Source: an uncultured Flavobacteriaceae bacterium (GTDB lineage: Bacteria; Bacteroidota; Bacteroidia; Flavobacteriales; Flavobacteriaceae). Taken from it: 64,000 nt of DNA. The stretch lies in contig CANNAN010000005.1 in the NCBI GenBank assembly GCA_947502635.1, positions 124,001-188,000 of the forward strand, in the 5' to 3' direction. Position numbers and translations under genes: made by a program. Positions 1 to 64,000 of the stretch are shown piece after piece; within the stretch, counting starts at the first letter, position 1; every line of letters starts with the position of its first letter. The notes under the pieces were generated by a model. It searched no databases and was not told the DNA's origin. It was given only the letters and a program-made list of their open reading frames with translations.

Positions 1-1
1 C

Positions 2-472
2 AAGTTCTCAGTTTTAATATTATTTTTTATACTAGCAATTAATAGCACATTATATGCTCAAGAACCCCTTTTAGGAGAAATTAGAATGTTTGCTGGTGAT
101 TTTGCACCGAGAGGTTGGGCATTTTGCGATGGTCAAATATTGCAAGTAAGTCAATATTCTGCATTGTTTTCTTTATTAGGAACCAATTATGGAGGAGATG
201 GAAGAACTACTTTTGCTTTACCAGACCTTAGAGGACGAACTCCAGTTCATGCAGGACAAGGAAACAACTTAAATGATATAAAAGTAGGTGATAGAGGAGG
301 CTCAGAATCAAAAGAACTGCGTAAAATGAGTGTTTCCGAAAATATTCAAGGTAAATCCTACGAGACTTATACTGTTAAAAGTAGTAATTCTAAACTATAT
401 ACTAGAAATCCTTATTTAGGAGTTCGTTTTATAATTGCATTACAAGGTAATTATCCTTCAAGAAGTTATTAG
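2..472 (+). CDS. Secreted phage-tail-collar-like protein (5' end outside window)
   Basis: The reading frame is open to the left edge. An internal ATG lies at 86, but the upstream codons encode a hydrophobic stretch ending in LYAQ, a good signal peptidase site, so the true start is probably just outside the window. The mature part carries the tail-collar signature (FAPRGWAFCDGQ at its start, then ALPDLRGRTPVH), followed by a short C-terminal part ending in LGVRFIIALQG. This matches the microcystin-dependent/tail collar family (Phage_Collar). Family members usually have an MPxHxH-type segment in the second half, which is not visible here, so that half is reduced. No other phage genes are nearby, so a free-standing secreted host protein is likelier than a prophage. 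Role unknown. Its stop overlaps the convergent SPOR gene by 4 bases. Confidence 0.8.
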   Translation, partial: KFSVLILFFILAINSTLYAQEPLLGEIRMFAGDFAPRGWAFCDGQILQVSQYSALFSLLGTNYGGDGRTTFALPDLRGRTPVHAGQGNNLNDIKVGDRGGSESKELRKMSVSENIQGKSYETYTVKSSNSKLYTRNPYLGVRFIIALQGNYPSRSY

Positions 473-867
473 CTTTTCTTTTTTTTAGGCTTAAATATAA
501 AAGCGTGAGGGAATTTCTTTTTTACTTTTTTTAAAGCTCTATCGGCTTCTAAACGTGTTCTAAAATTGCCCACCCAGGTTTTAAAATTTGGCGATTCATA
601 TTTAACGGTAGGGTTCCATAAGGTATATGAATTGTTAAATTCTTTTTGAGAAGAATAAGCACCAGAGCGATTTCCAGAATAGATTTGTATTTTGTAACGA
701 CTGGAATTGTCCTCATTTTTATTAGTCTTCTTTTTAAGATCTAATAATGTATTTATGTGTTTGTCTTGATTTATAGTTGCATTGCCTTGTTGTGCAGAAC
801 AATAAGTTGTAGTAATAGCAAAGAAAACAACACTCAAAAAACTAATTTTTATATTTAATGATTTCAT
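469..867 (-). CDS. Secreted SPOR-domain protein
   Basis: About 132 residues. An N-terminal signal peptide (hydrophobic run ending TYCSAQ) is followed by a low-complexity linker and a C-terminal SPOR domain over roughly the last 75 residues (SSRYKIQIYSGNRSGA, then FKTWVGNFRTRLEADRAL, then a Lys-rich tail). SPOR domains bind denuded septal peptidoglycan, so a periplasmic cell-wall or division-related role is likely. I prefer the ATG at 867 over the one at 888, because a TACATTTG promoter box covers 886-893 and would overlap the upstream start. The gene is divergent from the actA operon and convergent with the tail-collar gene. Confidence 0.82.
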   Translation of the reverse strand: MKSLNIKISFLSVVFFAITTTYCSAQQGNATINQDKHINTLLDLKKKTNKNEDNSSRYKIQIYSGNRSGAYSSQKEFNNSYTLWNPTVKYESPNFKTWVGNFRTRLEADRALKKVKKKFPHAFIFKPKKKKS

Positions 868-885
868 ATTAAAAATATATTTATA

Positions 886-893
886 CAAATGTA
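886..893 (-). promoter_or_regulatory. -7 box TACATTTG for the SPOR gene
   Basis: The minus strand reads TACATTTG, an exact match to the Bacteroidetes -7 consensus TAnnTTTG, about 20 bases before the ATG at 867. No clear TTG -33 element was seen. The position decides the start codon of the SPOR gene. Confidence 0.55.
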
Positions 894-990
894 TACGTTA
901 TTAACTTAATTGTGGCTCTTTTTATTATTTAGAATGTCTCTAAATTATCAATAACAGTTCTGTAACATTTCTAAAATCGACTTTAAGTAT

Positions 991-998
991 TACTTTTG
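991..998 (+). promoter_or_regulatory. -7 box TACTTTTG for the actA-coxA operon
   Basis: Exact match to TAnnTTTG in the divergent intergenic region, upstream of both candidate actA starts (1037 and 1082). A -33 TTG is not evident. It is the only good promoter match before the operon. Confidence 0.55.
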
Positions 999-1081
999 CC
1001 TGAGATTTTATAACTGTGATTTTTTCTATACATTATATGAAAAAATCATACCAAAGTTTAGAAGTTAATTTAACTAACAAT

Positions 1082-2374
1082 ATGGAAAAGGTGATTCACC
1101 GTGAATTAAGGAAAAACATTCTTAGTTTAGGCTTAATTATTTTATTAGCGTTTACAACCTCTCTTTCTGCTCAGGAGGGAGATCCAGCAAAAGGAAAAGC
1201 TTTATTTAATGCCAATTGTGCTGCTTGTCATCAATTAGATAAAAAAATGACAGGTCCTGCTTTACGTAAAGTAGAACAACGTTTGTCTGATGATCAAGGT
1301 TTAGATAGGGATTGGATTTATGCCTGGGTACGTAATAGTGCAGGTCTTATTAAATCTGGAGACGCTTATGCAAACAAAGTTTATAATGAGTTTGGTGGAG
1401 CGGCTATGACTGCCTTTCCTCAATTGTCTGATGATGATTTAAATAATATTCTTGCATATACTGCTGAAGAAAAAGCAGCACCTGCTCCTACAGCAGTTGC
1501 TACTGGGACAGCAGCAACTGCGTCTAACTCGGGAGGTATTTCAAATGAGATTATTTTAGGGGCTTTAGCGATCCTGTTTATGTTATTAGCTGCAGGGTTA
1601 TATGTAGTGAATAAAACATTACGTCGTTTTGCTTCAGCACAAAATATAGATTTACCAGAAGCTACAAAAAGAACGCCATTATGGAAGGCTTTTGTTAAGA
1701 ATCAATTCTTAATGTTAGTAACAGCGATATTCTTTTTATTAGCGAGTGCCTATTTTGTATTTGGATTTTTTATGCAAATTGGTATCGATCAAGGTTACGA
1801 ACCAGTACAACCAATACATTTTTCTCATAAAATTCATGCGGGAGATAATGGTATCGATTGTAAATACTGTCACTCTTCTGCAAGAGTAAGTAAGACATCT
1901 GGTATTCCTTCATTAAATGTATGTATGAATTGCCATAAATCTATTTACGAATACAATGGCGAAACAACAGCTGAGCATTCTAAAGAATTTTATGATGATC
2001 AGATCAAAAAATTATATACTGCTGCTGGATGGGATGATGCAGAGCAAAAATATACAGGGAATTCTCAACCAGTAAAATGGGTGCGTATTCATAACCTGCC
2101 AGATTTTGTTTATTTTAATCACTCACAACACGTTTCTGTTGCTGGGGTTGAGTGTCAAACATGTCATGGTCCTGTAGAAGAAATGGAAGTGGTGTATCAA
2201 CATGCGCCATTAACAATGGGTTGGTGTATTGAGTGTCACAGAACAACAAATGTGAATGTGAAAGACAATGCTTATTATACTAAAATACATGAAGAGTTAT
2301 CTAAAAAGTATGGTGTAGATAAGTTAACAGCTGCTCAAATGGGTGGACTGGAATGTGGTAAGTGTCACTATTAA
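1082..2374 (+). CDS. actA: Alternative complex III subunit ActA, six-haem c-type cytochrome
   Basis: ActA is the multihaem cytochrome of alternative complex III, which oxidises menaquinol and passes electrons towards the terminal oxidase. Six CxxCH haem sites are visible: CAACH in an N-terminal class I cytochrome domain, then CKYCH, CMNCH, CQTCH, CIECH and CGKCH in a C-terminal cytochrome c3-like domain. The two domains are joined by two hydrophobic helices. An N-terminal signal peptide ends in SLSAQ. Open frame extends upstream to a GTG at 1016 and an ATG at 1037. I chose ATG 1082 because it gives a compact signal peptide, but 1037 is possible. It is first in the operon actABCDEF-coxBA. The order and the fused monohaem domain fit Flavobacteriaceae. 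Confidence 0.93.
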   Translation: MEKVIHRELRKNILSLGLIILLAFTTSLSAQEGDPAKGKALFNANCAACHQLDKKMTGPALRKVEQRLSDDQGLDRDWIYAWVRNSAGLIKSGDAYANKVYNEFGGAAMTAFPQLSDDDLNNILAYTAEEKAAPAPTAVATGTAATASNSGGISNEIILGALAILFMLLAAGLYVVNKTLRRFASAQNIDLPEATKRTPLWKAFVKNQFLMLVTAIFFLLASAYFVFGFFMQIGIDQGYEPVQPIHFSHKIHAGDNGIDCKYCHSSARVSKTSGIPSLNVCMNCHKSIYEYNGETTAEHSKEFYDDQIKKLYTAAGWDDAEQKYTGNSQPVKWVRIHNLPDFVYFNHSQHVSVAGVECQTCHGPVEEMEVVYQHAPLTMGWCIECHRTTNVNVKDNAYYTKIHEELSKKYGVDKLTAAQMGGLECGKCHY

Positions 2375-2408
2375 TCAATTTTAATAAGAAGTAATTCAAT
2401 TATATAAT

Positions 2409-5400
2409 ATGTCATCAAACAAGAAATACTGGAAAAGTGTTGAAGAGCTAAACGAGAATAGCTCTATTGTTGAGACGCTAAAACAAAACGAGTTTGTAGA
2501 AGAAATTCCTACTGATGAATTTTTAGGTGATAAAGAAACATTAGAAGAAACATCTACAACGCGTCGCGATTTCTTAAAATATGTAGGTTTTAGTACGGCA
2601 GCTGCATCATTAGCAGCTTGCGAAGGTCCTGTTAAAAAATCTATTCCTTATGTTGTGCAACCAACGGAAATTATTCCTGGTGTTGCCAACTATTATGCAA
2701 CTACTATTGCAGACGGATTTGATTTTGCTAGTGTTTTAGTTAAAACCAGAGAAGGTCGTCCCATTAAAATTGAAAATAACACTATGGCAGCTACTAACGG
2801 TAGTGCTAATGCTAGAGTGCATGCTTCGGTTTTAGGTTTGTACGATAGTTTAAGAGTTCAAGGTCCTAAGAAAGCAGGTGAATCTGTTTCTTGGAATGCT
2901 TTTGATACTGAAACGTCTGATAAATTAACAAATATTGCAGCTGCAAATAAGGATATTGTGTTATTAACACAAACATTTGCAAGTCCATCAACAAGCAAGT
3001 TAATTTCAGAATTTAAAGAAAAATATGGTAACGTTCGTCATGTAGTATATGATGCTGTTTCTGAGTCTGCTGCACTAGACGCTTACCAAGCTAAATATGG
3101 AGAGCGTGGATTAGCTAATTACGATTTCTCTAAAGCGATGACTATTGTGTCCGTTGGAGCTGATTTCTTAGGAGATTGGCAAGGAGGAGGTTTTGATTCT
3201 GGATATTCTAAAAATAGAGTGCCAGATCATGGTAAAATGTCACGCCACGTACAGTTTGAGTCTAATATGTCTTTAACTGGAGCTAATGCAGATAAACGTG
3301 TACCATTAACACCAACACAACAAAAATTAGTTTTAGCTAAATTATATAGTTTAGTTACTGGTAACAATGTATCAGTAAATGGACTTTCAGAAAAAGTGGA
3401 AGCAGCTGTTAAAAGTGCCGCTTCTCAACTTAAGAAAGCAGGAAGTAATGGTCTCGTGGTTACAGGAATTCAAGATGTCAATGCACAAACTGTTGCTTTA
3501 GAAATAAATGAAGCTTTAAGTAGTAAAGCATTCGACGCTAAAACACCTATTAAAACGAGACAAGGTAACGATAAAGCTGTTGCTGGATTAATTGCAGATA
3601 TGAAAGCAGGAAAAGTTGGAGCCATCATCATGAGTGGTGTTAATCCAATGTACACACTTTCTAATGCTTCAGAATTTGAAGAAGGTTTAAAGAAAACAGA
3701 ATTATCAATTGCGTTTTCAATGAAAGTTGATGAAACATCTTCTAAAGTTGAATACATTGCAGCGGCTCCTCATTATTTAGAATCTTGGGGTGATGTAGAA
3801 CTTAAAAAAGGACACTATGCGTTAACGCAACCAACTATCCGTCCTTTATTTGATACAAGACAATTTCAAGATGCTTTATTAAAATGGACAGGAAATGATG
3901 TTTCTTACCATGATTATATTAAAGAAGCTTGGGGAACTGATGTTTTAGGAGGCAGCTCTTTCAATAAAGCATTACACGATGGTGTGTTTGTAGGCGCTAT
4001 TGCTACCGAGGTAGAAGATACAGCAGATAATACAGCTAGTAGTAATGTTGAAGAAGATGAAACAGCTACGCAAGCGACTTCAGGGAATGCAGCCCAAACA
4101 CTTGCGGCTTCTGCAAAAAGCAAAGGGTTAGAATTAACATTATATACCAAAGTAGGTATGGGTGATGGACAACAAGCCAACAACCCATGGTTACAAGAGT
4201 TTCCAGATCCAATTACGAGAGCATCTTGGGATAATTACTTAACAATTTCAAAAGCAGATGCTGATGAAAAAGGTTTAATCAATAAGCACGTTGCAAATGG
4301 TGCATTAAATGGTAGTTATGCTAATGTTACAGTTAATGGAGTCACGATTACTGCTCCAGTAATGATTCAACCAGGGCAAGCAAAAGGTTCTGTTGGTCTA
4401 GCATTTGGATACGGTAAAACATTAGGTTTAAAAACAGAAATGCAAACAGGTGTTAATGCTTATGCATTATACCAAGGTTTCAATACAGTACAAACAGTAA
4501 CTATAGAACCTGCTGCAGGTGAACATGAATTTGCTTCAGTACAGTTACATAATACCCTTATGGGGCGTGGTGATATCATTAAAGAAACAACTTTAGAGAT
4601 ATTCAATACTAAAGATAAGAAACATTGGAATGCCGTTCCTGTAGTATCTTTAAATCATGAAGAAACTCCAGTAACATCACCAAAGGTTGATTTATGGGAT
4701 GAATTTGATCGTTCAATTGGACATCATTTCAACTTATCGGTCGATTTAAACGCTTGTACTGGATGCGGGGCTTGTGTTATAGCATGTCATGCAGAAAATA
4801 ATGTACCAGTTGTTGGTAAGACGGAAGTACGTCGTAGCCGTGATATGCATTGGTTACGTATCGATAGATATTATTCATCTGAAGAATCATTTGAAGGAGA
4901 CAATACTAAAAAAGATGAAATATCTGGATTAGGAAGTTCATTAAGTGAATTTGGTGAAATGGAAAATGCATCTGAGAATCCTCAAGTAGCATTTCAACCA
5001 GTTATGTGTCAGCATTGTAACCATGCGCCTTGTGAAACTGTATGCCCAGTAGCTGCAACATCACACGGTCGTCAAGGTCAAAACCATATGGCATATAACC
5101 GTTGTGTAGGTACAAGATATTGTGCAAACAACTGTCCTTATAAAGTACGTCGTTTCAACTGGTTCTTGTACAATGGTAATGATGAGTTCGATTATCATAT
5201 GAATGATGATCTAGGACGTATGGTATTAAATCCAGATGTGGTTGTACGTTCTCGTGGTGTGATGGAAAAATGTTCTATGTGTATTCAAATGACACAAAAA
5301 ACAATTCTTGATGCAAAACGTGATGGGCGTGAAATTAAGGATGGTGAATTCCAAACAGCATGTTCTGCAGCTTGTAGCAGTGGCGCTATGTCATTTGGAG

Positions 5401-5531
5401 ATATCAATGATAAAGAAAGTAAAGTTGCAAAACTTTTAGAAGATAACCGTATGTATCACTTATTGGAGCATGTAGGAACAAAACCTAATGTACAATACCA
5501 AACAAAAGTGAGAAATACAACAGAAGCATAA
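2409..5531 (+). CDS. actB: Alternative complex III subunit ActB, molybdopterin-type iron-sulfur protein
   Basis: Large periplasmic electron-transfer subunit, 1040 residues. A twin-arginine motif (RRDFLKYVG, Arg52-Arg53) and a lipobox-like LAAC (Cys71) sit close together, as in TAT-variant-translocated ACIII proteins. A molybdopterin-oxidoreductase-like domain follows, with an acidic, Thr/Ala-rich insert near residues 540-580. The C-terminal third is a ferredoxin-like domain with cysteine sets CTGCGACVIAC, CQHCNHAPCETVCP, CVGTRYCANNCP, EKCSMC and ACSAAC, enough for four iron-sulfur clusters. Known family structures lack the Mo cofactor, so this domain is probably structural. The ATG is preceded by the 13-base leader also found before actC. 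Confidence 0.95.
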   Translation: MSSNKKYWKSVEELNENSSIVETLKQNEFVEEIPTDEFLGDKETLEETSTTRRDFLKYVGFSTAAASLAACEGPVKKSIPYVVQPTEIIPGVANYYATTIADGFDFASVLVKTREGRPIKIENNTMAATNGSANARVHASVLGLYDSLRVQGPKKAGESVSWNAFDTETSDKLTNIAAANKDIVLLTQTFASPSTSKLISEFKEKYGNVRHVVYDAVSESAALDAYQAKYGERGLANYDFSKAMTIVSVGADFLGDWQGGGFDSGYSKNRVPDHGKMSRHVQFESNMSLTGANADKRVPLTPTQQKLVLAKLYSLVTGNNVSVNGLSEKVEAAVKSAASQLKKAGSNGLVVTGIQDVNAQTVALEINEALSSKAFDAKTPIKTRQGNDKAVAGLIADMKAGKVGAIIMSGVNPMYTLSNASEFEEGLKKTELSIAFSMKVDETSSKVEYIAAAPHYLESWGDVELKKGHYALTQPTIRPLFDTRQFQDALLKWTGNDVSYHDYIKEAWGTDVLGGSSFNKALHDGVFVGAIATEVEDTADNTASSNVEEDETATQATSGNAAQTLAASAKSKGLELTLYTKVGMGDGQQANNPWLQEFPDPITRASWDNYLTISKADADEKGLINKHVANGALNGSYANVTVNGVTITAPVMIQPGQAKGSVGLAFGYGKTLGLKTEMQTGVNAYALYQGFNTVQTVTIEPAAGEHEFASVQLHNTLMGRGDIIKETTLEIFNTKDKKHWNAVPVVSLNHEETPVTSPKVDLWDEFDRSIGHHFNLSVDLNACTGCGACVIACHAENNVPVVGKTEVRRSRDMHWLRIDRYYSSEESFEGDNTKKDEISGLGSSLSEFGEMENASENPQVAFQPVMCQHCNHAPCETVCPVAATSHGRQGQNHMAYNRCVGTRYCANNCPYKVRRFNWFLYNGNDEFDYHMNDDLGRMVLNPDVVVRSRGVMEKCSMCIQMTQKTILDAKRDGREIKDGEFQTACSAACSSGAMSFGDINDKESKVAKLLEDNRMYHLLEHVGTKPNVQYQTKVRNTTEA

Positions 5532-5559
5532 ATCTAATTAAAGAATCAATTATATAATT

Positions 5560-7035
5560 ATGGCGTCTCATTACGAAGCACCTATTAGAAGACCTTTAGT
5601 TACAGGCGAAAAATCATATCACGATGTTACTGTCGATGTGGCAAAACCTGTAGAAGGAAAAGCAAATAAACAATGGTGGATAGTTTTTGGTATTTCACTT
5701 GTCGCTTTTCTTTGGGGAATTGGATGTATTATTTATACCATATCAACAGGTATTGGAACTTGGGGTTTAAACAAGACCGTAGGTTGGGCTTGGGATATTA
5801 CTAACTTTGTTTGGTGGGTAGGTATTGGTCACGCAGGAACACTTATTTCTGCCGTACTATTATTATTCCGTCAAAAATGGAGAATGGCAATTAACCGTTC
5901 TGCAGAAGCAATGACAATATTCTCAGTTGTTCAGGCTGGATTGTTTCCAATTATTCACATGGGTCGTCCATGGTTAGGATACTGGGTGTTACCTATTCCA
6001 AATCAATTTGGTTCTTTATGGGTAAACTTTAACTCACCATTACTTTGGGATGTATTTGCAATATCTACATATTTATCTGTATCATTAGTATTCTGGTGGA
6101 CAGGATTATTGCCAGATTTTGCCATGTTACGTGATAGAGCAATCAAACCTTTTCAAAAGAAAATATATTCTTTATTAAGTTTTGGGTGGTCTGGTCGTGC
6201 TAAAGATTGGCAACGTTTCGAAGAAGTATCTTTGGTACTTGCAGGTTTAGCAACACCATTGGTACTTTCTGTACATACCATTGTATCGTTTGACTTTGCA
6301 ACATCGGTAATTCCAGGGTGGCATACTACAATTTTTCCACCTTATTTTGTTGCAGGTGCGGTATTCTCTGGGTTTGCTATGGTAAACACGCTTCTTATTA
6401 TTATGAGAAAAGTGTGTAACCTTGAAGATTATATTACAGTACAACACATCGAATTAATGAACATCGTTATAATGATTACTGGTTCTATAGTAGGTGTAGC
6501 ATATATTACGGAGTTATTTATTGCATGGTATTCTGGTGTAGAATACGAACAATATGCGTTCTTAAACAGAGCAACTGGTCCTTACTGGTGGGCATATTGG
6601 GCGATGATGACTTGTAATGTATTCTCTCCACAATTCATGTGGTTCAAAAAACTAAGAACAAGTATTATGTTCTCTTTCTTTATTTCTATTGTGGTAAACA
6701 TAGGTATGTGGTTTGAGCGTTTTGTAATTATTGTAACATCGTTACATAGAGATTACTTACCATCATCATGGACCATGTTCTCACCAACATTTGTAGATAT
6801 AGGAATATTTATAGGTACTATTGGGTTTTTCTTTGTACTATTCTTATTATATTCCAGAACATTCCCTGTAATAGCACAGGCGGAAGTTAAGACGATTTTA
6901 AAATCTTCTGGTGAGCGTTATAAGAAAATCAGAGAGAGAGGCGATAGTTTAGTAGGAACAGGAACAGATGAGAGAACTTCTGGATCAAAAACTGCTACAG
7001 AAGGAGATACAGAACAAACAAAAAATAACGAGTAG
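5560..7035 (+). CDS. actC: Alternative complex III subunit ActC, NrfD/PsrC-type quinol-binding membrane protein
   Basis: 491 residues, with about ten hydrophobic helices from residue ~40 to ~440, typical of the NrfD/polysulfide-reductase membrane anchor family. Recognisable segments include WVGIGHAGTLISAVLLL and IIHMGRPWLGYWVLP, conserved in ACIII ActC. The C-terminal ~50 residues are hydrophilic and charged and probably cytoplasmic. ActC is thought to be one of the two large membrane subunits and to hold a menaquinol site next to the ActB clusters. The ATG lies 28 bases after the actB stop, and actD follows 6 bases downstream. Confidence 0.95.
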   Translation: MASHYEAPIRRPLVTGEKSYHDVTVDVAKPVEGKANKQWWIVFGISLVAFLWGIGCIIYTISTGIGTWGLNKTVGWAWDITNFVWWVGIGHAGTLISAVLLLFRQKWRMAINRSAEAMTIFSVVQAGLFPIIHMGRPWLGYWVLPIPNQFGSLWVNFNSPLLWDVFAISTYLSVSLVFWWTGLLPDFAMLRDRAIKPFQKKIYSLLSFGWSGRAKDWQRFEEVSLVLAGLATPLVLSVHTIVSFDFATSVIPGWHTTIFPPYFVAGAVFSGFAMVNTLLIIMRKVCNLEDYITVQHIELMNIVIMITGSIVGVAYITELFIAWYSGVEYEQYAFLNRATGPYWWAYWAMMTCNVFSPQFMWFKKLRTSIMFSFFISIVVNIGMWFERFVIIVTSLHRDYLPSSWTMFSPTFVDIGIFIGTIGFFFVLFLLYSRTFPVIAQAEVKTILKSSGERYKKIRERGDSLVGTGTDERTSGSKTATEGDTEQTKNNE

Positions 7036-7041
7036 CATCAT

Positions 7042-7572
7042 ATGGAAGCTTCAAAAGTAATTCACGCTATTTATACCGATGATGATGTATTAATGTCGGC
7101 TGTCAAAAAAGTTAAAGCCGAAAGACATCACATTGAAGAGATATATACACCATTTCCAGTTCACGGACTAGACAAAGCTATGGGATTAGCACCTACACGT
7201 ATAGCTATTACAGCTTTTATGTACGGATTAGTAGGTTTAACCGTAGCTATCACCATGATGAATTTTATTATGATTGAAGATTGGCCTCAAAACATTGGAG
7301 GAAAACCAAGTTTTAGTTATATAGAAAATATGCCAGCATTTGTTCCAATTATGTTTGAGTTAACGGTATTTTTTGCAGCGCATTTAATGGTAATAACATT
7401 TTACCTACGTAGTAGAATGTGGCCATTTAAACAAGCAGAAAACCCTGACCCAAGAACTACAGATGATCATTTCTTAATGGAAATAGCAGTTCATGGAAAT
7501 GAAAATGAATTAGAAAACTTGCTTAAAGAAACTGGAGCAGTTGAAATTAATTTAGTTGATAAAGCCCATTAA
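7042..7572 (+). CDS. actD: Alternative complex III subunit ActD (DUF3341)
   Basis: 176 residues. An N-terminal cytoplasmic domain (AIYTDDDVLMSAVKKVKAE) precedes two transmembrane helices (around 54-75 and 95-120), in the pattern of DUF3341 proteins that are ActD subunits of alternative complex III. It carries no cofactor motif, so its role is structural. The gene sits 6 bases after actC and 8 bases before actE, which places it inside the translationally tight act operon. Confidence 0.93.
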   Translation: MEASKVIHAIYTDDDVLMSAVKKVKAERHHIEEIYTPFPVHGLDKAMGLAPTRIAITAFMYGLVGLTVAITMMNFIMIEDWPQNIGGKPSFSYIENMPAFVPIMFELTVFFAAHLMVITFYLRSRMWPFKQAENPDPRTTDDHFLMEIAVHGNENELENLLKETGAVEINLVDKAH

Positions 7573-7580
7573 TAATAAAT

Positions 7581-8132
7581 ATGAAAAGCTTAATTAAAAT
7601 AGTAGTAGTCGCAGTGTTTTTAGTTGCTGTATCATGTAAAAAGGATTCAGCTCCTAACTATCAATTCATGCCTAACATGTATGAATCTGCAGGATATGAA
7701 ACTTATGGTGAAGCAGCGTTTCCTGATGGCGTAGAAGCACAATTACCAGCAGAAGGATCTATTCCAAGAGGATATGTACCTTTTGATATTGAAAACACAA
7801 CAGAAGGTTACGAGTTAGCTAAAACAACACTAGTAAGTGCTGTTGATTCTACACAAGTAGATTTGGAAAGAGGAAAAGCATTATACGACATTTACTGTGG
7901 CATTTGTCATGGTAACAAAGGAAATGGGCAAGGAAAGCTTGTGAAGCGTGAAAAAATTCTTGGTATTCCAAGTTATGATGATGCAGGAAGAGCGATAACA
8001 GCTGGAAGTATTTACCATACTATTTATTATGGTAAGAATGCCATGGGCTCTTATGCAAACCAATTGAAGGAAGAAGAACGTTGGCAAGTAGTAGCATACG
8101 TGTTGAAGTTAAAATCAGATTTAGAAAAGTAA
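7581..8132 (+). CDS. actE: Alternative complex III subunit ActE, monohaem cytochrome c lipoprotein
   Basis: 183 residues. The signal peptide ends in a lipobox (VAVSC, Cys19), so the protein is probably lipid-anchored on the periplasmic side of the inner membrane. A single class I cytochrome c domain in the C-terminal half has haem motif CGICH and a downstream candidate Met ligand in KNAMGSY. ActE is expected to relay electrons from the ActA/ActB chain. It lies between actD and actF with short spacers. Confidence 0.93.
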   Translation: MKSLIKIVVVAVFLVAVSCKKDSAPNYQFMPNMYESAGYETYGEAAFPDGVEAQLPAEGSIPRGYVPFDIENTTEGYELAKTTLVSAVDSTQVDLERGKALYDIYCGICHGNKGNGQGKLVKREKILGIPSYDDAGRAITAGSIYHTIYYGKNAMGSYANQLKEEERWQVVAYVLKLKSDLEK

Positions 8133-8154
8133 GATTGATAAGATTATTATAGAT

Positions 8155-9513
8155 ATGTATACATTTTCAAATAAATTAAAGACATTTTCTTTCATTCTAA
8201 TGATTTTAGGAGCATTAGGTGTAGGATATGGTTTTATAACATCTCATAAATCTTTTGAAGAAGTTGAACACTTGCTTGCAGAAGAAGCACATCATGGTGG
8301 TGGACACGGAGAAGAAACGGCACATGCTGCTGCTCCAAGTCATGATACACATGCAGCAGATAGTCATGGAGAAAAAGCACATACAGAAGTTGATGAGCAC
8401 ACAAAACATGTAGAACATGTTCAACACCAAATTCATAATAGACCATGGTCTGCATTATATGTTGCAGCATTTTTCTTTATGATGATAGCCTTAGGTATAT
8501 TGGCTTTTTATGCTATACAAATTGCATCTCAAGCAGGATGGTCGCCAGTACTTTTTAGAGTGATGGAAGGTATGACTGCCTATTTATTACCTGGAGCCTT
8601 AATAGTAGTTGCTATTGCCATGTTCTCGGGAGATCATATTTTCGTTTGGATGAATGAGAATATGAGCAATCCAGATCATGCAGATTATGATAAGTTAGTA
8701 GCAGGTAAATCGGGCTGGTTGAATAAAACTGGATTTTTAATACGAGCACTTATATTTATAGGTGGATGGAGTTTATACCGTCATTTTTCACGTAAATTTT
8801 CAATTGCGCAAGATACAGCCGAAGATAAAAGTAACTTTAAAAAGTTATTCAGAATAACAGCAGGATTTCTAGTATTCTTTATCTATACAGAATCAATGAT
8901 GTCATGGGATTGGATTATGAGTGTAGACCCACACTGGTTCTCTACATTATTTGGGTGGTATGTATTTGCAAGTATGTTTGTAAGTGGAATAACTGTATTA
9001 AGTTTAATCACATTATATTTAAAGACTAAAGGACAATTAGAATTTGTAAATGAAAATCATTTACATGATGTCGCGAAGTTTATGTTTGCATTCAGTATTT
9101 TCTGGACTTACTTATGGTTCTCTCAATTTATGTTAATTTGGTACTCTAATATACCAGAAGAGGTTACTTATTTTGTAACACGATTCCAAGATTATAAATT
9201 ACCTTTCTTAGGGATGGTCGTTATGAACTTTGTATTCCCTATATTAATGTTAATGAATGCCGATTACAAACGTATTCCTTGGTTTGTTGTTATGGCAGGA
9301 TTGGTCATATTAGGAGGGCATTATATTGATATTTTCAATATGATCATGCCAGCAACTGTTGGAGATAGATGGTTTATAGGAATTCCTGAGATAAGCGCAA
9401 TATTATTATTTGCAGGGTTATTCATATTTGTAGTATTTACTGCTTTAACAAAAGCACCATTACTAGTAAAAGGATATCCTTTTAGAAAAGAGAGTGAAGA
9501 ATTTCATTATTAA
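8155..9513 (+). CDS. actF: Alternative complex III subunit ActF, second NrfD-like membrane protein, with His-rich insert
   Basis: 452 residues with about ten transmembrane helices, homologous in pattern to ActC. Typical segments are FFIYTESMMSWDWIMSVDPHW and ending KGYPFRKESEEFHY. The first helix (about 9-29) is followed by a hydrophilic stretch at residues 31-97 that holds 13 histidines between positions 46 and 94, alternating with Ala, Glu and Gly. Helix 2 starts after NRPW. The His-rich region is presumably an exposed loop that could bind metal. This is the last act gene, and coxB follows after 29 bases. Confidence 0.94.
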   Translation: MYTFSNKLKTFSFILMILGALGVGYGFITSHKSFEEVEHLLAEEAHHGGGHGEETAHAAAPSHDTHAADSHGEKAHTEVDEHTKHVEHVQHQIHNRPWSALYVAAFFFMMIALGILAFYAIQIASQAGWSPVLFRVMEGMTAYLLPGALIVVAIAMFSGDHIFVWMNENMSNPDHADYDKLVAGKSGWLNKTGFLIRALIFIGGWSLYRHFSRKFSIAQDTAEDKSNFKKLFRITAGFLVFFIYTESMMSWDWIMSVDPHWFSTLFGWYVFASMFVSGITVLSLITLYLKTKGQLEFVNENHLHDVAKFMFAFSIFWTYLWFSQFMLIWYSNIPEEVTYFVTRFQDYKLPFLGMVVMNFVFPILMLMNADYKRIPWFVVMAGLVILGGHYIDIFNMIMPATVGDRWFIGIPEISAILLFAGLFIFVVFTALTKAPLLVKGYPFRKESEEFHY

Positions 9514-9542
9514 TTAGATATAAATAAAGACGAACGATAACA

Positions 9543-10610
9543 ATGACTGCTTTATTAACAATTATAGTTTTAGTATTTATTTTAGTGGCAATTTGGCAAA
9601 TGGTGAAGATCTTTGATCTTGCACAAGCCAAAAATGAAAATACTCAAGTTGCTACAGATAAAGATAACACAATGAATGCATATTTAATGATGGGCTTTTT
9701 AGCTTTCATTTATATCATTACTATTGTATGCTTTGTAAAATGGGGAGATCTACCTTTGATGTCTAATTCTGCTTCAGCACATGGTCCAACCATTGATAAT
9801 TTGATGATTATCTCAATGGTAATCATTTTTATAACACAAACCATAACACAGTTCTTACTACATTACTTTGCTTATAAATATAAAGGTGAAAAAGGAAGAA
9901 AAGCGTTATTCTTTGCAGATAATAATAAATTAGAAGCTATTTGGACAATTATTCCAGTTATAGTTCTAGCAGGATTAATTATTTACGGATTAAGCACTTG
10001 GATTAACATTATGGGTGTAGACGAGAGTGATGATCCTATAGTAGTTGAATTATATGCACAACAGTTTAACTGGAAAGCCAGATACGGGGGTGCAGATAAT
10101 ACTTTGGGGAAAGCCAATGTGCGTTTAATTGATATAGACCGTGCAAATATCTTAGGTATAGATGAAGCAGATCCAAATGCACAAGATGATGTAATTACTA
10201 CAGAATTGCACTTGCCAGTTGGTAAACCAGTATTATTCAAGATGCGTTCACAAGATGTATTGCACTCGGCTTATATGCCACATTTTAGAGCACAGATGAA
10301 CTGTGTTCCAGGAATGATTACGCAATTTGGTTTCACGCCTACAGTGACTACTGTCGATATGCGAGAAACACCTCAAATGCAAGCAAAGGTTAAAAGAATT
10401 AATGATATTAGAGTAGAGAATAGTAAACCGCTATTAGCTAAAGGAGAAGAAGCCTTAGAGCGTTACGAATTTGATTACTTATTATTATGTAATAAGATTT
10501 GCGGTAAGTCTCATTACAATATGCAAATGAAGATTGTTGTAGAAACTCAAGAAGAATATGATGCTTGGATTAAAGAGCAGAAAGCATTCAAAAACTCTCT
10601 AATTAACTAA
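9543..10610 (+). CDS. coxB: Cytochrome c oxidase subunit II
   Basis: 355 residues. Hydrophobic helices lie near 2-24, 46-67, 85-105 and 140-165. The C-terminal cupredoxin domain retains CuA ligands: the His of DVLHSAYMPHF and the cluster CNKICGKSHYNM, which supplies two Cys, a His and a Met. No haem c domain is fused to it. Electrons reach CuA from the ACIII cytochromes encoded just upstream, matching the ACIII-aa3 supercomplex known from Flavobacterium. The two extra N-terminal helices are usual for Bacteroidota CoxB. Confidence 0.95.
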   Translation: MTALLTIIVLVFILVAIWQMVKIFDLAQAKNENTQVATDKDNTMNAYLMMGFLAFIYIITIVCFVKWGDLPLMSNSASAHGPTIDNLMIISMVIIFITQTITQFLLHYFAYKYKGEKGRKALFFADNNKLEAIWTIIPVIVLAGLIIYGLSTWINIMGVDESDDPIVVELYAQQFNWKARYGGADNTLGKANVRLIDIDRANILGIDEADPNAQDDVITTELHLPVGKPVLFKMRSQDVLHSAYMPHFRAQMNCVPGMITQFGFTPTVTTVDMRETPQMQAKVKRINDIRVENSKPLLAKGEEALERYEFDYLLLCNKICGKSHYNMQMKIVVETQEEYDAWIKEQKAFKNSLIN

Positions 10611-10638
10611 TTTAAAAAGATAAAAACGATATAAGATT

Positions 10639-12432
10639 ATGTCAGCACACGCAGATACTCACGAACACGACGACGACCACGGACATCATCATAAAGAAAC
10701 GTTTGTAACTAAATATATATTTAGTCAAGACCATAAAATGATTGCTAAACAGTACTTGGTCACAGGTACTATTATGGGTGTTATAGGGGTATTAATGTCT
10801 ATGATGTTCCGTATGCAAATCGCATGGCCAGAAGAACCTAATGTGCTGTTTGAAGCATTATTAGGGAAATGGGCACCAGATGGTGTTATGGACGCAGATA
10901 TCTATTTAGCATTAGTAACAATACATGGTACCATCATGGTATTCTTTGTGTTAACAGCTGGTTTAAGTGGTACGTTTAGTAACTTATTAATTCCATTACA
11001 AATAGGTGCACGTGATATGGCATCAGGTTTTTTAAATATGGTATCCTATTGGTTATTCTTCTTATCAAGTATAATCATGGTTATATCTTTATTTGTTGAA
11101 GCAGGACCAGCAGCAGCAGGGTGGACTATTTATCCTCCATTAAGTGCCTTACCAATGGCTCAAGGCGGTTCTGGAATGGGAATGACCTTGTGGTTAGTAT
11201 CTATGGCTATATTCATTGCATCCTCATTATTAGGATCTCTTAACTATATTGTTACGGTAATTAATTTACGTACCAAAGGGATGTCTATGACTAGACTTCC
11301 ATTAACAATTTGGGCATTCTTTGTTACTGCCGTTATTGGTGTTATATCTTTCCCTGTATTATTATCTGCAGCCTTATTATTAATAATGGATAGAAGTTTT
11401 GGAACATCATTCTTCTTATCAGATATATTTATTCAAGGTGAGGTATTACATTATCAAGGCGGGTCTCCTGTTTTATTTGAGCACCTATTTTGGTTCTTAG
11501 GACATCCAGAAGTATATATAGTAATATTACCAGCTATGGGGCTGGTATCCGAAATTATGGCATCCAATTCACGTAAACCAATTTTTGGATACCGTGCTAT
11601 GATTGCTTCGATATTGGCAATTGCATTCTTATCTACAATTGTATGGGGTCACCATATGTTTATCTCAGGAATGAATCCATTTTTAGGATCTGTATTTACA
11701 TTCACGACACTATTAATTGCAATACCATCTGCAGTAAAAGCATTTAACTGGATAACCACACTCTGGAAGGGTAATTTACAGATGAACCCTGCTATGTTAT
11801 TCTCAATTGGTTTCGTTTCAACATTTATAACTGGAGGTTTAACAGGAATTATTCTAGGAGATAGTGCTTTAGATATTAACGTACATGATACATATTTTGT
11901 TGTAGCTCACTTCCACTTAGTAATGGGCATATCTGCATTGTATGGTATGTTTGCAGGGATTTACCATTGGTATCCTAAAATGTATGGTAAAATGCTAAAT
12001 AAAAACCTAGGTTATATTCACTTTTGGATTACTGCAGTTTGTGCTTATGGTGTATTTTTCCCAATGCACTTTATAGGTATGGCAGGGTTACCACGTCGTT
12101 ATTATACAAATAGTAACTTCCCATTATTTGACGATTTAGCTAATGTAAACGTTATTATTACCATATTTGCTTTAATTGGTGGTGTGGTCCAAATCGTTTA
12201 CTTATATAATTTCTTTAGTAGTATTTTCTTTGGAAAAAAAGCTGTACAAAACCCATGGAAATCTACAACATTAGAATGGACAGCACCTGTAGAACATATA
12301 CACGGAAACTGGCCAGGTGAAATTCCTCATGTACATCGTTGGGCTTATGATTATAGCAAGCCAGGACATGACGTCGATTTTGTTCCTCAAAATATTCCTC
12401 TAAAAGAAGGGGAAGAAGAATTACAGCACTAA
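10639..12432 (+). CDS. coxA: Cytochrome c oxidase subunit I (A1-type haem-copper oxidase)
   Basis: 597 residues. The catalytic core is clear: GHPEVY (His289, Glu291, Tyr293: CuB ligand, D-channel Glu and cross-linked Tyr), WGHHMF for the other CuB histidines, and HDTYFVVAHFHLVMG for the haem a3 and haem a ligands. This identifies an A1-type proton-pumping oxidase. The N-terminus has seven histidines in its first 18 residues mixed with Asp and Glu, echoing the His-rich insert of ActF. Subunits III and IV are not adjacent and lie at 46.5-48.6 kb. A strong hairpin terminator follows. Confidence 0.96.
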   Translation: MSAHADTHEHDDDHGHHHKETFVTKYIFSQDHKMIAKQYLVTGTIMGVIGVLMSMMFRMQIAWPEEPNVLFEALLGKWAPDGVMDADIYLALVTIHGTIMVFFVLTAGLSGTFSNLLIPLQIGARDMASGFLNMVSYWLFFLSSIIMVISLFVEAGPAAAGWTIYPPLSALPMAQGGSGMGMTLWLVSMAIFIASSLLGSLNYIVTVINLRTKGMSMTRLPLTIWAFFVTAVIGVISFPVLLSAALLLIMDRSFGTSFFLSDIFIQGEVLHYQGGSPVLFEHLFWFLGHPEVYIVILPAMGLVSEIMASNSRKPIFGYRAMIASILAIAFLSTIVWGHHMFISGMNPFLGSVFTFTTLLIAIPSAVKAFNWITTLWKGNLQMNPAMLFSIGFVSTFITGGLTGIILGDSALDINVHDTYFVVAHFHLVMGISALYGMFAGIYHWYPKMYGKMLNKNLGYIHFWITAVCAYGVFFPMHFIGMAGLPRRYYTNSNFPLFDDLANVNVIITIFALIGGVVQIVYLYNFFSSIFFGKKAVQNPWKSTTLEWTAPVEHIHGNWPGEIPHVHRWAYDYSKPGHDVDFVPQNIPLKEGEEELQH

Positions 12433-12460
12433 TAAACTAAATAAACATAGTTTTAACATA

Positions 12461-12505
12461 AAAAGCCAAAGCCTTTCTGAACTAGAAAGGCTTTGGCTTT
12501 TAGTA
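12461..12505 (+). terminator. Rho-independent terminator of the act-cox operon
   Basis: Perfect 18-bp inverted repeat, 12461-12478 with 12484-12501, around a 5-base loop. The core is AAAGCCTTTC/GAAAGGCTTT and the right arm ends in a T run. The same core recurs in the terminators at 20461 and 25518. Confidence 0.9.
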
Positions 12506-12787
12506 GTTTAAGCACTTTTCTCTCTATTTTAAGTAAGTTTTTCACTACAACAAAACCCTGTAAATTTAAGTTTGAGTCCCAAAAGCAATTTAAAAAAGCT
12601 TTATATCTCGCTTAAATACTGGTTTCATCGACGAAAGGTAAAATAATTTAAAAAAACTCGATTAAGTACATAAAAATCCGTTAAATTGCACATCGAATGA
12701 ATTTGTTGAAAACTTTATGTCAAAATTTTGGTAAAAGTTAACATGTTTTATCATAGGCTATTATGATATGAATCTAAATGTTCGATT
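12506..12787 (+). other. Intergenic region before the type B adhesin
   Basis: No gene is visible. A TAAGTTTG box at 12567-12574 fits the promoter consensus but lies over 200 bases from the start codon. Closer to the ATG there is a small inverted repeat, TATCATA at 12749-12755 and TATGATA at 12762-12768. It could be an operator or chance in AT-rich DNA. The actual promoter could not be assigned. Confidence 0.4.
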
Positions 12788-15700
12788 ATGAAAACAAAGT
12801 TACTATTTAGAAATGCATTTAAGAATGTATTCTATATTTTACTGATATTATGTACTTCATTGTCAGTTTCTGCACAATGTCCTACGATAGCAGACCCTAC
12901 TCCACCAATTATTTGTGATGCGTCTGGATTTACTTTTAATGATTTAAATGCGTATGCAACATATGGTGTCGATGGTATTGTATGGTATGATGTACCAACA
13001 GGAGGGATTTCTTTTAACCCAAGTGAACTAGTTACAGAGGGAACCTATTATTCTGATAATAATCTTGGTACATGTGGATCAAGAGAATCAATAGTTATAA
13101 ACTTTGCAGTAGACCCCACAGGATTGAATTTTGATCGGGTTTATTGTAGTAATGAAAATGCAACTATTCAATCTTATATAGATGACGTTTTACAAGTCAG
13201 TATTCCTCCTCTAGGTAGTGTTGAAGTATATTATAGTTTTGATTTAATTAATCAAGTAAATCCAGCTACTATATTCCCCAATGGTCAATCAAATTTATCT
13301 ATTGTATTTGTAGACGATGCTAATGGTGGTTGTAAAAGTCAATTTGAAACTACTAGAGTAGGTGTGTTTGCAGCACCCCAAGACCCGACACCTGCAAACC
13401 CGCAAGGGTTCTGTGCAGATACAAACCCTACAATTGCAGATTTGAACACAGGGACTCTAGCTACTAATTATAGGTGGTATGATAGCGTTGATGGCTCAGG
13501 GGATCCTGTAGGATTATCATTATTGTCATCAACACCATTAGTAAATGGAGATTATTATATTCAAATAGATGATGGATCCTGTAAAAGTAATGCAGTACGG
13601 GTTGATGTAACTATCGATCTTCCAGTAGATGCAGGATCATCTGGAACTATGCAATTTTGTGAAGATAATATACTTGCTACAGATTTCGATTTGTTTGATG
13701 AATTGGGAGGTTTTCCACAAACAACAGGCAATTGGTCTGGACCTTTAACGACAACCAATGGTCACTTGGGAACGGTAAATATCTCAACTTTAATTGCTGG
13801 AACGCATGTGTTTACCTATACAATTCCAACTGCAGGAATTTGCCCGCCAGGAATTTCAACCGTAGCGATTACAATTTATGAACCGTTATCTTCAGGAAAT
13901 CCATCAATAGCAAATCCAGCATCATTTTGTGAGGCAGGCCTACCGTCAAATTTTGACTTGACAACTTTATTAGAGAATCACGATCCTAATGGTCAATGGA
14001 CGCAAGGAACTTTAAGTACAGATCCTGCAGTTATATCTCCGATTGATTTAACCACTGGTGCTTTTACACCAGGAACTTATAATTTCACATATACACAGAA
14101 CCTTCTAACACCTTGTACCGAAGAATCTACAACAGTTCAAGTTGTCGTATTAGCAGACCCTAATGCAGGAACAGCTGTTAATGCCATATTTTGTGAAAAT
14201 GAGTTAGTAGCAAATTCTCCTTATAACTTATTCAATGCTTTAGACGGATCTCAAGATAATAATAGTGGAACTTGGACAGATGTAACAAATTCTCCTGTAA
14301 CAAACCCATTAGATATTACTGGTCTTAATGTAGCAGGGAGCCCTTATACATTTAATTACACAATCGATAATGGCACTTGCTCTGATACAGAACCAATAAC
14401 CATAACTGTTCAGCCAGCTCCAGAGTCTGGAGCACCAGTAGTAATTTTTCCAGAGTTTTGTGAAGGATTAGCACCAGCTAGCTATGATTTATTCGATTTA
14501 TTAACTGGCGAAGATCAAACAGGAACATGGTATGTTGGCACCGATAATTTAGGAGCAACAACAGCTAACCCAGTAGACCTTTCTGGTTTAACAGCTGGAA
14601 CTTATAATTTTACTTTCGACGTAGATGCAATAGCTACTTGTGATGATGCTTTAGTAACAGTTCAAGTCATAATAAACCCATTGCCCAATACAGGAACACC
14701 AGCACCAGCAATATTTTGTGAAAATGAATTAGCTGCGAACTCTCCCTTAAATTTATTTGATCAACTTACAGGCGAAGCTGGAGGAGGAATCTGGACAGAT
14801 GATGATACTTCAGGCGCATTAAATATCAGTAATGTGGATTTAACTGCTTTATCAATAGGGTCTTATAATTACACATACAGTATAACTGATGTAAATGGCT
14901 GTATGAATAGTTCAACAGTAACTATTATTGTTAATGATGCTCCAGAATCTGGAACACCAGTAACACCTTTTCCTGAGTTTTGTGAAGGAACGTCACCAGC
15001 TAGCTATGATTTATTCGATTTATTAACTGGTGAAGATCAAACAGGAACATGGTATGTTGGTACCAATAATTTAGGAGCAACAACAGCTAATCCAGTAGAC
15101 CTTTCTGGTTTAACAGCTGGAACTTATAATTTTACTTTCGATGTAGATGCAATAGGTACTTGTGATGATGCTTTAGTAACAGTTCAAATCATAATAAATC
15201 CATTACCCAATACAGGAACACCTGCACCAGCAATATTTTGTGAAAATGAATTAGCTGCGAACTCTCCTTTAGATTTATTTGATCAGCTTACAGGAGAAGC
15301 TGGAGGGGGAATTTGGACAGATGATAACACTTCAGGTGCATTGAATGTAAGTACTGTAGATTTAACTGTTTTAACGGTTGGATCTTATAATTACACATAT
15401 AGCATAACTGATGCTAATGGTTGTATGAATAGTTCAACAGTAGCAGTTATTATTAATGATGCACCAGAATCAGGAACACCAGTAACACCCTTTCCTGAGT
15501 TTTGCGTTGTAGATATTACAACAGCTCAAATAGTAAACTTATTTGATTTACTAACAGGAGAAGATCCAACAGGAACGTGGAGTGATGATGATGCTTCAGG
15601 AGCATTATCAGTAAACGAGGTCACTATAGATGGTCTTGCAGTTGGAACCTATAATTTTACTTATGATGTGACCAATATTGGAACTTGTGATGATGTTGAT

Positions 15701-17524
15701 GTAACGGTAACTATTATAATAAATGATACACTAGCACCAACAGTAGTAACAACTCAAGAGTTTTGTAATACTGCTACCGTTGCAGATCTGGTAGCCACAG
15801 GAACAACGATACAATGGTATGATGATGCAACAGGAGGCTCAGCTTTAGCAGGAACAACGGCTTTAGTTGATGGGGAAACCTATTATGCAACTCAAACAGA
15901 TGCTACGACAGGCTGCGAGTCTTCAGGGAGAACAGAAGTGATCGCTACCATTTATCAATCACCAAACTCAGGAGGATTGGCAGCAACTCCGATTAGAGAT
16001 TGTAATAATACGACCATAGATTTAAATATAGGTTTAGATGGGACTCAAGATATTATTGGAACTTGGTATGAAGGGACAGACAATACAGGAATAGTAGTAG
16101 CGACTCCTACAGCATACAATATCGCTGGCTTCACCACTGGAACTTATCAATTTACGTATCATGTAGTAGCTTCTTCACCATGTGTGGATACAAGTACAAC
16201 TATAATTGTTACTGTAGATGAGCCTTTAAGTGCAGGAACTTCAAATGGCGACCTTACATTCTGTAGTTCAGAAGGAGTATTCGATTTAGATTCTAACTTA
16301 ACAGGAGCAAGTCCTGGAGGGGCATGGACCTTTAATTCAGTATCAATTTCGGATCAATTTGATCCAGCAACAGGTGAGTCAGGAACATATACGTACACGA
16401 CCTCTAATACTTGTGGTAGTTCAAGTACAAGTTTTGATATTTCTGTCACACCAGTGCCAAATGCTGGGACAGATAATGATTTTTCAATATGTGCTATTCA
16501 TGTAGATGCAACAAATACCATGTTAGATCTATTAACCGTATTAGGAGGAACGCCCGATGGCACAGGAACATTTACGACATCAGATATATCTGGTTTCTCT
16601 GGGAATATACTTGATTTATCAACACTAACATTAAATACAACCTATACTTTTACATATACTGTCACGGCTTTAGCACCATGTACAACAGATGATGTATCTC
16701 AAATAACAGTAACAGTTAATGATAGCGCGGCACCAGTTGTAAATAATGCAATCCTAGAATTTTGTTTAGTTGATAACCCAACAGTAGCAAATTTAGATGC
16801 TGCTTTAGCAATAACAGGAACAATTATTTGGTATGAAGATGCTGCTTTAACAACAGCACTTAATGCTAATGATACATTGGTAGATGGAGAAGATTATTTT
16901 GCAACCCAAACAAATGGTTCTGGTTGCGAGTCTTCAATAAGTGTTCAAATTAATGTAACCGTTAATGATACGGAAACACCAACACTATTGAATCCTAGTG
17001 CTGAGTATTGTATTAATGACGGTCCAACAATTCATGATTTGTCATTAAATATTACGGAATATAATGCATCGACAAATAATGTAGTCTGGTATGATGCTGA
17101 AACAAATGGTTCAGTCATTCCAGAGAGTTCAATTTTAAGTAATGCCATTACCTATTATGCCGTTTTAGTAGATGCTACTACGGGCTGCGAAAGTAGTGTA
17201 CGTTTAGCAATTACTACAGATTTAACGTCTTGTGGTAAATTGATACTTCCAGACGGATTCTCTCCAAATGGCGATGGTACTAATGATACGTATGATTTTG
17301 ATAATTTACATATACTATATCCAGACTTTGTCATAGAGATATTTAACCGCTACGGAAACATTGTTTACAAGGGGAATTCTAGTACCCCAAGATTTAATGG
17401 TACATCTAACCAATCCAGAACTATTGGAAGTGGAGATTTACCAGTAGGAGTCTATTTTTATATTTTCTATTTCAATGATGGAGAAAATAAACCAGAACAA
17501 GGACGCTTATACTTAAGCAGATAA
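12788..17524 (+). CDS. Giant T9SS type B surface adhesin with Ig-like repeats
   Basis: 1578 residues. A signal peptide ending SVSAQ precedes a long series of Cys-containing Ig-like modules, many with GTW, LFDLLTGEDQTGTW and GTYNFTFDV motifs, plus modules containing WYDDATGG or similar and ending with CESS (the PKD/Ig-like style common in Bacteroidota adhesins). The last ~90 residues start LPDGFSPNGDGTNDTYDF and contain IFNRYGNIVYKG. This is the gliding-motility-associated C-terminal domain (CHU_C, type B T9SS signal). It is the predicted cargo of the PorP/SprF-like protein encoded 28 bases downstream. Two consecutive 522-base units (14417-14938 and 14939-15460) are nearly identical. Ligand unknown. 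Confidence 0.9.
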   Translation: MKTKLLFRNAFKNVFYILLILCTSLSVSAQCPTIADPTPPIICDASGFTFNDLNAYATYGVDGIVWYDVPTGGISFNPSELVTEGTYYSDNNLGTCGSRESIVINFAVDPTGLNFDRVYCSNENATIQSYIDDVLQVSIPPLGSVEVYYSFDLINQVNPATIFPNGQSNLSIVFVDDANGGCKSQFETTRVGVFAAPQDPTPANPQGFCADTNPTIADLNTGTLATNYRWYDSVDGSGDPVGLSLLSSTPLVNGDYYIQIDDGSCKSNAVRVDVTIDLPVDAGSSGTMQFCEDNILATDFDLFDELGGFPQTTGNWSGPLTTTNGHLGTVNISTLIAGTHVFTYTIPTAGICPPGISTVAITIYEPLSSGNPSIANPASFCEAGLPSNFDLTTLLENHDPNGQWTQGTLSTDPAVISPIDLTTGAFTPGTYNFTYTQNLLTPCTEESTTVQVVVLADPNAGTAVNAIFCENELVANSPYNLFNALDGSQDNNSGTWTDVTNSPVTNPLDITGLNVAGSPYTFNYTIDNGTCSDTEPITITVQPAPESGAPVVIFPEFCEGLAPASYDLFDLLTGEDQTGTWYVGTDNLGATTANPVDLSGLTAGTYNFTFDVDAIATCDDALVTVQVIINPLPNTGTPAPAIFCENELAANSPLNLFDQLTGEAGGGIWTDDDTSGALNISNVDLTALSIGSYNYTYSITDVNGCMNSSTVTIIVNDAPESGTPVTPFPEFCEGTSPASYDLFDLLTGEDQTGTWYVGTNNLGATTANPVDLSGLTAGTYNFTFDVDAIGTCDDALVTVQIIINPLPNTGTPAPAIFCENELAANSPLDLFDQLTGEAGGGIWTDDNTSGALNVSTVDLTVLTVGSYNYTYSITDANGCMNSSTVAVIINDAPESGTPVTPFPEFCVVDITTAQIVNLFDLLTGEDPTGTWSDDDASGALSVNEVTIDGLAVGTYNFTYDVTNIGTCDDVDVTVTIIINDTLAPTVVTTQEFCNTATVADLVATGTTIQWYDDATGGSALAGTTALVDGETYYATQTDATTGCESSGRTEVIATIYQSPNSGGLAATPIRDCNNTTIDLNIGLDGTQDIIGTWYEGTDNTGIVVATPTAYNIAGFTTGTYQFTYHVVASSPCVDTSTTIIVTVDEPLSAGTSNGDLTFCSSEGVFDLDSNLTGASPGGAWTFNSVSISDQFDPATGESGTYTYTTSNTCGSSSTSFDISVTPVPNAGTDNDFSICAIHVDATNTMLDLLTVLGGTPDGTGTFTTSDISGFSGNILDLSTLTLNTTYTFTYTVTALAPCTTDDVSQITVTVNDSAAPVVNNAILEFCLVDNPTVANLDAALAITGTIIWYEDAALTTALNANDTLVDGEDYFATQTNGSGCESSISVQINVTVNDTETPTLLNPSAEYCINDGPTIHDLSLNITEYNASTNNVVWYDAETNGSVIPESSILSNAITYYAVLVDATTGCESSVRLAITTDLTSCGKLILPDGFSPNGDGTNDTYDFDNLHILYPDFVIEIFNRYGNIVYKGNSSTPRFNGTSNQSRTIGSGDLPVGVYFYIFYFNDGENKPEQGRLYLSR
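14417..15460 (+). repeat. Two tandem 522-base coding repeats
   Basis: GCTCCAGAGTCTGG at 14417, GCTCCAGAATCTGG at 14939 and GCACCAGAATCAGG at 15461 mark an exact 522-base (174-residue) period. The two complete units differ by scattered, largely synonymous changes. Each holds two Ig-like modules (LFDLLTGEDQ type and LFDQLTGEAG type). A third unit begins at 15461 and diverges. Confidence 0.88.
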
Positions 17525-17552
17525 TTTATAGATAAAGCAAAATTTAAGAACA

Positions 17553-18509
17553 ATGAAAAATTTAAATATATATCATAAAATAGCTGCTTTGTTAAGTTTG
17601 ACGCTTTTGTCATTTCAAAGTTTTGCACAACAAGATCCTCAATTTACACAGTATATGTATAATATGAGTGTTATTAATCCAGCTTATGCAACAGCAGATG
17701 AAGCAATTCTAAATTTAGGAGGCTTGTATAGAACACAATGGGTTGGTGTTGAAGGGGCTCCAAAAACAGGAACTTTTTTCGCGCATACGCCTATTAATGA
17801 GAAAATAGAAATGGGTATTTCGTTTACAAATGATAATATTGGAGACGTAGTAAGTGAAAATAATATTTATGCAGATTTCGCTTATATACTACCAGTAGGG
17901 TTTGAAGCAAAATTATCCCTTGGTATTAAAGCAGGATTTACATTATTTGATGTTAATTTTGATGGTTTTAATTTACAATCTGGTAACGTAACAACAGATG
18001 TGGCGTTTAACGAAAACGTCAATAAAACATTTCCTAATCTGGGTATTGGAGCATTTTATTTTACAGAAAACTATTATATTGGTTTGTCTGCTCCAAATCT
18101 ATTAACAACAAAACATATAGAAACAGAAAATGGTATAAAATCTACGGGTGTCCAGGATATTCACTATTTTTTAACTGGAGGTTATGTTTTTGATATTAAT
18201 AGAGACTTAAAATTTAAACCCGCCTTTATGGCAAAATCAGTCAGAGGCGCCCCTTTGGCTTTGGATATAACAGCTAATGTCTTATTTAATGACAGATTAG
18301 AAGCAGGGTTGGGATATCGTTTAGATGATGCTATAAGTGGATTAGTGAGTTTTAGAATAACACCAGAATTAAAAATAGGATATGCTTACGATTTTACCAC
18401 TACAACTTTAGGGGATTTCAATTCAGGCTCTCATGAAATATTTATTTTATTTGACATTGATCTATTCGGGCTTAAAGGAGGATACGATCGTTCACCTAGA
18501 TTCTTCTAA
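17553..18509 (+). CDS. PorP/SprF-family type IX secretion outer-membrane protein
   Basis: 318 residues. A signal peptide ending SFAQ leads into the family hallmark QDPQFTQYMYNMSVINPAYA, followed by alternating beta segments of an outer-membrane barrel and a conserved end (EIFILFDIDLF). PorP/SprF-like proteins are partners for type B C-terminal-domain cargo: SprF is needed for SprB export in Flavobacterium johnsoniae. The gene directly follows a type B adhesin, so it most likely serves that protein. The next gene (OmpA/PorE-like) follows after 17 bases in the usual trio arrangement. Confidence 0.92.
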   Translation: MKNLNIYHKIAALLSLTLLSFQSFAQQDPQFTQYMYNMSVINPAYATADEAILNLGGLYRTQWVGVEGAPKTGTFFAHTPINEKIEMGISFTNDNIGDVVSENNIYADFAYILPVGFEAKLSLGIKAGFTLFDVNFDGFNLQSGNVTTDVAFNENVNKTFPNLGIGAFYFTENYYIGLSAPNLLTTKHIETENGIKSTGVQDIHYFLTGGYVFDINRDLKFKPAFMAKSVRGAPLALDITANVLFNDRLEAGLGYRLDDAISGLVSFRITPELKIGYAYDFTTTTLGDFNSGSHEIFILFDIDLFGLKGGYDRSPRFF

Positions 18510-18526
18510 CCTTAAAGACTATAAAA

Positions 18527-20413
18527 ATGAAAAAACATATATACATATTTGCAAGCCTTTTATTAGTTAGTGGAATGGCATTAGCGCAAAAAGGGAATCT
18601 AAAAAGAGCAAATAAGCTTTTCGAAATGAGAGCTTATGTTGAAGCGGCCGAAATTTATGAAAAGAAAGCACGCACTCAAGAAGTACTTCAAAATTTGGCA
18701 GATAGTTATTATTACAATGCAAATTTGCAAAAAGCTATAAAGACGTATCGTGAGTTATTTGTCACTTATGGAGACTCTATAGATATTGAATTGCATTTTA
18801 GATATGCACAGGCTTTAAAAGGATCTAAAAATTATAAAGATGCCGATTTTCATCTAAGTAGATATTATAATAAAAGAGTAAATACACCTGCTTTTATGGA
18901 TGCTTTAGATAAAACAACGCCACATACATTTAAACTAAAACAAATAGAGAGTGCGCATTCAAGTAGTGATTTTGGTTTGTCATTCTATGGCGATAATAAA
19001 GTGGCTTTTGCTTCAGCAAGAAATAGTAAAAACCCAGCTTATTCGTGGAATAATTTACCATATTTAGATTTATATAAAGCAACAATAACCGATAGTGGGA
19101 CTTTAGAGAATATTAAACCTTTTTCAGATGAAATAAATACAGATTCTCATGAAAGTAATGCCACATTTAGCAGTGATGCTAAAACAATGTATTTTAATAG
19201 AACCAACAAAACACGTATTAAAACAGACGAAGAGAGAATTGCACATATTAAAATTTTTAAAGCAGAGTTGGTCGATAATATCTGGACGCATGTTACAGAA
19301 TTACCATTCAATTCAAATGCATACAGTACAGAACACCCAACTCTAAGTAAAGATGGTAAAACACTTTATTTTGCTAGTGATATGCCAGGGACTATTGGCG
19401 GATTTGATATTTATAAAGTCACTATAAATGATGATGGTACTTATGGAGAGCCAGAAAATTTAGGCGATAAAGTAAATACAAAACACCGTGAACAATTTCC
19501 TTATATAAGTGATCTTGATGTATTGTACTTTTCATCAGATGGCCATCAAGGATATGGTGGTTTGGATGTGCTTAGAAGTAATATGGTAAATGGTAGTTTT
19601 GATAAACCTGTCAACTTAGGAGGCACCATAAATAGTAGTTTAGATGATTTCGCATACACAATAAGAGAAAAGAATAATAAAGGGTATGTCTCTTCAAATA
19701 GAAATGGTTACGATAGACTCTATGGTTTTGTAAGAGAAGAAAATATTTTAACTAAATATTTGGTTGAAGGAATTGTACAAGATAAAAGTAGTAAAGAATT
19801 ACTGGCAGGTTCTTTAGTAACATTGTTTGATGAAACAGGTACAGTAATTCAGGATACTATAGTAGGTGAAAAAGCAGATTACCTATTTAAAATAGAACCT
19901 AATAAAAAATATAAAGTTCGTGGAACACGAAAAGCATATATCCCACAAGATGTTGAATTCTCAACAGACAGTAAAGGTAAAATAAGTCATAATATCTATT
20001 TAACCTTAGAAGCATATGTAGATGCAGAAGAAAATGTTAAAGAAAATGACAGAGGCGATGTTCAAATTCAATTGGATAAAATCTATTTCGATTTCGATAA
20101 ATCGAATATTCGTGAAGATGCCGCAACCACTTTAAATGTACTTGTAGATTTAATGAAAAAGTATCCAGAAATGGAAGTCGAAGTCTCTGCACATACAGAT
20201 GTACGAGGTCCAGATCAATATAACTTAAGTTTGTCTAAAAGTAGAGCAGCATCCACTTTAGAATATTTAGTAAGTAAGGGCATTGATAGAAACCGATTAA
20301 AAAGTATTGGTTATGGAGAAATGCAACCGCTTAACGAATGTGTTAAAGAAGGTATCTGTAAAGACGAAGCATATGATGTTAACAGACGCTGTGAATTTAC
20401 TATTATAAATTAA
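18527..20413 (+). CDS. OmpA-family protein with TPR, PD40 propeller and carboxypeptidase-like domains (PorE-like)
   Basis: 628 residues. The order is: signal peptide ending ALAQ; TPR-like helices (about 25-130, AYVEAAEIYEKKA); PD40/WD40-like propeller (about 140-410; blades with TMYFNRT, TLYFASDMPG, VLYFSSDGH); carboxypeptidase-regulatory-like domain (about 415-495); and an OmpA C-terminal peptidoglycan-binding domain from IYFDFDKSNIRE, with the diaminopimelate-contact region HTDVRGPDQYN. This is the architecture described for PorE, the peptidoglycan-tethered T9SS component. It is paired with the SprF-like gene, so it may anchor that porin or its cargo at the envelope. Whether it is core T9SS or one of several paralogues cannot be told here. 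Confidence 0.9.
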   Translation: MKKHIYIFASLLLVSGMALAQKGNLKRANKLFEMRAYVEAAEIYEKKARTQEVLQNLADSYYYNANLQKAIKTYRELFVTYGDSIDIELHFRYAQALKGSKNYKDADFHLSRYYNKRVNTPAFMDALDKTTPHTFKLKQIESAHSSSDFGLSFYGDNKVAFASARNSKNPAYSWNNLPYLDLYKATITDSGTLENIKPFSDEINTDSHESNATFSSDAKTMYFNRTNKTRIKTDEERIAHIKIFKAELVDNIWTHVTELPFNSNAYSTEHPTLSKDGKTLYFASDMPGTIGGFDIYKVTINDDGTYGEPENLGDKVNTKHREQFPYISDLDVLYFSSDGHQGYGGLDVLRSNMVNGSFDKPVNLGGTINSSLDDFAYTIREKNNKGYVSSNRNGYDRLYGFVREENILTKYLVEGIVQDKSSKELLAGSLVTLFDETGTVIQDTIVGEKADYLFKIEPNKKYKVRGTRKAYIPQDVEFSTDSKGKISHNIYLTLEAYVDAEENVKENDRGDVQIQLDKIYFDFDKSNIREDAATTLNVLVDLMKKYPEMEVEVSAHTDVRGPDQYNLSLSKSRAASTLEYLVSKGIDRNRLKSIGYGEMQPLNECVKEGICKDEAYDVNRRCEFTIIN

Positions 20414-20460
20414 CCAACCAACCGTTTATAACTAGCCATAATTTTAACCAATTATTTGCT

Positions 20461-20490
20461 AAAGCCTTTCCAATTTGGAAAGGCTTTTTT
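20461..20490 (+). terminator. Terminator after the adhesin-sprF-ompA operon
   Basis: AAAGCCTTTCC at 20461-20471 pairs with GGAAAGGCTTT at 20477-20487 and is followed by TTT. It shares the core of the terminators at 12461 and 25518. Confidence 0.88.
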
Positions 20491-20633
20491 AGTATACATG
20501 AATATTAAAACATCGTTAAAATACAATTAAAATCGATTAAGTGTATTTTTAATCATTTTTGTTGTATATTCGTATTTATGTAAATGAAAAATATTACATA
20601 TAAATTATTCTATGAACCCTTATATTATGTGTC

Positions 20634-23600
20634 ATGAAAAAAATTACTTCAGTGTTTCGTTCAAGTTTTAAACTAAGAGAACGAAAGATTAAAAACCTTT
20701 TTTGTTTTTTACTAATTATGTTGTGTTTTCAAGCGTTTTCTCAAGATTTTTACAGATTTGGAGGTCTAGGAACAAATGATTCTGGTGGCGTTGGATTTAA
20801 ATTGATTTCTACAACATCAATATTAGCAGCTAGCAACCAAATAACTAATGTTACAGGAGGTATCGTTGGTGCAGAATTGTTTTCCACAAATACAACACCA
20901 GGAGCAACAGCTGTATTTACTATTAAAGCAGATGGAATAAATGCCATATCATTTGATGTGGATGATTTGACTATTTTTAATTACCTATCACCAATTAATG
21001 GTCCATCTACCTATACAACAAGTACTCAGATAGTTTTTAAAAATGCTTTAGGGAATACAATTAGGACAATGACATTGAATGCGAATAAATCCTTGTCTGA
21101 AAACAATTCAGGGGTTTCTATAGGTACTTTCTTTGACAACAATAATGCGTTGCCTGTTACAGGAGTCTCAGAAATTGAATTTACAATTAACCCTTTAACA
21201 GACCAGCCAGATGCATTGACCTTAAAAGGAATAACCATTAGCAATGTGACAGAAGGGACTGTACCAACAGGAGCTGCAACAATAGATTTTAATAATACAG
21301 GAATTACTAATGATAGAAAACTTGGAAAAACAGTTTCACTAGGGCCACTAAGTTTCTCAATAAATTCATTAGCATCAAACGATTTTATTTCTTTTAAAGA
21401 AACCTCGGGGTCTGGAGGAACTGGAGCGCTTTATGACGATAATGCCGATATTGGAGGAGTAACTAAATGGACTATTAAACGTCATGGAGGGGCCGAATTT
21501 GCTGTTTCAAGTATTTATATTCAAGATTCGGGTGTTGGAGCTAGTACTTCGGGTACTCTAAAGGCCTATAAAGATGGAAGCCAGGTAGGTTCAACCGTTA
21601 ATATCAATTTTGATGGAAACCAAGTCTTATCTGGTAATACAGATTTTCAAGATATAGATGAATTATGGATTGAGGCGGTCGATTTAAATGTTTTTATTGA
21701 TAATGTAGTATATTCAATACCATCAAGTTTATCAGTTCCAACAGTAACGACTTCTGCAAGTACCTCGGTTTTGTCTAATGGTGCAACCCTCAATGGTGAT
21801 GTAACATCAGATGGCGGGGCAACCATAACAGAAAGAGGTTTTGTGTATGCATTGACTTCAGACGATGCAACGCCAACAGTAGCAGAATCTGGAGGTGCCA
21901 ATGTAATGAAAGTAATCGTTTCTGGCACTATAGGAAGTTTCAATCAAGTTATTTCGAGTTTGCTCGCTTCTAGTAACTATAGTTTTTCTGCATATGCCAT
22001 AAATAGCGAGGGAACCACAGAAGGTACTATACAAACATTCACCACACATGTTGATTTACCTCATATTTTAAATTTTGAGACTACAGATAATACTAATCTA
22101 GGATCAATCGCAATAGATGGAGAGGGAGGTTCTTCTGATATAAATGGAATACAGTTTGATTTTGAGATACTTGATGCTGCTGGTACTCCAACAAACGGAG
22201 ATGTTATATATAATGAGTTTGGTGGAGAGTATGAAGGATTACATGCTGCACCTAGTGGTTCACTTTGGCGTGGTATGTCGATTAAAACAAGTGGAGGTTC
22301 CGAGTTTGATTTTAATGGTTTTTCAGTATCTGAAAATAATGGGACGGTCATAGTTTTTACTGTTGAAGGTTTTAGGGACGGAAACTCAACGGGTTCGACT
22401 ACAGTCAATCACCCAGGGTTTACCCCAACAACATACACAACATCAGATTTTGCTAATGGAACATTTGGAAATGTTGATGAAATTCGAATTATCGCTAACC
22501 TTAATTTTTCGGGTAACTTCGATAATTTTGCTCTAGGATTATCTGTCACACCTCCAACGATAACCACAACAACAGCTATTTCTGTAGATGCAATTTCAGC
22601 GACATTAGGCGGCGATGTAACCTCAGATGGCGGAGCAACCATAATAGAAAGAGGCTTTGTATATGCATTAACCTCAGATGATGCAACGCCAACAGTGGCG
22701 GAAGCAGGAGGAGCTAACGTAACTAAAGTGATCGTTTCTGGTACTACAGGAAGTTATAATCAAGCCATTTCGAGTTTAATAGCTTCTAGTAATTACAGTT
22801 TCTCTGCATATGCCATAAATAGTCAAGGAACAGCAGAAGGAACAGTGGAGACATTTACAACGTCAAATCCAACGGTAGCTTTTACATCTACTAGCTCTTC
22901 AGGAGCAGAAAATGTGAGCAGTGCAGATTTAGAGGTCTCACTAAGCGCTGTAAGCGGGAGCAATGTATCTGTGGATTATGTCGTGACGGGAACCGCAACA
23001 GGAAGTGGAACCGATTATACCCTGGCAGATGGCTCGTTGACCATTACGGCAGGTGACAGCAATAACGATATAACCATAGGCAGTATAGTGTCCGATGCCA
23101 TTTTGGAAGCGAACGAAACAGTTATAGTAACAATCTCAAACCCAAGCAATGCAACTCTAGGAACAAATCTAATACATACCTATACTATAAATAACGACGA
23201 CAGTGCATCTGTCACCATAGCCGACGTAAGTGGCAATGAAGACGATGGTTCCATAACCGTCACAGCGACACTGGAGAATGCCGTACAGGGTGGATTTACG
23301 GTAGATGTTAGTACTTCGGACGGAACGGCGACCACTGCAGATAGCGATTATACCGCATTAACGAGCCAGACGCTTACCTTTACGGGGACGGCAAGCGAGA
23401 TGCAGACCTTTACGGTCATACCAACAAGTGATAACAAGCTTGAAAGCAATGAAATTTTAACAATAAGTCAATCAAACGTGGCATCAACATCATTGTCAGT
23501 AAACATCACCGATGGTGCCACTGTAACTATTACCAATGATGATTCCGCATCCGTTACTATTGCAGATGTAAGTGGCAACGAGAACGATGGATCGATAACC

Positions 23601-25475
23601 GTAACGGCAACACTGGACAATGCGGTTCAGGGCGGTTTTACAGTAGATGTGAGCACTGCAGACGGAACGGCCACAACGGGAGACAGTGATTATTCAGCGA
23701 TAACAAGCCAGAGCTTATCCTTTACAGGAAATGCCAGCGAAACGCAGACATTTACCGTAACCCCTACTGGAGATACAAAACTAGAAGCCAATGAAACTTT
23801 AACAATAAGTCAATCAAACGTGGCATCAACATCATTGTCAGTAAACATTACCGATGGTGCCACTGTAACTATTACCAATGATGATTCAGCATCCGTTACT
23901 ATTGCAGATGTAAGCGGCAACGAGAACGATGGATCGATAACCGTAACGGCAACACTGGACAATGCGGTTCAAGGCGGTTTTACAGTAGATGTAAGTACTA
24001 CAGACGGAACGGCCACAACGTCAGATAACGATTATTCAGCCGTAACAGACCAGACCTTATCCTTTACAGGAAATGCCAGCGAAACGCAGACATTTACCGT
24101 AACCCCTACTGGGGACACAAAACTGGAAGCCAATGAAACTATTACCATTTCACAGTCAAACTTGGCGGCTACAGTTTTGTCCGTAGCAATTACGGATGGA
24201 GCAACTGTAACCATAAGCAATGATGATTCCGCAACAGTCACCATAGCCGACGTAAGTGGCAATGAAGATGATGGTTCCATAACCGTCACAGCGACACTGG
24301 ACAATGCTGTGCAGGGTGGATTTACAATAGATGTTAGTACTTCGGACGGAACGGCGACCACTGCAGATAGCGATTATACCTCATTAACGGGTCAGACACT
24401 TACCTTTACGGGGACGGCAAGCGAGACGCAGACCTTTACGGTCACGCCAACAAGTGATAACAAGCTTGAAAGCAATGAAACTTTAACAATAAGTCAATCA
24501 AACGTGGCATCAACATCACTGTCAGTAAACATTACCGATGGTGCCACTGTAACTATTACCAATGATGATTCAGCATCCGTTACTATTGCAGATGTAAGCG
24601 GCAACGAGAATGATGGATCGATAACCGTAACGGCAACACTGGACAATGCGGTTCAAGGTGGTTTTACAGTAGATGTGAGTACTGCAGATGGAACGGCCAC
24701 AACGGGAGACAGCGATTATTCAACCGTAACAGGCCAGACCTTATCCTTTACAGGAAACGCCAGCGAAACGCAGACATTTGCCGTAACCCCTACTGGAGAC
24801 ACAAAACTGGAAGCCAATGAAACCATTACCATTTCACAGTCAAACTTGGCGGCTACAGCTTTGTCCGTAACAATTACCGATGGAGCAACTGTAACCATAA
24901 ACAATGATGATTTTCAGGCTACAATAACTACTAGTGATGCAAACCCAATAACATCAAATATGGTTGATTTGGGGGGTGAAGTAACAGCAGAAGGTTCTTC
25001 GTCGGTGATAGCGCGAGGAATAGTATATGCGATTACCTCAGAAAATGCAAACCCTCAAATAGGAGGTGCAAATGTAATTACCGATGATAATGGTGTGGGT
25101 CTAGGTGTTTTTAATGAAACTATTTCTGGCTTGGTAGCTAATACCCAATACTCTTATGTCGCCTATGCAACTAACACTCAAGGTACAAGTTATGGATCGG
25201 TGAAAACATTTTCAACTACAACATTGGGTATAGAAGAAGAGTCGTTAAACGTTTCAATAAATGTATATCCTAATCCAGTTAATAAGATCTTGCACATAAA
25301 AGCTAATAATATCAAGCTTGAGGAAGCAACATTATATAATATTTTAGGAAAAGTTATAAAGAACATTGAAATCGAAAATAAAACGATTGATTTTTCTAGT
25401 ATGGCTAATGGTATCTATCTGTTAAAAATAGTCACTAGTGAAGGAATACTAATAAGGAGAGTTGTTAAGAAATAA
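20634..25475 (+). CDS. Giant Calx-beta/FN3-like adhesin with T9SS type A sorting domain
   Basis: 1613 residues. The leader has an unusually long basic n-region before the hydrophobic core that ends FQAFSQ. Modules in order are: a beta-sandwich region (about 30-210); two related carbohydrate-binding-like regions; two FN3-like modules sharing GFVYALTSDDATPTVAE; one diverged Calx-beta; five Calx-beta units of exactly 114 residues (DDSASVTIADVSGN...); a third FN3-like module; and a C-terminal ~75-residue type A T9SS signal (NVYPNPVNKILHIKA, then ILIRRVVKK). Calx-beta repeats usually bind Ca2+ and stiffen adhesins. The gene is monocistronic between terminators. DNA of the Calx-beta part is visibly richer in G and C than the flanks. 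Confidence 0.9.
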   Translation: MKKITSVFRSSFKLRERKIKNLFCFLLIMLCFQAFSQDFYRFGGLGTNDSGGVGFKLISTTSILAASNQITNVTGGIVGAELFSTNTTPGATAVFTIKADGINAISFDVDDLTIFNYLSPINGPSTYTTSTQIVFKNALGNTIRTMTLNANKSLSENNSGVSIGTFFDNNNALPVTGVSEIEFTINPLTDQPDALTLKGITISNVTEGTVPTGAATIDFNNTGITNDRKLGKTVSLGPLSFSINSLASNDFISFKETSGSGGTGALYDDNADIGGVTKWTIKRHGGAEFAVSSIYIQDSGVGASTSGTLKAYKDGSQVGSTVNINFDGNQVLSGNTDFQDIDELWIEAVDLNVFIDNVVYSIPSSLSVPTVTTSASTSVLSNGATLNGDVTSDGGATITERGFVYALTSDDATPTVAESGGANVMKVIVSGTIGSFNQVISSLLASSNYSFSAYAINSEGTTEGTIQTFTTHVDLPHILNFETTDNTNLGSIAIDGEGGSSDINGIQFDFEILDAAGTPTNGDVIYNEFGGEYEGLHAAPSGSLWRGMSIKTSGGSEFDFNGFSVSENNGTVIVFTVEGFRDGNSTGSTTVNHPGFTPTTYTTSDFANGTFGNVDEIRIIANLNFSGNFDNFALGLSVTPPTITTTTAISVDAISATLGGDVTSDGGATIIERGFVYALTSDDATPTVAEAGGANVTKVIVSGTTGSYNQAISSLIASSNYSFSAYAINSQGTAEGTVETFTTSNPTVAFTSTSSSGAENVSSADLEVSLSAVSGSNVSVDYVVTGTATGSGTDYTLADGSLTITAGDSNNDITIGSIVSDAILEANETVIVTISNPSNATLGTNLIHTYTINNDDSASVTIADVSGNEDDGSITVTATLENAVQGGFTVDVSTSDGTATTADSDYTALTSQTLTFTGTASEMQTFTVIPTSDNKLESNEILTISQSNVASTSLSVNITDGATVTITNDDSASVTIADVSGNENDGSITVTATLDNAVQGGFTVDVSTADGTATTGDSDYSAITSQSLSFTGNASETQTFTVTPTGDTKLEANETLTISQSNVASTSLSVNITDGATVTITNDDSASVTIADVSGNENDGSITVTATLDNAVQGGFTVDVSTTDGTATTSDNDYSAVTDQTLSFTGNASETQTFTVTPTGDTKLEANETITISQSNLAATVLSVAITDGATVTISNDDSATVTIADVSGNEDDGSITVTATLDNAVQGGFTIDVSTSDGTATTADSDYTSLTGQTLTFTGTASETQTFTVTPTSDNKLESNETLTISQSNVASTSLSVNITDGATVTITNDDSASVTIADVSGNENDGSITVTATLDNAVQGGFTVDVSTADGTATTGDSDYSTVTGQTLSFTGNASETQTFAVTPTGDTKLEANETITISQSNLAATALSVTITDGATVTINNDDFQATITTSDANPITSNMVDLGGEVTAEGSSSVIARGIVYAITSENANPQIGGANVITDDNGVGLGVFNETISGLVANTQYSYVAYATNTQGTSYGSVKTFSTTTLGIEEESLNVSINVYPNPVNKILHIKANNIKLEEATLYNILGKVIKNIEIENKTIDFSSMANGIYLLKIVTSEGILIRRVVKK
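23196..24905 (+). repeat. Five tandem 342-base Calx-beta coding repeats
   Basis: Boundaries (GAYGAY at the DDS codons) fall at 23196, 23538, 23880, 24222, 24564 and 24906, an exact 342-base period. Units 1 and 4 are nearly the same DNA, and units 2, 3 and 5 form a second group. Unit 5 combines a unit 2-like front with a unit 3-like back. This suggests block duplication and gene conversion. Confidence 0.9.
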
Positions 25476-25517
25476 TATTAAAGATAAATTTAAAAAATTT
25501 TATTACTTAAAACCTAC

Positions 25518-25547
25518 AAAGCCTTTCCTTTTTGGAAAGGCTTTTTG
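25518..25547 (+). terminator. Terminator after the Calx-beta adhesin
   Basis: AAAGCCTTTCC at 25518-25528 and GGAAAGGCTTT at 25534-25544, with a T5 loop and a T-rich tail. The 11-bp arms are identical to those of the terminator at 20461. Confidence 0.88.
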
Positions 25548-25549
25548 TT

Positions 25550-25557
25550 TATATTTG
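25550..25557 (+). promoter_or_regulatory. -7 box TATATTTG for ruvB
   Basis: Exact TAnnTTTG match 50 bases before the ruvB ATG, directly behind the upstream terminator. No well-placed TTG -33 was found. Confidence 0.5.
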
Positions 25558-25606
25558 CTATATACTGAACTTGTTTCAGTATTCTTATAATTGAAGACGA
25601 TATTTG

Positions 25607-26629
25607 ATGAACGAAAATCTAGATCCATCCAATGAAAATTTTTCTCCCGAAGAATTAGATGTAGAAAAAAAATTAAGACCATTATCATTTGATGATTTTA
25701 CAGGTCAAGATCAGGTTTTAGAGAATCTTAAAATATTTGTTCAAGCAGCAAATTTGAGAACAGAAGCCTTAGATCATACCCTATTTCATGGGCCTCCAGG
25801 ATTAGGTAAGACGACTTTAGCTCATATATTAGCGAATGAATTAAATGTAGGTATAAAAATAACATCAGGCCCCGTTTTAGATAAACCAGGAGATCTAGCT
25901 GGGCTGCTAACTAATTTAGATGAACGCGATGTATTGTTTATAGATGAAATTCATCGATTGAGCCCTATAGTAGAAGAATATTTATATTCTGCTATGGAAG
26001 ACTACAGGATTGATATTATGATTGAGTCGGGACCTAATGCACGTTCTGTACAAATCAATTTAAATCCGTTTACGTTAATTGGTGCAACAACCCGTTCTGG
26101 GTTATTAACCGCACCAATGCGTGCACGTTTTGGTATTCAAAGCCGATTACAATATTATAAAACAGATTTACTAACAACTATCGTACAACGAAGTGCCAGT
26201 ATTTTAAATATGCCAATATCTATGGAAGCAGCCATAGAAATTGCAGGACGAAGTAGAGGTACACCAAGAATAGCAAATGCTTTATTGCGTCGTGTTCGAG
26301 ATTTTGCTCAAATAAAAGGCAATGGCACCATCGACATTAAAATCGCAAAGTTTGCATTAGAAGCTTTAAATGTAGATGCACATGGGTTGGATGAAATGGA
26401 TAACAAAATCCTATTAACCATCATAGATAAATTTAAAGGGGGGCCAGTTGGTCTCACAACTATTGCTACAGCGGTTAGTGAAAGCCCAGAAACTATAGAA
26501 GAAGTTTATGAACCTTTTTTAATACAACAAGGCTTTATTATGCGTACACCCCGAGGAAGAGAAGTTACAGAACAAGCTTATAAACATTTAGATAGAGTAA
26601 AAGGCAATATTCAAGGCGGATTGTTTTGA
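25607..26629 (+). CDS. ruvB: Holliday junction branch-migration ATPase RuvB
   Basis: 340 residues, normal for RuvB. Visible features are the Walker A motif GPPGLGKTT, Walker B LFIDEIHR, sensor [10 protein letters not shown] with the arginine-finger region APMRARFG, and a C-terminal winged-helix domain ending QGGLF. It forms the hexameric motor that drives RuvA-bound junctions; ruvA lies at 32642. A TTG at 25604 extends the frame by one codon, but the ATG at 25607 is the natural start. The P450 gene follows after 49 bases. Confidence 0.97.
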
Positions 26630-26678
26630 TCTAACATTCATTCTCCATTGTTTTAGAATCTTATTTAATAATTTGCAT

Positions 26679-28016
26679 ATGCCAAAATACAAGTATCCAA
26701 ATAAGGTTCCTTTTTATAAATTCTTAATACAATCAGCTACCATAGCAAAAAATCCCATTATATTTCATAATAAATGGTTTAACGAAGTGGGAGATACTTT
26801 TGCAATGAAGTCGCCTTTTTATGGGCATATAGTTTTAACACGAGACGCTGTTATTACAAAACATATACTTCAAAAAAATCATAAAATATATCATAAATCA
26901 AAAATTCAAACCACCTATTTGTCAAAATATGTTGGCTATGGATTATTAACTTCAAGTGGTGATTATTGGTTAAAACAACGTCGATTAATTCAACCAGCAT
27001 TCCATAAAGAGAAAATTCAAAATCTTGTTGAGATTATCGATAAAGCTATCACCGAACAAGTAAATAGAATTAACCCAGACGGATTTGTTGATTTATATCC
27101 GATAATGAATGAGTTGGCTTTCGAAGTAGTAGCTAAATCTTTATTTGATTTTTCAGCAGAAAAAGGAACCTTAAAAAGGTTACAGTTTATTATTGAAAAA
27201 CTGCAATTGTTTATTGTTAAGGAATTAAGAATGCCGTATAAGAAATTATGGTATACTTTGTCTGGTGAGATTAAATATCATATGAAACTGGTAAAGGAAA
27301 GTCGAGACATTATTAATACGATTATTGATCAAAGACGTGAATCGGTTGATCAACACGACGATCTTTTGGATATGTTGCTCTCAGCAAAATATGAAGATGG
27401 AACAACCATGACAAATGAACAATTAATTGATGAAATATTAATTCTGTTTGTAGCGGGGCATGAAACAACGGCCAATGCTTTAACATTTACATTAAAATTA
27501 TTAGCTCAAAATACAGAAAAACTAACACAGGTTGAGAATGAGATAAAAGAAACAAAGGCTAAAAAAATAATGCCTTTACAGGAGATTTCTCAACTTAATT
27601 ATACAAAGTGCTGCATTGAAGAAAGTCTTCGTTTATACCCTCCCGCTTGGATAACAGATAGGGTAAATATTAAAGATGATAAAATAGACGACTATGTATT
27701 AAAAAAGGGAACGATTATAGGAGCATCCATTTATGAATTACATAGAAATAAAACCTATTGGGAAAGTCCGGAAGAGTTCAATCCATCTCGTTTTTTTGAA
27801 GAAAATAGGAAAGAAATAATGCCCTATTACATGCCTTTTGGAGCAGGACCAAGGTTGTGTATAGGTAATAACTTTGCTATGTATGAAATGATTTTGGCTG
27901 TAAACACAATATTGAAAAAATTCCATATAGCTACCGATAATAATACTATAAAAATAAACCCTTTAATTACTTTAAAACCTGTTGATGTAAAATTGAAGTT
28001 TACATTGAAAACCTAA
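26679..28016 (+). CDS. Cytochrome P450
   Basis: About 445 residues, soluble bacterial P450. The signatures are all present: I-helix oxygen-binding AGHETTA, K-helix ExxR (EESLR), and the haem-thiolate loop FGAGPRLCIGNNFA with the axial Cys. Overall character resembles the CYP4/CYP102 fatty-acid hydroxylase-like group, but the substrate cannot be read from the sequence. No ferredoxin or reductase gene is nearby, so redox partners must come from elsewhere. The start is ATG 26679, preceded in frame by a TTG that is unlikely to be used. The gene sits between ruvB and queG. Confidence 0.93.
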   Translation: MPKYKYPNKVPFYKFLIQSATIAKNPIIFHNKWFNEVGDTFAMKSPFYGHIVLTRDAVITKHILQKNHKIYHKSKIQTTYLSKYVGYGLLTSSGDYWLKQRRLIQPAFHKEKIQNLVEIIDKAITEQVNRINPDGFVDLYPIMNELAFEVVAKSLFDFSAEKGTLKRLQFIIEKLQLFIVKELRMPYKKLWYTLSGEIKYHMKLVKESRDIINTIIDQRRESVDQHDDLLDMLLSAKYEDGTTMTNEQLIDEILILFVAGHETTANALTFTLKLLAQNTEKLTQVENEIKETKAKKIMPLQEISQLNYTKCCIEESLRLYPPAWITDRVNIKDDKIDDYVLKKGTIIGASIYELHRNKTYWESPEEFNPSRFFEENRKEIMPYYMPFGAGPRLCIGNNFAMYEMILAVNTILKKFHIATDNNTIKINPLITLKPVDVKLKFTLKT

Positions 28017-28077
28017 AAGTTTCTGTCGTGTTAGTGAGGCAGTCGTCCTTAAAATTGTTGGTCTTTAAATAAGCACT

Positions 28078-28185
28078 TTGACTGCGCTCAGTGTGACATC
28101 TCAGAATTCACTTATATTTACAGAATCATAAAATAAGAACCTTAACATAAATAGTTTCTATAATGTCAGGCTGAGCGCAGTCGAA
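28078..28185. repeat. Inverted pair of GAGCGCAGTCGAA repeat elements
   Basis: Arm 28078-28099 and arm 28163-28185 are inverted copies of the same element (ATGTCAnnCTGAGCGCAGTC with an A-rich end), separated by about 63 bases. This REP-like pair fills most of the P450-queG gap and ends 13 bases before the queG ATG. Other copies are at 33293 and 50329, with degenerate ones at 29947 and 49474. Confidence 0.8.
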
Positions 28186-28198
28186 ACTCAATAGAAGA

Positions 28199-29125
28199 AT
28201 GAATTTAAAAGCAAATTATACCCATCTTATCAAAACCGAAGCAAAACGACTTGGGTTTTTATCATGCGGTATTAGTAAGGCTCAATTTTTAGAAGAAGAA
28301 GCGCCACGATTAGAAAACTGGCTAAATAAGAATATGAACGGACAAATGCAGTACATGGAAAACCATTTTGATAAACGTTTAGATCCAACAAAATTGGTAG
28401 AAGGCTCAAAAAGTGTTGTTTCATTATTATTGAATTACTATCCGTTAGAATTTCAACAAGATAAAACTGCTCCAAAAATTAGTAAATATGCTTATGGGAC
28501 AGACTATCATTTTGTAATAAAAGACAAATTAAAATCACTTTTAAACTTTATTCAAGAAGAAATTGGTGAGGTTGATGGACGTGCTTTTGTAGATTCTGCC
28601 CCTGTTTTAGATAAAGCCTGGGCTGCAAAAAGTGGATTGGGTTGGATTGGGAAGCATAGTAATTTATTAACCCAGCAAGTAGGATCTTTTTATTTTATTG
28701 CAGAACTTATTATCGATTTAGATTTAGAATACGATTTACCAACCACAGACCATTGTGGTACATGTACGGCATGTATTGATGCGTGTCCAACACAAGCAAT
28801 AACAGAACCTTATGTTGTAGACGGAAGCAAATGTATTTCGTATTTCACAATAGAACTAAAAGAAAATATTCCATCAGATTTTAAAGGTCAATTTGACGAT
28901 TGGATGTTTGGCTGTGATGTCTGTCAGGATGTATGTCCTTGGAATCGATTCTCAAAATCACATAGCGAACCACTTTTTAATCCGCATCCAGAACTCTTAT
29001 CCATGACAAAAAAAGACTGGGAGGAGGTTACACAAGAAACATTTAGTAAGGTGTTTAAGAAATCTGCGGTTAAGCGTACTAAATATTCTGGTTTAAAAAG
29101 GAATATTGAATTTTTAAAAAGTTAA
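28199..29125 (+). CDS. queG: Epoxyqueuosine reductase QueG
   Basis: 308 residues. QueG is a cobalamin and iron-sulfur enzyme that carries out the last step of queuosine tRNA modification (epoxyqueuosine to queuosine). A DUF1730-type N-terminal domain is followed by two ferredoxin-like cysteine sets, [12 protein letters not shown] and [11 protein letters not shown]. The conserved segments [20 protein letters not shown] and [10 protein letters not shown] are present. The ATG lies just after the REP-like element, with ATAGAAG before it. Confidence 0.95.
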
Positions 29126-29184
29126 ATCATTGTTTTATTGATAAGACTTTTAATTTCTTTAACCTTTATTTAATAGTGGATTAG

Positions 29185-29192
29185 TATATTTG
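29185..29192 (+). promoter_or_regulatory. -7 box TATATTTG
   Basis: Exact TAnnTTTG match 26 bases before the ATG at 29218, giving a short leader. Confidence 0.5.
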
Positions 29193-29217
29193 CTGTTGCA
29201 AAAAAAGAATCAATATT

Positions 29218-29913
29218 ATGAAAAATAAGTTTTTAATAGTTATTTTTATTTGTCTTTCTCAAATCGTTATTTCTCAGAATTGCGAAGCTATTTCTCCTTA
29301 TACAGAAGGAATGCGTTTAGAGTATACCAACTACAATAAAAAGGGAAAAGTTAAATCTGTAGATAATTATGTTGTAACCTCGGTATCGACAGTAAATGAA
29401 GCACTTATTATAGAGATTGAGTCTACTCAAAAAAATGATAAAAACAAAGAAGGCGTAGCAAGAAAAGATATACTCAAATGCGTAGATGGTAATTTTTATG
29501 TAGATATGTCTGGTTATTTAGCACATCAAAATGACGACCAAAAAAGTAACCTACAAGTTCAGGCAGAAGGTGATTTTTTGGAATTTCCAGATGAACTAAC
29601 AGAGAATATGGAGCTAAAAGATGCAACTATAGAATTGAAAATAGGTAGTGATGACAGTGCTTCTTCTGCTTCTTTTGCAGATATGAAGGTTTATAATCGA
29701 AAAGTAGTTCAAAATACGTCATTCAAAAATCAGGCTGGAGAGTTTGATGCTTATAAAATGACTTTCGATTACATTTTTACCATGGGCTTTATTAAAATGA
29801 GAGGTTCTGGTATAGAATGGTATGTAAAAGGTATCGGTATTGTAAAAACTGAAAGTTATAGTAAAAAAGGCAAGTTGCGTTGGATACGGGAACTTACCAA
29901 AATAAACACATAA
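29218..29913 (+). CDS. Secreted beta-rich protein of unknown function (TapB/DUF3108-like)
   Basis: 231 residues. A signal peptide ends at VISQN, followed by a single soluble domain with many beta strands (YTEGMRLEYTNYNKKGK near the start, GSGIEWYVKGIGIVKTE near the end). The pattern resembles Bacteroidota periplasmic or outer-membrane DUF3108/TapB-like proteins. This is recognition by eye only, and no catalytic motif is seen. It has its own promoter box and no obvious operon partners, lying between queG and maeB. Confidence 0.6.
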   Translation: MKNKFLIVIFICLSQIVISQNCEAISPYTEGMRLEYTNYNKKGKVKSVDNYVVTSVSTVNEALIIEIESTQKNDKNKEGVARKDILKCVDGNFYVDMSGYLAHQNDDQKSNLQVQAEGDFLEFPDELTENMELKDATIELKIGSDDSASSASFADMKVYNRKVVQNTSFKNQAGEFDAYKMTFDYIFTMGFIKMRGSGIEWYVKGIGIVKTESYSKKGKLRWIRELTKINT

Positions 29914-30294
29914 GAATTTGTACAATAATATCCGTTTTTAATCTAAAGATTCTTCGACTCTTGGGTTAGGGTTTTTTGACCTTTCTTATCGAAGGGAGCG
30001 TTCTTTTTTAGGGTGCGTAGAGCAAAGTAAATAATAAAAATGTACATCTTCTTTAAAAGATGTGTACGCCTTAGTGTCAATAGCTAGGGATAGTAGCTTT
30101 CAAGATTTTTTTTATTTTATTAACCTTACTAAAAGGTTCGATAGGATTATTATCTTTGAAAACAATAAAAAGACCTTTAATAGTAACTTAAAGGTTTCTT
30201 TTAAACTATCATTCTCGCGAAATCATAGATTTGTGAATTTATACTATCATATATAATCAGTACGTAGTGGGAATCAATTAATTAACCATAATTT
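29914..30294 (+). other. Intergenic region before maeB
   Basis: I see no convincing gene here. Contents are a fragment matching the REP-like element (AGATTCTTCGACT, 29947-29959), an imperfect hairpin around 30042-30068 (GTACATCTT / AAGATGTGTAC), an 8-bp hairpin (ACCTTTAA 30173-30180 with TTAAAGGT 30188-30195, followed by T-rich sequence), and the maeB promoter box at 30226. A 64-codon open frame at 30062-30256 is Phe/Lys/Asn-rich and begins inside the hairpin, so I do not treat it as a gene. Confidence 0.5.
30226..30233 (+). promoter_or_regulatory. -7 box TAGATTTG for maeB
   Basis: Exact TAnnTTTG match 62 bases before the maeB ATG. No -33 TTG at the expected distance. Confidence 0.5.
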
Positions 30295-32592
30295 ATGAGT
30301 GAAGAAAGCAAACGAAGAGAGGCCCTTATATATCACGCTAAACCAACTCCAGGAAAAATAAAGGTTGTTCCAACCAAAAAATACGCTAGTCAAAGAGATC
30401 TGTCTTTAGCCTATTCACCAGGTGTTGCAGCACCGTGTTTAGAGATTGAAAAAGATAAAGAGACGGCTTATAAATACACAGCTAAAGGAAATTTGGTTGC
30501 GGTAATATCTAACGGAACGGCTGTTTTAGGTTTAGGGAATATTGGTCCAGAAGCCTCAAAACCAGTGATGGAAGGAAAAGGGTTGCTGTTTAAGATTTTT
30601 GCTGATATTGATGTATTTGATATTGAAGTAGGAACCGAGAATGTGGATGAATTCATTCAAACGGTGAAAATGATAGCGCCAACTTTTGGTGGAATTAATT
30701 TGGAAGATATAAAAGCACCAGAGGCTTTTGAAATTGAAAGACGTCTAAAAGAAGAGTTGGATATTCCTGTAATGCATGATGACCAACATGGTACAGCAAT
30801 TATTTCGGCTGCAGCATTATTAAATGCAGTAGAACTTGCAGGAAAGAAGCTAGATCAAGTTAAAATAGTAATTAGTGGAGCAGGTGCTGCTGCTATTTCA
30901 TGTTCGCGTTTGTACCAGGCTTGTGGTGCAAAAAGAGAAAACATGGTTATGTTAGACAGTAAAGGTGTTATTAGAAATGATAGAGATAGTCTTACTTCGG
31001 AAAAAGCAGAGTTTGCTACTCATAGAAAAATAGATACACTTGATGAAGCTATGAAAGATGCCGATGTTTTTATCGGTCTTTCCATGGCAAATATTGTATC
31101 ACCAGAGATGTTATTAGCTATGGCAAAAAATCCAATTGTTTTTGCGATGGCTAATCCAGATCCAGAAATAAAATACGACATTGCAGTTGCTACCCGTAAA
31201 GACATTATTATGGCTACAGGTCGTAGTGACCATCCTAATCAAGTAAATAATGTATTAGGGTTCCCATTTATATTTAGAGGGGCATTGGATGTACGAGCGA
31301 CAAAAATTAACGAAGCTATGAAAATGGCCGCTGTTAAAGCTTTAGCAAAATTGGCAAAAGAACCCGTTCCAGAACAAGTTAATGTAGCTTATGGAGAAAC
31401 CAGACTTACCTTTGGTAAAGATTATATTATACCAAAACCTTTTGATCCTCGTTTAATTGCCGAAGTGCCTCCAGCAGTTGCAAAAGCAGCTATGGAAAGT
31501 GGTGTGGCTAAACACCCTATTAAAGATTGGAATAAATATAAAGATGCCTTGTTAGAGCGATTAGGTTCTGATAATAAGTTGGTTAGATTGCTTCTCAATA
31601 GGGCAAAACTAAACCCAAAACGTGTCGTGTTTGCTGAGGCTGATCAACTTGATGTTTTAAAAGCAGCTCAAATAGTATACGAAGAAGGGATAGCGCATCC
31701 AATTCTATTAGGAAGAAAAGAAACTATAGAATCTCTTATGGCTGAAATTGATTTCGATGCAGATATTTCAATAATAGATCCCAAAACAGAAGAAGAAAAC
31801 GAACGTAAAAATAAATATGCAAAAGTATATTGGGAACAACGAAAACGAAGAGGTGTAACATATTATTCTGCACAGCGTTTAATGAGAGAACGTAATTACT
31901 TTGCTGCAATGATGGTTAATGAAGGCGATGCAGACGCTCTTATTTCAGGATACTCTCGTAATTATCCAACGGTAGTAAAACCAATGCTTGAACTTATTGG
32001 TATGATAAATGGCGTTACCCGCGCTGCTACTACTAACTTAATGATGACCAAAAGAGGGCCATTGTTTTTAAGTGATACTTCCATAAATATTGATCCAAGC
32101 GCTAAAGATTTAGCTAAAATTGCGCAAATGACATCAAAAGTGATTAAGATGTTCGGATTAGATCCCGTTTTGGCTATGGTATCCTATTCTAATTTTGGTT
32201 CATCAGATAATGAAAAGTCATCTAAAATTCGTGAAGCAGTGTCTTATTTACATCGCCATTATCCAGATATGAATGTAGATGGTGAATTACAAACCGATTT
32301 TGCTTTAAATGATGACATGCTTCGAGAGCGGTTCCCGTTTTCAAAACTGGTTGGAAAGAAAGTAAATGCATTAATTTTTCCAAATCTAGATTCCGCAAAT
32401 ATTACTTATAAATTGCTGAAAGAATTAAATGAGGCCGATTCTATCGGACCTATTATGATGGGGATGAAAAAACCAGTTCATATCCTACAATTAGGAGCAA
32501 GTGTTGATGAAATTGTAAATATGACAGCAATCGCTGTTATTGATGCCCAGCATAAAGAAAAGTGGGAATTAGAAAATGCTGCTAGGAAGTAA
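30295..32592 (+). CDS. maeB: NADP-dependent malic enzyme with phosphotransacetylase-like domain
   Basis: 765 residues, the usual length of MaeB-type fusions. Residues 1-~425 are the malic enzyme (conserved [29 protein letters not shown], and the nucleotide-binding [11 protein letters not shown]). Residues ~430-765 are a phosphate acetyltransferase-like domain that is regulatory rather than catalytic in characterised members. It decarboxylates malate to pyruvate with NADP+, feeding gluconeogenic or lipid metabolism. ruvA follows after 49 bases but has its own promoter box. Confidence 0.95.
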
Positions 32593-32612
32593 ATTAGTGC
32601 AAATAAATTTAT

Positions 32613-32620
32613 TACATTTG
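32613..32620 (+). promoter_or_regulatory. -7 box TACATTTG for ruvA-sprA
   Basis: Exact TAnnTTTG match 22 bases before the ruvA ATG. It is likely to drive ruvA and the sprA gene that follows it with a 6-base gap. Confidence 0.55.
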
Positions 32621-32641
32621 GTCGGTTAACTAACAAGATAC

Positions 32642-33223
32642 ATGATAACGCATATTCAAGGAAAACTCACTGAAAAAAATCCAACGCATGTTGTTATAGA
32701 ATGTAACGGTGTTGGTTACATGTTAAATATTTCATTGCATACGTTTTCTCAAATACCAGACAATGAGTATTTAAAGCTTTTTACACACCTTCAAGTTAAA
32801 GAAGATTCACATACACTTTATGGGTTTTCATCGTTGGCAGAAAGAGAGATTTTTAGACTACTAATATCCGTAAGTGGTATTGGAGCAAGTATAGCACGTA
32901 CCATGTTATCATCATTAACACCAAAACAAGTAAGAGAAGGAATTGCGTCAAGCGATGTTGCTTTAATTCAATCTATAAAAGGCATTGGAGCAAAAACAGC
33001 GCAACGTGTTATTTTAGATTTAAAAGACAAAATCTTAAAGATTTATGATATTGACGAAGTTTCCGTTTCTCAAGGCAATACCAATAAAGAAGAAGCGTTA
33101 TCTGCTTTAGAAGTACTTGGTTTTGCAAAAAAGCAGGCTGAACGAGTTGTGGATAAAATTATAATTACAGAACCAGATGCTAATGTGGAAACCATTATCA
33201 AACAGGCTTTAAAAAATTTATAA
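32642..33223 (+). CDS. ruvA: Holliday junction DNA-binding protein RuvA
   Basis: 193 residues. An N-terminal OB fold (MITHIQGKLTEKNPTHVVIE) leads into a double helix-hairpin-helix region (LLISVSGIGASIARTMLS; IKGIGAKTAQRVILDLKDK) and a C-terminal RuvB-interacting domain (EEALSALEVLGF). RuvA clamps four-way junctions for RuvB (25.6 kb). It is followed 6 bases later by sprA, an arrangement common in Flavobacteriaceae. Confidence 0.96.
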   Translation: MITHIQGKLTEKNPTHVVIECNGVGYMLNISLHTFSQIPDNEYLKLFTHLQVKEDSHTLYGFSSLAEREIFRLLISVSGIGASIARTMLSSLTPKQVREGIASSDVALIQSIKGIGAKTAQRVILDLKDKILKIYDIDEVSVSQGNTNKEEALSALEVLGFAKKQAERVVDKIIITEPDANVETIIKQALKNL

Positions 33224-33229
33224 TAGACT

Positions 33230-36200
33230 TTGAATAAAACGAATATCAAATTTTATAAATCAATAACAAATTGTCGTATTGTAAGACCTGTGTTGAGCGC
33301 AGTCGGAATAAGTAAAAGTGCTTTTTTTATTTTTGCACTACTTTGTTCGGTAGTAGGGTGGTCTCAAGAACCTGTTGAACAAGACTCCGTTAAAACGGGT
33401 TATAATTTAGGTCGTTTAAAAACACCAAACCCTAATAGTGTAGAATCGAAATACACTTACGATCCCACTACTAATAGATATATTTATACCGAAAAAATAG
33501 GGAATTTTGATATTAATTTTCCAATTATTTTAACACCTAAAGAGTATTATGCTTTAGTTGCTAAAGAAAACTTAAAGTCTTATTATAAAGAAAAAATTGA
33601 TGCTTTTGATGGTAAAAAAGGAGATGCAAAAGATGGGCAAAAAAATCTACTACCAGAGTTTTATGTAAAATCAGGCCTTTTTGAAACTATTTTTGGAGGC
33701 AATACGATTGAGGTCATTCCACAAGGGTCTGTAGAGATGGATTTAGGGGTCTTATTTTCGAAGCAAGATAATCCGTCATTTTCACCTAGAAACAGAAGTA
33801 ATTTTACATTTGATTTTGACCAACGAATTAGTTTGAGTTTATTAGGAAAAGTTGGTACTCGGTTACAAGTAACAGCGAATTATGATACACAATCAACTTT
33901 CGACTTTCAAAATCTTATTAAATTAGAATATGCACCTACAGAAGATGATATCATTCAAAAAATAGAAGTCGGTAATGTAAGTATGCCTTTAAATAGCTCG
34001 TTAATCACTGGAGCCCAAAGTTTATTTGGTGTAAAAGCACAGTTGCAGTTTGGAAAAACAACGGTTACAGGTGTGTTTTCCGAACAAAAATCACAAGCTA
34101 ATACTGTCATCGCGCAAGGTGGTGGTACTGTTGAAGAATTTGATTTATTTATTAGAGATTATGATGAAAATAGGCACTTCTTTATAGCACAGTATTTTAA
34201 AGATACTTACGATACGGCTTTAAAGAATTATCCGTTTATAAATAATAGGGGATTACAAATTACAAGGTTGGAACTTTGGGTTACCAATAGAAGTAATAGA
34301 ACTGAAAATGTTAGAAACATTGTGGCGCTTCAAGATTTAGGAGAGTCAGACCCTACTAAGATAGGATCTGCAGTTAATATTCTAAATCCAGGTGCTGTAC
34401 CAAATAATCCTAATAATGCATTAGATCCAACCAATATTGGAGGTGCAGGATCTCAGATTTCGAATGCTATTAGAGACGTAGCTACCGTACAATCGGGAAT
34501 AACAGTACCAGGTGTTACAGAAGGATTTGATTATGCAAAACTAGAAAATGCTAGAAAATTAATAAATGGCCAGGAGTATACTTTAAATTCAGAATTAGGA
34601 TATGTATCATTAAATCAGCGTTTAAATAATGATGAGATATTAGCAGTTGCATTCCAATACACTTTAGGTGGAGAAGTATACCAGGTGGGGGAGTTTGCGA
34701 ATGATGGTGTCGATGCTACCGATGTGACTACCAATCCTTCAGGCCAAGTAACACAAGTTGTCAACTCAAATTTAATTTTAAAATTATTAAAAAGTAGTAT
34801 TACTAATGTAGAGCAACCTATATGGGATTTAATGATGAAAAATATCTACGATACAGGTGCTTTCAATTTAAGTCCAGAGGATTTTAAACTTAATATTTTT
34901 TATAATGAAGCATCTCCACTAAACTTTATAACGCCAGTAGGAGCTAGTTTTGCTCTGGATATAAATGGAAACCCTGTTAATGGATCTACACCAGAAGAAA
35001 ATTTAATACAAAATGTACCATTATTAAGAGTCTTTAATTTAGATAAGCTTAATTTTAATAATGACCCTCAGACTAAAGGTGATGGTTTTTTTGATTTTTT
35101 ACCAGGCATTACTGTGATTCCTCAAAATGGAAAAATAGTCTTTACCAGTTCAGAACCTTTTGGAGAATATCTTTTTAATGTATTAGGAGGTGGTAATTAT
35201 GAAAATAATGCTTCATATAATGAGAGTCAAAGTAAGTATGTATTTGATGCCCTGTATAAAAGTACAAAAACAGCTGCTTTAGAAGAAGTTGAGAAAAATA
35301 AATTCAGATTAACAGGACGTTATAAATCTACAGGAGGTGATGGTATTCCTATTGGGGCCTTTAATGTACCACGAGGATCTGTTAGAGTTACCGCAGGTGG
35401 TCGTGTTTTAGTTGAAGGGATTGATTATACTGTGAATTATCAATTGGGACGTGTTCAGATTTTAGATGAAGCGCTAAAAGCATCCAATACACCAATTCAA
35501 GTTTCTACTGAGAATAATGCTGTTTTTGGTCAACAAACAAGGCGTTTTACAGGAATAAATGTAGAGCATAAGTTTAATGAGAACTTTCTGTTAGGAGCCA
35601 CACTTTTAAATCTTAATGAACGCCCAATCACTCAAAAAGCAAATTTTGGGTCAGAACCTATAAATAATACCATTTTTGGTTTTAATGGAAATTATGCCAC
35701 CAAAGTGCCTTTTTTAACAAGATTAGTTAATAAGCTACCAAATATTGATACAGATGTAGAATCAAACTTGTCATTAAGAGGTGAGTTTGCTTATTTAGCA
35801 CCAGGTGCTCCAAAAAGAACTAATTTTAATGGAGAGGCCACATCTTATGTGGATGATTTTGAAGGGTCTCAAAACGCTATCGATTTAAAATCTCAACAGT
35901 CTTGGTTTTTGTCGAGTAGGCCTTTAGATTTAGGTAGAAGTTATACGGAAGGACCAGAAGATGAAAATGGAATTCAAAATGGCTATGATAGAGCATTATT
36001 AAACTGGTATAGTATTGACCCTATATTTTATAGTAGTCAGCGCCCAGGAGAAATATCAGACGAAGATATTTCGAGCTTATATACCAGTCGTGTGTTTATT
36101 AATGAACTTTTTCCAGATAGAGACATTGTACAAGGTCAAAACTCGGTGCTTTTTACACTAGATTTGGCTTATTATCCAGAAGAAAGAGGTCCCTATAATT

Positions 36201-39200
36201 TTGAAGATTCAGCGGCCGACGGGATTATAGATAATCCTCAAAATAGTTGGGCAGGAATCACCCGTCAATTAACATCTACAGATTTTGAACAACAAAATGT
36301 AGAATATATTGAGTTTTGGTTGCAGGACCCTTTTGAAGAGAACCCAGGTAGTTTAGGAGGTAAACTTGTATTCAACCTTGGTAATATATCAGAAGATATT
36401 ATTAAGGATGGTAGGAAATTATACGAGAATGGTTTACCAAAAGATGGTGATATTAGTTTGTTGCAACCCACAGCTTGGGGAACCGTAGTGCCGCAAAATC
36501 AGTCATTAATTTATGCATTTGATACCACAGGGCAAGAGCGAACCAATCAAGATGTTGGTTATGATGGATATAATGACGTTCAGGAAACTAATGTTTTCGG
36601 TGCTAATTTTGGAGAAGATCCAGCGAACGATAATTATACTTATTTCTTAAATACAGAAGGGAATATATTTGAGCGTTATAAAAAGTATAATGGTGTAGAA
36701 GGAAATACACCAGAAACATTCACGAGTACAGATAGAGCAGCTAATACACAACCTGATGTAGAGGATATTAATCGTGATAATACTATGAACACGATTGATA
36801 GCTATTTTGAATATGAACTTGAAATTACTCCTAATACGTTAAATATTAACAATGAATTTATTGTTGATACAAAAAATGTTGAAGAAGTAACAGGTAGAAA
36901 TAGAAGATTATTACCTAATGGAGAAACAGTAGACCCAAAGTGGTATTTATTCAGAATTCCAGTTGAAAGCGAGATTGCAAAATCAGTTGGAAATATAGCA
37001 GATTTCAGATCCATTCGTTTCGCTCGTATGTATATAAAGGATTTTGTAGAGCCTACAGTATTTCGTTTTGGTACTTTAGATTTGGTTAGAAGTGATTGGA
37101 GACGTTACAAACAGACTTTAGATGATGAAGTTAATAATGAAGATGATGATACAGAATTTTCTTTGGGTATTATAGGAACTATTGAAAATGGAGATGATGG
37201 AACTTATGTAAGCCCTCCAGGTGTTACGCCAGAAGAACTATTTAATAATAATGCGGTAGTACGTCAAAATGAACAATCATTAGTTGCTAATATTTGTGAT
37301 TTAGAACCTGAGGATTCTCGTGGTGCTTTTAAAAATATTAGTATAGATATGCGTCAATATAAACGTTTAAGAATGTTTATACATGCAGAAGAAGATGGTG
37401 TAGGGTTTCCTGATAATGAAAGATTAATTGGTTTTGTTAGAATGGGTAATGACCTTACAGAGAATTATTATCAAATTGAAATTCCTTTATCAAAGTCTCC
37501 AGAAAATTCGACTGATGAAAATCTGGTTTGGCCTAATGAGAATGAAATTAATTTACCATTAAATATTTTAGGAAAAATAAAAGCACAATCTATTTCAGAA
37601 GGGCCTTTACCAAATAACGATCCTAGATTTTATGATGTTGTTAATGGAGACATCGTTGAAGTAAATAACCAATTTGCAGGCTATGTAACAGGGCAGCATC
37701 GTGTTGCTATAAAAGGGAATCCTAATTTTGGAGATATTAGAACACTTATGGTAGGTGTTAAAAATACACATACTTCTAATATCTGTACCAAGGTTTGGTT
37801 TAACGAACTACGCTTATCCGATTTAGATAATGAAGGTGGTTGGGCTGCCGTATTAAGTGTCGATACTAATCTTGCAGATTTTGCAAATATAAGTGCGACA
37901 GGAAGAAAAAGTACCTCTGGTTTTGGAGGTCTTGAGCAAGGACCTAGTCAGCGAAGTTTAGAAGATGTACAGCAATATGATGTCGTTACAAATATTAATG
38001 TTGGACAATTATTACCAAAAAAATGGGGAATTCAAGTCCCTTTTAATTATGCGCAAAGTGAAGAACTTATCACGCCCAAATACGATCAGTTTTACAAAGA
38101 TTTAACTTTAGATTCTAGATTGGATGCTGCAGCTACAAAAGCAGATAGAGATCAGATAAAAGAACAGTCTGAAGACTACACAAGAAGGCAAAGTATTAAT
38201 TTTATAGGTATTAGAAAAACTAGGACAACAGATGCTACACCACGTTTCTATGATGTGGAGAACTTAACTTTAAATTATTCATATAACAAAGTAGAGCATA
38301 GGGATTTTGAAATTGAAAATTCTGTAAATAAAACGGTTCGAGTAGGCGCAAATTATGCTTTTAATTTTAACCCAGTGACGATAGAACCTTTTAAGAAAAA
38401 TGATTCGTTATTTACAGGGAAATATTGGAAAATCTTAAAAGATTTCAATGTGAATTTGTTACCAACAAGTTTTACATTTAATACAGATATTAATAGACAA
38501 TTTAATCGCCAAAAGTTTAGAGAGATAGACCTGGCAGGAGGAAATATAGGTATAGAAGAATTATTTAGAAGAAATTATACATTCGATTTTCAATATACTA
38601 TTAATTATAACCTAACTAAATCACTACAGTTAAACTTTACTGCAGCCAATAATAATATAGTTCGTAACTACTTTAAAGATAATATTATTAATGGAGAACA
38701 AGATCCAACATTAGATGTTTGGGATGGCTTTTTAGATTTTGGAGATCCCAATAGGCAAAGTCAGAATTTAGGAATTACCTATCAGTTGCCAATCAATAAA
38801 ATTCCAACATTTAGTTTTCTGGATGCAACATATCAATATACAGGTAATTTCGATTGGCAAAAAGGCTCTGATTTGTATGGTGATGTTTCATTGCCTAACG
38901 ACCCTAATACCTACGATTTGGGTAATACTATTCAAAATTCAAACGTTCATAATATCAATTCGACATTAGATATGAATAGGTTTTATAAACATATCGGATT
39001 GGTAAAAAGACCTATTAAAAGAGTACGATCTAGATCAGCTTCAATTGGTGGTACACCACCTGGAGCCAATGAAAAAAAGAAAGCACCACCCAAAGCGAAG
39101 AATCAATCTGTTACAAAATTATTAAATGCAGGTGTTGATATCTTAACAAGTATAAAGAGAATTCAGCTTAATTATTCTGAAAATAACGGAACATTTTTAC

Positions 39201-40498
39201 CAGGGTATTTACAAACACCTGGTTTTGTAGGAACTTTAAAACCAACAGCAGGATTTACATTTGGTAGCCAAAGTGATATAAGAGACCTTGCAGCAAGAAG
39301 AGGTTGGTTAACTGTTTTTCCTGAGTTTAATCAACAATATACAGCAACGAACACTAAACAACTTGATCTATCTGCAAGTTTAGAACCTATAAAGAGTTTG
39401 AAAATTGACCTTATAGGAAATCGTGCTTATTACGAAAATTATACAGAGAATTTTAGAGTTAATGGAAGTCCAGGAACTTATGAGTATGAATCGTTAACAC
39501 CTAATACTTTCGGTAATTTTAATATATCTACAATCTTATTGAAAACAGCCTTTAGTAAAAGTGATGAAAACACCTCTGATGCTTTTAATAATTTTAGAGC
39601 AAACAGACTTATAGTCGCTAGAAGATTGGCTCAAAAGAATGGTGCAGATTTAAACGATTTGGATGCCGATGGTTTTCCAAGAGGTTATGGAAAAAGTAAT
39701 CAAGCCGTATTATTACCAGCTTTCTTAGCTGCTTACACAGGGAAAGATGCCAATAGTGTAAAATTAGGAGCCTTCAGAGATCTGCCTATTCCTAACTGGG
39801 ATCTAAAGTACACAGGTTTCATGAAGTTTAAATGGTTTAAAAAACGTTTTAAGCGTTTTTCATTAACGCATGGATACCGTTCAACATATACCATAAATCA
39901 ATTTCAATCTAATTTAGATTATGAAGCTATTAATCCAGCTTTAGATTATAATAGTCAATCAAGTAATACTAAAGATCAATCTGGTAATTATAAAAATGAA
40001 CGTTTGCTAAGTAATATTAATTTAACAGAGATGTTTAGTCCTTTGGTAAGACTCGATTTCGAAATGAAGAACTCGGTTAAAATCTTAGCTGAAATTAAAA
40101 AGGATCGACTCATATCACTTAGCTTTGATAATAATTTAATGACTGAGGTACAAGGGAATGAATACGTTATAGGCTTAGGTTATAGAATTAAAGATTTGAA
40201 AATACGTTCAAAATTAGCAGGGCCGAAAAAACGTGTTGTCAGTGATTTAAACATGAAAGCAGATATCTCTGTTAGAGATAATAAAACGATTATTAGATAT
40301 TTAGATTTAGAAAATAATCAGGTAACATCTGGACAAACCATTTGGGGTATAAAATACTCGGCAGATTATGCGTTTAGCAAAAACTTAACAACCCTCTTTT
40401 ATTTTGATTATTCGTTTTCAGAATATGCCATTTCTACGGCATTTCCACAAACAACGATTCGATCTGGTTTTACCGTTAGATATAATTTTGGGAATTAA
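33230..40498 (+). CDS. sprA: SprA, outer-membrane translocon of the type IX secretion system
   Basis: 2422 residues. SprA (Sov) forms the very large beta-barrel pore through which T9SS cargo crosses the outer membrane, and it is needed for gliding. The mature N-terminus after VVGWSQ begins EPVEQDSVKTGYNLG. The body contains repeated SprA-family segments and closes with the aromatic C-terminus TVRYNFGN. There is no ATG near the 5' end: the frame opens with TTG at 33230, and GTG 33290 or TTG 33293 are alternatives just upstream of the hydrophobic signal core (AFFIFALLCSVVGW). A copy of the dispersed GAGCGCAGTC repeat lies in frame at 33293-33308. Downstream gcvH has its own promoter. Confidence 0.95.
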   Translation: MNKTNIKFYKSITNCRIVRPVLSAVGISKSAFFIFALLCSVVGWSQEPVEQDSVKTGYNLGRLKTPNPNSVESKYTYDPTTNRYIYTEKIGNFDINFPIILTPKEYYALVAKENLKSYYKEKIDAFDGKKGDAKDGQKNLLPEFYVKSGLFETIFGGNTIEVIPQGSVEMDLGVLFSKQDNPSFSPRNRSNFTFDFDQRISLSLLGKVGTRLQVTANYDTQSTFDFQNLIKLEYAPTEDDIIQKIEVGNVSMPLNSSLITGAQSLFGVKAQLQFGKTTVTGVFSEQKSQANTVIAQGGGTVEEFDLFIRDYDENRHFFIAQYFKDTYDTALKNYPFINNRGLQITRLELWVTNRSNRTENVRNIVALQDLGESDPTKIGSAVNILNPGAVPNNPNNALDPTNIGGAGSQISNAIRDVATVQSGITVPGVTEGFDYAKLENARKLINGQEYTLNSELGYVSLNQRLNNDEILAVAFQYTLGGEVYQVGEFANDGVDATDVTTNPSGQVTQVVNSNLILKLLKSSITNVEQPIWDLMMKNIYDTGAFNLSPEDFKLNIFYNEASPLNFITPVGASFALDINGNPVNGSTPEENLIQNVPLLRVFNLDKLNFNNDPQTKGDGFFDFLPGITVIPQNGKIVFTSSEPFGEYLFNVLGGGNYENNASYNESQSKYVFDALYKSTKTAALEEVEKNKFRLTGRYKSTGGDGIPIGAFNVPRGSVRVTAGGRVLVEGIDYTVNYQLGRVQILDEALKASNTPIQVSTENNAVFGQQTRRFTGINVEHKFNENFLLGATLLNLNERPITQKANFGSEPINNTIFGFNGNYATKVPFLTRLVNKLPNIDTDVESNLSLRGEFAYLAPGAPKRTNFNGEATSYVDDFEGSQNAIDLKSQQSWFLSSRPLDLGRSYTEGPEDENGIQNGYDRALLNWYSIDPIFYSSQRPGEISDEDISSLYTSRVFINELFPDRDIVQGQNSVLFTLDLAYYPEERGPYNFEDSAADGIIDNPQNSWAGITRQLTSTDFEQQNVEYIEFWLQDPFEENPGSLGGKLVFNLGNISEDIIKDGRKLYENGLPKDGDISLLQPTAWGTVVPQNQSLIYAFDTTGQERTNQDVGYDGYNDVQETNVFGANFGEDPANDNYTYFLNTEGNIFERYKKYNGVEGNTPETFTSTDRAANTQPDVEDINRDNTMNTIDSYFEYELEITPNTLNINNEFIVDTKNVEEVTGRNRRLLPNGETVDPKWYLFRIPVESEIAKSVGNIADFRSIRFARMYIKDFVEPTVFRFGTLDLVRSDWRRYKQTLDDEVNNEDDDTEFSLGIIGTIENGDDGTYVSPPGVTPEELFNNNAVVRQNEQSLVANICDLEPEDSRGAFKNISIDMRQYKRLRMFIHAEEDGVGFPDNERLIGFVRMGNDLTENYYQIEIPLSKSPENSTDENLVWPNENEINLPLNILGKIKAQSISEGPLPNNDPRFYDVVNGDIVEVNNQFAGYVTGQHRVAIKGNPNFGDIRTLMVGVKNTHTSNICTKVWFNELRLSDLDNEGGWAAVLSVDTNLADFANISATGRKSTSGFGGLEQGPSQRSLEDVQQYDVVTNINVGQLLPKKWGIQVPFNYAQSEELITPKYDQFYKDLTLDSRLDAAATKADRDQIKEQSEDYTRRQSINFIGIRKTRTTDATPRFYDVENLTLNYSYNKVEHRDFEIENSVNKTVRVGANYAFNFNPVTIEPFKKNDSLFTGKYWKILKDFNVNLLPTSFTFNTDINRQFNRQKFREIDLAGGNIGIEELFRRNYTFDFQYTINYNLTKSLQLNFTAANNNIVRNYFKDNIINGEQDPTLDVWDGFLDFGDPNRQSQNLGITYQLPINKIPTFSFLDATYQYTGNFDWQKGSDLYGDVSLPNDPNTYDLGNTIQNSNVHNINSTLDMNRFYKHIGLVKRPIKRVRSRSASIGGTPPGANEKKKAPPKAKNQSVTKLLNAGVDILTSIKRIQLNYSENNGTFLPGYLQTPGFVGTLKPTAGFTFGSQSDIRDLAARRGWLTVFPEFNQQYTATNTKQLDLSASLEPIKSLKIDLIGNRAYYENYTENFRVNGSPGTYEYESLTPNTFGNFNISTILLKTAFSKSDENTSDAFNNFRANRLIVARRLAQKNGADLNDLDADGFPRGYGKSNQAVLLPAFLAAYTGKDANSVKLGAFRDLPIPNWDLKYTGFMKFKWFKKRFKRFSLTHGYRSTYTINQFQSNLDYEAINPALDYNSQSSNTKDQSGNYKNERLLSNINLTEMFSPLVRLDFEMKNSVKILAEIKKDRLISLSFDNNLMTEVQGNEYVIGLGYRIKDLKIRSKLAGPKKRVVSDLNMKADISVRDNKTIIRYLDLENNQVTSGQTIWGIKYSADYAFSKNLTTLFYFDYSFSEYAISTAFPQTTIRSGFTVRYNFGN
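33293..33308 (+). repeat. REP-like element inside the sprA 5' coding region
   Basis: TTGAGCGCAGTCGGAA closely matches the CTGAGCGCAGTCGAA core found at 28171 and 50337. It is read in frame as part of the sprA signal-peptide n-region. Confidence 0.65.
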
Positions 40499-40509
40499 CA
40501 AATAAGTAT

Positions 40510-40539
40510 TTGAATTTAAGATTTGAATAAATACATTTG
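40510..40539 (+). promoter_or_regulatory. Bipartite promoter for gcvH: TTG-N19-TACATTTG
   Basis: TTG at 40510-40512 and TACATTTG at 40532-40539 with 19 bases between them, fitting the Bacteroidetes -33/-7 pattern, 28 bases before the gcvH ATG. Confidence 0.65.
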
Positions 40540-40566
40540 TTGAATAAATGAATTTAAATTAATACT

Positions 40567-40947
40567 ATGAATATTCCATCAGAATTAAAATATACTAAAG
40601 ATCACGAATGGATTAAAATCGAAGGAGATGTTGCAACCATCGGTATTACAGATTTTGCACAAAGTGAATTAGGAGATATCGTATATGTTGAAGTAGAAAC
40701 AGTTGATGAAACATTAGATGCCGAAGAAATTTTTGGAACAGTTGAAGCGGTTAAAACGGTATCAGATTTGTTTTTACCATTGTCTGGAGAAATTATAGAA
40801 TTTAATGAGTCATTAGAAGACGAGCCAGAAAAAGTAAACACTGACCCTTATGGAGCTGGTTGGATGATAAAATTAAAATGTTCAGATCTTTCGCAGGTAG
40901 AAGGACTGATGTCTGCTGATGATTACAAAGCAATAATAGGTGCTTAA
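40567..40947 (+). CDS. gcvH: Glycine cleavage system H protein
   Basis: 126 residues. This small lipoyl carrier shuttles the aminomethyl intermediate between the P, T and L proteins of glycine cleavage. The lipoylation site is clear: Lys63 in GTVEAVKTVSDLF. N-terminal YTKDHEWI and GITDFAQSELGDIVYVE are typical. No other gcv genes are in the window. Its position between sprA and a VanZ-like gene is the usual Flavobacteriaceae order and not a functional glycine operon. Confidence 0.97.
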   Translation: MNIPSELKYTKDHEWIKIEGDVATIGITDFAQSELGDIVYVEVETVDETLDAEEIFGTVEAVKTVSDLFLPLSGEIIEFNESLEDEPEKVNTDPYGAGWMIKLKCSDLSQVEGLMSADDYKAIIGA

Positions 40948-41317
40948 AAAGTTAACACCAGTAATAACCATAATATACTCATTAGCTCTAGCTACTGCTA
41001 GCTTAATTAGGCTTAATAATATCCCAGATATAGGTGTTTCTTTTGGAGATAAGATATTTCATTTTTTAGCCTATTTTATTTTAACACTTTTATGGTTTTA
41101 TACCTTTTTTTTTGCTTTTAAATTAAAAAGCAAAAAAGCAATGCTTTTTGCTGTTATTCTTTCAGTTTTATTTGGTATGATTATTGAGGTATTACAAGGG
41201 AGTATGACAGTTTATAGAAGCTTCGATATTTATGATGCTGTTGCAAATACCCTTGGAGCTTTGTTAGCATCAACTGTATTGTGGTTTAAAAGCAGTTTAC
41301 ACGTTAAAAACGAATAA
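40940..41317 (+). CDS. VanZ-like small membrane protein
   Basis: 125 residues with four hydrophobic helices. The VanZ-like pattern is visible in DKIFHFLAYFILTLLWF and in EVLQGSMTVYRSFDIYDAVA followed by NTLGALLAS. It starts with a GTG that overlaps the gcvH stop by 8 bases, so it is probably translationally coupled to gcvH. The function of chromosomal VanZ-like proteins is not settled; roles in envelope or lipid phosphate handling have been suggested. Confidence 0.85.
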   Translation: MLKKLTPVITIIYSLALATASLIRLNNIPDIGVSFGDKIFHFLAYFILTLLWFYTFFFAFKLKSKKAMLFAVILSVLFGMIIEVLQGSMTVYRSFDIYDAVANTLGALLASTVLWFKSSLHVKNE

Positions 41318-41377
41318 ACACTTGTTTTTTTTATAAATAAATAGTTATTTTAGCAATCTTGATAAATGATATAAATT

Positions 41378-42100
41378 ATGGAACCTAAAAAAAATCCCAA
41401 AGCTAATGTTGGACGTAATAGTTCACTTTACTTCGCTATTGGTTTAGCTTTAATGTTATTTTTAACAAACTATGCTATCAATTATAAAACCTTTGATAAG
41501 TCTGATACGGATATTGGAATGGTAAATATGGATGAAGAATTGGAAGAAGAAATCCCAATTACTGAACAAATTCAGACACCTCCACCTCCACCACCACCGC
41601 CAGCAGCACCAGAGGTTATTGAGATTGTTGAAGATGAGGTAGAAATAGAAGAAACAGTTATAGAATCTACAGAAGTAGATCAGGAAACTGAAATTGTTGA
41701 GGTAGAAGAAGTAGAAGTAGAGGAAGTAGAAGAAGACATAGATGTACCATTTTCAGTAATTGAAAACGTACCTGTTTTTCCTGGATGTGAAAAGCAAAGT
41801 AACAATACTAAGAAAAGAGATTGTATGTCTAAAAAGATATCACAATTTGTAAATAGAAAATTTAATACCGAATTAGCTAGTGATTTAGGTTTATCTGGAA
41901 GACAACGTATTAATGTTATTTTCAAAATTGATAAGACAGGTAATATTACAGGTATTCGTGCTAGAGCACCACACCCAGGTTTAGAAAAAGAAGCAGCTCG
42001 TGTTATTGGTTTACTACCAAAAATGAAACCAGGAAAACAACGTGGAAAGCCAGTAAACGTTCCATATTCATTACCTATAATTTTCCAAGTACAAGATTAA
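41378..42100 (+). CDS. TonB-family energy transducer (first of two)
   Basis: 240 residues. A cytoplasmic N-terminus is followed by one transmembrane helix (about 16-34), a Pro-rich run (eight Pro after EQIQT), a long acidic Val/Glu segment, and a C-terminal TonB domain (about 135-240) with VPVFPGCE, FKIDKTGNITGIRARAPHPG and YSLPIIFQV. It carries proton-motive energy from ExbBD to outer-membrane receptors. No exbBD genes are in the window. It is terminated by the hairpin at 42139. Its closest relative in the window is the next gene. Confidence 0.92.
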   Translation: MEPKKNPKANVGRNSSLYFAIGLALMLFLTNYAINYKTFDKSDTDIGMVNMDEELEEEIPITEQIQTPPPPPPPPAAPEVIEIVEDEVEIEETVIESTEVDQETEIVEVEEVEVEEVEEDIDVPFSVIENVPVFPGCEKQSNNTKKRDCMSKKISQFVNRKFNTELASDLGLSGRQRINVIFKIDKTGNITGIRARAPHPGLEKEAARVIGLLPKMKPGKQRGKPVNVPYSLPIIFQVQD

Positions 42101-42138
42101 ATTATAATTACCTGTAAGTCAGGAATCATAATAATATA

Positions 42139-42176
42139 AAATCCCGTTACAAATTTTGTAACGGGATTTCTTTTTT
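42139..42176 (+). terminator. Terminator after the first tonB
   Basis: 15-bp perfect arms, AAATCCCGTTACAAA (42139-42153) and TTTGTAACGGGATTT (42155-42169), followed by CTTTTTT. Confidence 0.9.
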
Positions 42177-42228
42177 GGTATGCTTATTGTGTTTTTATCA
42201 TAATATTAACATTTATACTATAATTATT

Positions 42229-43017
42229 ATGAGTAATCAAAAGAAGACTCACGAACTCATTCGGCAAAATGAGCAAATCGTGAAAAAATCACAAAAGCAT
42301 GATGCAAATTTACAAAAAAACTCAACCCTTTACTTTCAAATTGGTTTAATTGTATCTTTACTAGCAGCCTTTGGTATGTTAGAGATGACATTCGAAACTA
42401 CTATTCCAACTTATGGAGAAAACCTTTCATTAGATGAGCCCTATAGTCTCGATATCCCAATAATAAGACCAGAGACTCCAACTATCGAGGAGCCTGTTAA
42501 ACAAAAACAGAAAAAAGCACTAGATCGGTTTGTAGAAGTGCCAGATGAAACACCTATGGACCCTGTAATTGACAAACCAGAAGATCCTGTTATAAATAAC
42601 AATCTACCAGTAGATCCAAAGGATTTAGTTGTAATTGATGATGTTGATGATGAAGTTATTATACCAGTTAATCTTGTTCAGGTGGTACCTGTATATCCTG
42701 GTTGTGAAAAGAAAAAATCGAATGACGGAAGACGTAAGTGCATGTCTGAAAAAATTAATAAACTTATCCAAAGAAAATTTGATACAGATTTAGGGAGTGA
42801 ATATGGACTCGTAGGGAGACAAGTTATACATACAGTATTTAAAATAGATAAAACAGGTAAGGTTACCGATATTAGGATTAGAGCACCACATCCAGGTTTA
42901 GAAAAAGAAGCTGAACGTGTTATTAATATTATACCAGAAATGATACCAGCAAAACAACAAAAAACAAATGTAGGTGTCATGTATACGTTGCCAATCGTCT
43001 TTGAAGTTAAGAATTAG
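42229..43017 (+). CDS. TonB-family energy transducer (second of two)
   Basis: About 262 residues from ATG 42229. The open frame extends upstream to 42175, but that part overlaps the end of the preceding terminator and encodes nothing sensible. Architecture is as in the first tonB: one transmembrane helix after NSTLYFQIGLIVSLLAAF, a Pro/Asp/Glu-rich periplasmic spacer, then a TonB domain with VYPGCEKKKSNDGR, FKIDKTGKVTDIRIRAPHPG and TLPIVFEV. The spacer lacks the pure Pro run. This looks like a tandem duplication with its own terminator at 43048. Confidence 0.92.
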   Translation: MSNQKKTHELIRQNEQIVKKSQKHDANLQKNSTLYFQIGLIVSLLAAFGMLEMTFETTIPTYGENLSLDEPYSLDIPIIRPETPTIEEPVKQKQKKALDRFVEVPDETPMDPVIDKPEDPVINNNLPVDPKDLVVIDDVDDEVIIPVNLVQVVPVYPGCEKKKSNDGRRKCMSEKINKLIQRKFDTDLGSEYGLVGRQVIHTVFKIDKTGKVTDIRIRAPHPGLEKEAERVINIIPEMIPAKQQKTNVGVMYTLPIVFEVKN

Positions 43018-43322
43018 GTTAGCAATAAATAATTTTTAAACCTTTTTAACCGTTATCATTTTAATCGATAGCGGTTTTTTCTTGACCTGAATTAATATCA
43101 GGTTCTCAAAACCATAAGCATATATTGTTGTCTGTATTTTTTGTTTGTCAGTCGTTTACACGTAAGTCTTTGATCATGGTTTTAATAGTAAAGAGACCCC
43201 TATGTTCTTCGTCAGACATGAATGATATAAAATTTTAGAAGTAGATTAGATCTTTTTTATGAATTAGCAATCTAAAAAATTATAGTATCTTTCTGCGCAA
43301 AATCAATTGTTAAGCCATTTTC
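43018..43322 (+). other. Intergenic region before remB
   Basis: It holds the tonB terminator (43048-43080), a small hairpin (ACCTGA / TCAGGT near 43085-43103) and a near-consensus promoter box TATCTTTC at 43286-43293, upstream of remB. No gene was seen. Confidence 0.45.
43048..43080 (+). terminator. Terminator after the second tonB
   Basis: AACCGTTATC (43048-43057) pairs with GATAGCGGTT (43067-43076), with one G-T wobble, followed by TTTT. Confidence 0.8.
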
Positions 43323-45428
43323 ATGAAGAGATTCGTTGTACTACTCCTACTCTTACTTCTAGTTCAATATCATAGTTATTCACAAGATACCTTCTTGACT
43401 GAAAAGCCACCAGTTTTTCCAAACTGTAGTAATGTCGCTATTGATTCTTTACAAAAATGTTTTGATAGAAATGTATTTGAACATATTTATAAAAATTTCA
43501 AAGTCCCTCAAAAAGTTCATGATGAGAAATATAAAGGTGAAGTCGTTGTTCTTTTTGAAGTAGACACTCTTGGGGAGTTTAGGGTTATTTATATTGATGC
43601 TATTTATAGCGAGTTAAAAGAAGAAGCCAAGCGTGTATTTACAACTTTACCAAAAATAAAACCAGCAACTTATAATAGTAGAAAAACTTACAAGCAGTAT
43701 TCTTTACCCATAAAAATACCTTTGGTTAATCAAACTGTAAAAACACAAGACTTAGCAAAAGAGAAACAAACCTCTAAGTTGGAACAGCAAGCAAAAACAG
43801 AGTTTGATGCTATTAATACGGACATAAAAGTTTTTGAGAATAAAGCTTACAGCAGTCAACTTAATATTCCATTCACGCATAGCAACTATGCTAGGTTTGA
43901 TAGAGGAATGAATCTTGTTGGCACCAATAGCCATACAGCATCAAAACCATTTATGTATGATGAGGTTTCTAAATATTACGATTTCAAGGCAGAAAAAGAA
44001 AAGTTAAATAAAGAAACAGATACTTGGGTAGGTAAAAAGCTTTGGAATGAACATTTAGTACAACTACAAGGTAAAGATTATTGGTTTACAGTAGACCCAA
44101 TATTAGATTTACAAGTGGGTAAAGATACCGATGCTAGTTTTAATACAACATATAATAATACAAGAGGTCTTTTAGTGCAAGGAGGTTTAGGGAAAAAATT
44201 TAATTTTTATACTACTATTTTTGAGAGCCAAGGTAGATTTGCGCAATATGTAAATCAATATGCAGAAAGTTTAAAAGCCTTTGGTCCCGACCCAGCAATT
44301 ATTCCTGGGCGAGGTATTGCAAAACGATTTAAAACCAACTCTTACGATTATCCTGTAGCAGAAGCTTATTTATCTTACTCGCCAGCCAAGTTTATAAATG
44401 TTCAATTTGGGCATGGTAAAAATTTTATAGGTGATGGATATCGGTCACTATTACTTAGTGATGTAACAAGTCCGCATCCTTTTCTAAAGTTAAATACGAA
44501 GTTTTGGAAAATAAAATATACTAATACCTGGATGTGGTTAAAAGATGTAAGACCAGAGGTTGTAGCCGATAAAGCATTTTTAACCAAGTACATTGCAAAC
44601 CATTATTTAAGTTGGAACGTGTCTAAACGATTAAATATTGGATTGTTTGAATCGGTACTTTGGACTAACTCTAACGACAGAGCTTTCGATATTAATTATT
44701 TAAATCCTATTATATTTTTTAGAGCTATTGAGTTTGAAACAGGGCAAGGTGCAGGGAATGCGCTTCTTGGAGCGTCAGCTAAATATAAATGGAATGATAA
44801 TATAAATGTATATAGCCAATTTATTTTAGATGAGTTTTCTCTTAATGACGTTAAGGGCGGAGAAAAAAGTTGGAAAAACAAGTTTGGCTATCAATTAGGG
44901 CTTAAATATTTTAATGCCTTTAAAGTTGATAATTTATTATTGCAATTTGAATATAACCGCGTGAGGCCCTACACATATTCACATAATACCGTTGTATTAA
45001 ACTATGCACATAATAACCAGCCAATGGCACATCTATGGGGAGCCAATTTTAGCGAAGCCATTTTAATAGGTCGCTATAAATACAAACGTTGGTTTGCCGA
45101 TGCAAAGCTTATTTTTGGTGTTCGTGGGTTAGACTTTAATAATGGCACAGACAATTTTAGTTATGGAGGTGATGTATATAGAGATTATAACGACAGACCT
45201 TTTGATACAGGTATTAAAGTAGGCCAAGGCATAAAGACAAAAACATTTAATGGTAACTTACAAGCAGGTTATTTAATTAACCCGGCATCCAACTTAAAGA
45301 TCTTTACGGACATTAGTTTTAGAAATTTTGATCCAGAGGCAGAAACGACCACAACCTTTAAAAGTAATACGGTTTGGTTTAATTTTGGAATTAGAACCGA
45401 CCTGTTTAACTGGTATTTTGATTTTTAG
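43323..45428 (+). CDS. remB: Gliding motility protein RemB-like, with N-terminal TonB-like domain
   Basis: 701 residues. The signal peptide ends HSYSQ. Residues ~27-140 resemble a TonB C-terminal domain (PPVFPNC, LFEVDTLGEFRVIYI, YKQYSLPIKIPL), the same signature order as in the two TonBs just upstream. After a charged linker comes a ~500-residue beta-rich domain with barrel-like alternation and aromatic strand ends, finishing FNWYFDF. Synteny with F. johnsoniae (sprA, gcvH, vanZ-like, tonB, remB) supports the name: RemB there is a cell-surface protein required for normal gliding on agar. Biochemical function is unknown. Confidence 0.8.
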   Translation: MKRFVVLLLLLLLVQYHSYSQDTFLTEKPPVFPNCSNVAIDSLQKCFDRNVFEHIYKNFKVPQKVHDEKYKGEVVVLFEVDTLGEFRVIYIDAIYSELKEEAKRVFTTLPKIKPATYNSRKTYKQYSLPIKIPLVNQTVKTQDLAKEKQTSKLEQQAKTEFDAINTDIKVFENKAYSSQLNIPFTHSNYARFDRGMNLVGTNSHTASKPFMYDEVSKYYDFKAEKEKLNKETDTWVGKKLWNEHLVQLQGKDYWFTVDPILDLQVGKDTDASFNTTYNNTRGLLVQGGLGKKFNFYTTIFESQGRFAQYVNQYAESLKAFGPDPAIIPGRGIAKRFKTNSYDYPVAEAYLSYSPAKFINVQFGHGKNFIGDGYRSLLLSDVTSPHPFLKLNTKFWKIKYTNTWMWLKDVRPEVVADKAFLTKYIANHYLSWNVSKRLNIGLFESVLWTNSNDRAFDINYLNPIIFFRAIEFETGQGAGNALLGASAKYKWNDNINVYSQFILDEFSLNDVKGGEKSWKNKFGYQLGLKYFNAFKVDNLLLQFEYNRVRPYTYSHNTVVLNYAHNNQPMAHLWGANFSEAILIGRYKYKRWFADAKLIFGVRGLDFNNGTDNFSYGGDVYRDYNDRPFDTGIKVGQGIKTKTFNGNLQAGYLINPASNLKIFTDISFRNFDPEAETTTTFKSNTVWFNFGIRTDLFNWYFDF

Positions 45429-45587
45429 CGAAATTTATTTTAAAAACTGTAAAATAATTAAGTATAGATTGTAATCACAAATAACTTTTGTATTTCATTA
45501 TATCGACACAATGGAAGACATCATATCACTTTAATTAGTTTTAAAAATACAGATAGTTTCATAAAGATATTAAAAATACACTTAGCA

Positions 45588-45618
45588 TTGCTCAAAACGC
45601 TTTTATAGAGTATATTTG
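45588..45618 (+). promoter_or_regulatory. Bipartite promoter for the ctaB operon: TTG-N20-TATATTTG
   Basis: TTG at 45588-45590 and TATATTTG at 45611-45618 with 20 bases between them, 37 bases before the ctaB start. It is probably the main promoter of the oxidase-assembly cluster. Confidence 0.65.
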
Positions 45619-45654
45619 CACTCGCAATTAAAAGGCCATAGAGCAAATTAAACA

Positions 45655-46548
45655 TTGAGTAATTCAAAATCTTCATTAGCAACCCCTTCTGTTATTTCAG
45701 ATTTTAAGGAGATCACTAAAATGCGATTAGCATTAAGTGTTGTTTTTTCATCATTAGCAGGTTATTTATTAGGTGTTGATACTGTTGATTTTAAAACGTT
45801 AATACTACTTGCTTTCGGAGGTTATTTTATGGTAGGTGCATCCAATGCTTTTAACCAAATTATTGAAAAAGATTTGGATGCCTTAATGAATCGTACTAAA
45901 AACAGACCCATTCCAGCAGGGCGCATGTCTGTAACTACGGCATTCATTATTGCATCTGTTTTTACTTTATTAGGGATTATTATATTATACACCATCAATA
46001 AGCAAACAGCTATGTTTGGTGCTATTTCAATATTTTTATACACCTGCGTGTACACCCCTTTAAAAACCAAAACCCCATTAGCTGTTTTTGTAGGAGCTAT
46101 TCCTGGAGCCATTCCATTTATGTTAGGCTGGGTAGCAGCCACAGATGATTTTGGTATAGAGCCAGGCACCTTATTTGCATTACAGTTTTTCTGGCAATTC
46201 CCTCATTTTTGGGCCATTGGATGGTTTTTATTCGATGACTATAAAAAAGGAGGTTTCTTTATGTTGCCAACAGGAAAGCAAGATAAAGGAACGGCGGTAC
46301 AAACCATTATGTATACCATTTGGACATTATTGGTGTCTATTATACCCGTATTTGGGTTTACAGGAAAATTACAATTATCAATTGTTGCTGCCATATTAGT
46401 TTTTATTTTAGGGTTAGGGATGTTGTACTATGCGATTCGATTGTTTAAAGAAATGACCGAAAAAGCAGCAAAACAACTCATGTTGGCTAGTGTTTCCTAT
46501 ATAACACTTGTGCAAATAGTGTATGTAATAGATAAATTTATAAGATAA
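45655..46548 (+). CDS. ctaB: Haem O synthase (protohaem IX farnesyltransferase)
   Basis: 297 residues, polytopic UbiA-family prenyltransferase. The substrate-binding Asp motif is NQIIEKDLDALMNRTKNRP, typical of CtaB/CyoE. FFWQFPHFWAIGWF is another family hallmark. It converts haem B to haem O, the precursor of haem A for the aa3 oxidase. The start is a TTG at 45655: no ATG is available before residue 23, and the cytoplasmic N-terminus upstream of that Met is conserved in style. Subunit III follows after 2 bases. Confidence 0.94.
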   Translation: MSNSKSSLATPSVISDFKEITKMRLALSVVFSSLAGYLLGVDTVDFKTLILLAFGGYFMVGASNAFNQIIEKDLDALMNRTKNRPIPAGRMSVTTAFIIASVFTLLGIIILYTINKQTAMFGAISIFLYTCVYTPLKTKTPLAVFVGAIPGAIPFMLGWVAATDDFGIEPGTLFALQFFWQFPHFWAIGWFLFDDYKKGGFFMLPTGKQDKGTAVQTIMYTIWTLLVSIIPVFGFTGKLQLSIVAAILVFILGLGMLYYAIRLFKEMTEKAAKQLMLASVSYITLVQIVYVIDKFIR

Positions 46549-46550
46549 CC

Positions 46551-47132
46551 ATGGATTTAACTCAAGGAACGCAAGAAGAGAAAAATAGTAGAGCGAAAAA
46601 AATGATGCTATGGTTTGGTATCATCTCGCTAATTATGTCTTTTATGGGGTGGACAAGTGCATTTATTGTAAGCAGTTCCAGACCAGATTGGTTAAAGGAT
46701 TTTGAATTGCCTAATGCTTTTTTAATAAGCACTGTGGTAATAATTGTTAGTAGTATTTCATTTTTTTTAGCTAAAAAGGCTTTAAAAACAGGTAATAGAA
46801 ATGCAACAACGCTATGGCTTTTTGTAACACTTATTTTGGGTGTTATTTTTATTTTTAATCAATTTTCAGGCTTTCAACAAATTATAGATTTAGGTTATAA
46901 TTTTACAGGACCAACTAGTAATGTAACCATGTCTTACATTTATTTAATAGCTATTGTGCATATTTTACACGTGGTTGTTGGGTTAATTTGTTTGTTGGTA
47001 GTAATTTATAATCATTTTAAACAAAAGTATGATGCAACGAAAATGCTTGGTTTTGAACTCGCAGCAACCTTTTGGCATTTCATAGATATACTATGGGTTT
47101 ATCTCTTTTTGTTTTTATATTTTATTAGATGA
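46551..47132 (+). CDS. Cytochrome c oxidase subunit III (short paralogue)
   Basis: 193 residues, five predicted helices. The haem-copper oxidase subunit III pattern is visible in MLWFGIISLIMSFMGW near the start, in HILHVVVGLICLLVV, and in the final GFELAATFWHFIDILWVYLF. It belongs to the aa3 oxidase whose subunits I and II are at 9.5-12.4 kb. The gene starts 2 bases after ctaB and is followed by a second subunit III gene. Confidence 0.92.
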   Translation: MDLTQGTQEEKNSRAKKMMLWFGIISLIMSFMGWTSAFIVSSSRPDWLKDFELPNAFLISTVVIIVSSISFFLAKKALKTGNRNATTLWLFVTLILGVIFIFNQFSGFQQIIDLGYNFTGPTSNVTMSYIYLIAIVHILHVVVGLICLLVVIYNHFKQKYDATKMLGFELAATFWHFIDILWVYLFLFLYFIR

Positions 47133-47142
47133 ATAAATTGAT

Positions 47143-47150
47143 TATTTTTG
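47143..47150 (+). promoter_or_regulatory. -7 box TATTTTTG before the long subunit III gene
   Basis: Exact TAnnTTTG match 29 bases before the ATG at 47179, inside the cluster, so a secondary promoter is possible. Confidence 0.4.
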
Positions 47151-47178
47151 TGCAACTTTTAAAAAACAACCATTATAT

Positions 47179-48162
47179 ATGAGTACTACAGTTGTAAATA
47201 CTGGAACAGAAGGTAAAACTTGGGGAGGTGGAAACAAACCTCTAGATGCAAGTTATGGTAAAATGATGATGTGGTTTTTCATCGTTTCGGATGCTTTAAC
47301 ATTCTCAGGGTTTTTAGCAGCCTACGGATTTTCAAGATTTAAGTTTATTGATTCATGGCCAATTGCCGACGAAGTGTTTACACACTTTCCTTTTTTGCAT
47401 GGTGTAAATGCACCGATGTATTATGTGGCTTTTATGACGTTTGTGCTTATTATGTCTTCTGTGACTATGGTGTTAGCCGTAGATGCTGGTCATCATTTAA
47501 ACAAAGCAAAAGTTACTATTTATATGTTCTTAACCATTATTGGTGGTTTAATATTCGTTGGCTCACAAGCTTGGGAATGGGGAACATTTATTAAAGGTGA
47601 TTATGGCGCGGTACAAACAAAAGGCGGTAATATTTTACAATTTGTAGATACAGATGGACATAGAGTCGCATTAAGAGATTTTGTTGTAGCAGATGCGCAT
47701 GCCGAAAGAACGCAGCATGAACGCAAAGAAGGGCTATGGTTTGTTTCTGAAGGAACATTACCAACATATACAGTTGAAGAAGTATTACATGGTTTGAAGT
47801 CTCACGAGAATGTTTTAGTTAGAACTCAGATAATTAATGAGGCTGGTGAAAAAACAGTATTATCCAGAGCAGAATCATTAAAACAAATAAAAGACAACGG
47901 AAAAGCTGTAGTAGAAGGTGCTAATTTACATGTTAATGAATATGGTTCGCCACTATTTGCAGACTTCTTTTTCTTTATAACAGGTTTTCACGGTTTCCAC
48001 GTATTTTCTGGAGTTATTATAAATATCATTATTTTCTTTAATGTGATTTTAGGAACTTACGAAAGACGTAAAAACTATGAAATGGTAGAAAAAGTGGGGT
48101 TATACTGGCACTTTGTAGATTTAGTTTGGGTATTTGTATTTACATTCTTCTATCTGGTTTAA
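47179..48162 (+). CDS. Cytochrome c oxidase subunit III (long paralogue with hydrophilic insert)
   Basis: 327 residues. The helices match subunit III (KMMMWFFIVSDALTFSGFL; GFHGFHVFSGVIINIIIFF; VGLYWHFVDLVWVFVFTFF). Between QAWEWGTF and FADFFFFITGFHG lies a hydrophilic insert of about 120 residues with no cysteine motif that I recognise. This long form beside a short paralogue is, as far as I recall, usual in Flavobacteriia. The insert probably projects outside the membrane and could contact other subunits of the supercomplex. Confidence 0.92.
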   Translation: MSTTVVNTGTEGKTWGGGNKPLDASYGKMMMWFFIVSDALTFSGFLAAYGFSRFKFIDSWPIADEVFTHFPFLHGVNAPMYYVAFMTFVLIMSSVTMVLAVDAGHHLNKAKVTIYMFLTIIGGLIFVGSQAWEWGTFIKGDYGAVQTKGGNILQFVDTDGHRVALRDFVVADAHAERTQHERKEGLWFVSEGTLPTYTVEEVLHGLKSHENVLVRTQIINEAGEKTVLSRAESLKQIKDNGKAVVEGANLHVNEYGSPLFADFFFFITGFHGFHVFSGVIINIIIFFNVILGTYERRKNYEMVEKVGLYWHFVDLVWVFVFTFFYLV

Positions 48163-48218
48163 TTAAATTAAAATATATTTTCATTTCCTTGATGAAGGAA
48201 ATCTAAAAAACATTTAAA

Positions 48219-48599
48219 ATGGCACACGAACATAAATTAGCAATATTTAGAGGTTTAGTTAAGTTTAAATCAAATACTCAAAAAATTTGGGGTGTTTTAA
48301 TTTTCTTGAGTATTGTTACGGCAGTTGAGGTATTTTTAGGTATTATAAAGCCAGAATCTTTAATGGGACAAGTTTTAGGAATGAAAGCCTTAAACTGGAT
48401 TTTCATTATTTTAACCATTGTAAAAGCATACTATATTACTTGGGATTTTATGCATATGCGCGACGAATTAAAATCTTTAAGACGTATGGTTGTTTGGACT
48501 GCTATATTTTTAATTTTATATTTAGTATTCATTTTATTGCAAGAAGGCGGTTATGTATTCGATGTGTATAAAGATGGATTTATAAAAAGAGATTTTTAA
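48219..48599 (+). CDS. Cytochrome c oxidase subunit IV
   Basis: 126 residues with three hydrophobic helices. The order and family pattern (KIWGVLIFLSIVTAVEVFLG; KAYYITWDFMHMRDELKSLR) match the prokaryotic subunit IV family (COX4_pro). A stabilising accessory subunit. It is followed by a hairpin terminator at 48652, so the structural oxidase genes end here. Confidence 0.9.
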   Translation: MAHEHKLAIFRGLVKFKSNTQKIWGVLIFLSIVTAVEVFLGIIKPESLMGQVLGMKALNWIFIILTIVKAYYITWDFMHMRDELKSLRRMVVWTAIFLILYLVFILLQEGGYVFDVYKDGFIKRDF

Positions 48600-48651
48600 C
48601 TAAATTTGTTTAGCTTGTATAGAGCAAAGACGAAGTGTTAAATAGAGATAT

Positions 48652-48682
48652 AAAGACGGTTTTTAAACCGTCTTTTTTTATT
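48652..48682 (+). terminator. Terminator after oxidase subunit IV
   Basis: AAAGACGGTTT (48652-48662) pairs with AAACCGTCTTT (48665-48675), followed by TTTT. The next promoter box begins at its end. Confidence 0.88.
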
Positions 48683-48686
48683 TTTG
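48679..48686 (+). promoter_or_regulatory. -7 box TATTTTTG for the SCO-like gene
   Basis: Exact TAnnTTTG match 35 bases before the ATG at 48721, directly behind the terminator. Confidence 0.5.
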
Positions 48687-48720
48687 CAAACGTATATTTT
48701 TATAGAAATAATGTTATTTG

Positions 48721-49437
48721 ATGGATTACAAAAAAATAAGTCGGTATGTGGTTTTAGGAATTTTGTTTTTTCTTCCTGTAACGTTTTTGTTGTTCTTATA
48801 TCCTGCAACTCATAATTATACACCGCTTGATATCGTTAACGAATCGGTTTTAGACTTAGAAAAATTCTCTTCAGATTCAGAAGAACAAATTCTTTTAAAA
48901 GATCATATCACAGTATTGGGCTTTTTTGGGAGTCGTCCTTTAGATAAAGCCACAGCGGCATCTAATTTAAAGGAGTTGGTTTACGATAAGTTTAAGGGCT
49001 TTAAACGCTTTCAAATAGTCATACTAATGCCTTATGGTACTGAAGATGCTGTTGATGAGCTTAAAGCAGAAATTAGTTCATATGAAGATTTAAGGTTTTG
49101 GCATTTTGTTTTTGGAGAATACAGTAATATTCAAAAGGTATTTTTTAGTTTAAAGAACAGCAAAAATATTTCAGAGTATTTAGATACAGATCAAGTGTTT
49201 ATTATTGATAAAGATTTAAATCAACGTGGTCGACTTGATGATAGAACGGATAATGAGCTTGAAAAGAATAAACTTGTTTATGGTTTATATGCTTACGATT
49301 GTATTGAAGTAGCAGAAATAAAAAATAAAATGAGTGAAGATATGCGTATTTTGTTTACAGAATATAGGCAAAAAAGAAAGGGAGAGTTTAATTCTGATAC
49401 AAGAAGAGCAAGCGATTTAAAAGAAGCAACTAATTAA
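48721..49437 (+). CDS. Membrane-anchored SCO-like protein lacking the copper-binding cysteines
   Basis: 238 residues. One N-terminal transmembrane helix (about 10-28) precedes a thioredoxin-like domain. Aligned by eye with the SCO1 protein encoded 142 bases downstream, HITVLGFFGSRPLDKATAAS sits where SCO1 has VIEFFFTTCPTICPRMNANL, and VFIIDKDLNQRGRLD matches FALIDKNGFIRSRKD. The CxxxC copper ligands are therefore replaced by RPLDKA, and the ligand His before the second segment is also absent. The protein is probably a diverged, non-copper-binding SCO paralogue acting in oxidase assembly. The start is ATG 48721; a TTG three bases earlier is unlikely. Confidence 0.65.
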   Translation: MDYKKISRYVVLGILFFLPVTFLLFLYPATHNYTPLDIVNESVLDLEKFSSDSEEQILLKDHITVLGFFGSRPLDKATAASNLKELVYDKFKGFKRFQIVILMPYGTEDAVDELKAEISSYEDLRFWHFVFGEYSNIQKVFFSLKNSKNISEYLDTDQVFIIDKDLNQRGRLDDRTDNELEKNKLVYGLYAYDCIEVAEIKNKMSEDMRILFTEYRQKRKGEFNSDTRRASDLKEATN

Positions 49438-49578
49438 ATATAGATATGTATGAAGGTTGGGGCTTTCGATTTACTTTGACTACTCTCAGTACATATCACC
49501 TAAGATAAGCTCAAAAGTGTTAAAAAATAAAACCATGAAAAGCATTCGTGAATTCGTGGCAAACTTAAAGTATAAAAG
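49438..49578 (+). repeat. Intergenic scraps of two dispersed repeats before SCO1
   Basis: Positions 49474-49500 are a degenerate inverted copy of the GAGCGCAGTCGAA element (compare TTTGACTACTCTCAG with TTTGACTGCGCTCAG). Positions 49541-49562 read AGCATTCGTGAATTCGTGGC, which resembles an ATTCGTGAATTCGTGGC sequence I recall as interspersed in other genomes. No gene here. Confidence 0.55.
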
Positions 49579-50325
49579 ATGAGTAAAAAAACGAATTATT
49601 CATATATAGGTATTGCGTTTATCATTCTGGTTTTTGGTATTATTTTCATACCAAAAATTATAGATAGAATTTCTAATAAGGATATTATTAGAAATGAAAG
49701 TAGAAGTGATTTTGCAGATGATAAGAAATCGAAAGTATCAGATTTAGCTTTTATTGAAATAAATGGTGTTCCTAAAAAAGTACCTGCTTTTTCTTTTACA
49801 AATCAAGAAGGGAAAACAATAACGAATAAAGATTATGAAGGCAAGGTTTATGTTATAGAATTCTTTTTTACAACCTGCCCAACTATTTGTCCGAGAATGA
49901 ATGCGAACCTCATTCAAATTCAAAATGCCTTTAAAGAGTTTAATGATTTTGGAGTAGCATCATTTACTATAAATCCAGATTACGATACACCAGAAATTCT
50001 TAAAGCCTATGCCGATAAATATGGAGTTACCAATCCTAATTGGCATTTAATGACTGGAGACAAAGAAATTATTTACAAATTATCCAACGAAGGGTTTAAT
50101 TTATATACAGCCGAGGAAGCAGATGTAGCAGGAGGGTTTGAACATTCTGGTAACTTTGCTTTAATCGATAAAAATGGGTTCATCCGATCGAGAAAAGATA
50201 CTTTTGGCAATCCAATTATTTATTACAGAGGGATTGTCTCAGAAGCAGAACAGGTGGATGATGATGGCGTAGAAGAAGAAATTAGTGCATTGAAAGAAGA
50301 TATTAAAAAGTTGCTTAATGAGTAA
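49579..50325 (+). CDS. SCO1/SenC copper chaperone for CuA assembly
   Basis: 248 residues. An N-terminal membrane anchor (about 7-25) is followed by a thioredoxin fold with the copper motif TTCPTICPRM (two Cys separated by three residues) and the His of GGFEHSGNFALIDKNG. Also typical is NPDYDTPEILKAYADKYG. The protein delivers copper to, or reduces, the CuA site of CoxB (9.5-10.6 kb). It lies within the oxidase-assembly cluster, followed by a REP-like element and the CtaM-like gene. Confidence 0.94.
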   Translation: MSKKTNYSYIGIAFIILVFGIIFIPKIIDRISNKDIIRNESRSDFADDKKSKVSDLAFIEINGVPKKVPAFSFTNQEGKTITNKDYEGKVYVIEFFFTTCPTICPRMNANLIQIQNAFKEFNDFGVASFTINPDYDTPEILKAYADKYGVTNPNWHLMTGDKEIIYKLSNEGFNLYTAEEADVAGGFEHSGNFALIDKNGFIRSRKDTFGNPIIYYRGIVSEAEQVDDDGVEEEISALKEDIKKLLNE

Positions 50326-50328
50326 TTG

Positions 50329-50357
50329 ATGTCATTCTGAGCGCAGTCGAAGAATCT
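50329..50357 (+). repeat. REP-like element between SCO1 and DUF420 genes
   Basis: Copy of the dispersed repeat with core CTGAGCGCAGTCGAAGAATC, preceded by ATGTCATT. Best-preserved single copy in the window, starting 3 bases after the SCO1 stop. Confidence 0.8.
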
Positions 50358-50373
50358 AGATAAAGAATAATTT

Positions 50374-50910
50374 ATGATTGAAGATAAAAACATTTTAGAC
50401 GAAAAAAAATACAATAAATTAATAGTTGTACTCTCTGTATTAATACCAGTAGTTGTAGCTATTTTGTTTGGAGTAAAAATTCCGAATGTTGAACCATTAT
50501 CATTTTTACCTCCTATTTATGCATCAATAAACGGTGTGACAGCATTGGTTTTAATAATAGCAGTATTTCAAATTAAAAAAGGAAATAGAGCAACACATGA
50601 AAAGCTCATGAAGTTTGCTATCATATTATCTGTGTTATTCTTAGCTTTGTATGTGGCATACCATATGACTAGCGATTCAACTAAGTTTGGAGGTGAAGGC
50701 GCCATCAAATACATCTACTATTTTATATTGCTAACCCATATTTTATTATCAATCATTATTATTCCATTTGTATTAATTACTTATGTTAGGGGGATTACAA
50801 ATAATATTGAAAAGCATAAAAAAATAGCAAAAATAACATTTCCCTTATGGTTGTATGTAGCCATAACAGGCGTTGTAGTTTATATTATGATCTCCCCATA
50901 TTATGTTTAA
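50374..50910 (+). CDS. DUF420 membrane protein, CtaM-like oxidase assembly factor
   Basis: 178 residues with five hydrophobic helices. DUF420 hallmarks are INGVTALVLIIAVFQIKKGN, HEKLMKFAIILSVLFLALYV and HILLSIIIIPFVLITY, with conserved histidines near helix ends. DUF420 includes CtaM of Bacillus and Staphylococcus, required for activity of haem-A oxidases, and the genomic context (ctaB, subunits III and IV, SCO1) fits. The stop overlaps the start of the next small gene by 8 bases. Confidence 0.88.
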   Translation: MIEDKNILDEKKYNKLIVVLSVLIPVVVAILFGVKIPNVEPLSFLPPIYASINGVTALVLIIAVFQIKKGNRATHEKLMKFAIILSVLFLALYVAYHMTSDSTKFGGEGAIKYIYYFILLTHILLSIIIIPFVLITYVRGITNNIEKHKKIAKITFPLWLYVAITGVVVYIMISPYYV

Positions 50911-51136
50911 GTTAATTATGAGAAGAAAAATGCTCTTTTTTATTTTCTCTTTTCTCTTTTTTATAGAGACAAATGCACAATGTGCTATGTGTCGTGCTGT
51001 TTTAGAAAGTGAAGAAGGACAAACAACGGCAGAAGGAATCAACGATGGTATTGTATATTTAATGGCTATTCCGTACATTCTTGTTGGAGGGATAATATTC
51101 TTTATTTATAAGAAATACAATAAGTTAAATAAATAA
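50903..51136 (+). CDS. Small CxxC-containing membrane protein at the end of the oxidase-assembly cluster
   Basis: 77 residues. A signal peptide ends at ETNAQ, immediately followed by CAMCRAVLESEEGQ. A single transmembrane helix (about 52-70, YLMAIPYILVGGIIFFIY) precedes a short Lys-rich tail. The mature protein is therefore a tiny periplasmic domain with a CxxC pair at its very N-terminus, tethered by one helix. The start overlaps the DUF420 stop; a second Met at 50918 is possible. Function is unknown. Position suggests a redox or metal-handling helper in cytochrome oxidase assembly (inference). Confidence 0.75.
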   Translation: MFKLIMRRKMLFFIFSFLFFIETNAQCAMCRAVLESEEGQTTAEGINDGIVYLMAIPYILVGGIIFFIYKKYNKLNK

Positions 51137-51202
51137 TAAAAACTTTTCGGAATAATTTTTGTAACATTTCTTTGTCTTTTAAGTCTAACCTGTAAAGCTC
51201 AA

Positions 51203-51210
51203 TAGTTTTG
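51203..51210 (+). promoter_or_regulatory. -7 box TAGTTTTG for the ABC export operon
   Basis: Exact TAnnTTTG match 18 bases before the ATG at 51228, so the leader is very short. Confidence 0.5.
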
Positions 51211-51227
51211 CACTAATCAATCAAGAA

Positions 51228-51929
51228 ATGTTAAAAATAAATCAGCTCCACAAATCCTATCCAATAGGAGATTCTAGTTTACATGTTTTAAAAGGTATAG
51301 ACCTTGAAGTTGAAAAAGGTGAAATGGTGGCAATCATGGGGTCTTCGGGGTCAGGTAAATCGACATTGCTTAATATTATAGGGATGTTAGACGAAGCCGA
51401 TTCTGGAGATTATATATTGGACGAGTTGCCAATAAAAGATCTTACCGAAAAGAAAGCAGCAGTTTACAGAAACAAGTTTTTAGGATTTATTTTTCAATCT
51501 TTTAACCTTATCAATTATAAGAATGCTCTGGAAAATGTGGCACTACCTTTATATTACCAAGGGATGAAACGTAAAGAGCGTCAAGAAAAAGCGTTGTTTC
51601 ATTTAGAAAAAGTAGGTTTAGCAGATTGGGCACAACATTTACCAAAAGAACTTTCTGGGGGTCAGAATCAACGTGTTGCTATAGCCAGAGCTTTGGCTGC
51701 AAACCCTAAACTGTTATTGGCTGATGAGCCAACAGGTGCCTTAGATACTAAAACTTCTCATGAGATTATGGCGTTTATTCAACAATTAAATGATGAAGGC
51801 AAAACCATTTTAATGGTAACACACGAAGAAGATATCGCTAGTATGTGTAAGCGTGTTGTTCGTTTACGTGATGGGGTTATTATGGAAGATAAGAAAGTAG
51901 AACAGGTAAGGGCAGAACAGTATGTTTGA
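51228..51929 (+). CDS. ABC transporter ATPase, MacB/LolD type
   Basis: 233 residues. Walker A GSSGSGKST, signature LSGGQNQRVAIARALA, Walker B LLLADEPTGALD and the H-loop in MVTHEE are intact. It belongs to the MacB/LolD/FtsE-like class (IGMLDEADSGDYILD). It is a separate ATPase for the two permeases that follow, overlapping the first by 8 bases. The whole operon (ATPase, two permeases, HlyD-like adaptor, TolC-like channel) forms a tripartite exporter. Confidence 0.94.
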   Translation: MLKINQLHKSYPIGDSSLHVLKGIDLEVEKGEMVAIMGSSGSGKSTLLNIIGMLDEADSGDYILDELPIKDLTEKKAAVYRNKFLGFIFQSFNLINYKNALENVALPLYYQGMKRKERQEKALFHLEKVGLADWAQHLPKELSGGQNQRVAIARALAANPKLLLADEPTGALDTKTSHEIMAFIQQLNDEGKTILMVTHEEDIASMCKRVVRLRDGVIMEDKKVEQVRAEQYV

Positions 51930-53151
51930 TTTAGATCTTTGGCGGGAAATATTTCAAAGTATTAATATGAACAGAACCAGAAGTTTATTGTCTGGTTTTA
52001 CAGTGGCTTTTGCGATATTATTATTCACTATTCTTTTTGGGATTGCTAATGGCTTGCAAAATACATTTGCAGAAGCGTTTGTAGATGATGCTACCAATTC
52101 CATTTTTATAAATTCTGGAATGACAACAAAAGCTCATAAAGGGCTACAGTCTGGTAGACGTATTAAGTTTAAAAATGAAGATTTTGATTATGTAAAAGAG
52201 GAGTTTGGAAACAAAATAGAGTTTATTACGGCACGTATTTACAGAAATACTCAAGCATCTTTTAGAAATGAGCAAAATACATACGATTTAAGAGCAGTAC
52301 ATCCCGATCATCAATTTTTAGAAAAAACAAAAATAAAAGAGGGGCGATATATTAATCAAAACGACCTCGAGAATAAAACAAAAGTGGCTATAATTGGTAG
52401 GTTGGTTGAAGAAGACCTTTTTTTAAAAACAACTGCCTTAGGGAAATATATTAATCTTAGTGGAATACAATATAAGGTGGTTGGGATTTTTACCGATGCT
52501 GGTGGGGATAACGAAGAACGTAAAATTTATATGCCAATAACTACTGCACAGCATCTTTATGGTAATAATGATTATATAGATCAAATAAGTTTAACCTATA
52601 ATCCAGAGATGAATTATGACCAGGCACTGGCTTTCGGAAATCAGATTACTAAAAAAATGAAAGATCGTTTTTCTGTAGCTAGAAGTGATCAGCGAGCTAT
52701 ACGAGTGCGTAATATGGCAGAAGGTACTAGGGCAATTAGTAAAATGACAGGGGTACTTACTTTTTTTATTTTATTTATTGGACTCGGGACATTAATGGCA
52801 GGTATAGTTGGAGTAAGTAATATTATGATTTTTATTGTCAAAGAGCGTACAAAAGAAATAGGGATTCGTAAAGCACTAGGAGCATCTCCTAAATCTATTG
52901 TATCAATAATTTTAATCGAATCTATATTAATAACAGCCATTGCAGGGTATGTTGGTCTATTACTCGGAGTTGGTGTGTTGGAGTTAGCTGGTCCTAGCCT
53001 AAAAACATATTTTATAAAAGATCCGAGTATAAGTAATAGTTTGGTAATAGGTGCGACCCTAGCGTTAATTATAGCAGGTACAATTGCTGGCTATTTACCA
53101 GCTAAAAAAGCATCAAGAATAAAACCTATTGTAGCACTAAGAAACGATTAA
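51922..53151 (+). CDS. MacB-like ABC permease (first)
   Basis: 409 residues. Helix 1 (about 18-40), a periplasmic MacB-type core domain (about 50-280), then three C-terminal FtsX helices. The coupling segment VKERTKEIGIRKALGASP contacts the ATPase. No nucleotide-binding domain is fused. It probably pairs with the next permease as a heterodimer. Substrate unknown. Confidence 0.93.
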   Translation: MFDLDLWREIFQSINMNRTRSLLSGFTVAFAILLFTILFGIANGLQNTFAEAFVDDATNSIFINSGMTTKAHKGLQSGRRIKFKNEDFDYVKEEFGNKIEFITARIYRNTQASFRNEQNTYDLRAVHPDHQFLEKTKIKEGRYINQNDLENKTKVAIIGRLVEEDLFLKTTALGKYINLSGIQYKVVGIFTDAGGDNEERKIYMPITTAQHLYGNNDYIDQISLTYNPEMNYDQALAFGNQITKKMKDRFSVARSDQRAIRVRNMAEGTRAISKMTGVLTFFILFIGLGTLMAGIVGVSNIMIFIVKERTKEIGIRKALGASPKSIVSIILIESILITAIAGYVGLLLGVGVLELAGPSLKTYFIKDPSISNSLVIGATLALIIAGTIAGYLPAKKASRIKPIVALRND

Positions 53152-53152
53152 T

Positions 53153-54397
53153 ATGTTCAAGTTTTTATTTGATAGAGATACCTGGCAAGAAGTTTATGAT
53201 AGTTTTAGTAAAAATAAACTAAGGTCTATTCTAACGATGGTTGGTGTTTGGTGGGGTATTCTTTTGTTAATAGGGCTACTAGGTTCTGCGAGAGGATTAG
53301 AAAATTCATTCAACCGTTTATTTGGGGATTTTGCTACCAATAGTGTTTTTATTTGGGGGCAAAATACAGGGATGCCTTTTAAAGGTTTCCAAGAAGGTAG
53401 AAGAGTTCAACTATCATTAAGCGATACTAAAAAAATTCAAGAAAATATTGAGGGCATTGAGTTTGTAGTTCCAAGAAATCAAAACCAAGTTCCAGTAATT
53501 AGAAATTTTCTTTCTGGAAATTTTAGTATTGCTGGCGATTATCCTTTGTTAGATCAAGTTGAAAAGAAAAAACTTATTCATGGGCGTTTTATAAATCAAA
53601 ATGATATTGAAGAAAAAAAGAAAGTTATTGTTTTGTCAGAAGACGTATACAAGCAATTGTTTCAGAAAAATGAAAATGCGATAGGAGAATACATACAAGT
53701 AAATAAAATAAACTTCAAAGTTGTTGGTTTGTTTCAAACTTCAAAAATAAATATGGGACCTCCAATAGATATGCATATCCCATTTACAACGTTTCAACAA
53801 ATATATAATAGAGGTGATCGAATAGGTTGGATGATGATTACAGGGAAGCCCGAATATAATATTGTACAAATAGAAAAAGATGCCAAACTATTACTTAAAA
53901 ACCTTAATGATATCCATCCTAAAGATAATCGTGCATTAGGTAGCGCTAATGCTGGAAAAGAGATTGGAAAAGTAACAGGTTTTTTAATAGGCATGCAATT
54001 TTTAACATGGTTTGTTGGTATCGCCACTTTAATTGCAGGTGTTTTTGCAATTGGAAATATATTGCTTATCACAATTAAGGAACGTACCAAAGAAATAGGA
54101 GTACGTCGGGCTTTAGGAGCAACGCCATTTGAAATTAAAAGACAAATAGTAGTTGAAGCTGTTTTTTTAACATTAGTGGCAGGCATAATAGGAATTATAA
54201 CTGGAGGGTGGATTTTAATAGCTATAAATGCGCTTGTAGGACAAGGAGACGATGCTACTTTAGTTAATCCTTCTGTTTCTATAGCCGTTGTATTTATAGC
54301 ATTAATCATATTAGTGATATTAGGGACTTTAATTGGATTGATTCCAGCATTTAAAGCCACAAGTATAAAACCAATAGAAGCATTAAGAGAAGAATAA
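53153..54397 (+). CDS. MacB-like ABC permease (second)
   Basis: 414 residues, same layout as the preceding permease: one N-terminal helix, a periplasmic core, three FtsX helices, and coupling segment IKERTKEIGVRRALGATP. It starts 1 base after the stop of the first permease. The two periplasmic domains are clearly diverged, which fits a heterodimeric exporter. Confidence 0.93.
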   Translation: MFKFLFDRDTWQEVYDSFSKNKLRSILTMVGVWWGILLLIGLLGSARGLENSFNRLFGDFATNSVFIWGQNTGMPFKGFQEGRRVQLSLSDTKKIQENIEGIEFVVPRNQNQVPVIRNFLSGNFSIAGDYPLLDQVEKKKLIHGRFINQNDIEEKKKVIVLSEDVYKQLFQKNENAIGEYIQVNKINFKVVGLFQTSKINMGPPIDMHIPFTTFQQIYNRGDRIGWMMITGKPEYNIVQIEKDAKLLLKNLNDIHPKDNRALGSANAGKEIGKVTGFLIGMQFLTWFVGIATLIAGVFAIGNILLITIKERTKEIGVRRALGATPFEIKRQIVVEAVFLTLVAGIIGIITGGWILIAINALVGQGDDATLVNPSVSIAVVFIALIILVILGTLIGLIPAFKATSIKPIEALREE

Positions 54398-54409
54398 ACA
54401 ATCAAAGCA

Positions 54410-55537
54410 ATGAATAAAACAGTAAAAATTATTTTAATAATAGTAGCAATCATACTATTAGCATTTGTACTCAAGTATTTTAAAGATTCTAATTCAAAAG
54501 ATGTTGTAGACTATAAAGTTGAAGCTCCTTTTTATACCTCAATAAATACAAAAGCAGTAGCAACAGGTAAATTAAACCCTGAAGAGGAGATTGAGCTTAA
54601 ACCACAAATTTCTGGGATCGTTGACGAAATCTTTGTTGAAGAGGGCGACCTTGTCAAAAAAGGGGATTTAGTTGCTAAGATTAGAGTTGTTCCTAATGAG
54701 CAAAGTTTAGTAAGTGCAAAGAGTAGAATAGCATCTGCGAGATTGTCTTTCGATAATACCAAAGTGTTATATAACAGAAATAAAACATTATTTGACAAAG
54801 GTGTTATCTCTGTCCAGGATTTTGAAAACAGTGAGTTGTCTTTTAACCAAGCGAAAGAATCATTAGTACAAGCACAAAACGATTACCAAATTATTAAAAG
54901 AGGATCTATTTCGGGAGGTAATTCGGCAAATACAAATATTATAGCGCAAATAGCAGGAACTATTTTAGAAATTCCTGTTAGAGAAGGCGATCAGGTGATA
55001 CAAAGTAATAATTTCAACGCAGGAACAACCATCGCAACCATTGCCGATATGAGTCTTATGATTTTTGAAGGTAAAGTTGATGAAGCAGAAGTAGGAAAAC
55101 TAAAAGAAGGCAAAGAAATAAAAGTGATATTAGGAGCCATTAATGACAAAGAGTTTCCTGCAAAGTTAACTTTTGTAGCGCCAAAAGGGAAAGAAGAAAA
55201 TGGAGCTGTTCAATTTACAATTAAAGCAAATGTTGTTATAGATTCTACTACAAATGTAAGAGCGGGTTATAGTGCTAATGCAGAAATAGATATTGAAAGT
55301 AAGGATAGTGTTTTAGCTATTAGAGAGGCGTTACTTCAGTATAACAGAATCACAGAAAAACCTTTTGTTGAAATATTGGATGGTGATAATAAATTCAAAA
55401 AAGAGAATGTTAAGATAGGACTTTCAGATGGCATTAATGTTGAAATTACAGAAGGCGTAAAAGAAGGTGACCAAGTTAAAGTATGGAACAAGGCATCAAA
55501 AGATAATGAGGATAATGATAATAAAGAAAATGATTAA
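54410..55537 (+). CDS. HlyD/MacA-type periplasmic adaptor
   Basis: 375 residues. An N-terminal membrane anchor (about 4-22) is followed by barrel-sandwich halves (GKLNPEEEIELKPQISGIVD, later AQIAGTILEIPVREGDQV), a coiled-coil hairpin between them (about 95-165), a beta-barrel domain and a Lys/Asn/Asp-rich C-terminus. It links the inner-membrane permeases to the TolC-like protein encoded next. Confidence 0.93.
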   Translation: MNKTVKIILIIVAIILLAFVLKYFKDSNSKDVVDYKVEAPFYTSINTKAVATGKLNPEEEIELKPQISGIVDEIFVEEGDLVKKGDLVAKIRVVPNEQSLVSAKSRIASARLSFDNTKVLYNRNKTLFDKGVISVQDFENSELSFNQAKESLVQAQNDYQIIKRGSISGGNSANTNIIAQIAGTILEIPVREGDQVIQSNNFNAGTTIATIADMSLMIFEGKVDEAEVGKLKEGKEIKVILGAINDKEFPAKLTFVAPKGKEENGAVQFTIKANVVIDSTTNVRAGYSANAEIDIESKDSVLAIREALLQYNRITEKPFVEILDGDNKFKKENVKIGLSDGINVEITEGVKEGDQVKVWNKASKDNEDNDNKEND

Positions 55538-55553
55538 GTTTAAATCACTCATA

Positions 55554-56882
55554 ATGAAACAATATTTTTTTATACCAGCATTTTTGTTAGTAGGTTTAAT
55601 AGTATCTGCACAGGAGAAAAAATGGACTTTACAGGAATGCGTTAGCCATGCCTTAGAACATAATATTACAGTACAGCAAACGGAAAACTCTCTATTAATT
55701 AATGAACAAGATATTCTTGCTGCCAAAGGTGGTTTTTTACCATCTGTTAGTGGTGGTTTAGGACAACGTATGAGTATTGGATCTGGTTTCGATCCAGTTA
55801 CTAATCAAAGAATCAATAATCAAACAACCCATTCTTTTAATTATAATTTAAGTGTCAATCAGGATGTGTTTAATGGTTTTAGAACGTTAAACTTATACAA
55901 ACAATCCCGTTTAAATCAAGAGATCACTAATTTAGAACTGGCTAGAATCAAGGATGATATTTCTCTAAATGTTGTCAATGCTTATTTAAATGTTTTGTTT
56001 AACAAAGAGAACTTAGAAACGGCTAAGGCTCAGAATGATTTTTCTGAAAAACAATTACAACAAGTTAAGGATTTAGTTGAAGCTGGTGTACAGCCAAGGG
56101 CTAATATATTTGACGCCGAGGCAACTTTAAGTAGAGATTCTCAACAAGTAACTATAGCCGAAAATAATTTCGATTTAGCCCTACTTACGCTGTCTCAGTT
56201 ACTACAGGTTCCATTTAATGGCTTTTATGTTGAAATTATCGATGTAGAGACACCATCTGAAGCTATTTTATACGATAACGTCTCACCTATTTTAGACTAC
56301 GCATTAGAAAATAGAAATGAAATTAAAATAGCTAAAAAGAATATTGAAAATGCCGAATTGAATACCGAAATTTCTAAATCGGGTTATTTGCCTTCTGTAA
56401 GTTTTGGCTATGGTTTTGGTTCTGTATGGAGTGAATCTAAAAATGATTTCGCTAAGCAAGCCTATTTTAGAGAATTAGATTTGAATAAAGGTCATAACTT
56501 TAATTTAAATGTAAACATTCCTATTTTCTCCAGATTTCAGAATAAAACAGCCGTTGCTAAATCGAAAATTAGAGAATCGAATAGCAAGCTAAGTTTAGAT
56601 CAGGCGAAATTAGATTTAGAGTCTAATATACAAAGAGCCTATACAGATGCACAAGCGGCATTAAAAGCATATATAGCAGCAAAAAGATCCTTAGAGTCAC
56701 AAGAGCTTGCTTTTGAAAATTCTAAAGAACGTTATGATATTGGAAGTATGACCTCTTTTGATCTGGAACAATCAAGGGTACAATTGATTAATTCACAGGC
56801 ATCTTTAATAAATGCGAAGTATGATTTTGTTTTTAAGACAAAAGTTTTAGACTTTTACATGGGAAAATCTTTAACTAATTAA
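55554..56882 (+). CDS. TolC-family outer-membrane efflux protein
   Basis: About 442 residues from ATG 55554, which gives a clean signal peptide (KQYFFIPAFLL, ending VSAQ). The frame is open upstream into the adaptor gene, and an ATG at 55530 overlapping its stop is an alternative. Two OEP repeats are visible (WTLQECVSHALEHNITVQQ; later RNEIKIAKKNIENAELN), with SYGFGSV-like barrel strands. It completes the tripartite exporter. A hairpin terminator follows at once. Confidence 0.93.
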   Translation: MKQYFFIPAFLLVGLIVSAQEKKWTLQECVSHALEHNITVQQTENSLLINEQDILAAKGGFLPSVSGGLGQRMSIGSGFDPVTNQRINNQTTHSFNYNLSVNQDVFNGFRTLNLYKQSRLNQEITNLELARIKDDISLNVVNAYLNVLFNKENLETAKAQNDFSEKQLQQVKDLVEAGVQPRANIFDAEATLSRDSQQVTIAENNFDLALLTLSQLLQVPFNGFYVEIIDVETPSEAILYDNVSPILDYALENRNEIKIAKKNIENAELNTEISKSGYLPSVSFGYGFGSVWSESKNDFAKQAYFRELDLNKGHNFNLNVNIPIFSRFQNKTAVAKSKIRESNSKLSLDQAKLDLESNIQRAYTDAQAALKAYIAAKRSLESQELAFENSKERYDIGSMTSFDLEQSRVQLINSQASLINAKYDFVFKTKVLDFYMGKSLTN

Positions 56883-56906
56883 TAAAGTGGTTTAAACCAC
56901 TTTATT
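56881..56906 (+). terminator. Terminator of the export operon
   Basis: Perfect 26-base palindrome with half-site AATAAAGTGGTTT, overlapping the TolC stop region and followed by T-rich sequence. Confidence 0.8.
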
Positions 56907-56913
56907 TTATAAA

Positions 56914-56948
56914 AATACTTGGGGCTTTTACAAAAAGCCCCAAGTATT
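56914..56948. terminator. Second hairpin between tolC and tsaB
   Basis: 16-bp perfect arms, AATACTTGGGGCTTTT (56914-56929) and AAAAGCCCCAAGTATT (56933-56948), with a 3-base loop. It lies only 15 bases before the tsaB ATG, so it could be a second terminator or a structured tsaB leader. Confidence 0.6.
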
Positions 56949-56963
56949 AGATCTAAAAATAAA

Positions 56964-57650
56964 ATGAGTACATACATTCTAAATATAGAAACGGCAACAA
57001 CCAACTGTTCGGTATCACTTTCACAGGGTGGAGAAACCATCGTTTTAAAAGAAGATTACGATAAAAACTATTCGCATGCCGAAAGGCTACATATTTATAT
57101 TGATGAAGTATTAAAGGAAGCCAAAGTGTCTTCAGGGAATATAGAGGCTATTGCTGTAAGTAAAGGCCCTGGATCTTATACAGGTTTACGAATTGGAGTT
57201 TCGGCGGCAAAAGGACTTTGTTATGCTTTAGATAAGCCCCTAATTTCTGTTTCCACATTAGAAGCTTTGGCGCATCAGGTTACCACTTGTGATGAAGCTG
57301 TTATTATTTCCATGCTAGATGCCAGAAGGATGGAAGTATATTCAGCTGTTTTTGATGCCGATTATAATCAAATTAGAGAAACCGAAGCACAAATATTGGA
57401 TGAAAGCTCTTTTAAAGATTATTTAGAAGCAGGAAACGTTTACTTTATTGGAAATGGCGTTGAAAAAGCTAAAACATTAATTAAACATCCTAATGCTATT
57501 TTTATTGATGGTAAGTTACCATCAGCAAATGAAATGAGTCTTTTGGCTTACAATAAATACAAAATAAACGACACCGAAGATGTCGCTTATTTTGAGCCTT
57601 ATTATTTGAAAGACTTTGTGGCTTTGAAGCCTAAACCAAAGTTACCCTAA
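56964..57650 (+). CDS. tsaB: tRNA threonylcarbamoyladenosine biosynthesis protein TsaB
   Basis: 228 residues, actin-like ASKHA fold. Diagnostic segments are LNIETATTNCSVSLS at the N-terminus and VSKGPGSYTGLRIGVSAAKG. TsaB partners TsaD and TsaE in making t6A37 on tRNAs that read ANN codons. I chose ATG 56964 because the open frame upstream (TTG 56919) is encoded by the hairpin at 56914-56948. The stop abuts a decayed mscS tail on the other strand. Confidence 0.95.
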   Translation: MSTYILNIETATTNCSVSLSQGGETIVLKEDYDKNYSHAERLHIYIDEVLKEAKVSSGNIEAIAVSKGPGSYTGLRIGVSAAKGLCYALDKPLISVSTLEALAHQVTTCDEAVIISMLDARRMEVYSAVFDADYNQIRETEAQILDESSFKDYLEAGNVYFIGNGVEKAKTLIKHPNAIFIDGKLPSANEMSLLAYNKYKINDTEDVAYFEPYYLKDFVALKPKPKLP

Positions 57651-57721
57651 GCTTTTTTGTGAATATCGACTTTGGGTAGTCGGATTTCTATAAAGTCTAT
57701 TGTCTTATAGGTAAGTATCAT
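57647..57721 (-). pseudogene. Remnant of an mscS 3' end
   Basis: On the minus strand, the last codons before the TAG at 57649-57647 read IEIRLPKVDIHKKA. The intact mscS at 61011-61820 ends IEIPYPQVDIHKKA. DNA similarity is also clear for about 45 bases (57647-57693 against 61011-61057). Upstream the frame is only 24 codons from an ATG at 57721 and is preceded by a stop, so it is not a functional channel. It overlaps the tsaB stop by 4 bases. It appears to be the original or duplicated end of mscS left beside tsaB. Confidence 0.7.
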
Positions 57722-57797
57722 TTATTTTGACTTTTATAAAACGGTCAAAAATTTATCTATTTGGTTTAAGTTGAACAAACCTTGACTATTAATACAG

Positions 57798-58763
57798 TTA
57801 CTTTTTTATAAATCGGCTTCTGTAACTTTTATTATTTTGATCTTTTGCAACGATTAAATAAGTTCCCTTGCTTATATCTGAAACATTGATTGGGTTTATA
57901 ATAATATGATTAGTGAGACTTTTTATTTTCTTCCCAGTCATATCAATAATATTAATTTCTTTAAAAAGATTTATGCCCATATCTTTTCCTCCCAAAAATA
58001 ATAAGTTGGTAGTTGGGTTGGGATATGGAATAACATCTTTATCTAGTATAGGATCATCGGTACCAAGAGTGCAAAATTCCCAACTACCAAAATTTAAAGA
58101 AAGAAAAGCATCTGTTTCTAAAAGTTCACAATTTGTAGGACAATATTCTGTACAAGCATAAAAACCATAGATTCCACTCTCGGTTACGGTTATTGAGGAA
58201 CTTGTTTCGCCAGGTATGATCCCTGGGTCTTCTGGAGCTGGAGGTATTACCGTTGGAATGTCTCTGTACCAGGTATGTTTTCCATATAGTAAATTGAAAA
58301 AATTTGAAAGCTGAACTTTACTACCATTGCATATATTAAAAACACCTGCATCTGTGTTCTTGAAAGAGCCTTCTTCAAACTCTGCAACTATTGATGGAAA
58401 AGCATATGCGTAACCGTCTATTAAAACAAAGTTGCTCTCGGCAGTACATTTGCCTTTAGTAACTACTACTTTAAAATGATGTAGCATATCATTTAGTCCT
58501 GTGGCTAATAGTGTTGAAGATGTTGCTCCTGGAACTGGCTCGAAAGCATCACTGGTAAAATATTTTCGATACCATTGATATGTATCGAAATCATTTGATA
58601 TAGACAATAATTCTGAATCTTTTTCCTCATTACATAGTACCACACTATCGGGGGCAAAATCAAGAAATCCTAATCGAGGACTGGTAATTATTGGGGAGCA
58701 ATCTTGTGCATTAATAGTTGCACTAAAAACAAAAAAGAGAAGTAGAGTTTTAATTTTTTTCAT
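57798..58763 (-). CDS. Secreted protein with T9SS type A sorting domain
   Basis: 321 residues. A signal peptide ending TINAQ is followed by two Ig-like regions, each with cysteines and an aromatic pattern such as YQWYRKYF and HTWYRD. The C-terminal type A T9SS domain starts at VIPYPNPTTNLLFLGG and ends in NKSYRSRFIKK. It is probably displayed at, or released from, the cell surface; function unknown. It lies directly downstream of the TPR/HTH regulator on the same strand, 112 bases away, with a 14-bp direct repeat in the gap. Confidence 0.88.
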   Translation of the reverse strand: MKKIKTLLLFFVFSATINAQDCSPIITSPRLGFLDFAPDSVVLCNEEKDSELLSISNDFDTYQWYRKYFTSDAFEPVPGATSSTLLATGLNDMLHHFKVVVTKGKCTAESNFVLIDGYAYAFPSIVAEFEEGSFKNTDAGVFNICNGSKVQLSNFFNLLYGKHTWYRDIPTVIPPAPEDPGIIPGETSSSITVTESGIYGFYACTEYCPTNCELLETDAFLSLNFGSWEFCTLGTDDPILDKDVIPYPNPTTNLLFLGGKDMGINLFKEINIIDMTGKKIKSLTNHIIINPINVSDISKGTYLIVAKDQNNKSYRSRFIKK

Positions 58764-58837
58764 TGGGTTTAATTTTAATTAATTTTAGATTACCAATGAT
58801 ACTGGAGTTAATTTATAATAAGCTGTTTTTAATTACT

Positions 58838-58873
58838 ACAAATTGTGACATATTACGTGACAAATTGTGACAT
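58838..58873 (-). promoter_or_regulatory. Candidate operator: two 14-bp direct repeats, 22-bp period
   Basis: ACAAATTGTGACAT occurs at 58838-58851 and again, identically, at 58860-58873. Starts are 22 bp apart, about two helical turns. The pair lies 75-110 bases upstream of the minus-strand T9SS gene start and just after the stop of the regulator gene. This layout fits an activator site for two dimers. Binding is inferred, not shown. Confidence 0.55.
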
Positions 58874-58875
58874 GT

Positions 58876-60555
58876 CTAATAAATCTGAGAAAATAGTTGG
58901 TATAATGAAGTAATAGAGGTAAGGTTTAGTTTCTTTTTGAGTCTTTCTTTTCTTTTACGGCAAGCTTCGGGTGTTATATTTAGTACTGAAGCTATTTCCT
59001 TATTGTTTAAATTTAAGTAAATATAGGAGATAAATCGAATATCATTTGCATTTAAATCAGGGTGTCTTGCTTTAAGAGTTTTAATAAACGTACTATTAAT
59101 ATTTTCGAAAGAAGACGAAAACTCATTCCATTTTACACTATCTTTTAAATGTTGTTTTAAGCTAGAAGTAGCTTTTTTAAGGGCGTCATTTTTAGGTGTT
59201 TCATCAATTTTAGAAATAGATTCTACCACCTCTTCAATAAGTTCGTTTCTGGTAGATTGAAAAAGGACTTTATTATATAGTTCTTTATTTTTTTCTTCAA
59301 TTTTGTGCTTAAGCTTTAGAACTTTGGCTTCTTCTAAAACGACTTTTAACTGTTTCTTTTCAAGTTCTTTATTTAATAATAACGAGGTGTTTTTTTCATG
59401 CTGTAATTTTAATTCATTTAATCTTAAGTTATTCTCAGCAATTATTCTCTTTTGATTAGAGTTTTCCTTTTTCTTATGTTGAACGGAAATTAAAAGTAGC
59501 ATTATCATTAAAATAAAAAATGTAATAATGATATATGTTCGCTTTTGGTTATTGGAGACTATTTTGCTTATTGCTAAGTCATTTTGAGATTGTTTTAATT
59601 CAAACTGCAACTTCGAATTTTTTAGAAGTTGTTTTTCTTCTTTATCATAAATAAGCTTGGTAAGTTTAATAATACTGTCTTTAGCTACAATCGCTTTTTC
59701 TAAATCGTGTAAGTTATAGGCTATTTTAAATTGCTGCTTAAATATCTCGATTTTTTTACTACTATTAAAACAGCTTTTCAATGCATTTGCCAGATATTTA
59801 TTTGCTAAACTCCATTCTTTTAAATCTGAATGGGCTGTTGCCAACAAAAAATTTATTTTACTCACTAAATTTACCTCGACCTCTAATAATGCATCTTGAT
59901 TTAAATTGATAGCTTCAACTAAAAGTTTCTCAAGTTTTTTGATGGCATGACGATAATTCCCTTTCTTCATTAAAATACAATATTTAAGAACTAACGCATT
60001 GAGATGTGCATAAGGAACTTCTTCTAAATTAGGTAAAGCTTCCATTAAATATTTGTTGGCTATATCTAAATTATTTTCAAATAAATTAAGCTCTGCGAGA
60101 TTTGAAGCATAAAAGCCTATTTTAACATTTTTATTAGTCTTTCTAGCAATACTGTATGCTCGCTTTAAATAAGCTTTGGCTTTTTTATGATCTTCATCTT
60201 TCAAGAAAACCAAAGCAATATTATTTAGCATGGTCATTTTTTCTTCATCCGAATTATTTTCCAAAGCAATTTCATAGGCTTTTAAATAATATTTTATTGC
60301 GTTGCTATAATCGGACATTTTAAAATAAATGAGTCCTATATTGTTGTTTGATAAAAATGCCTCTCTCTTAAAACCTTCTTTGTAAGCAATCTCTCTGGCT
60401 TCAAAAAGAAAATCTAGTTGTTTTGTGTAATCATTTTTAAGTGAGTTTTCTAGAGCATTTTCTATCAAAATGTTACATGTATCAATTTCAGAATTTTGAG
60501 AAAAAGTGATATTGATAAAAAGAATATATAATATATAACTGATATATAATTTCAA
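58876..60555 (-). CDS. Membrane-bound TPR regulator with C-terminal LuxR-like HTH
   Basis: 559 residues. An N-terminal signal or anchor sequence (ending ITFSQ) is followed by TPR helices (about 25-320; NNIGLIYFKMSDYSNAIKYY, NNIALVFLKDEDHKKAKAYL). One transmembrane helix (about 338-357, IIITFFILMIMLLLISV), a long coiled coil (about 360-430) and a C-terminal HTH (about 498-555; LNANDIRFISYIYLNLNNKE then IASVLNITPEACRKRKERL) complete it. The layout is a periplasmic sensor joined through the membrane to a cytoplasmic DNA-binding domain, common in Bacteroidota. It probably controls the adjacent T9SS gene. Confidence 0.85.
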   Translation of the reverse strand: MKLYISYILYILFINITFSQNSEIDTCNILIENALENSLKNDYTKQLDFLFEAREIAYKEGFKREAFLSNNNIGLIYFKMSDYSNAIKYYLKAYEIALENNSDEEKMTMLNNIALVFLKDEDHKKAKAYLKRAYSIARKTNKNVKIGFYASNLAELNLFENNLDIANKYLMEALPNLEEVPYAHLNALVLKYCILMKKGNYRHAIKKLEKLLVEAINLNQDALLEVEVNLVSKINFLLATAHSDLKEWSLANKYLANALKSCFNSSKKIEIFKQQFKIAYNLHDLEKAIVAKDSIIKLTKLIYDKEEKQLLKNSKLQFELKQSQNDLAISKIVSNNQKRTYIIITFFILMIMLLLISVQHKKKENSNQKRIIAENNLRLNELKLQHEKNTSLLLNKELEKKQLKVVLEEAKVLKLKHKIEEKNKELYNKVLFQSTRNELIEEVVESISKIDETPKNDALKKATSSLKQHLKDSVKWNEFSSSFENINSTFIKTLKARHPDLNANDIRFISYIYLNLNNKEIASVLNITPEACRKRKERLKKKLNLTSITSLYQLFSQIY

Positions 60556-61010
60556 TTTAGAATGTTTACTGGGTTTAAATACAAGATGGAAGAAATTTAA
60601 AAAAGTTGCGTCAAAATGTGTGGCAACGGTTTTTGAAGGCGCAGTAAGAAGCCCTTTACTTTTGGGCTTGCATCAAGAAAATATTTAAATCTCTTTTTTC
60701 TTAAACGTTAAAACTTTGTTTTGGTGTTACCAGCTCAAAGTATAGAACTTATTCAATAGATAATAGAATTGGTATTTTAAAGGCGTTTAACTTTTTCTTT
60801 TAAGAAGGTAGTCTTATTTCTTCTTTATGTTAATTTAACAGTTTTCGCTGTTTTTATAGTATGGCTACCGCTAGTATTTACTAGTAGCGTCAGAGATTGG
60901 AGTTTAAGATTGAAAAAACACCCATTTATAGAGATTTTAAACATAAAAAAAACCTCACTCTTGTGAGTGAGGTTAAATACTGCTTAATAAATTGTTTTTT
61001 ACTTATAACT
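60556..61010. other. Intergenic region between the regulator and mscS
   Basis: No gene was seen. It contains several small hairpins: GTTGC/GCAAC around 60605-60627, AAGCCC (60649-60654) with GGGCTT (60664-60669), an imperfect repeat around 60864-60888 (CTAGTATTTACTAG), and the mscS terminator. A plus-strand open frame from 60897 runs into mscS on the opposite strand and is not a gene. No exact promoter box for the regulator was found. Confidence 0.5.
60943..60974 (-). terminator. Terminator of the minus-strand mscS operon
   Basis: AACCTCACTC (60951-60960) pairs with GAGTGAGGTT (60965-60974). On the minus strand the stem is followed by a run of T (plus-strand A run at 60944-60952), about 37 bases after the mscS stop. 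Confidence 0.85.
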
Positions 61011-61820
61011 CTAAGCCTTTTTATGAATATCAACCTGTGGGTATGGAATTTCTATACCAGCAGCATCCAGAGCGATTTTACATTTCTCGAGCGTACCAAA
61101 ATACACATCCCAATAGTCATCTACGGTAGACCATGGACGAACCGCAAAATTAACAGAACTATCTGCTAACTCAGAAACATTAACAGTAGGTTCTGGATCT
61201 TGAAGTACTTGCGAATTAGATGTTAGAACATGCATTATAACATCTTTAGTTTGTTTTATATCGGCGTCATAGCTTACACCAATAGTTAAGTCTACACGTA
61301 GTTTCCCTTCGGTAGAATAGTTAGTAATGTTTCCGTTGGATAATGTGCCATTGGGAATAATAACTTCTTTATTAGTTGGCGTTAAAATTTTAGTTGTAAA
61401 GATTTCAATTTCTTTCACAACACCAAGTTCCCCTTGTGCTTCGATTAAATCACCAATTTTAATAGGTTTAAATACCATAAGCAAAACACCACCAGCAAAA
61501 TTACCTAAAGAACCTTGTAGTGCCATGCCAATAGCTAAACCAGCAGCTGCTAAAATGGCTGCGAAAGATGTTGTTTCTACACCTAACTGTGATAAAATAG
61601 CTAAAAATAATAGTATTTTTAAAATCCAACTAATTAAATTAAGTAAGAACTTTTGTAAACTAGCATCATAATTAGCTTTGGTCATTACTTTGGCAACCAT
61701 TTTATTGGCTTTTTTTATGAGCCAGGAACCAATGATCCATATAACAATGGCACCAATGATTTTTATTCCGTAGTTTTTGGCAAATGTGAGGCCTAAATCA
61801 GTCCATTTTTCTAAATCCAT
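61011..61820 (-). CDS. mscS: Small-conductance mechanosensitive channel, MscS family
   Basis: 269 residues, near the length of E. coli MscS. Three hydrophobic helices, with the pore-lining third helix rich in Gly and Ala (AAILAAAGLAIGMALQGSLG) followed by NFAGGVLLMVFKPIKIGDLI, then the beta domain (PNGTLSNGNITNYS) and the C-terminal alpha/beta domain. It opens on hypo-osmotic shock. Last gene of the minus-strand group that starts beyond the window edge. A degenerate copy of its final codons lies at 57647-57721, next to tsaB. Confidence 0.95.
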   Translation of the reverse strand: MDLEKWTDLGLTFAKNYGIKIIGAIVIWIIGSWLIKKANKMVAKVMTKANYDASLQKFLLNLISWILKILLFLAILSQLGVETTSFAAILAAAGLAIGMALQGSLGNFAGGVLLMVFKPIKIGDLIEAQGELGVVKEIEIFTTKILTPTNKEVIIPNGTLSNGNITNYSTEGKLRVDLTIGVSYDADIKQTKDVIMHVLTSNSQVLQDPEPTVNVSELADSSVNFAVRPWSTVDDYWDVYFGTLEKCKIALDAAGIEIPYPQVDIHKKA

Positions 61821-61857
61821 AGTATTTTATTTTAAAATTATAGGTTAAAATTCTTTT

Positions 61858-62211
61858 TTAAAAGAAACAACTTATTAAAGCCAAAATAGCGGGAATGGCC
61901 TGTACATAAAACAGTTTTATTTTCTTTGTTGAGTAAGACCCATAGATACCTGCTATGGTCACACAAATAAGAAAAAAAATAGCAAGTGTTATATCTTTTT
62001 GTATAATTGAAAAAATTAATCCTGCGGCTAAAAAACCATTATATAATCCTTGGTTAGCGGCTAATACTTTGGTTTCTTCTGCAAATTCTTTAGATTTTAA
62101 TCCGAAGGTTTTCATGCCTTTTGGCTTGGTCCACAAAAACATTTCTAAAACAAGAAAATAAATATGCTCAAAAGCAACGATCGCAATTAATAAGATGGTT
62201 AAAAAAGTCAT
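61858..62211 (-). CDS. DUF1304 membrane protein
   Basis: 117 residues with four hydrophobic helices. The DUF1304 pattern is seen in FEHIYFLVLEMFLWTKPKG, AANQGLYNGFLAAGLIF and GIYGSYSTKK. Function of the family is unknown. It overlaps the stop of the upstream thioredoxin-domain gene by 4 bases (ATGA), and mscS follows 37 bases later, so the three are probably co-transcribed. Confidence 0.88.
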   Translation of the reverse strand: MTFLTILLIAIVAFEHIYFLVLEMFLWTKPKGMKTFGLKSKEFAEETKVLAANQGLYNGFLAAGLIFSIIQKDITLAIFFLICVTIAGIYGSYSTKKIKLFYVQAIPAILALISCFF

Positions 62212-64000
62212 TCTTTTAATAGTTTTATAGCTTTATCGACTTCAGATACTGGGAGTTTACATGCTTTGTTTACACAAACATAAATGAGTGTATTGTTCGG
62301 GCTGTATCTGCTCTCTAATAAAGGCAAGTTGTTCTCTGAAGTACTACCAGCAATAAGCTTATTCGGGATATACGTTTTATTTAATTCGGTAATTTTATGC
62401 TTCACATCTTTACCAACTATGGCAACTTCATAGTACGGGTTTGTATAGTTTAGCATTAAATCATACCAGTTTGAATAACCCGATGGATACTCTTGCATTT
62501 CTGGTTTTACATTATTTAGCATGCTCATAGCTGTTTTACTATAATGAGCATTATCAAAATAATGTGATAGTTTGAAGAGGTTTTTTGCCATAATAGAATT
62601 ACTTGCAGGAATGACATTATCTCGATATTCAATACTTCTGGAAACTAACGCTTCATCTTCATCTGAAGTAAAATAAAACATTATACTTTCATCATTAAAA
62701 AAATGATCGAAAGTATAATTAGCTAAATCTCTTGCTGTTGTTAACCAGGTTTCATTCAAAGTGTTTTCATAAAGGGCTAAAAAAGCATCAATGGTAGTGG
62801 CATAATCTTCTAAGTAGCCATTAATATTACTTTTTCCGTTTTTGTAATTATGAAATAAACCACCATCTTCTCGCAATTGATTTTTAATTATAAAATCAGC
62901 ATTTTTTTCAGCGGAAGCTAAATAAGAAGGATCACCAAAAACTCTATAGGCATCAATATAGCCTTTAAGCATAATAGCATTCCAGGAGGTGAGTGTTTTG
63001 TCATCTAAACGTGGTTTAGAACGCTTATCGCGAATTGTTGTTAAAGTTTGCTTCCAATGTTTTTTCTTTTCGGCTAAAAGTTCTTTTGTTAAATTATGTT
63101 TTTCAATAATTCTTTCATCATCATCTTTTCTAATTAATACATAATTACCATGTTCCCAAAGCCCGTAACTGTTTATATTATAATAATCGGAAAACAACTC
63201 ATAATCATTTTTTAAAATCGTTTTTAAGCTATCTTTCTGCCAAACGTAAAAAGCACCTTCTTCTAATTCGCCTTCTGGAGTATTACTATCTGCATCAAGT
63301 GATGAGTAAAAAGCGCCATTTTCGGTAGTCATATCCCGCTTTATATATTCTAAAGTTTCCGTTACAATGTCTTTGTACAAATCATTTTTAGTAATGAGGT
63401 AAGCATCCGAATACAGACTTACTAATTGTCCGTTGTCGTAAAGCATTTTTTCGAAATGAGGGACATGCCATTTTTCATCAACCGAATATCTTGAAAAACC
63501 ACCGCCAATCTGATCAAAAACACCGCCATAGGCCATTTTTTTGAGTGTCAAGTTTACATAGTCTTGTAGCTTTTTATCATTTGTTTGATAGGCATACCTT
63601 AATAAAAAATGATAGTTATTAGGCATCATAAATTTAGGAGCCCTATTCATACCACCTTGATTATTGTCAAACTGCGCAGACCATGTTTTAATAGCGTTAT
63701 TTATATAATCGACTTCAAAAACAGGTTCGTCTGTGTTTAAAGTTACAATATCTAAAGTTTTTAACCCTTGCTCAAGTTTATCGGCGTATTCATGAAGTTT
63801 TTCAGGGTTCTCAACATATAATTTTGAGATTTGCTCTAAAGCACTCACCCATTGTTTTTTAGGGACATAGGTTTCTCCCCAAATAGGTCTTCCATCAGGC
63901 AATGCAATAGCGTTTAATGGCCAACCGCCTCTTCCCGTCATAAGTTGAACCGCATTCATGTATACCTGATCTACATCTGGACGTTCTTCTCTATCAACTT
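62208..64000 (-). CDS. Thioredoxin-domain/DUF255 protein, YyaL-like (5' end outside window)
   Basis: About 597 residues are visible, and the frame is open to the right edge. The codons beyond the ATG at 63959 read VDREERPDVDQVY, the known continuation of the N-terminal DUF255 thioredoxin-like domain, whose CxxC region lies outside the window. Then come TGRGGWPLNAIALPDGRPIW and the six-hairpin glycosidase-like region (GGVFDQIGGGFSRYSVDEKW; PHFEKMLYDNGQL; DDKTLTSWNAIMLKGY). This is the YyaL/spermatogenesis-associated-20 family, of uncertain function. First of three co-oriented genes with DUF1304 and mscS. Confidence 0.92.
   Translation of the reverse strand, partial: VDREERPDVDQVYMNAVQLMTGRGGWPLNAIALPDGRPIWGETYVPKKQWVSALEQISKLYVENPEKLHEYADKLEQGLKTLDIVTLNTDEPVFEVDYINNAIKTWSAQFDNNQGGMNRAPKFMMPNNYHFLLRYAYQTNDKKLQDYVNLTLKKMAYGGVFDQIGGGFSRYSVDEKWHVPHFEKMLYDNGQLVSLYSDAYLITKNDLYKDIVTETLEYIKRDMTTENGAFYSSLDADSNTPEGELEEGAFYVWQKDSLKTILKNDYELFSDYYNINSYGLWEHGNYVLIRKDDDERIIEKHNLTKELLAEKKKHWKQTLTTIRDKRSKPRLDDKTLTSWNAIMLKGYIDAYRVFGDPSYLASAEKNADFIIKNQLREDGGLFHNYKNGKSNINGYLEDYATTIDAFLALYENTLNETWLTTARDLANYTFDHFFNDESIMFYFTSDEDEALVSRSIEYRDNVIPASNSIMAKNLFKLSHYFDNAHYSKTAMSMLNNVKPEMQEYPSGYSNWYDLMLNYTNPYYEVAIVGKDVKHKITELNKTYIPNKLIAGSTSENNLPLLESRYSPNNTLIYVCVNKACKLPVSEVDKAIKLLKE

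Follow-up and report, generated by a model that had tools for sequence, protein, structure and literature searches.

Integrative elements that enter at the 3′ ends of genes duplicate the gene end and restore the gene. Insertion with a long target duplication has been described in Helicobacter pylori (Nobusato et al. 2000, as cited in PMC1643837, PMC3031569, and PMC4978471); as these sources present it, accessory genes lie between long direct repeats of a chromosomal sequence that is in single copy when the site is empty, the cases are tied to restriction-modification genes, and insertion was possibly site-specific. In homology-facilitated illegitimate recombination, as outlined in PMC3240628, one end of the event is set by homology and the other is illegitimate.

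The locus analyzed here lies in a stretch of 64,000 nucleotides (the window) from a marine Flavivirga-like bacterium with a 5.4-Mb genome. Its features are as follows:

56964..57650, plus strand: tsaB (TIGR03725, 170.9 bits; PF00814), with a stop codon overlapping the tail copy
57644..57692, minus strand: degenerate mscS tail copy, the last 15 mscS codons including the stop; 49-nt direct repeat
57798..58763, minus strand: inserted gene 1, 321 aa, with a type IX secretion (T9SS) sorting tail (TIGR04183/PF18962)
58876..60555, minus strand: inserted gene 2, a TPR protein with a C-terminal LuxR/GerE-like HTH (TPR_12, 1.6e-20; GerE, 2.3e-4)
60856..60890, no strand assigned: REP-like dispersed repeat copy within the insert (score 50 to a repeat of a cluster in genome G010)
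60989..61013, no strand assigned: 25-nt flank on the mscS side of the insert, taking in the mscS stop, like those of F. aquimarina and F. jejuensis
61008..61056, minus strand: intact repeat copy at the mscS 3′ end; 49-nt direct repeat
61011..61820, minus strand: intact mscS, an MscS-type channel of 269 aa (PF00924, PF21082), 94% identical to that of G005

The first-pass annotation of this DNA had proposed that a degenerate 3′ end of mscS lies beside tsaB, and this was confirmed: the minus strand there ends IEIRLPKVDIHKKA-stop, as against IEIPYPQVDIHKKA-stop in the intact mscS. The degenerate direct repeat of about 45 bases that it had placed at both ends of the segment was recovered by a repeat search of the window as 49 nt (57644-57692 and 61008-61056), 76% identical ungapped, with a spacing of 3364. 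Gapped local alignment of the tail with the intact mscS end gave 39 identical columns of 47 and a score of 50. First-order Markov shuffling of the intact end (n = 2000) gave at most 30, and windows taken from the insert (n = 640) gave at most 19. These results rule out a chance match as the source of the tail, the objection that the annotation had raised against its own claim. The tail had been drawn too long, however: mscS similarity ends at 57692 and not at 57721. From 57693 to 57797 there was no more mscS similarity, the score of 21 being matched by 184 of 500 shuffles, and a longer mscS remnant was rejected on that ground. The stop codon of the tail overlaps that of tsaB.

When the two copies were compared in register, 11 of 45 codon bases differed, and seven of the 11 differences were at third positions (binomial p = 0.039). 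This excess hints that some of the divergence may have accumulated under selection, at a time when the copy was still functional, that is, when it was the resident allele before being cut off. In both copies PQVD replaces PHQVE; among mscS orthologs of >60% identity this was found elsewhere only in G005, and PQ.D also occurs in more distant MscS proteins (e.g., L031). Because PQVD is common to the tail and the intact copy, both are of this lineage's allele type. The two also have a TAG stop in common, G005 mscS having TAA. The tail aligned best with its own genome's mscS (score 50), followed by those of G011 (43) and G005 (40). Because 36 of 103 four-fold sites have diverged between the mscS genes of the window and G005, the insertion is probably an old event by the standards of the genus.

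The genus sample comprised 12 species genomes, the window's own included, and thus 11 congeners, of which the named ones are Flavivirga. When the tsaB-mscS interval was compared in these relatives, as the first-pass annotation had suggested, the two genes were direct convergent neighbors in 9 of 11 congeners, which lack the two inserted genes there. The gap between aligned coding ends, stops included, ranged from 5 to 73 bp (8 bp in seven, 5 in one, and 73 in one). The empty junctions inspected have a single copy of the repeat; the second copy is in the window. The possibility that relatives always carry the two genes between tsaB and mscS was not borne out, as 0 of 11 congeners have them at the junction. 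A tsaB match was present in all 60 genomes searched (own included), and was weak only in one, G039. Among public loci with tsaB (n = 51), an mscS match lay at most 222 bp away in 32 and farther off in two, F. jejuensis (4.5 kb) and F. aquimarina (3.0 kb); in the other 17 there was no mscS match within the stretch retrieved. Of the 34 public loci with both genes, 32 have them adjacent; six of these 32 are genomes of congeners already counted, L097 and L108 have a partial mscS at a contig end, and the match in L109 is only 47% identical. The gene order tolC-tsaB and mscS-DUF1304-dsbH on the two sides was identical in 11/11 congeners, which ruled out translocation.

The direct tsaB-mscS neighborhood is likely to be the ancestral state. 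Because 9 of 11 congeners and 32 of 34 public loci are empty at the junction, the conclusion that the window gained about 3.3 kb by insertion between convergent tsaB and mscS is, on these genome comparisons, well supported, in agreement with the initial proposal of once-convergent neighbors and a 3.36-kb insertion. The analysis thus demonstrated an empty-site state in relatives, an added 3.3 kb, and a second copy of the last 15 mscS codons. In other genera, tsaB was separated from a different MscS-like gene by 1,754 bp in G029 and 4,191 bp in G032, measured between alignment ends.

For gene 1, no family match was found outside the sorting tail; NF038113 was matched by the tail alone, far under its cut-off, and a single-sequence structure prediction (mean pLDDT 32.7) was set aside. 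Gene 2 lies upstream on the same strand and has an uncertain TTG start, a GerE match (2.3e-4) that is weak and under the family cut-off, and a membrane helix judged by eye from the sequence; it is a putative regulator of the gene 1 cargo. Family searches of the ORFs in the 3.3-kb insert recognized no integrase or recombinase, and both genes have family matches, in line with the earlier statement that no integrase remains inside. The G010 repeat cluster matched by 60856..60890 holds a Y1_Tnp ORF, and the repeat has matches in several genus genomes. REP transposition was rejected as the source of the 49-nt repeat, because that repeat is mscS coding sequence and the REP copy sits inside the insert.

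In searches of the 60 genomes (own included), both genes were found in the window genome and G010; beyond these, gene 2 (E ≤ 1e-30) was found only in G016 and gene 1 (E ≤ 1e-8) only in G040. The gene 1 homologs are 73% identical in G010 and 46% in G040. At these thresholds the module was not found in 10 of 11 congeners. With up to five candidates scored per genome, gene 1 was found at E ≤ 1e-20 in 2 of 397 family-wide genomes, one being the window's own; that draw evidently did not contain G010. The G010 homologs lie side by side (gene 2, 76% identical), about 66 kb away from the tsaB-mscS junction of that genome, which is empty, and their homology to the window is confined to 57803-60537, with 78% DNA identity. 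They are beside a gene that we take to be phoX, near a presumed rimP; at the corresponding place the window genome has what we take to be phoX-usp-rimP-nusA, without the pair (phoX, usp, rimP, nusA, polA, pde, and pdaA are tentative labels). Because the identity of the pair to G010 (78%) is about that of tsaB and dsbH (77.9 and 78.6%), the pair may be an old one that moved, or it may have been acquired separately. Genes 1 and 2 look like a recurring unit, since G150 has distant homologs of both in the same order.

Two congeners, F. aquimarina and F. jejuensis, have different inserts at the tsaB-mscS junction. That of F. aquimarina encodes an LRR protein whose match to the T9SS tail is weak and sub-threshold; GNAT, rhodanese, and LysR-type genes are found in that of F. 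jejuensis, together with three ORFs without a Pfam match. Neither insert gave a tblastn match to window genes 1 and 2. No integrase was recognized by family searches in the three junction inserts, to which the three F. jejuensis ORFs contributed no Pfam match. At the mscS side, the 25-nt flank of the window was matched at 21/25 positions in F. aquimarina and 18/25 in F. jejuensis. The comparison pool, 40,948 AT-rich 25-mers taken from 14 loci, held two that reached 21 and six that reached 18; the two at 21 were the window itself and one other, which by its position in the count is the F. aquimarina site. F. aquimarina and F. jejuensis have 181 bp in common (82%) adjoining mscS. The tsaB-side joins of the three genomes are unlike one another. 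Neither F. aquimarina nor F. jejuensis has a detectable mscS tail beside tsaB: both scored 16, a value that 677 and 766 of 2000 shuffles, respectively, also attained.

That the three genomes with inserts inherited one insertion vertically was rejected on a tree that does not group them and places F. aquimarina with G003 (100/91), although its deep forks are poorly supported. The tree was built from 8,169 aligned bases of four of the eight genes tried, in a region about 67-76 kb away; the four genes dropped were present in only 8 of 12 genomes, and G010 was represented by one gene, partial. The mscS genes of the genus form allele groups that differ strongly, and tolC has diverged greatly in 6 of 11 congeners, which makes the locus look recombinogenic.

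To explain the insertion we tentatively favor, at somewhat less than an even chance, a recombination event that was homologous at mscS and illegitimate at its other end, the scar being what remains of the resident mscS. In an ancestor with tsaB and mscS as immediate convergent neighbors, incoming DNA consisting of the two-gene module joined to an mscS gene would have recombined homologously at the mscS side, and the tsaB-side join would have been made illegitimately within ~46 bp of the 3′ end of the resident mscS. What was left of the resident gene beside tsaB would then be a non-functional scar, and the intact mscS would be the incoming gene or a hybrid. The alike mscS-side flanks and differing tsaB-side joins of the three insert genomes are the pattern expected if mscS supplies the homology. 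The PQVD of both copies and the third-position excess are consistent with this reading, as are the presence of the module at another place in G010, where the window genome lacks it, and the recombinogenic look of the locus in mscS and tolC. Other observations fit it less well. The mscS body is sister to that of the empty G005 (97/93 support) and only 77% identical to those of F. aquimarina and F. jejuensis, so that the shared 25-nt flank would need an exchange right at the stop codon. Along mscS there is no clear breakpoint relative to G005 (86-95% identity per 100 nt), and a donor with mscS adjoining this module was not found. The third-position bias rests on 11 differences, the F. jejuensis value of 18/25 does not stand out from the pool (6 of 40,948), and the best match of the tail to the genome's own mscS is also predicted by target duplication.

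Long target duplication fits the data almost as well, and we regard it as a plausible explanation at about one chance in three. The module would have entered the mscS 3′ end, the insertion would have copied about 49 bp, either through Campbell-type integration of a tail-bearing circle or through template switching, and the tsaB-side copy would then have decayed unselected. A direct repeat at both ends of the insert with one copy in empty relatives is what such an event would leave, and the closeness of the tail to its own mscS (ahead of G011 and G005), with the TAG stop in common, points the same way. Identity of 76% with an excess of third-position differences is, however, unlike pure neutral decay, and F. 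aquimarina and F. jejuensis have no detectable tail.

The first-pass annotation had likened the event to site-specific integration into a gene end. In that case a tyrosine-recombinase element would have used the mscS 3′ end as attB and restored the gene end, the tail would be attR, and the integrase would have been lost later. The position at a gene 3′ end, the core of about 49 bp in an attL/attR-like repeat, the restored gene end, and the similar insert end in three genomes agree with this, but no integrase was recognized in the three inserts, an attR was not detectable in the other two, and the insert is only 3.3 kb; we therefore find the analogy unsupported and the mechanism very unlikely. 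Among the matches listed for the 12 genus genomes, no att-like copies besides mscS had E <0.04; this search also missed the known tail at 57644, so decayed copies are possible and the result carries little weight against site-specific integration. The other early alternative, tandem mscS duplication, in which the copy nearer tsaB would have been almost entirely lost and the module acquired in its place, gains something from neighboring mscS-like genes in other genera (G031, beside tsaB; G021; G042), but is equally improbable given one close mscS (E ≤ 1e-90) per genome in 11/11 congeners, the absence of any other mscS-like sequence from the tail to gene 1, and the additional steps required.

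The scar shows the entry of a rarely carried secretion gene and a putative regulator into a conserved housekeeping junction, with apparently no recombinase involved. In this genus the tsaB-mscS junction is thereby marked as a site that holds different accessory genes, and the case helps explain the turnover of secreted-protein repertoires in marine Flavobacteriaceae. We consider it unlikely, if worth stating, that the junction is a recombinase-free gene-exchange slot in the genus, with mscS and a short downstream flank as the fixed homologous end; cargo (T9SS protein and regulator; LRR protein; GNAT/rhodanese/LysR genes) would then be swapped and joined variably on the tsaB side.

Compared with the H. 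pylori long target duplications, as far as the sources cited above describe them, the locus is alike in that the segment is absent at the site in relatives (9 of 11 congeners empty, two with other genes) and in that a long direct repeat lies at both ends, with one copy in the empty site. Unlike those cases, it has no restriction-modification genes but Por_Secre_tail and TPR/GerE proteins, although the link with restriction-modification is an association in those sources rather than a strict requirement; its repeat has decayed to 76%, and the comparison is between species only. Homology-facilitated illegitimate recombination, in the account cited, would be matched by the alike mscS-side flanks and differing tsaB-side joins found here by genome comparison, although mscS itself shows no breakpoint. 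The duplicated mscS end and restored gene end resemble those of integrative elements at gene 3′ ends, whereas here no integrase is recognized and the insert is small. The tsaB-mscS insertion scar thus clearly exemplifies an event of a known kind and is not a new system.

The two-gene insert lies between tsaB and mscS (window 61011-61820), and mscS occurs within the genus as strongly different allele groups. One of these, with support of 100/100, comprised the window and genomes G002, G003, G005, and G010. The low-identity stretch both began and ended near the limits of mscS, and DUF1304 and dsbH were more alike across the genus than mscS was.

On the dsbH side, the segment past DUF1304 in G003 (locus L067) is unlike that of other congeners, because the dsbH match there started only about 0.86 kb past DUF1304 and spanned residues 238–583, whereas dsbH directly followed DUF1304 in the other 10 congeners.

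Two features of the window are considered below.

55467-56882: tolC, immediately upstream of tsaB
60856-60890: REP-like repeat GCTACCGCTAGCATTTGCTAGTGGCG, also within 1590-5673 of locus L164

The tolC protein had 38–50% identity in six of the 11 congeners, as opposed to 77–92% in the remaining five. This mosaic identity, together with the well-conserved tsaB alongside and a tolC 3' end better conserved than the rest of the gene, suggests that tolC has undergone allele replacement in the genus.

In two other genera, tsaB was separated from a different MscS-like gene by approximately 1.75 kb (L145, 3508-5249) and 4.2 kb (L146, 3292-7449), each gap containing two long ORFs.

Separately, window positions 23184-24851 held five direct repeats with a period of 342 nt; copies 2–5 were 71–92% alike to the first across 300 nt.

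The REP-like repeat GCTACCGCTAGCATTTGCTAGTGGCG had matches in several genomes of the genus. G010 contained a 14-copy family surrounding two similar ORFs, one of which had a Y1_Tnp match.
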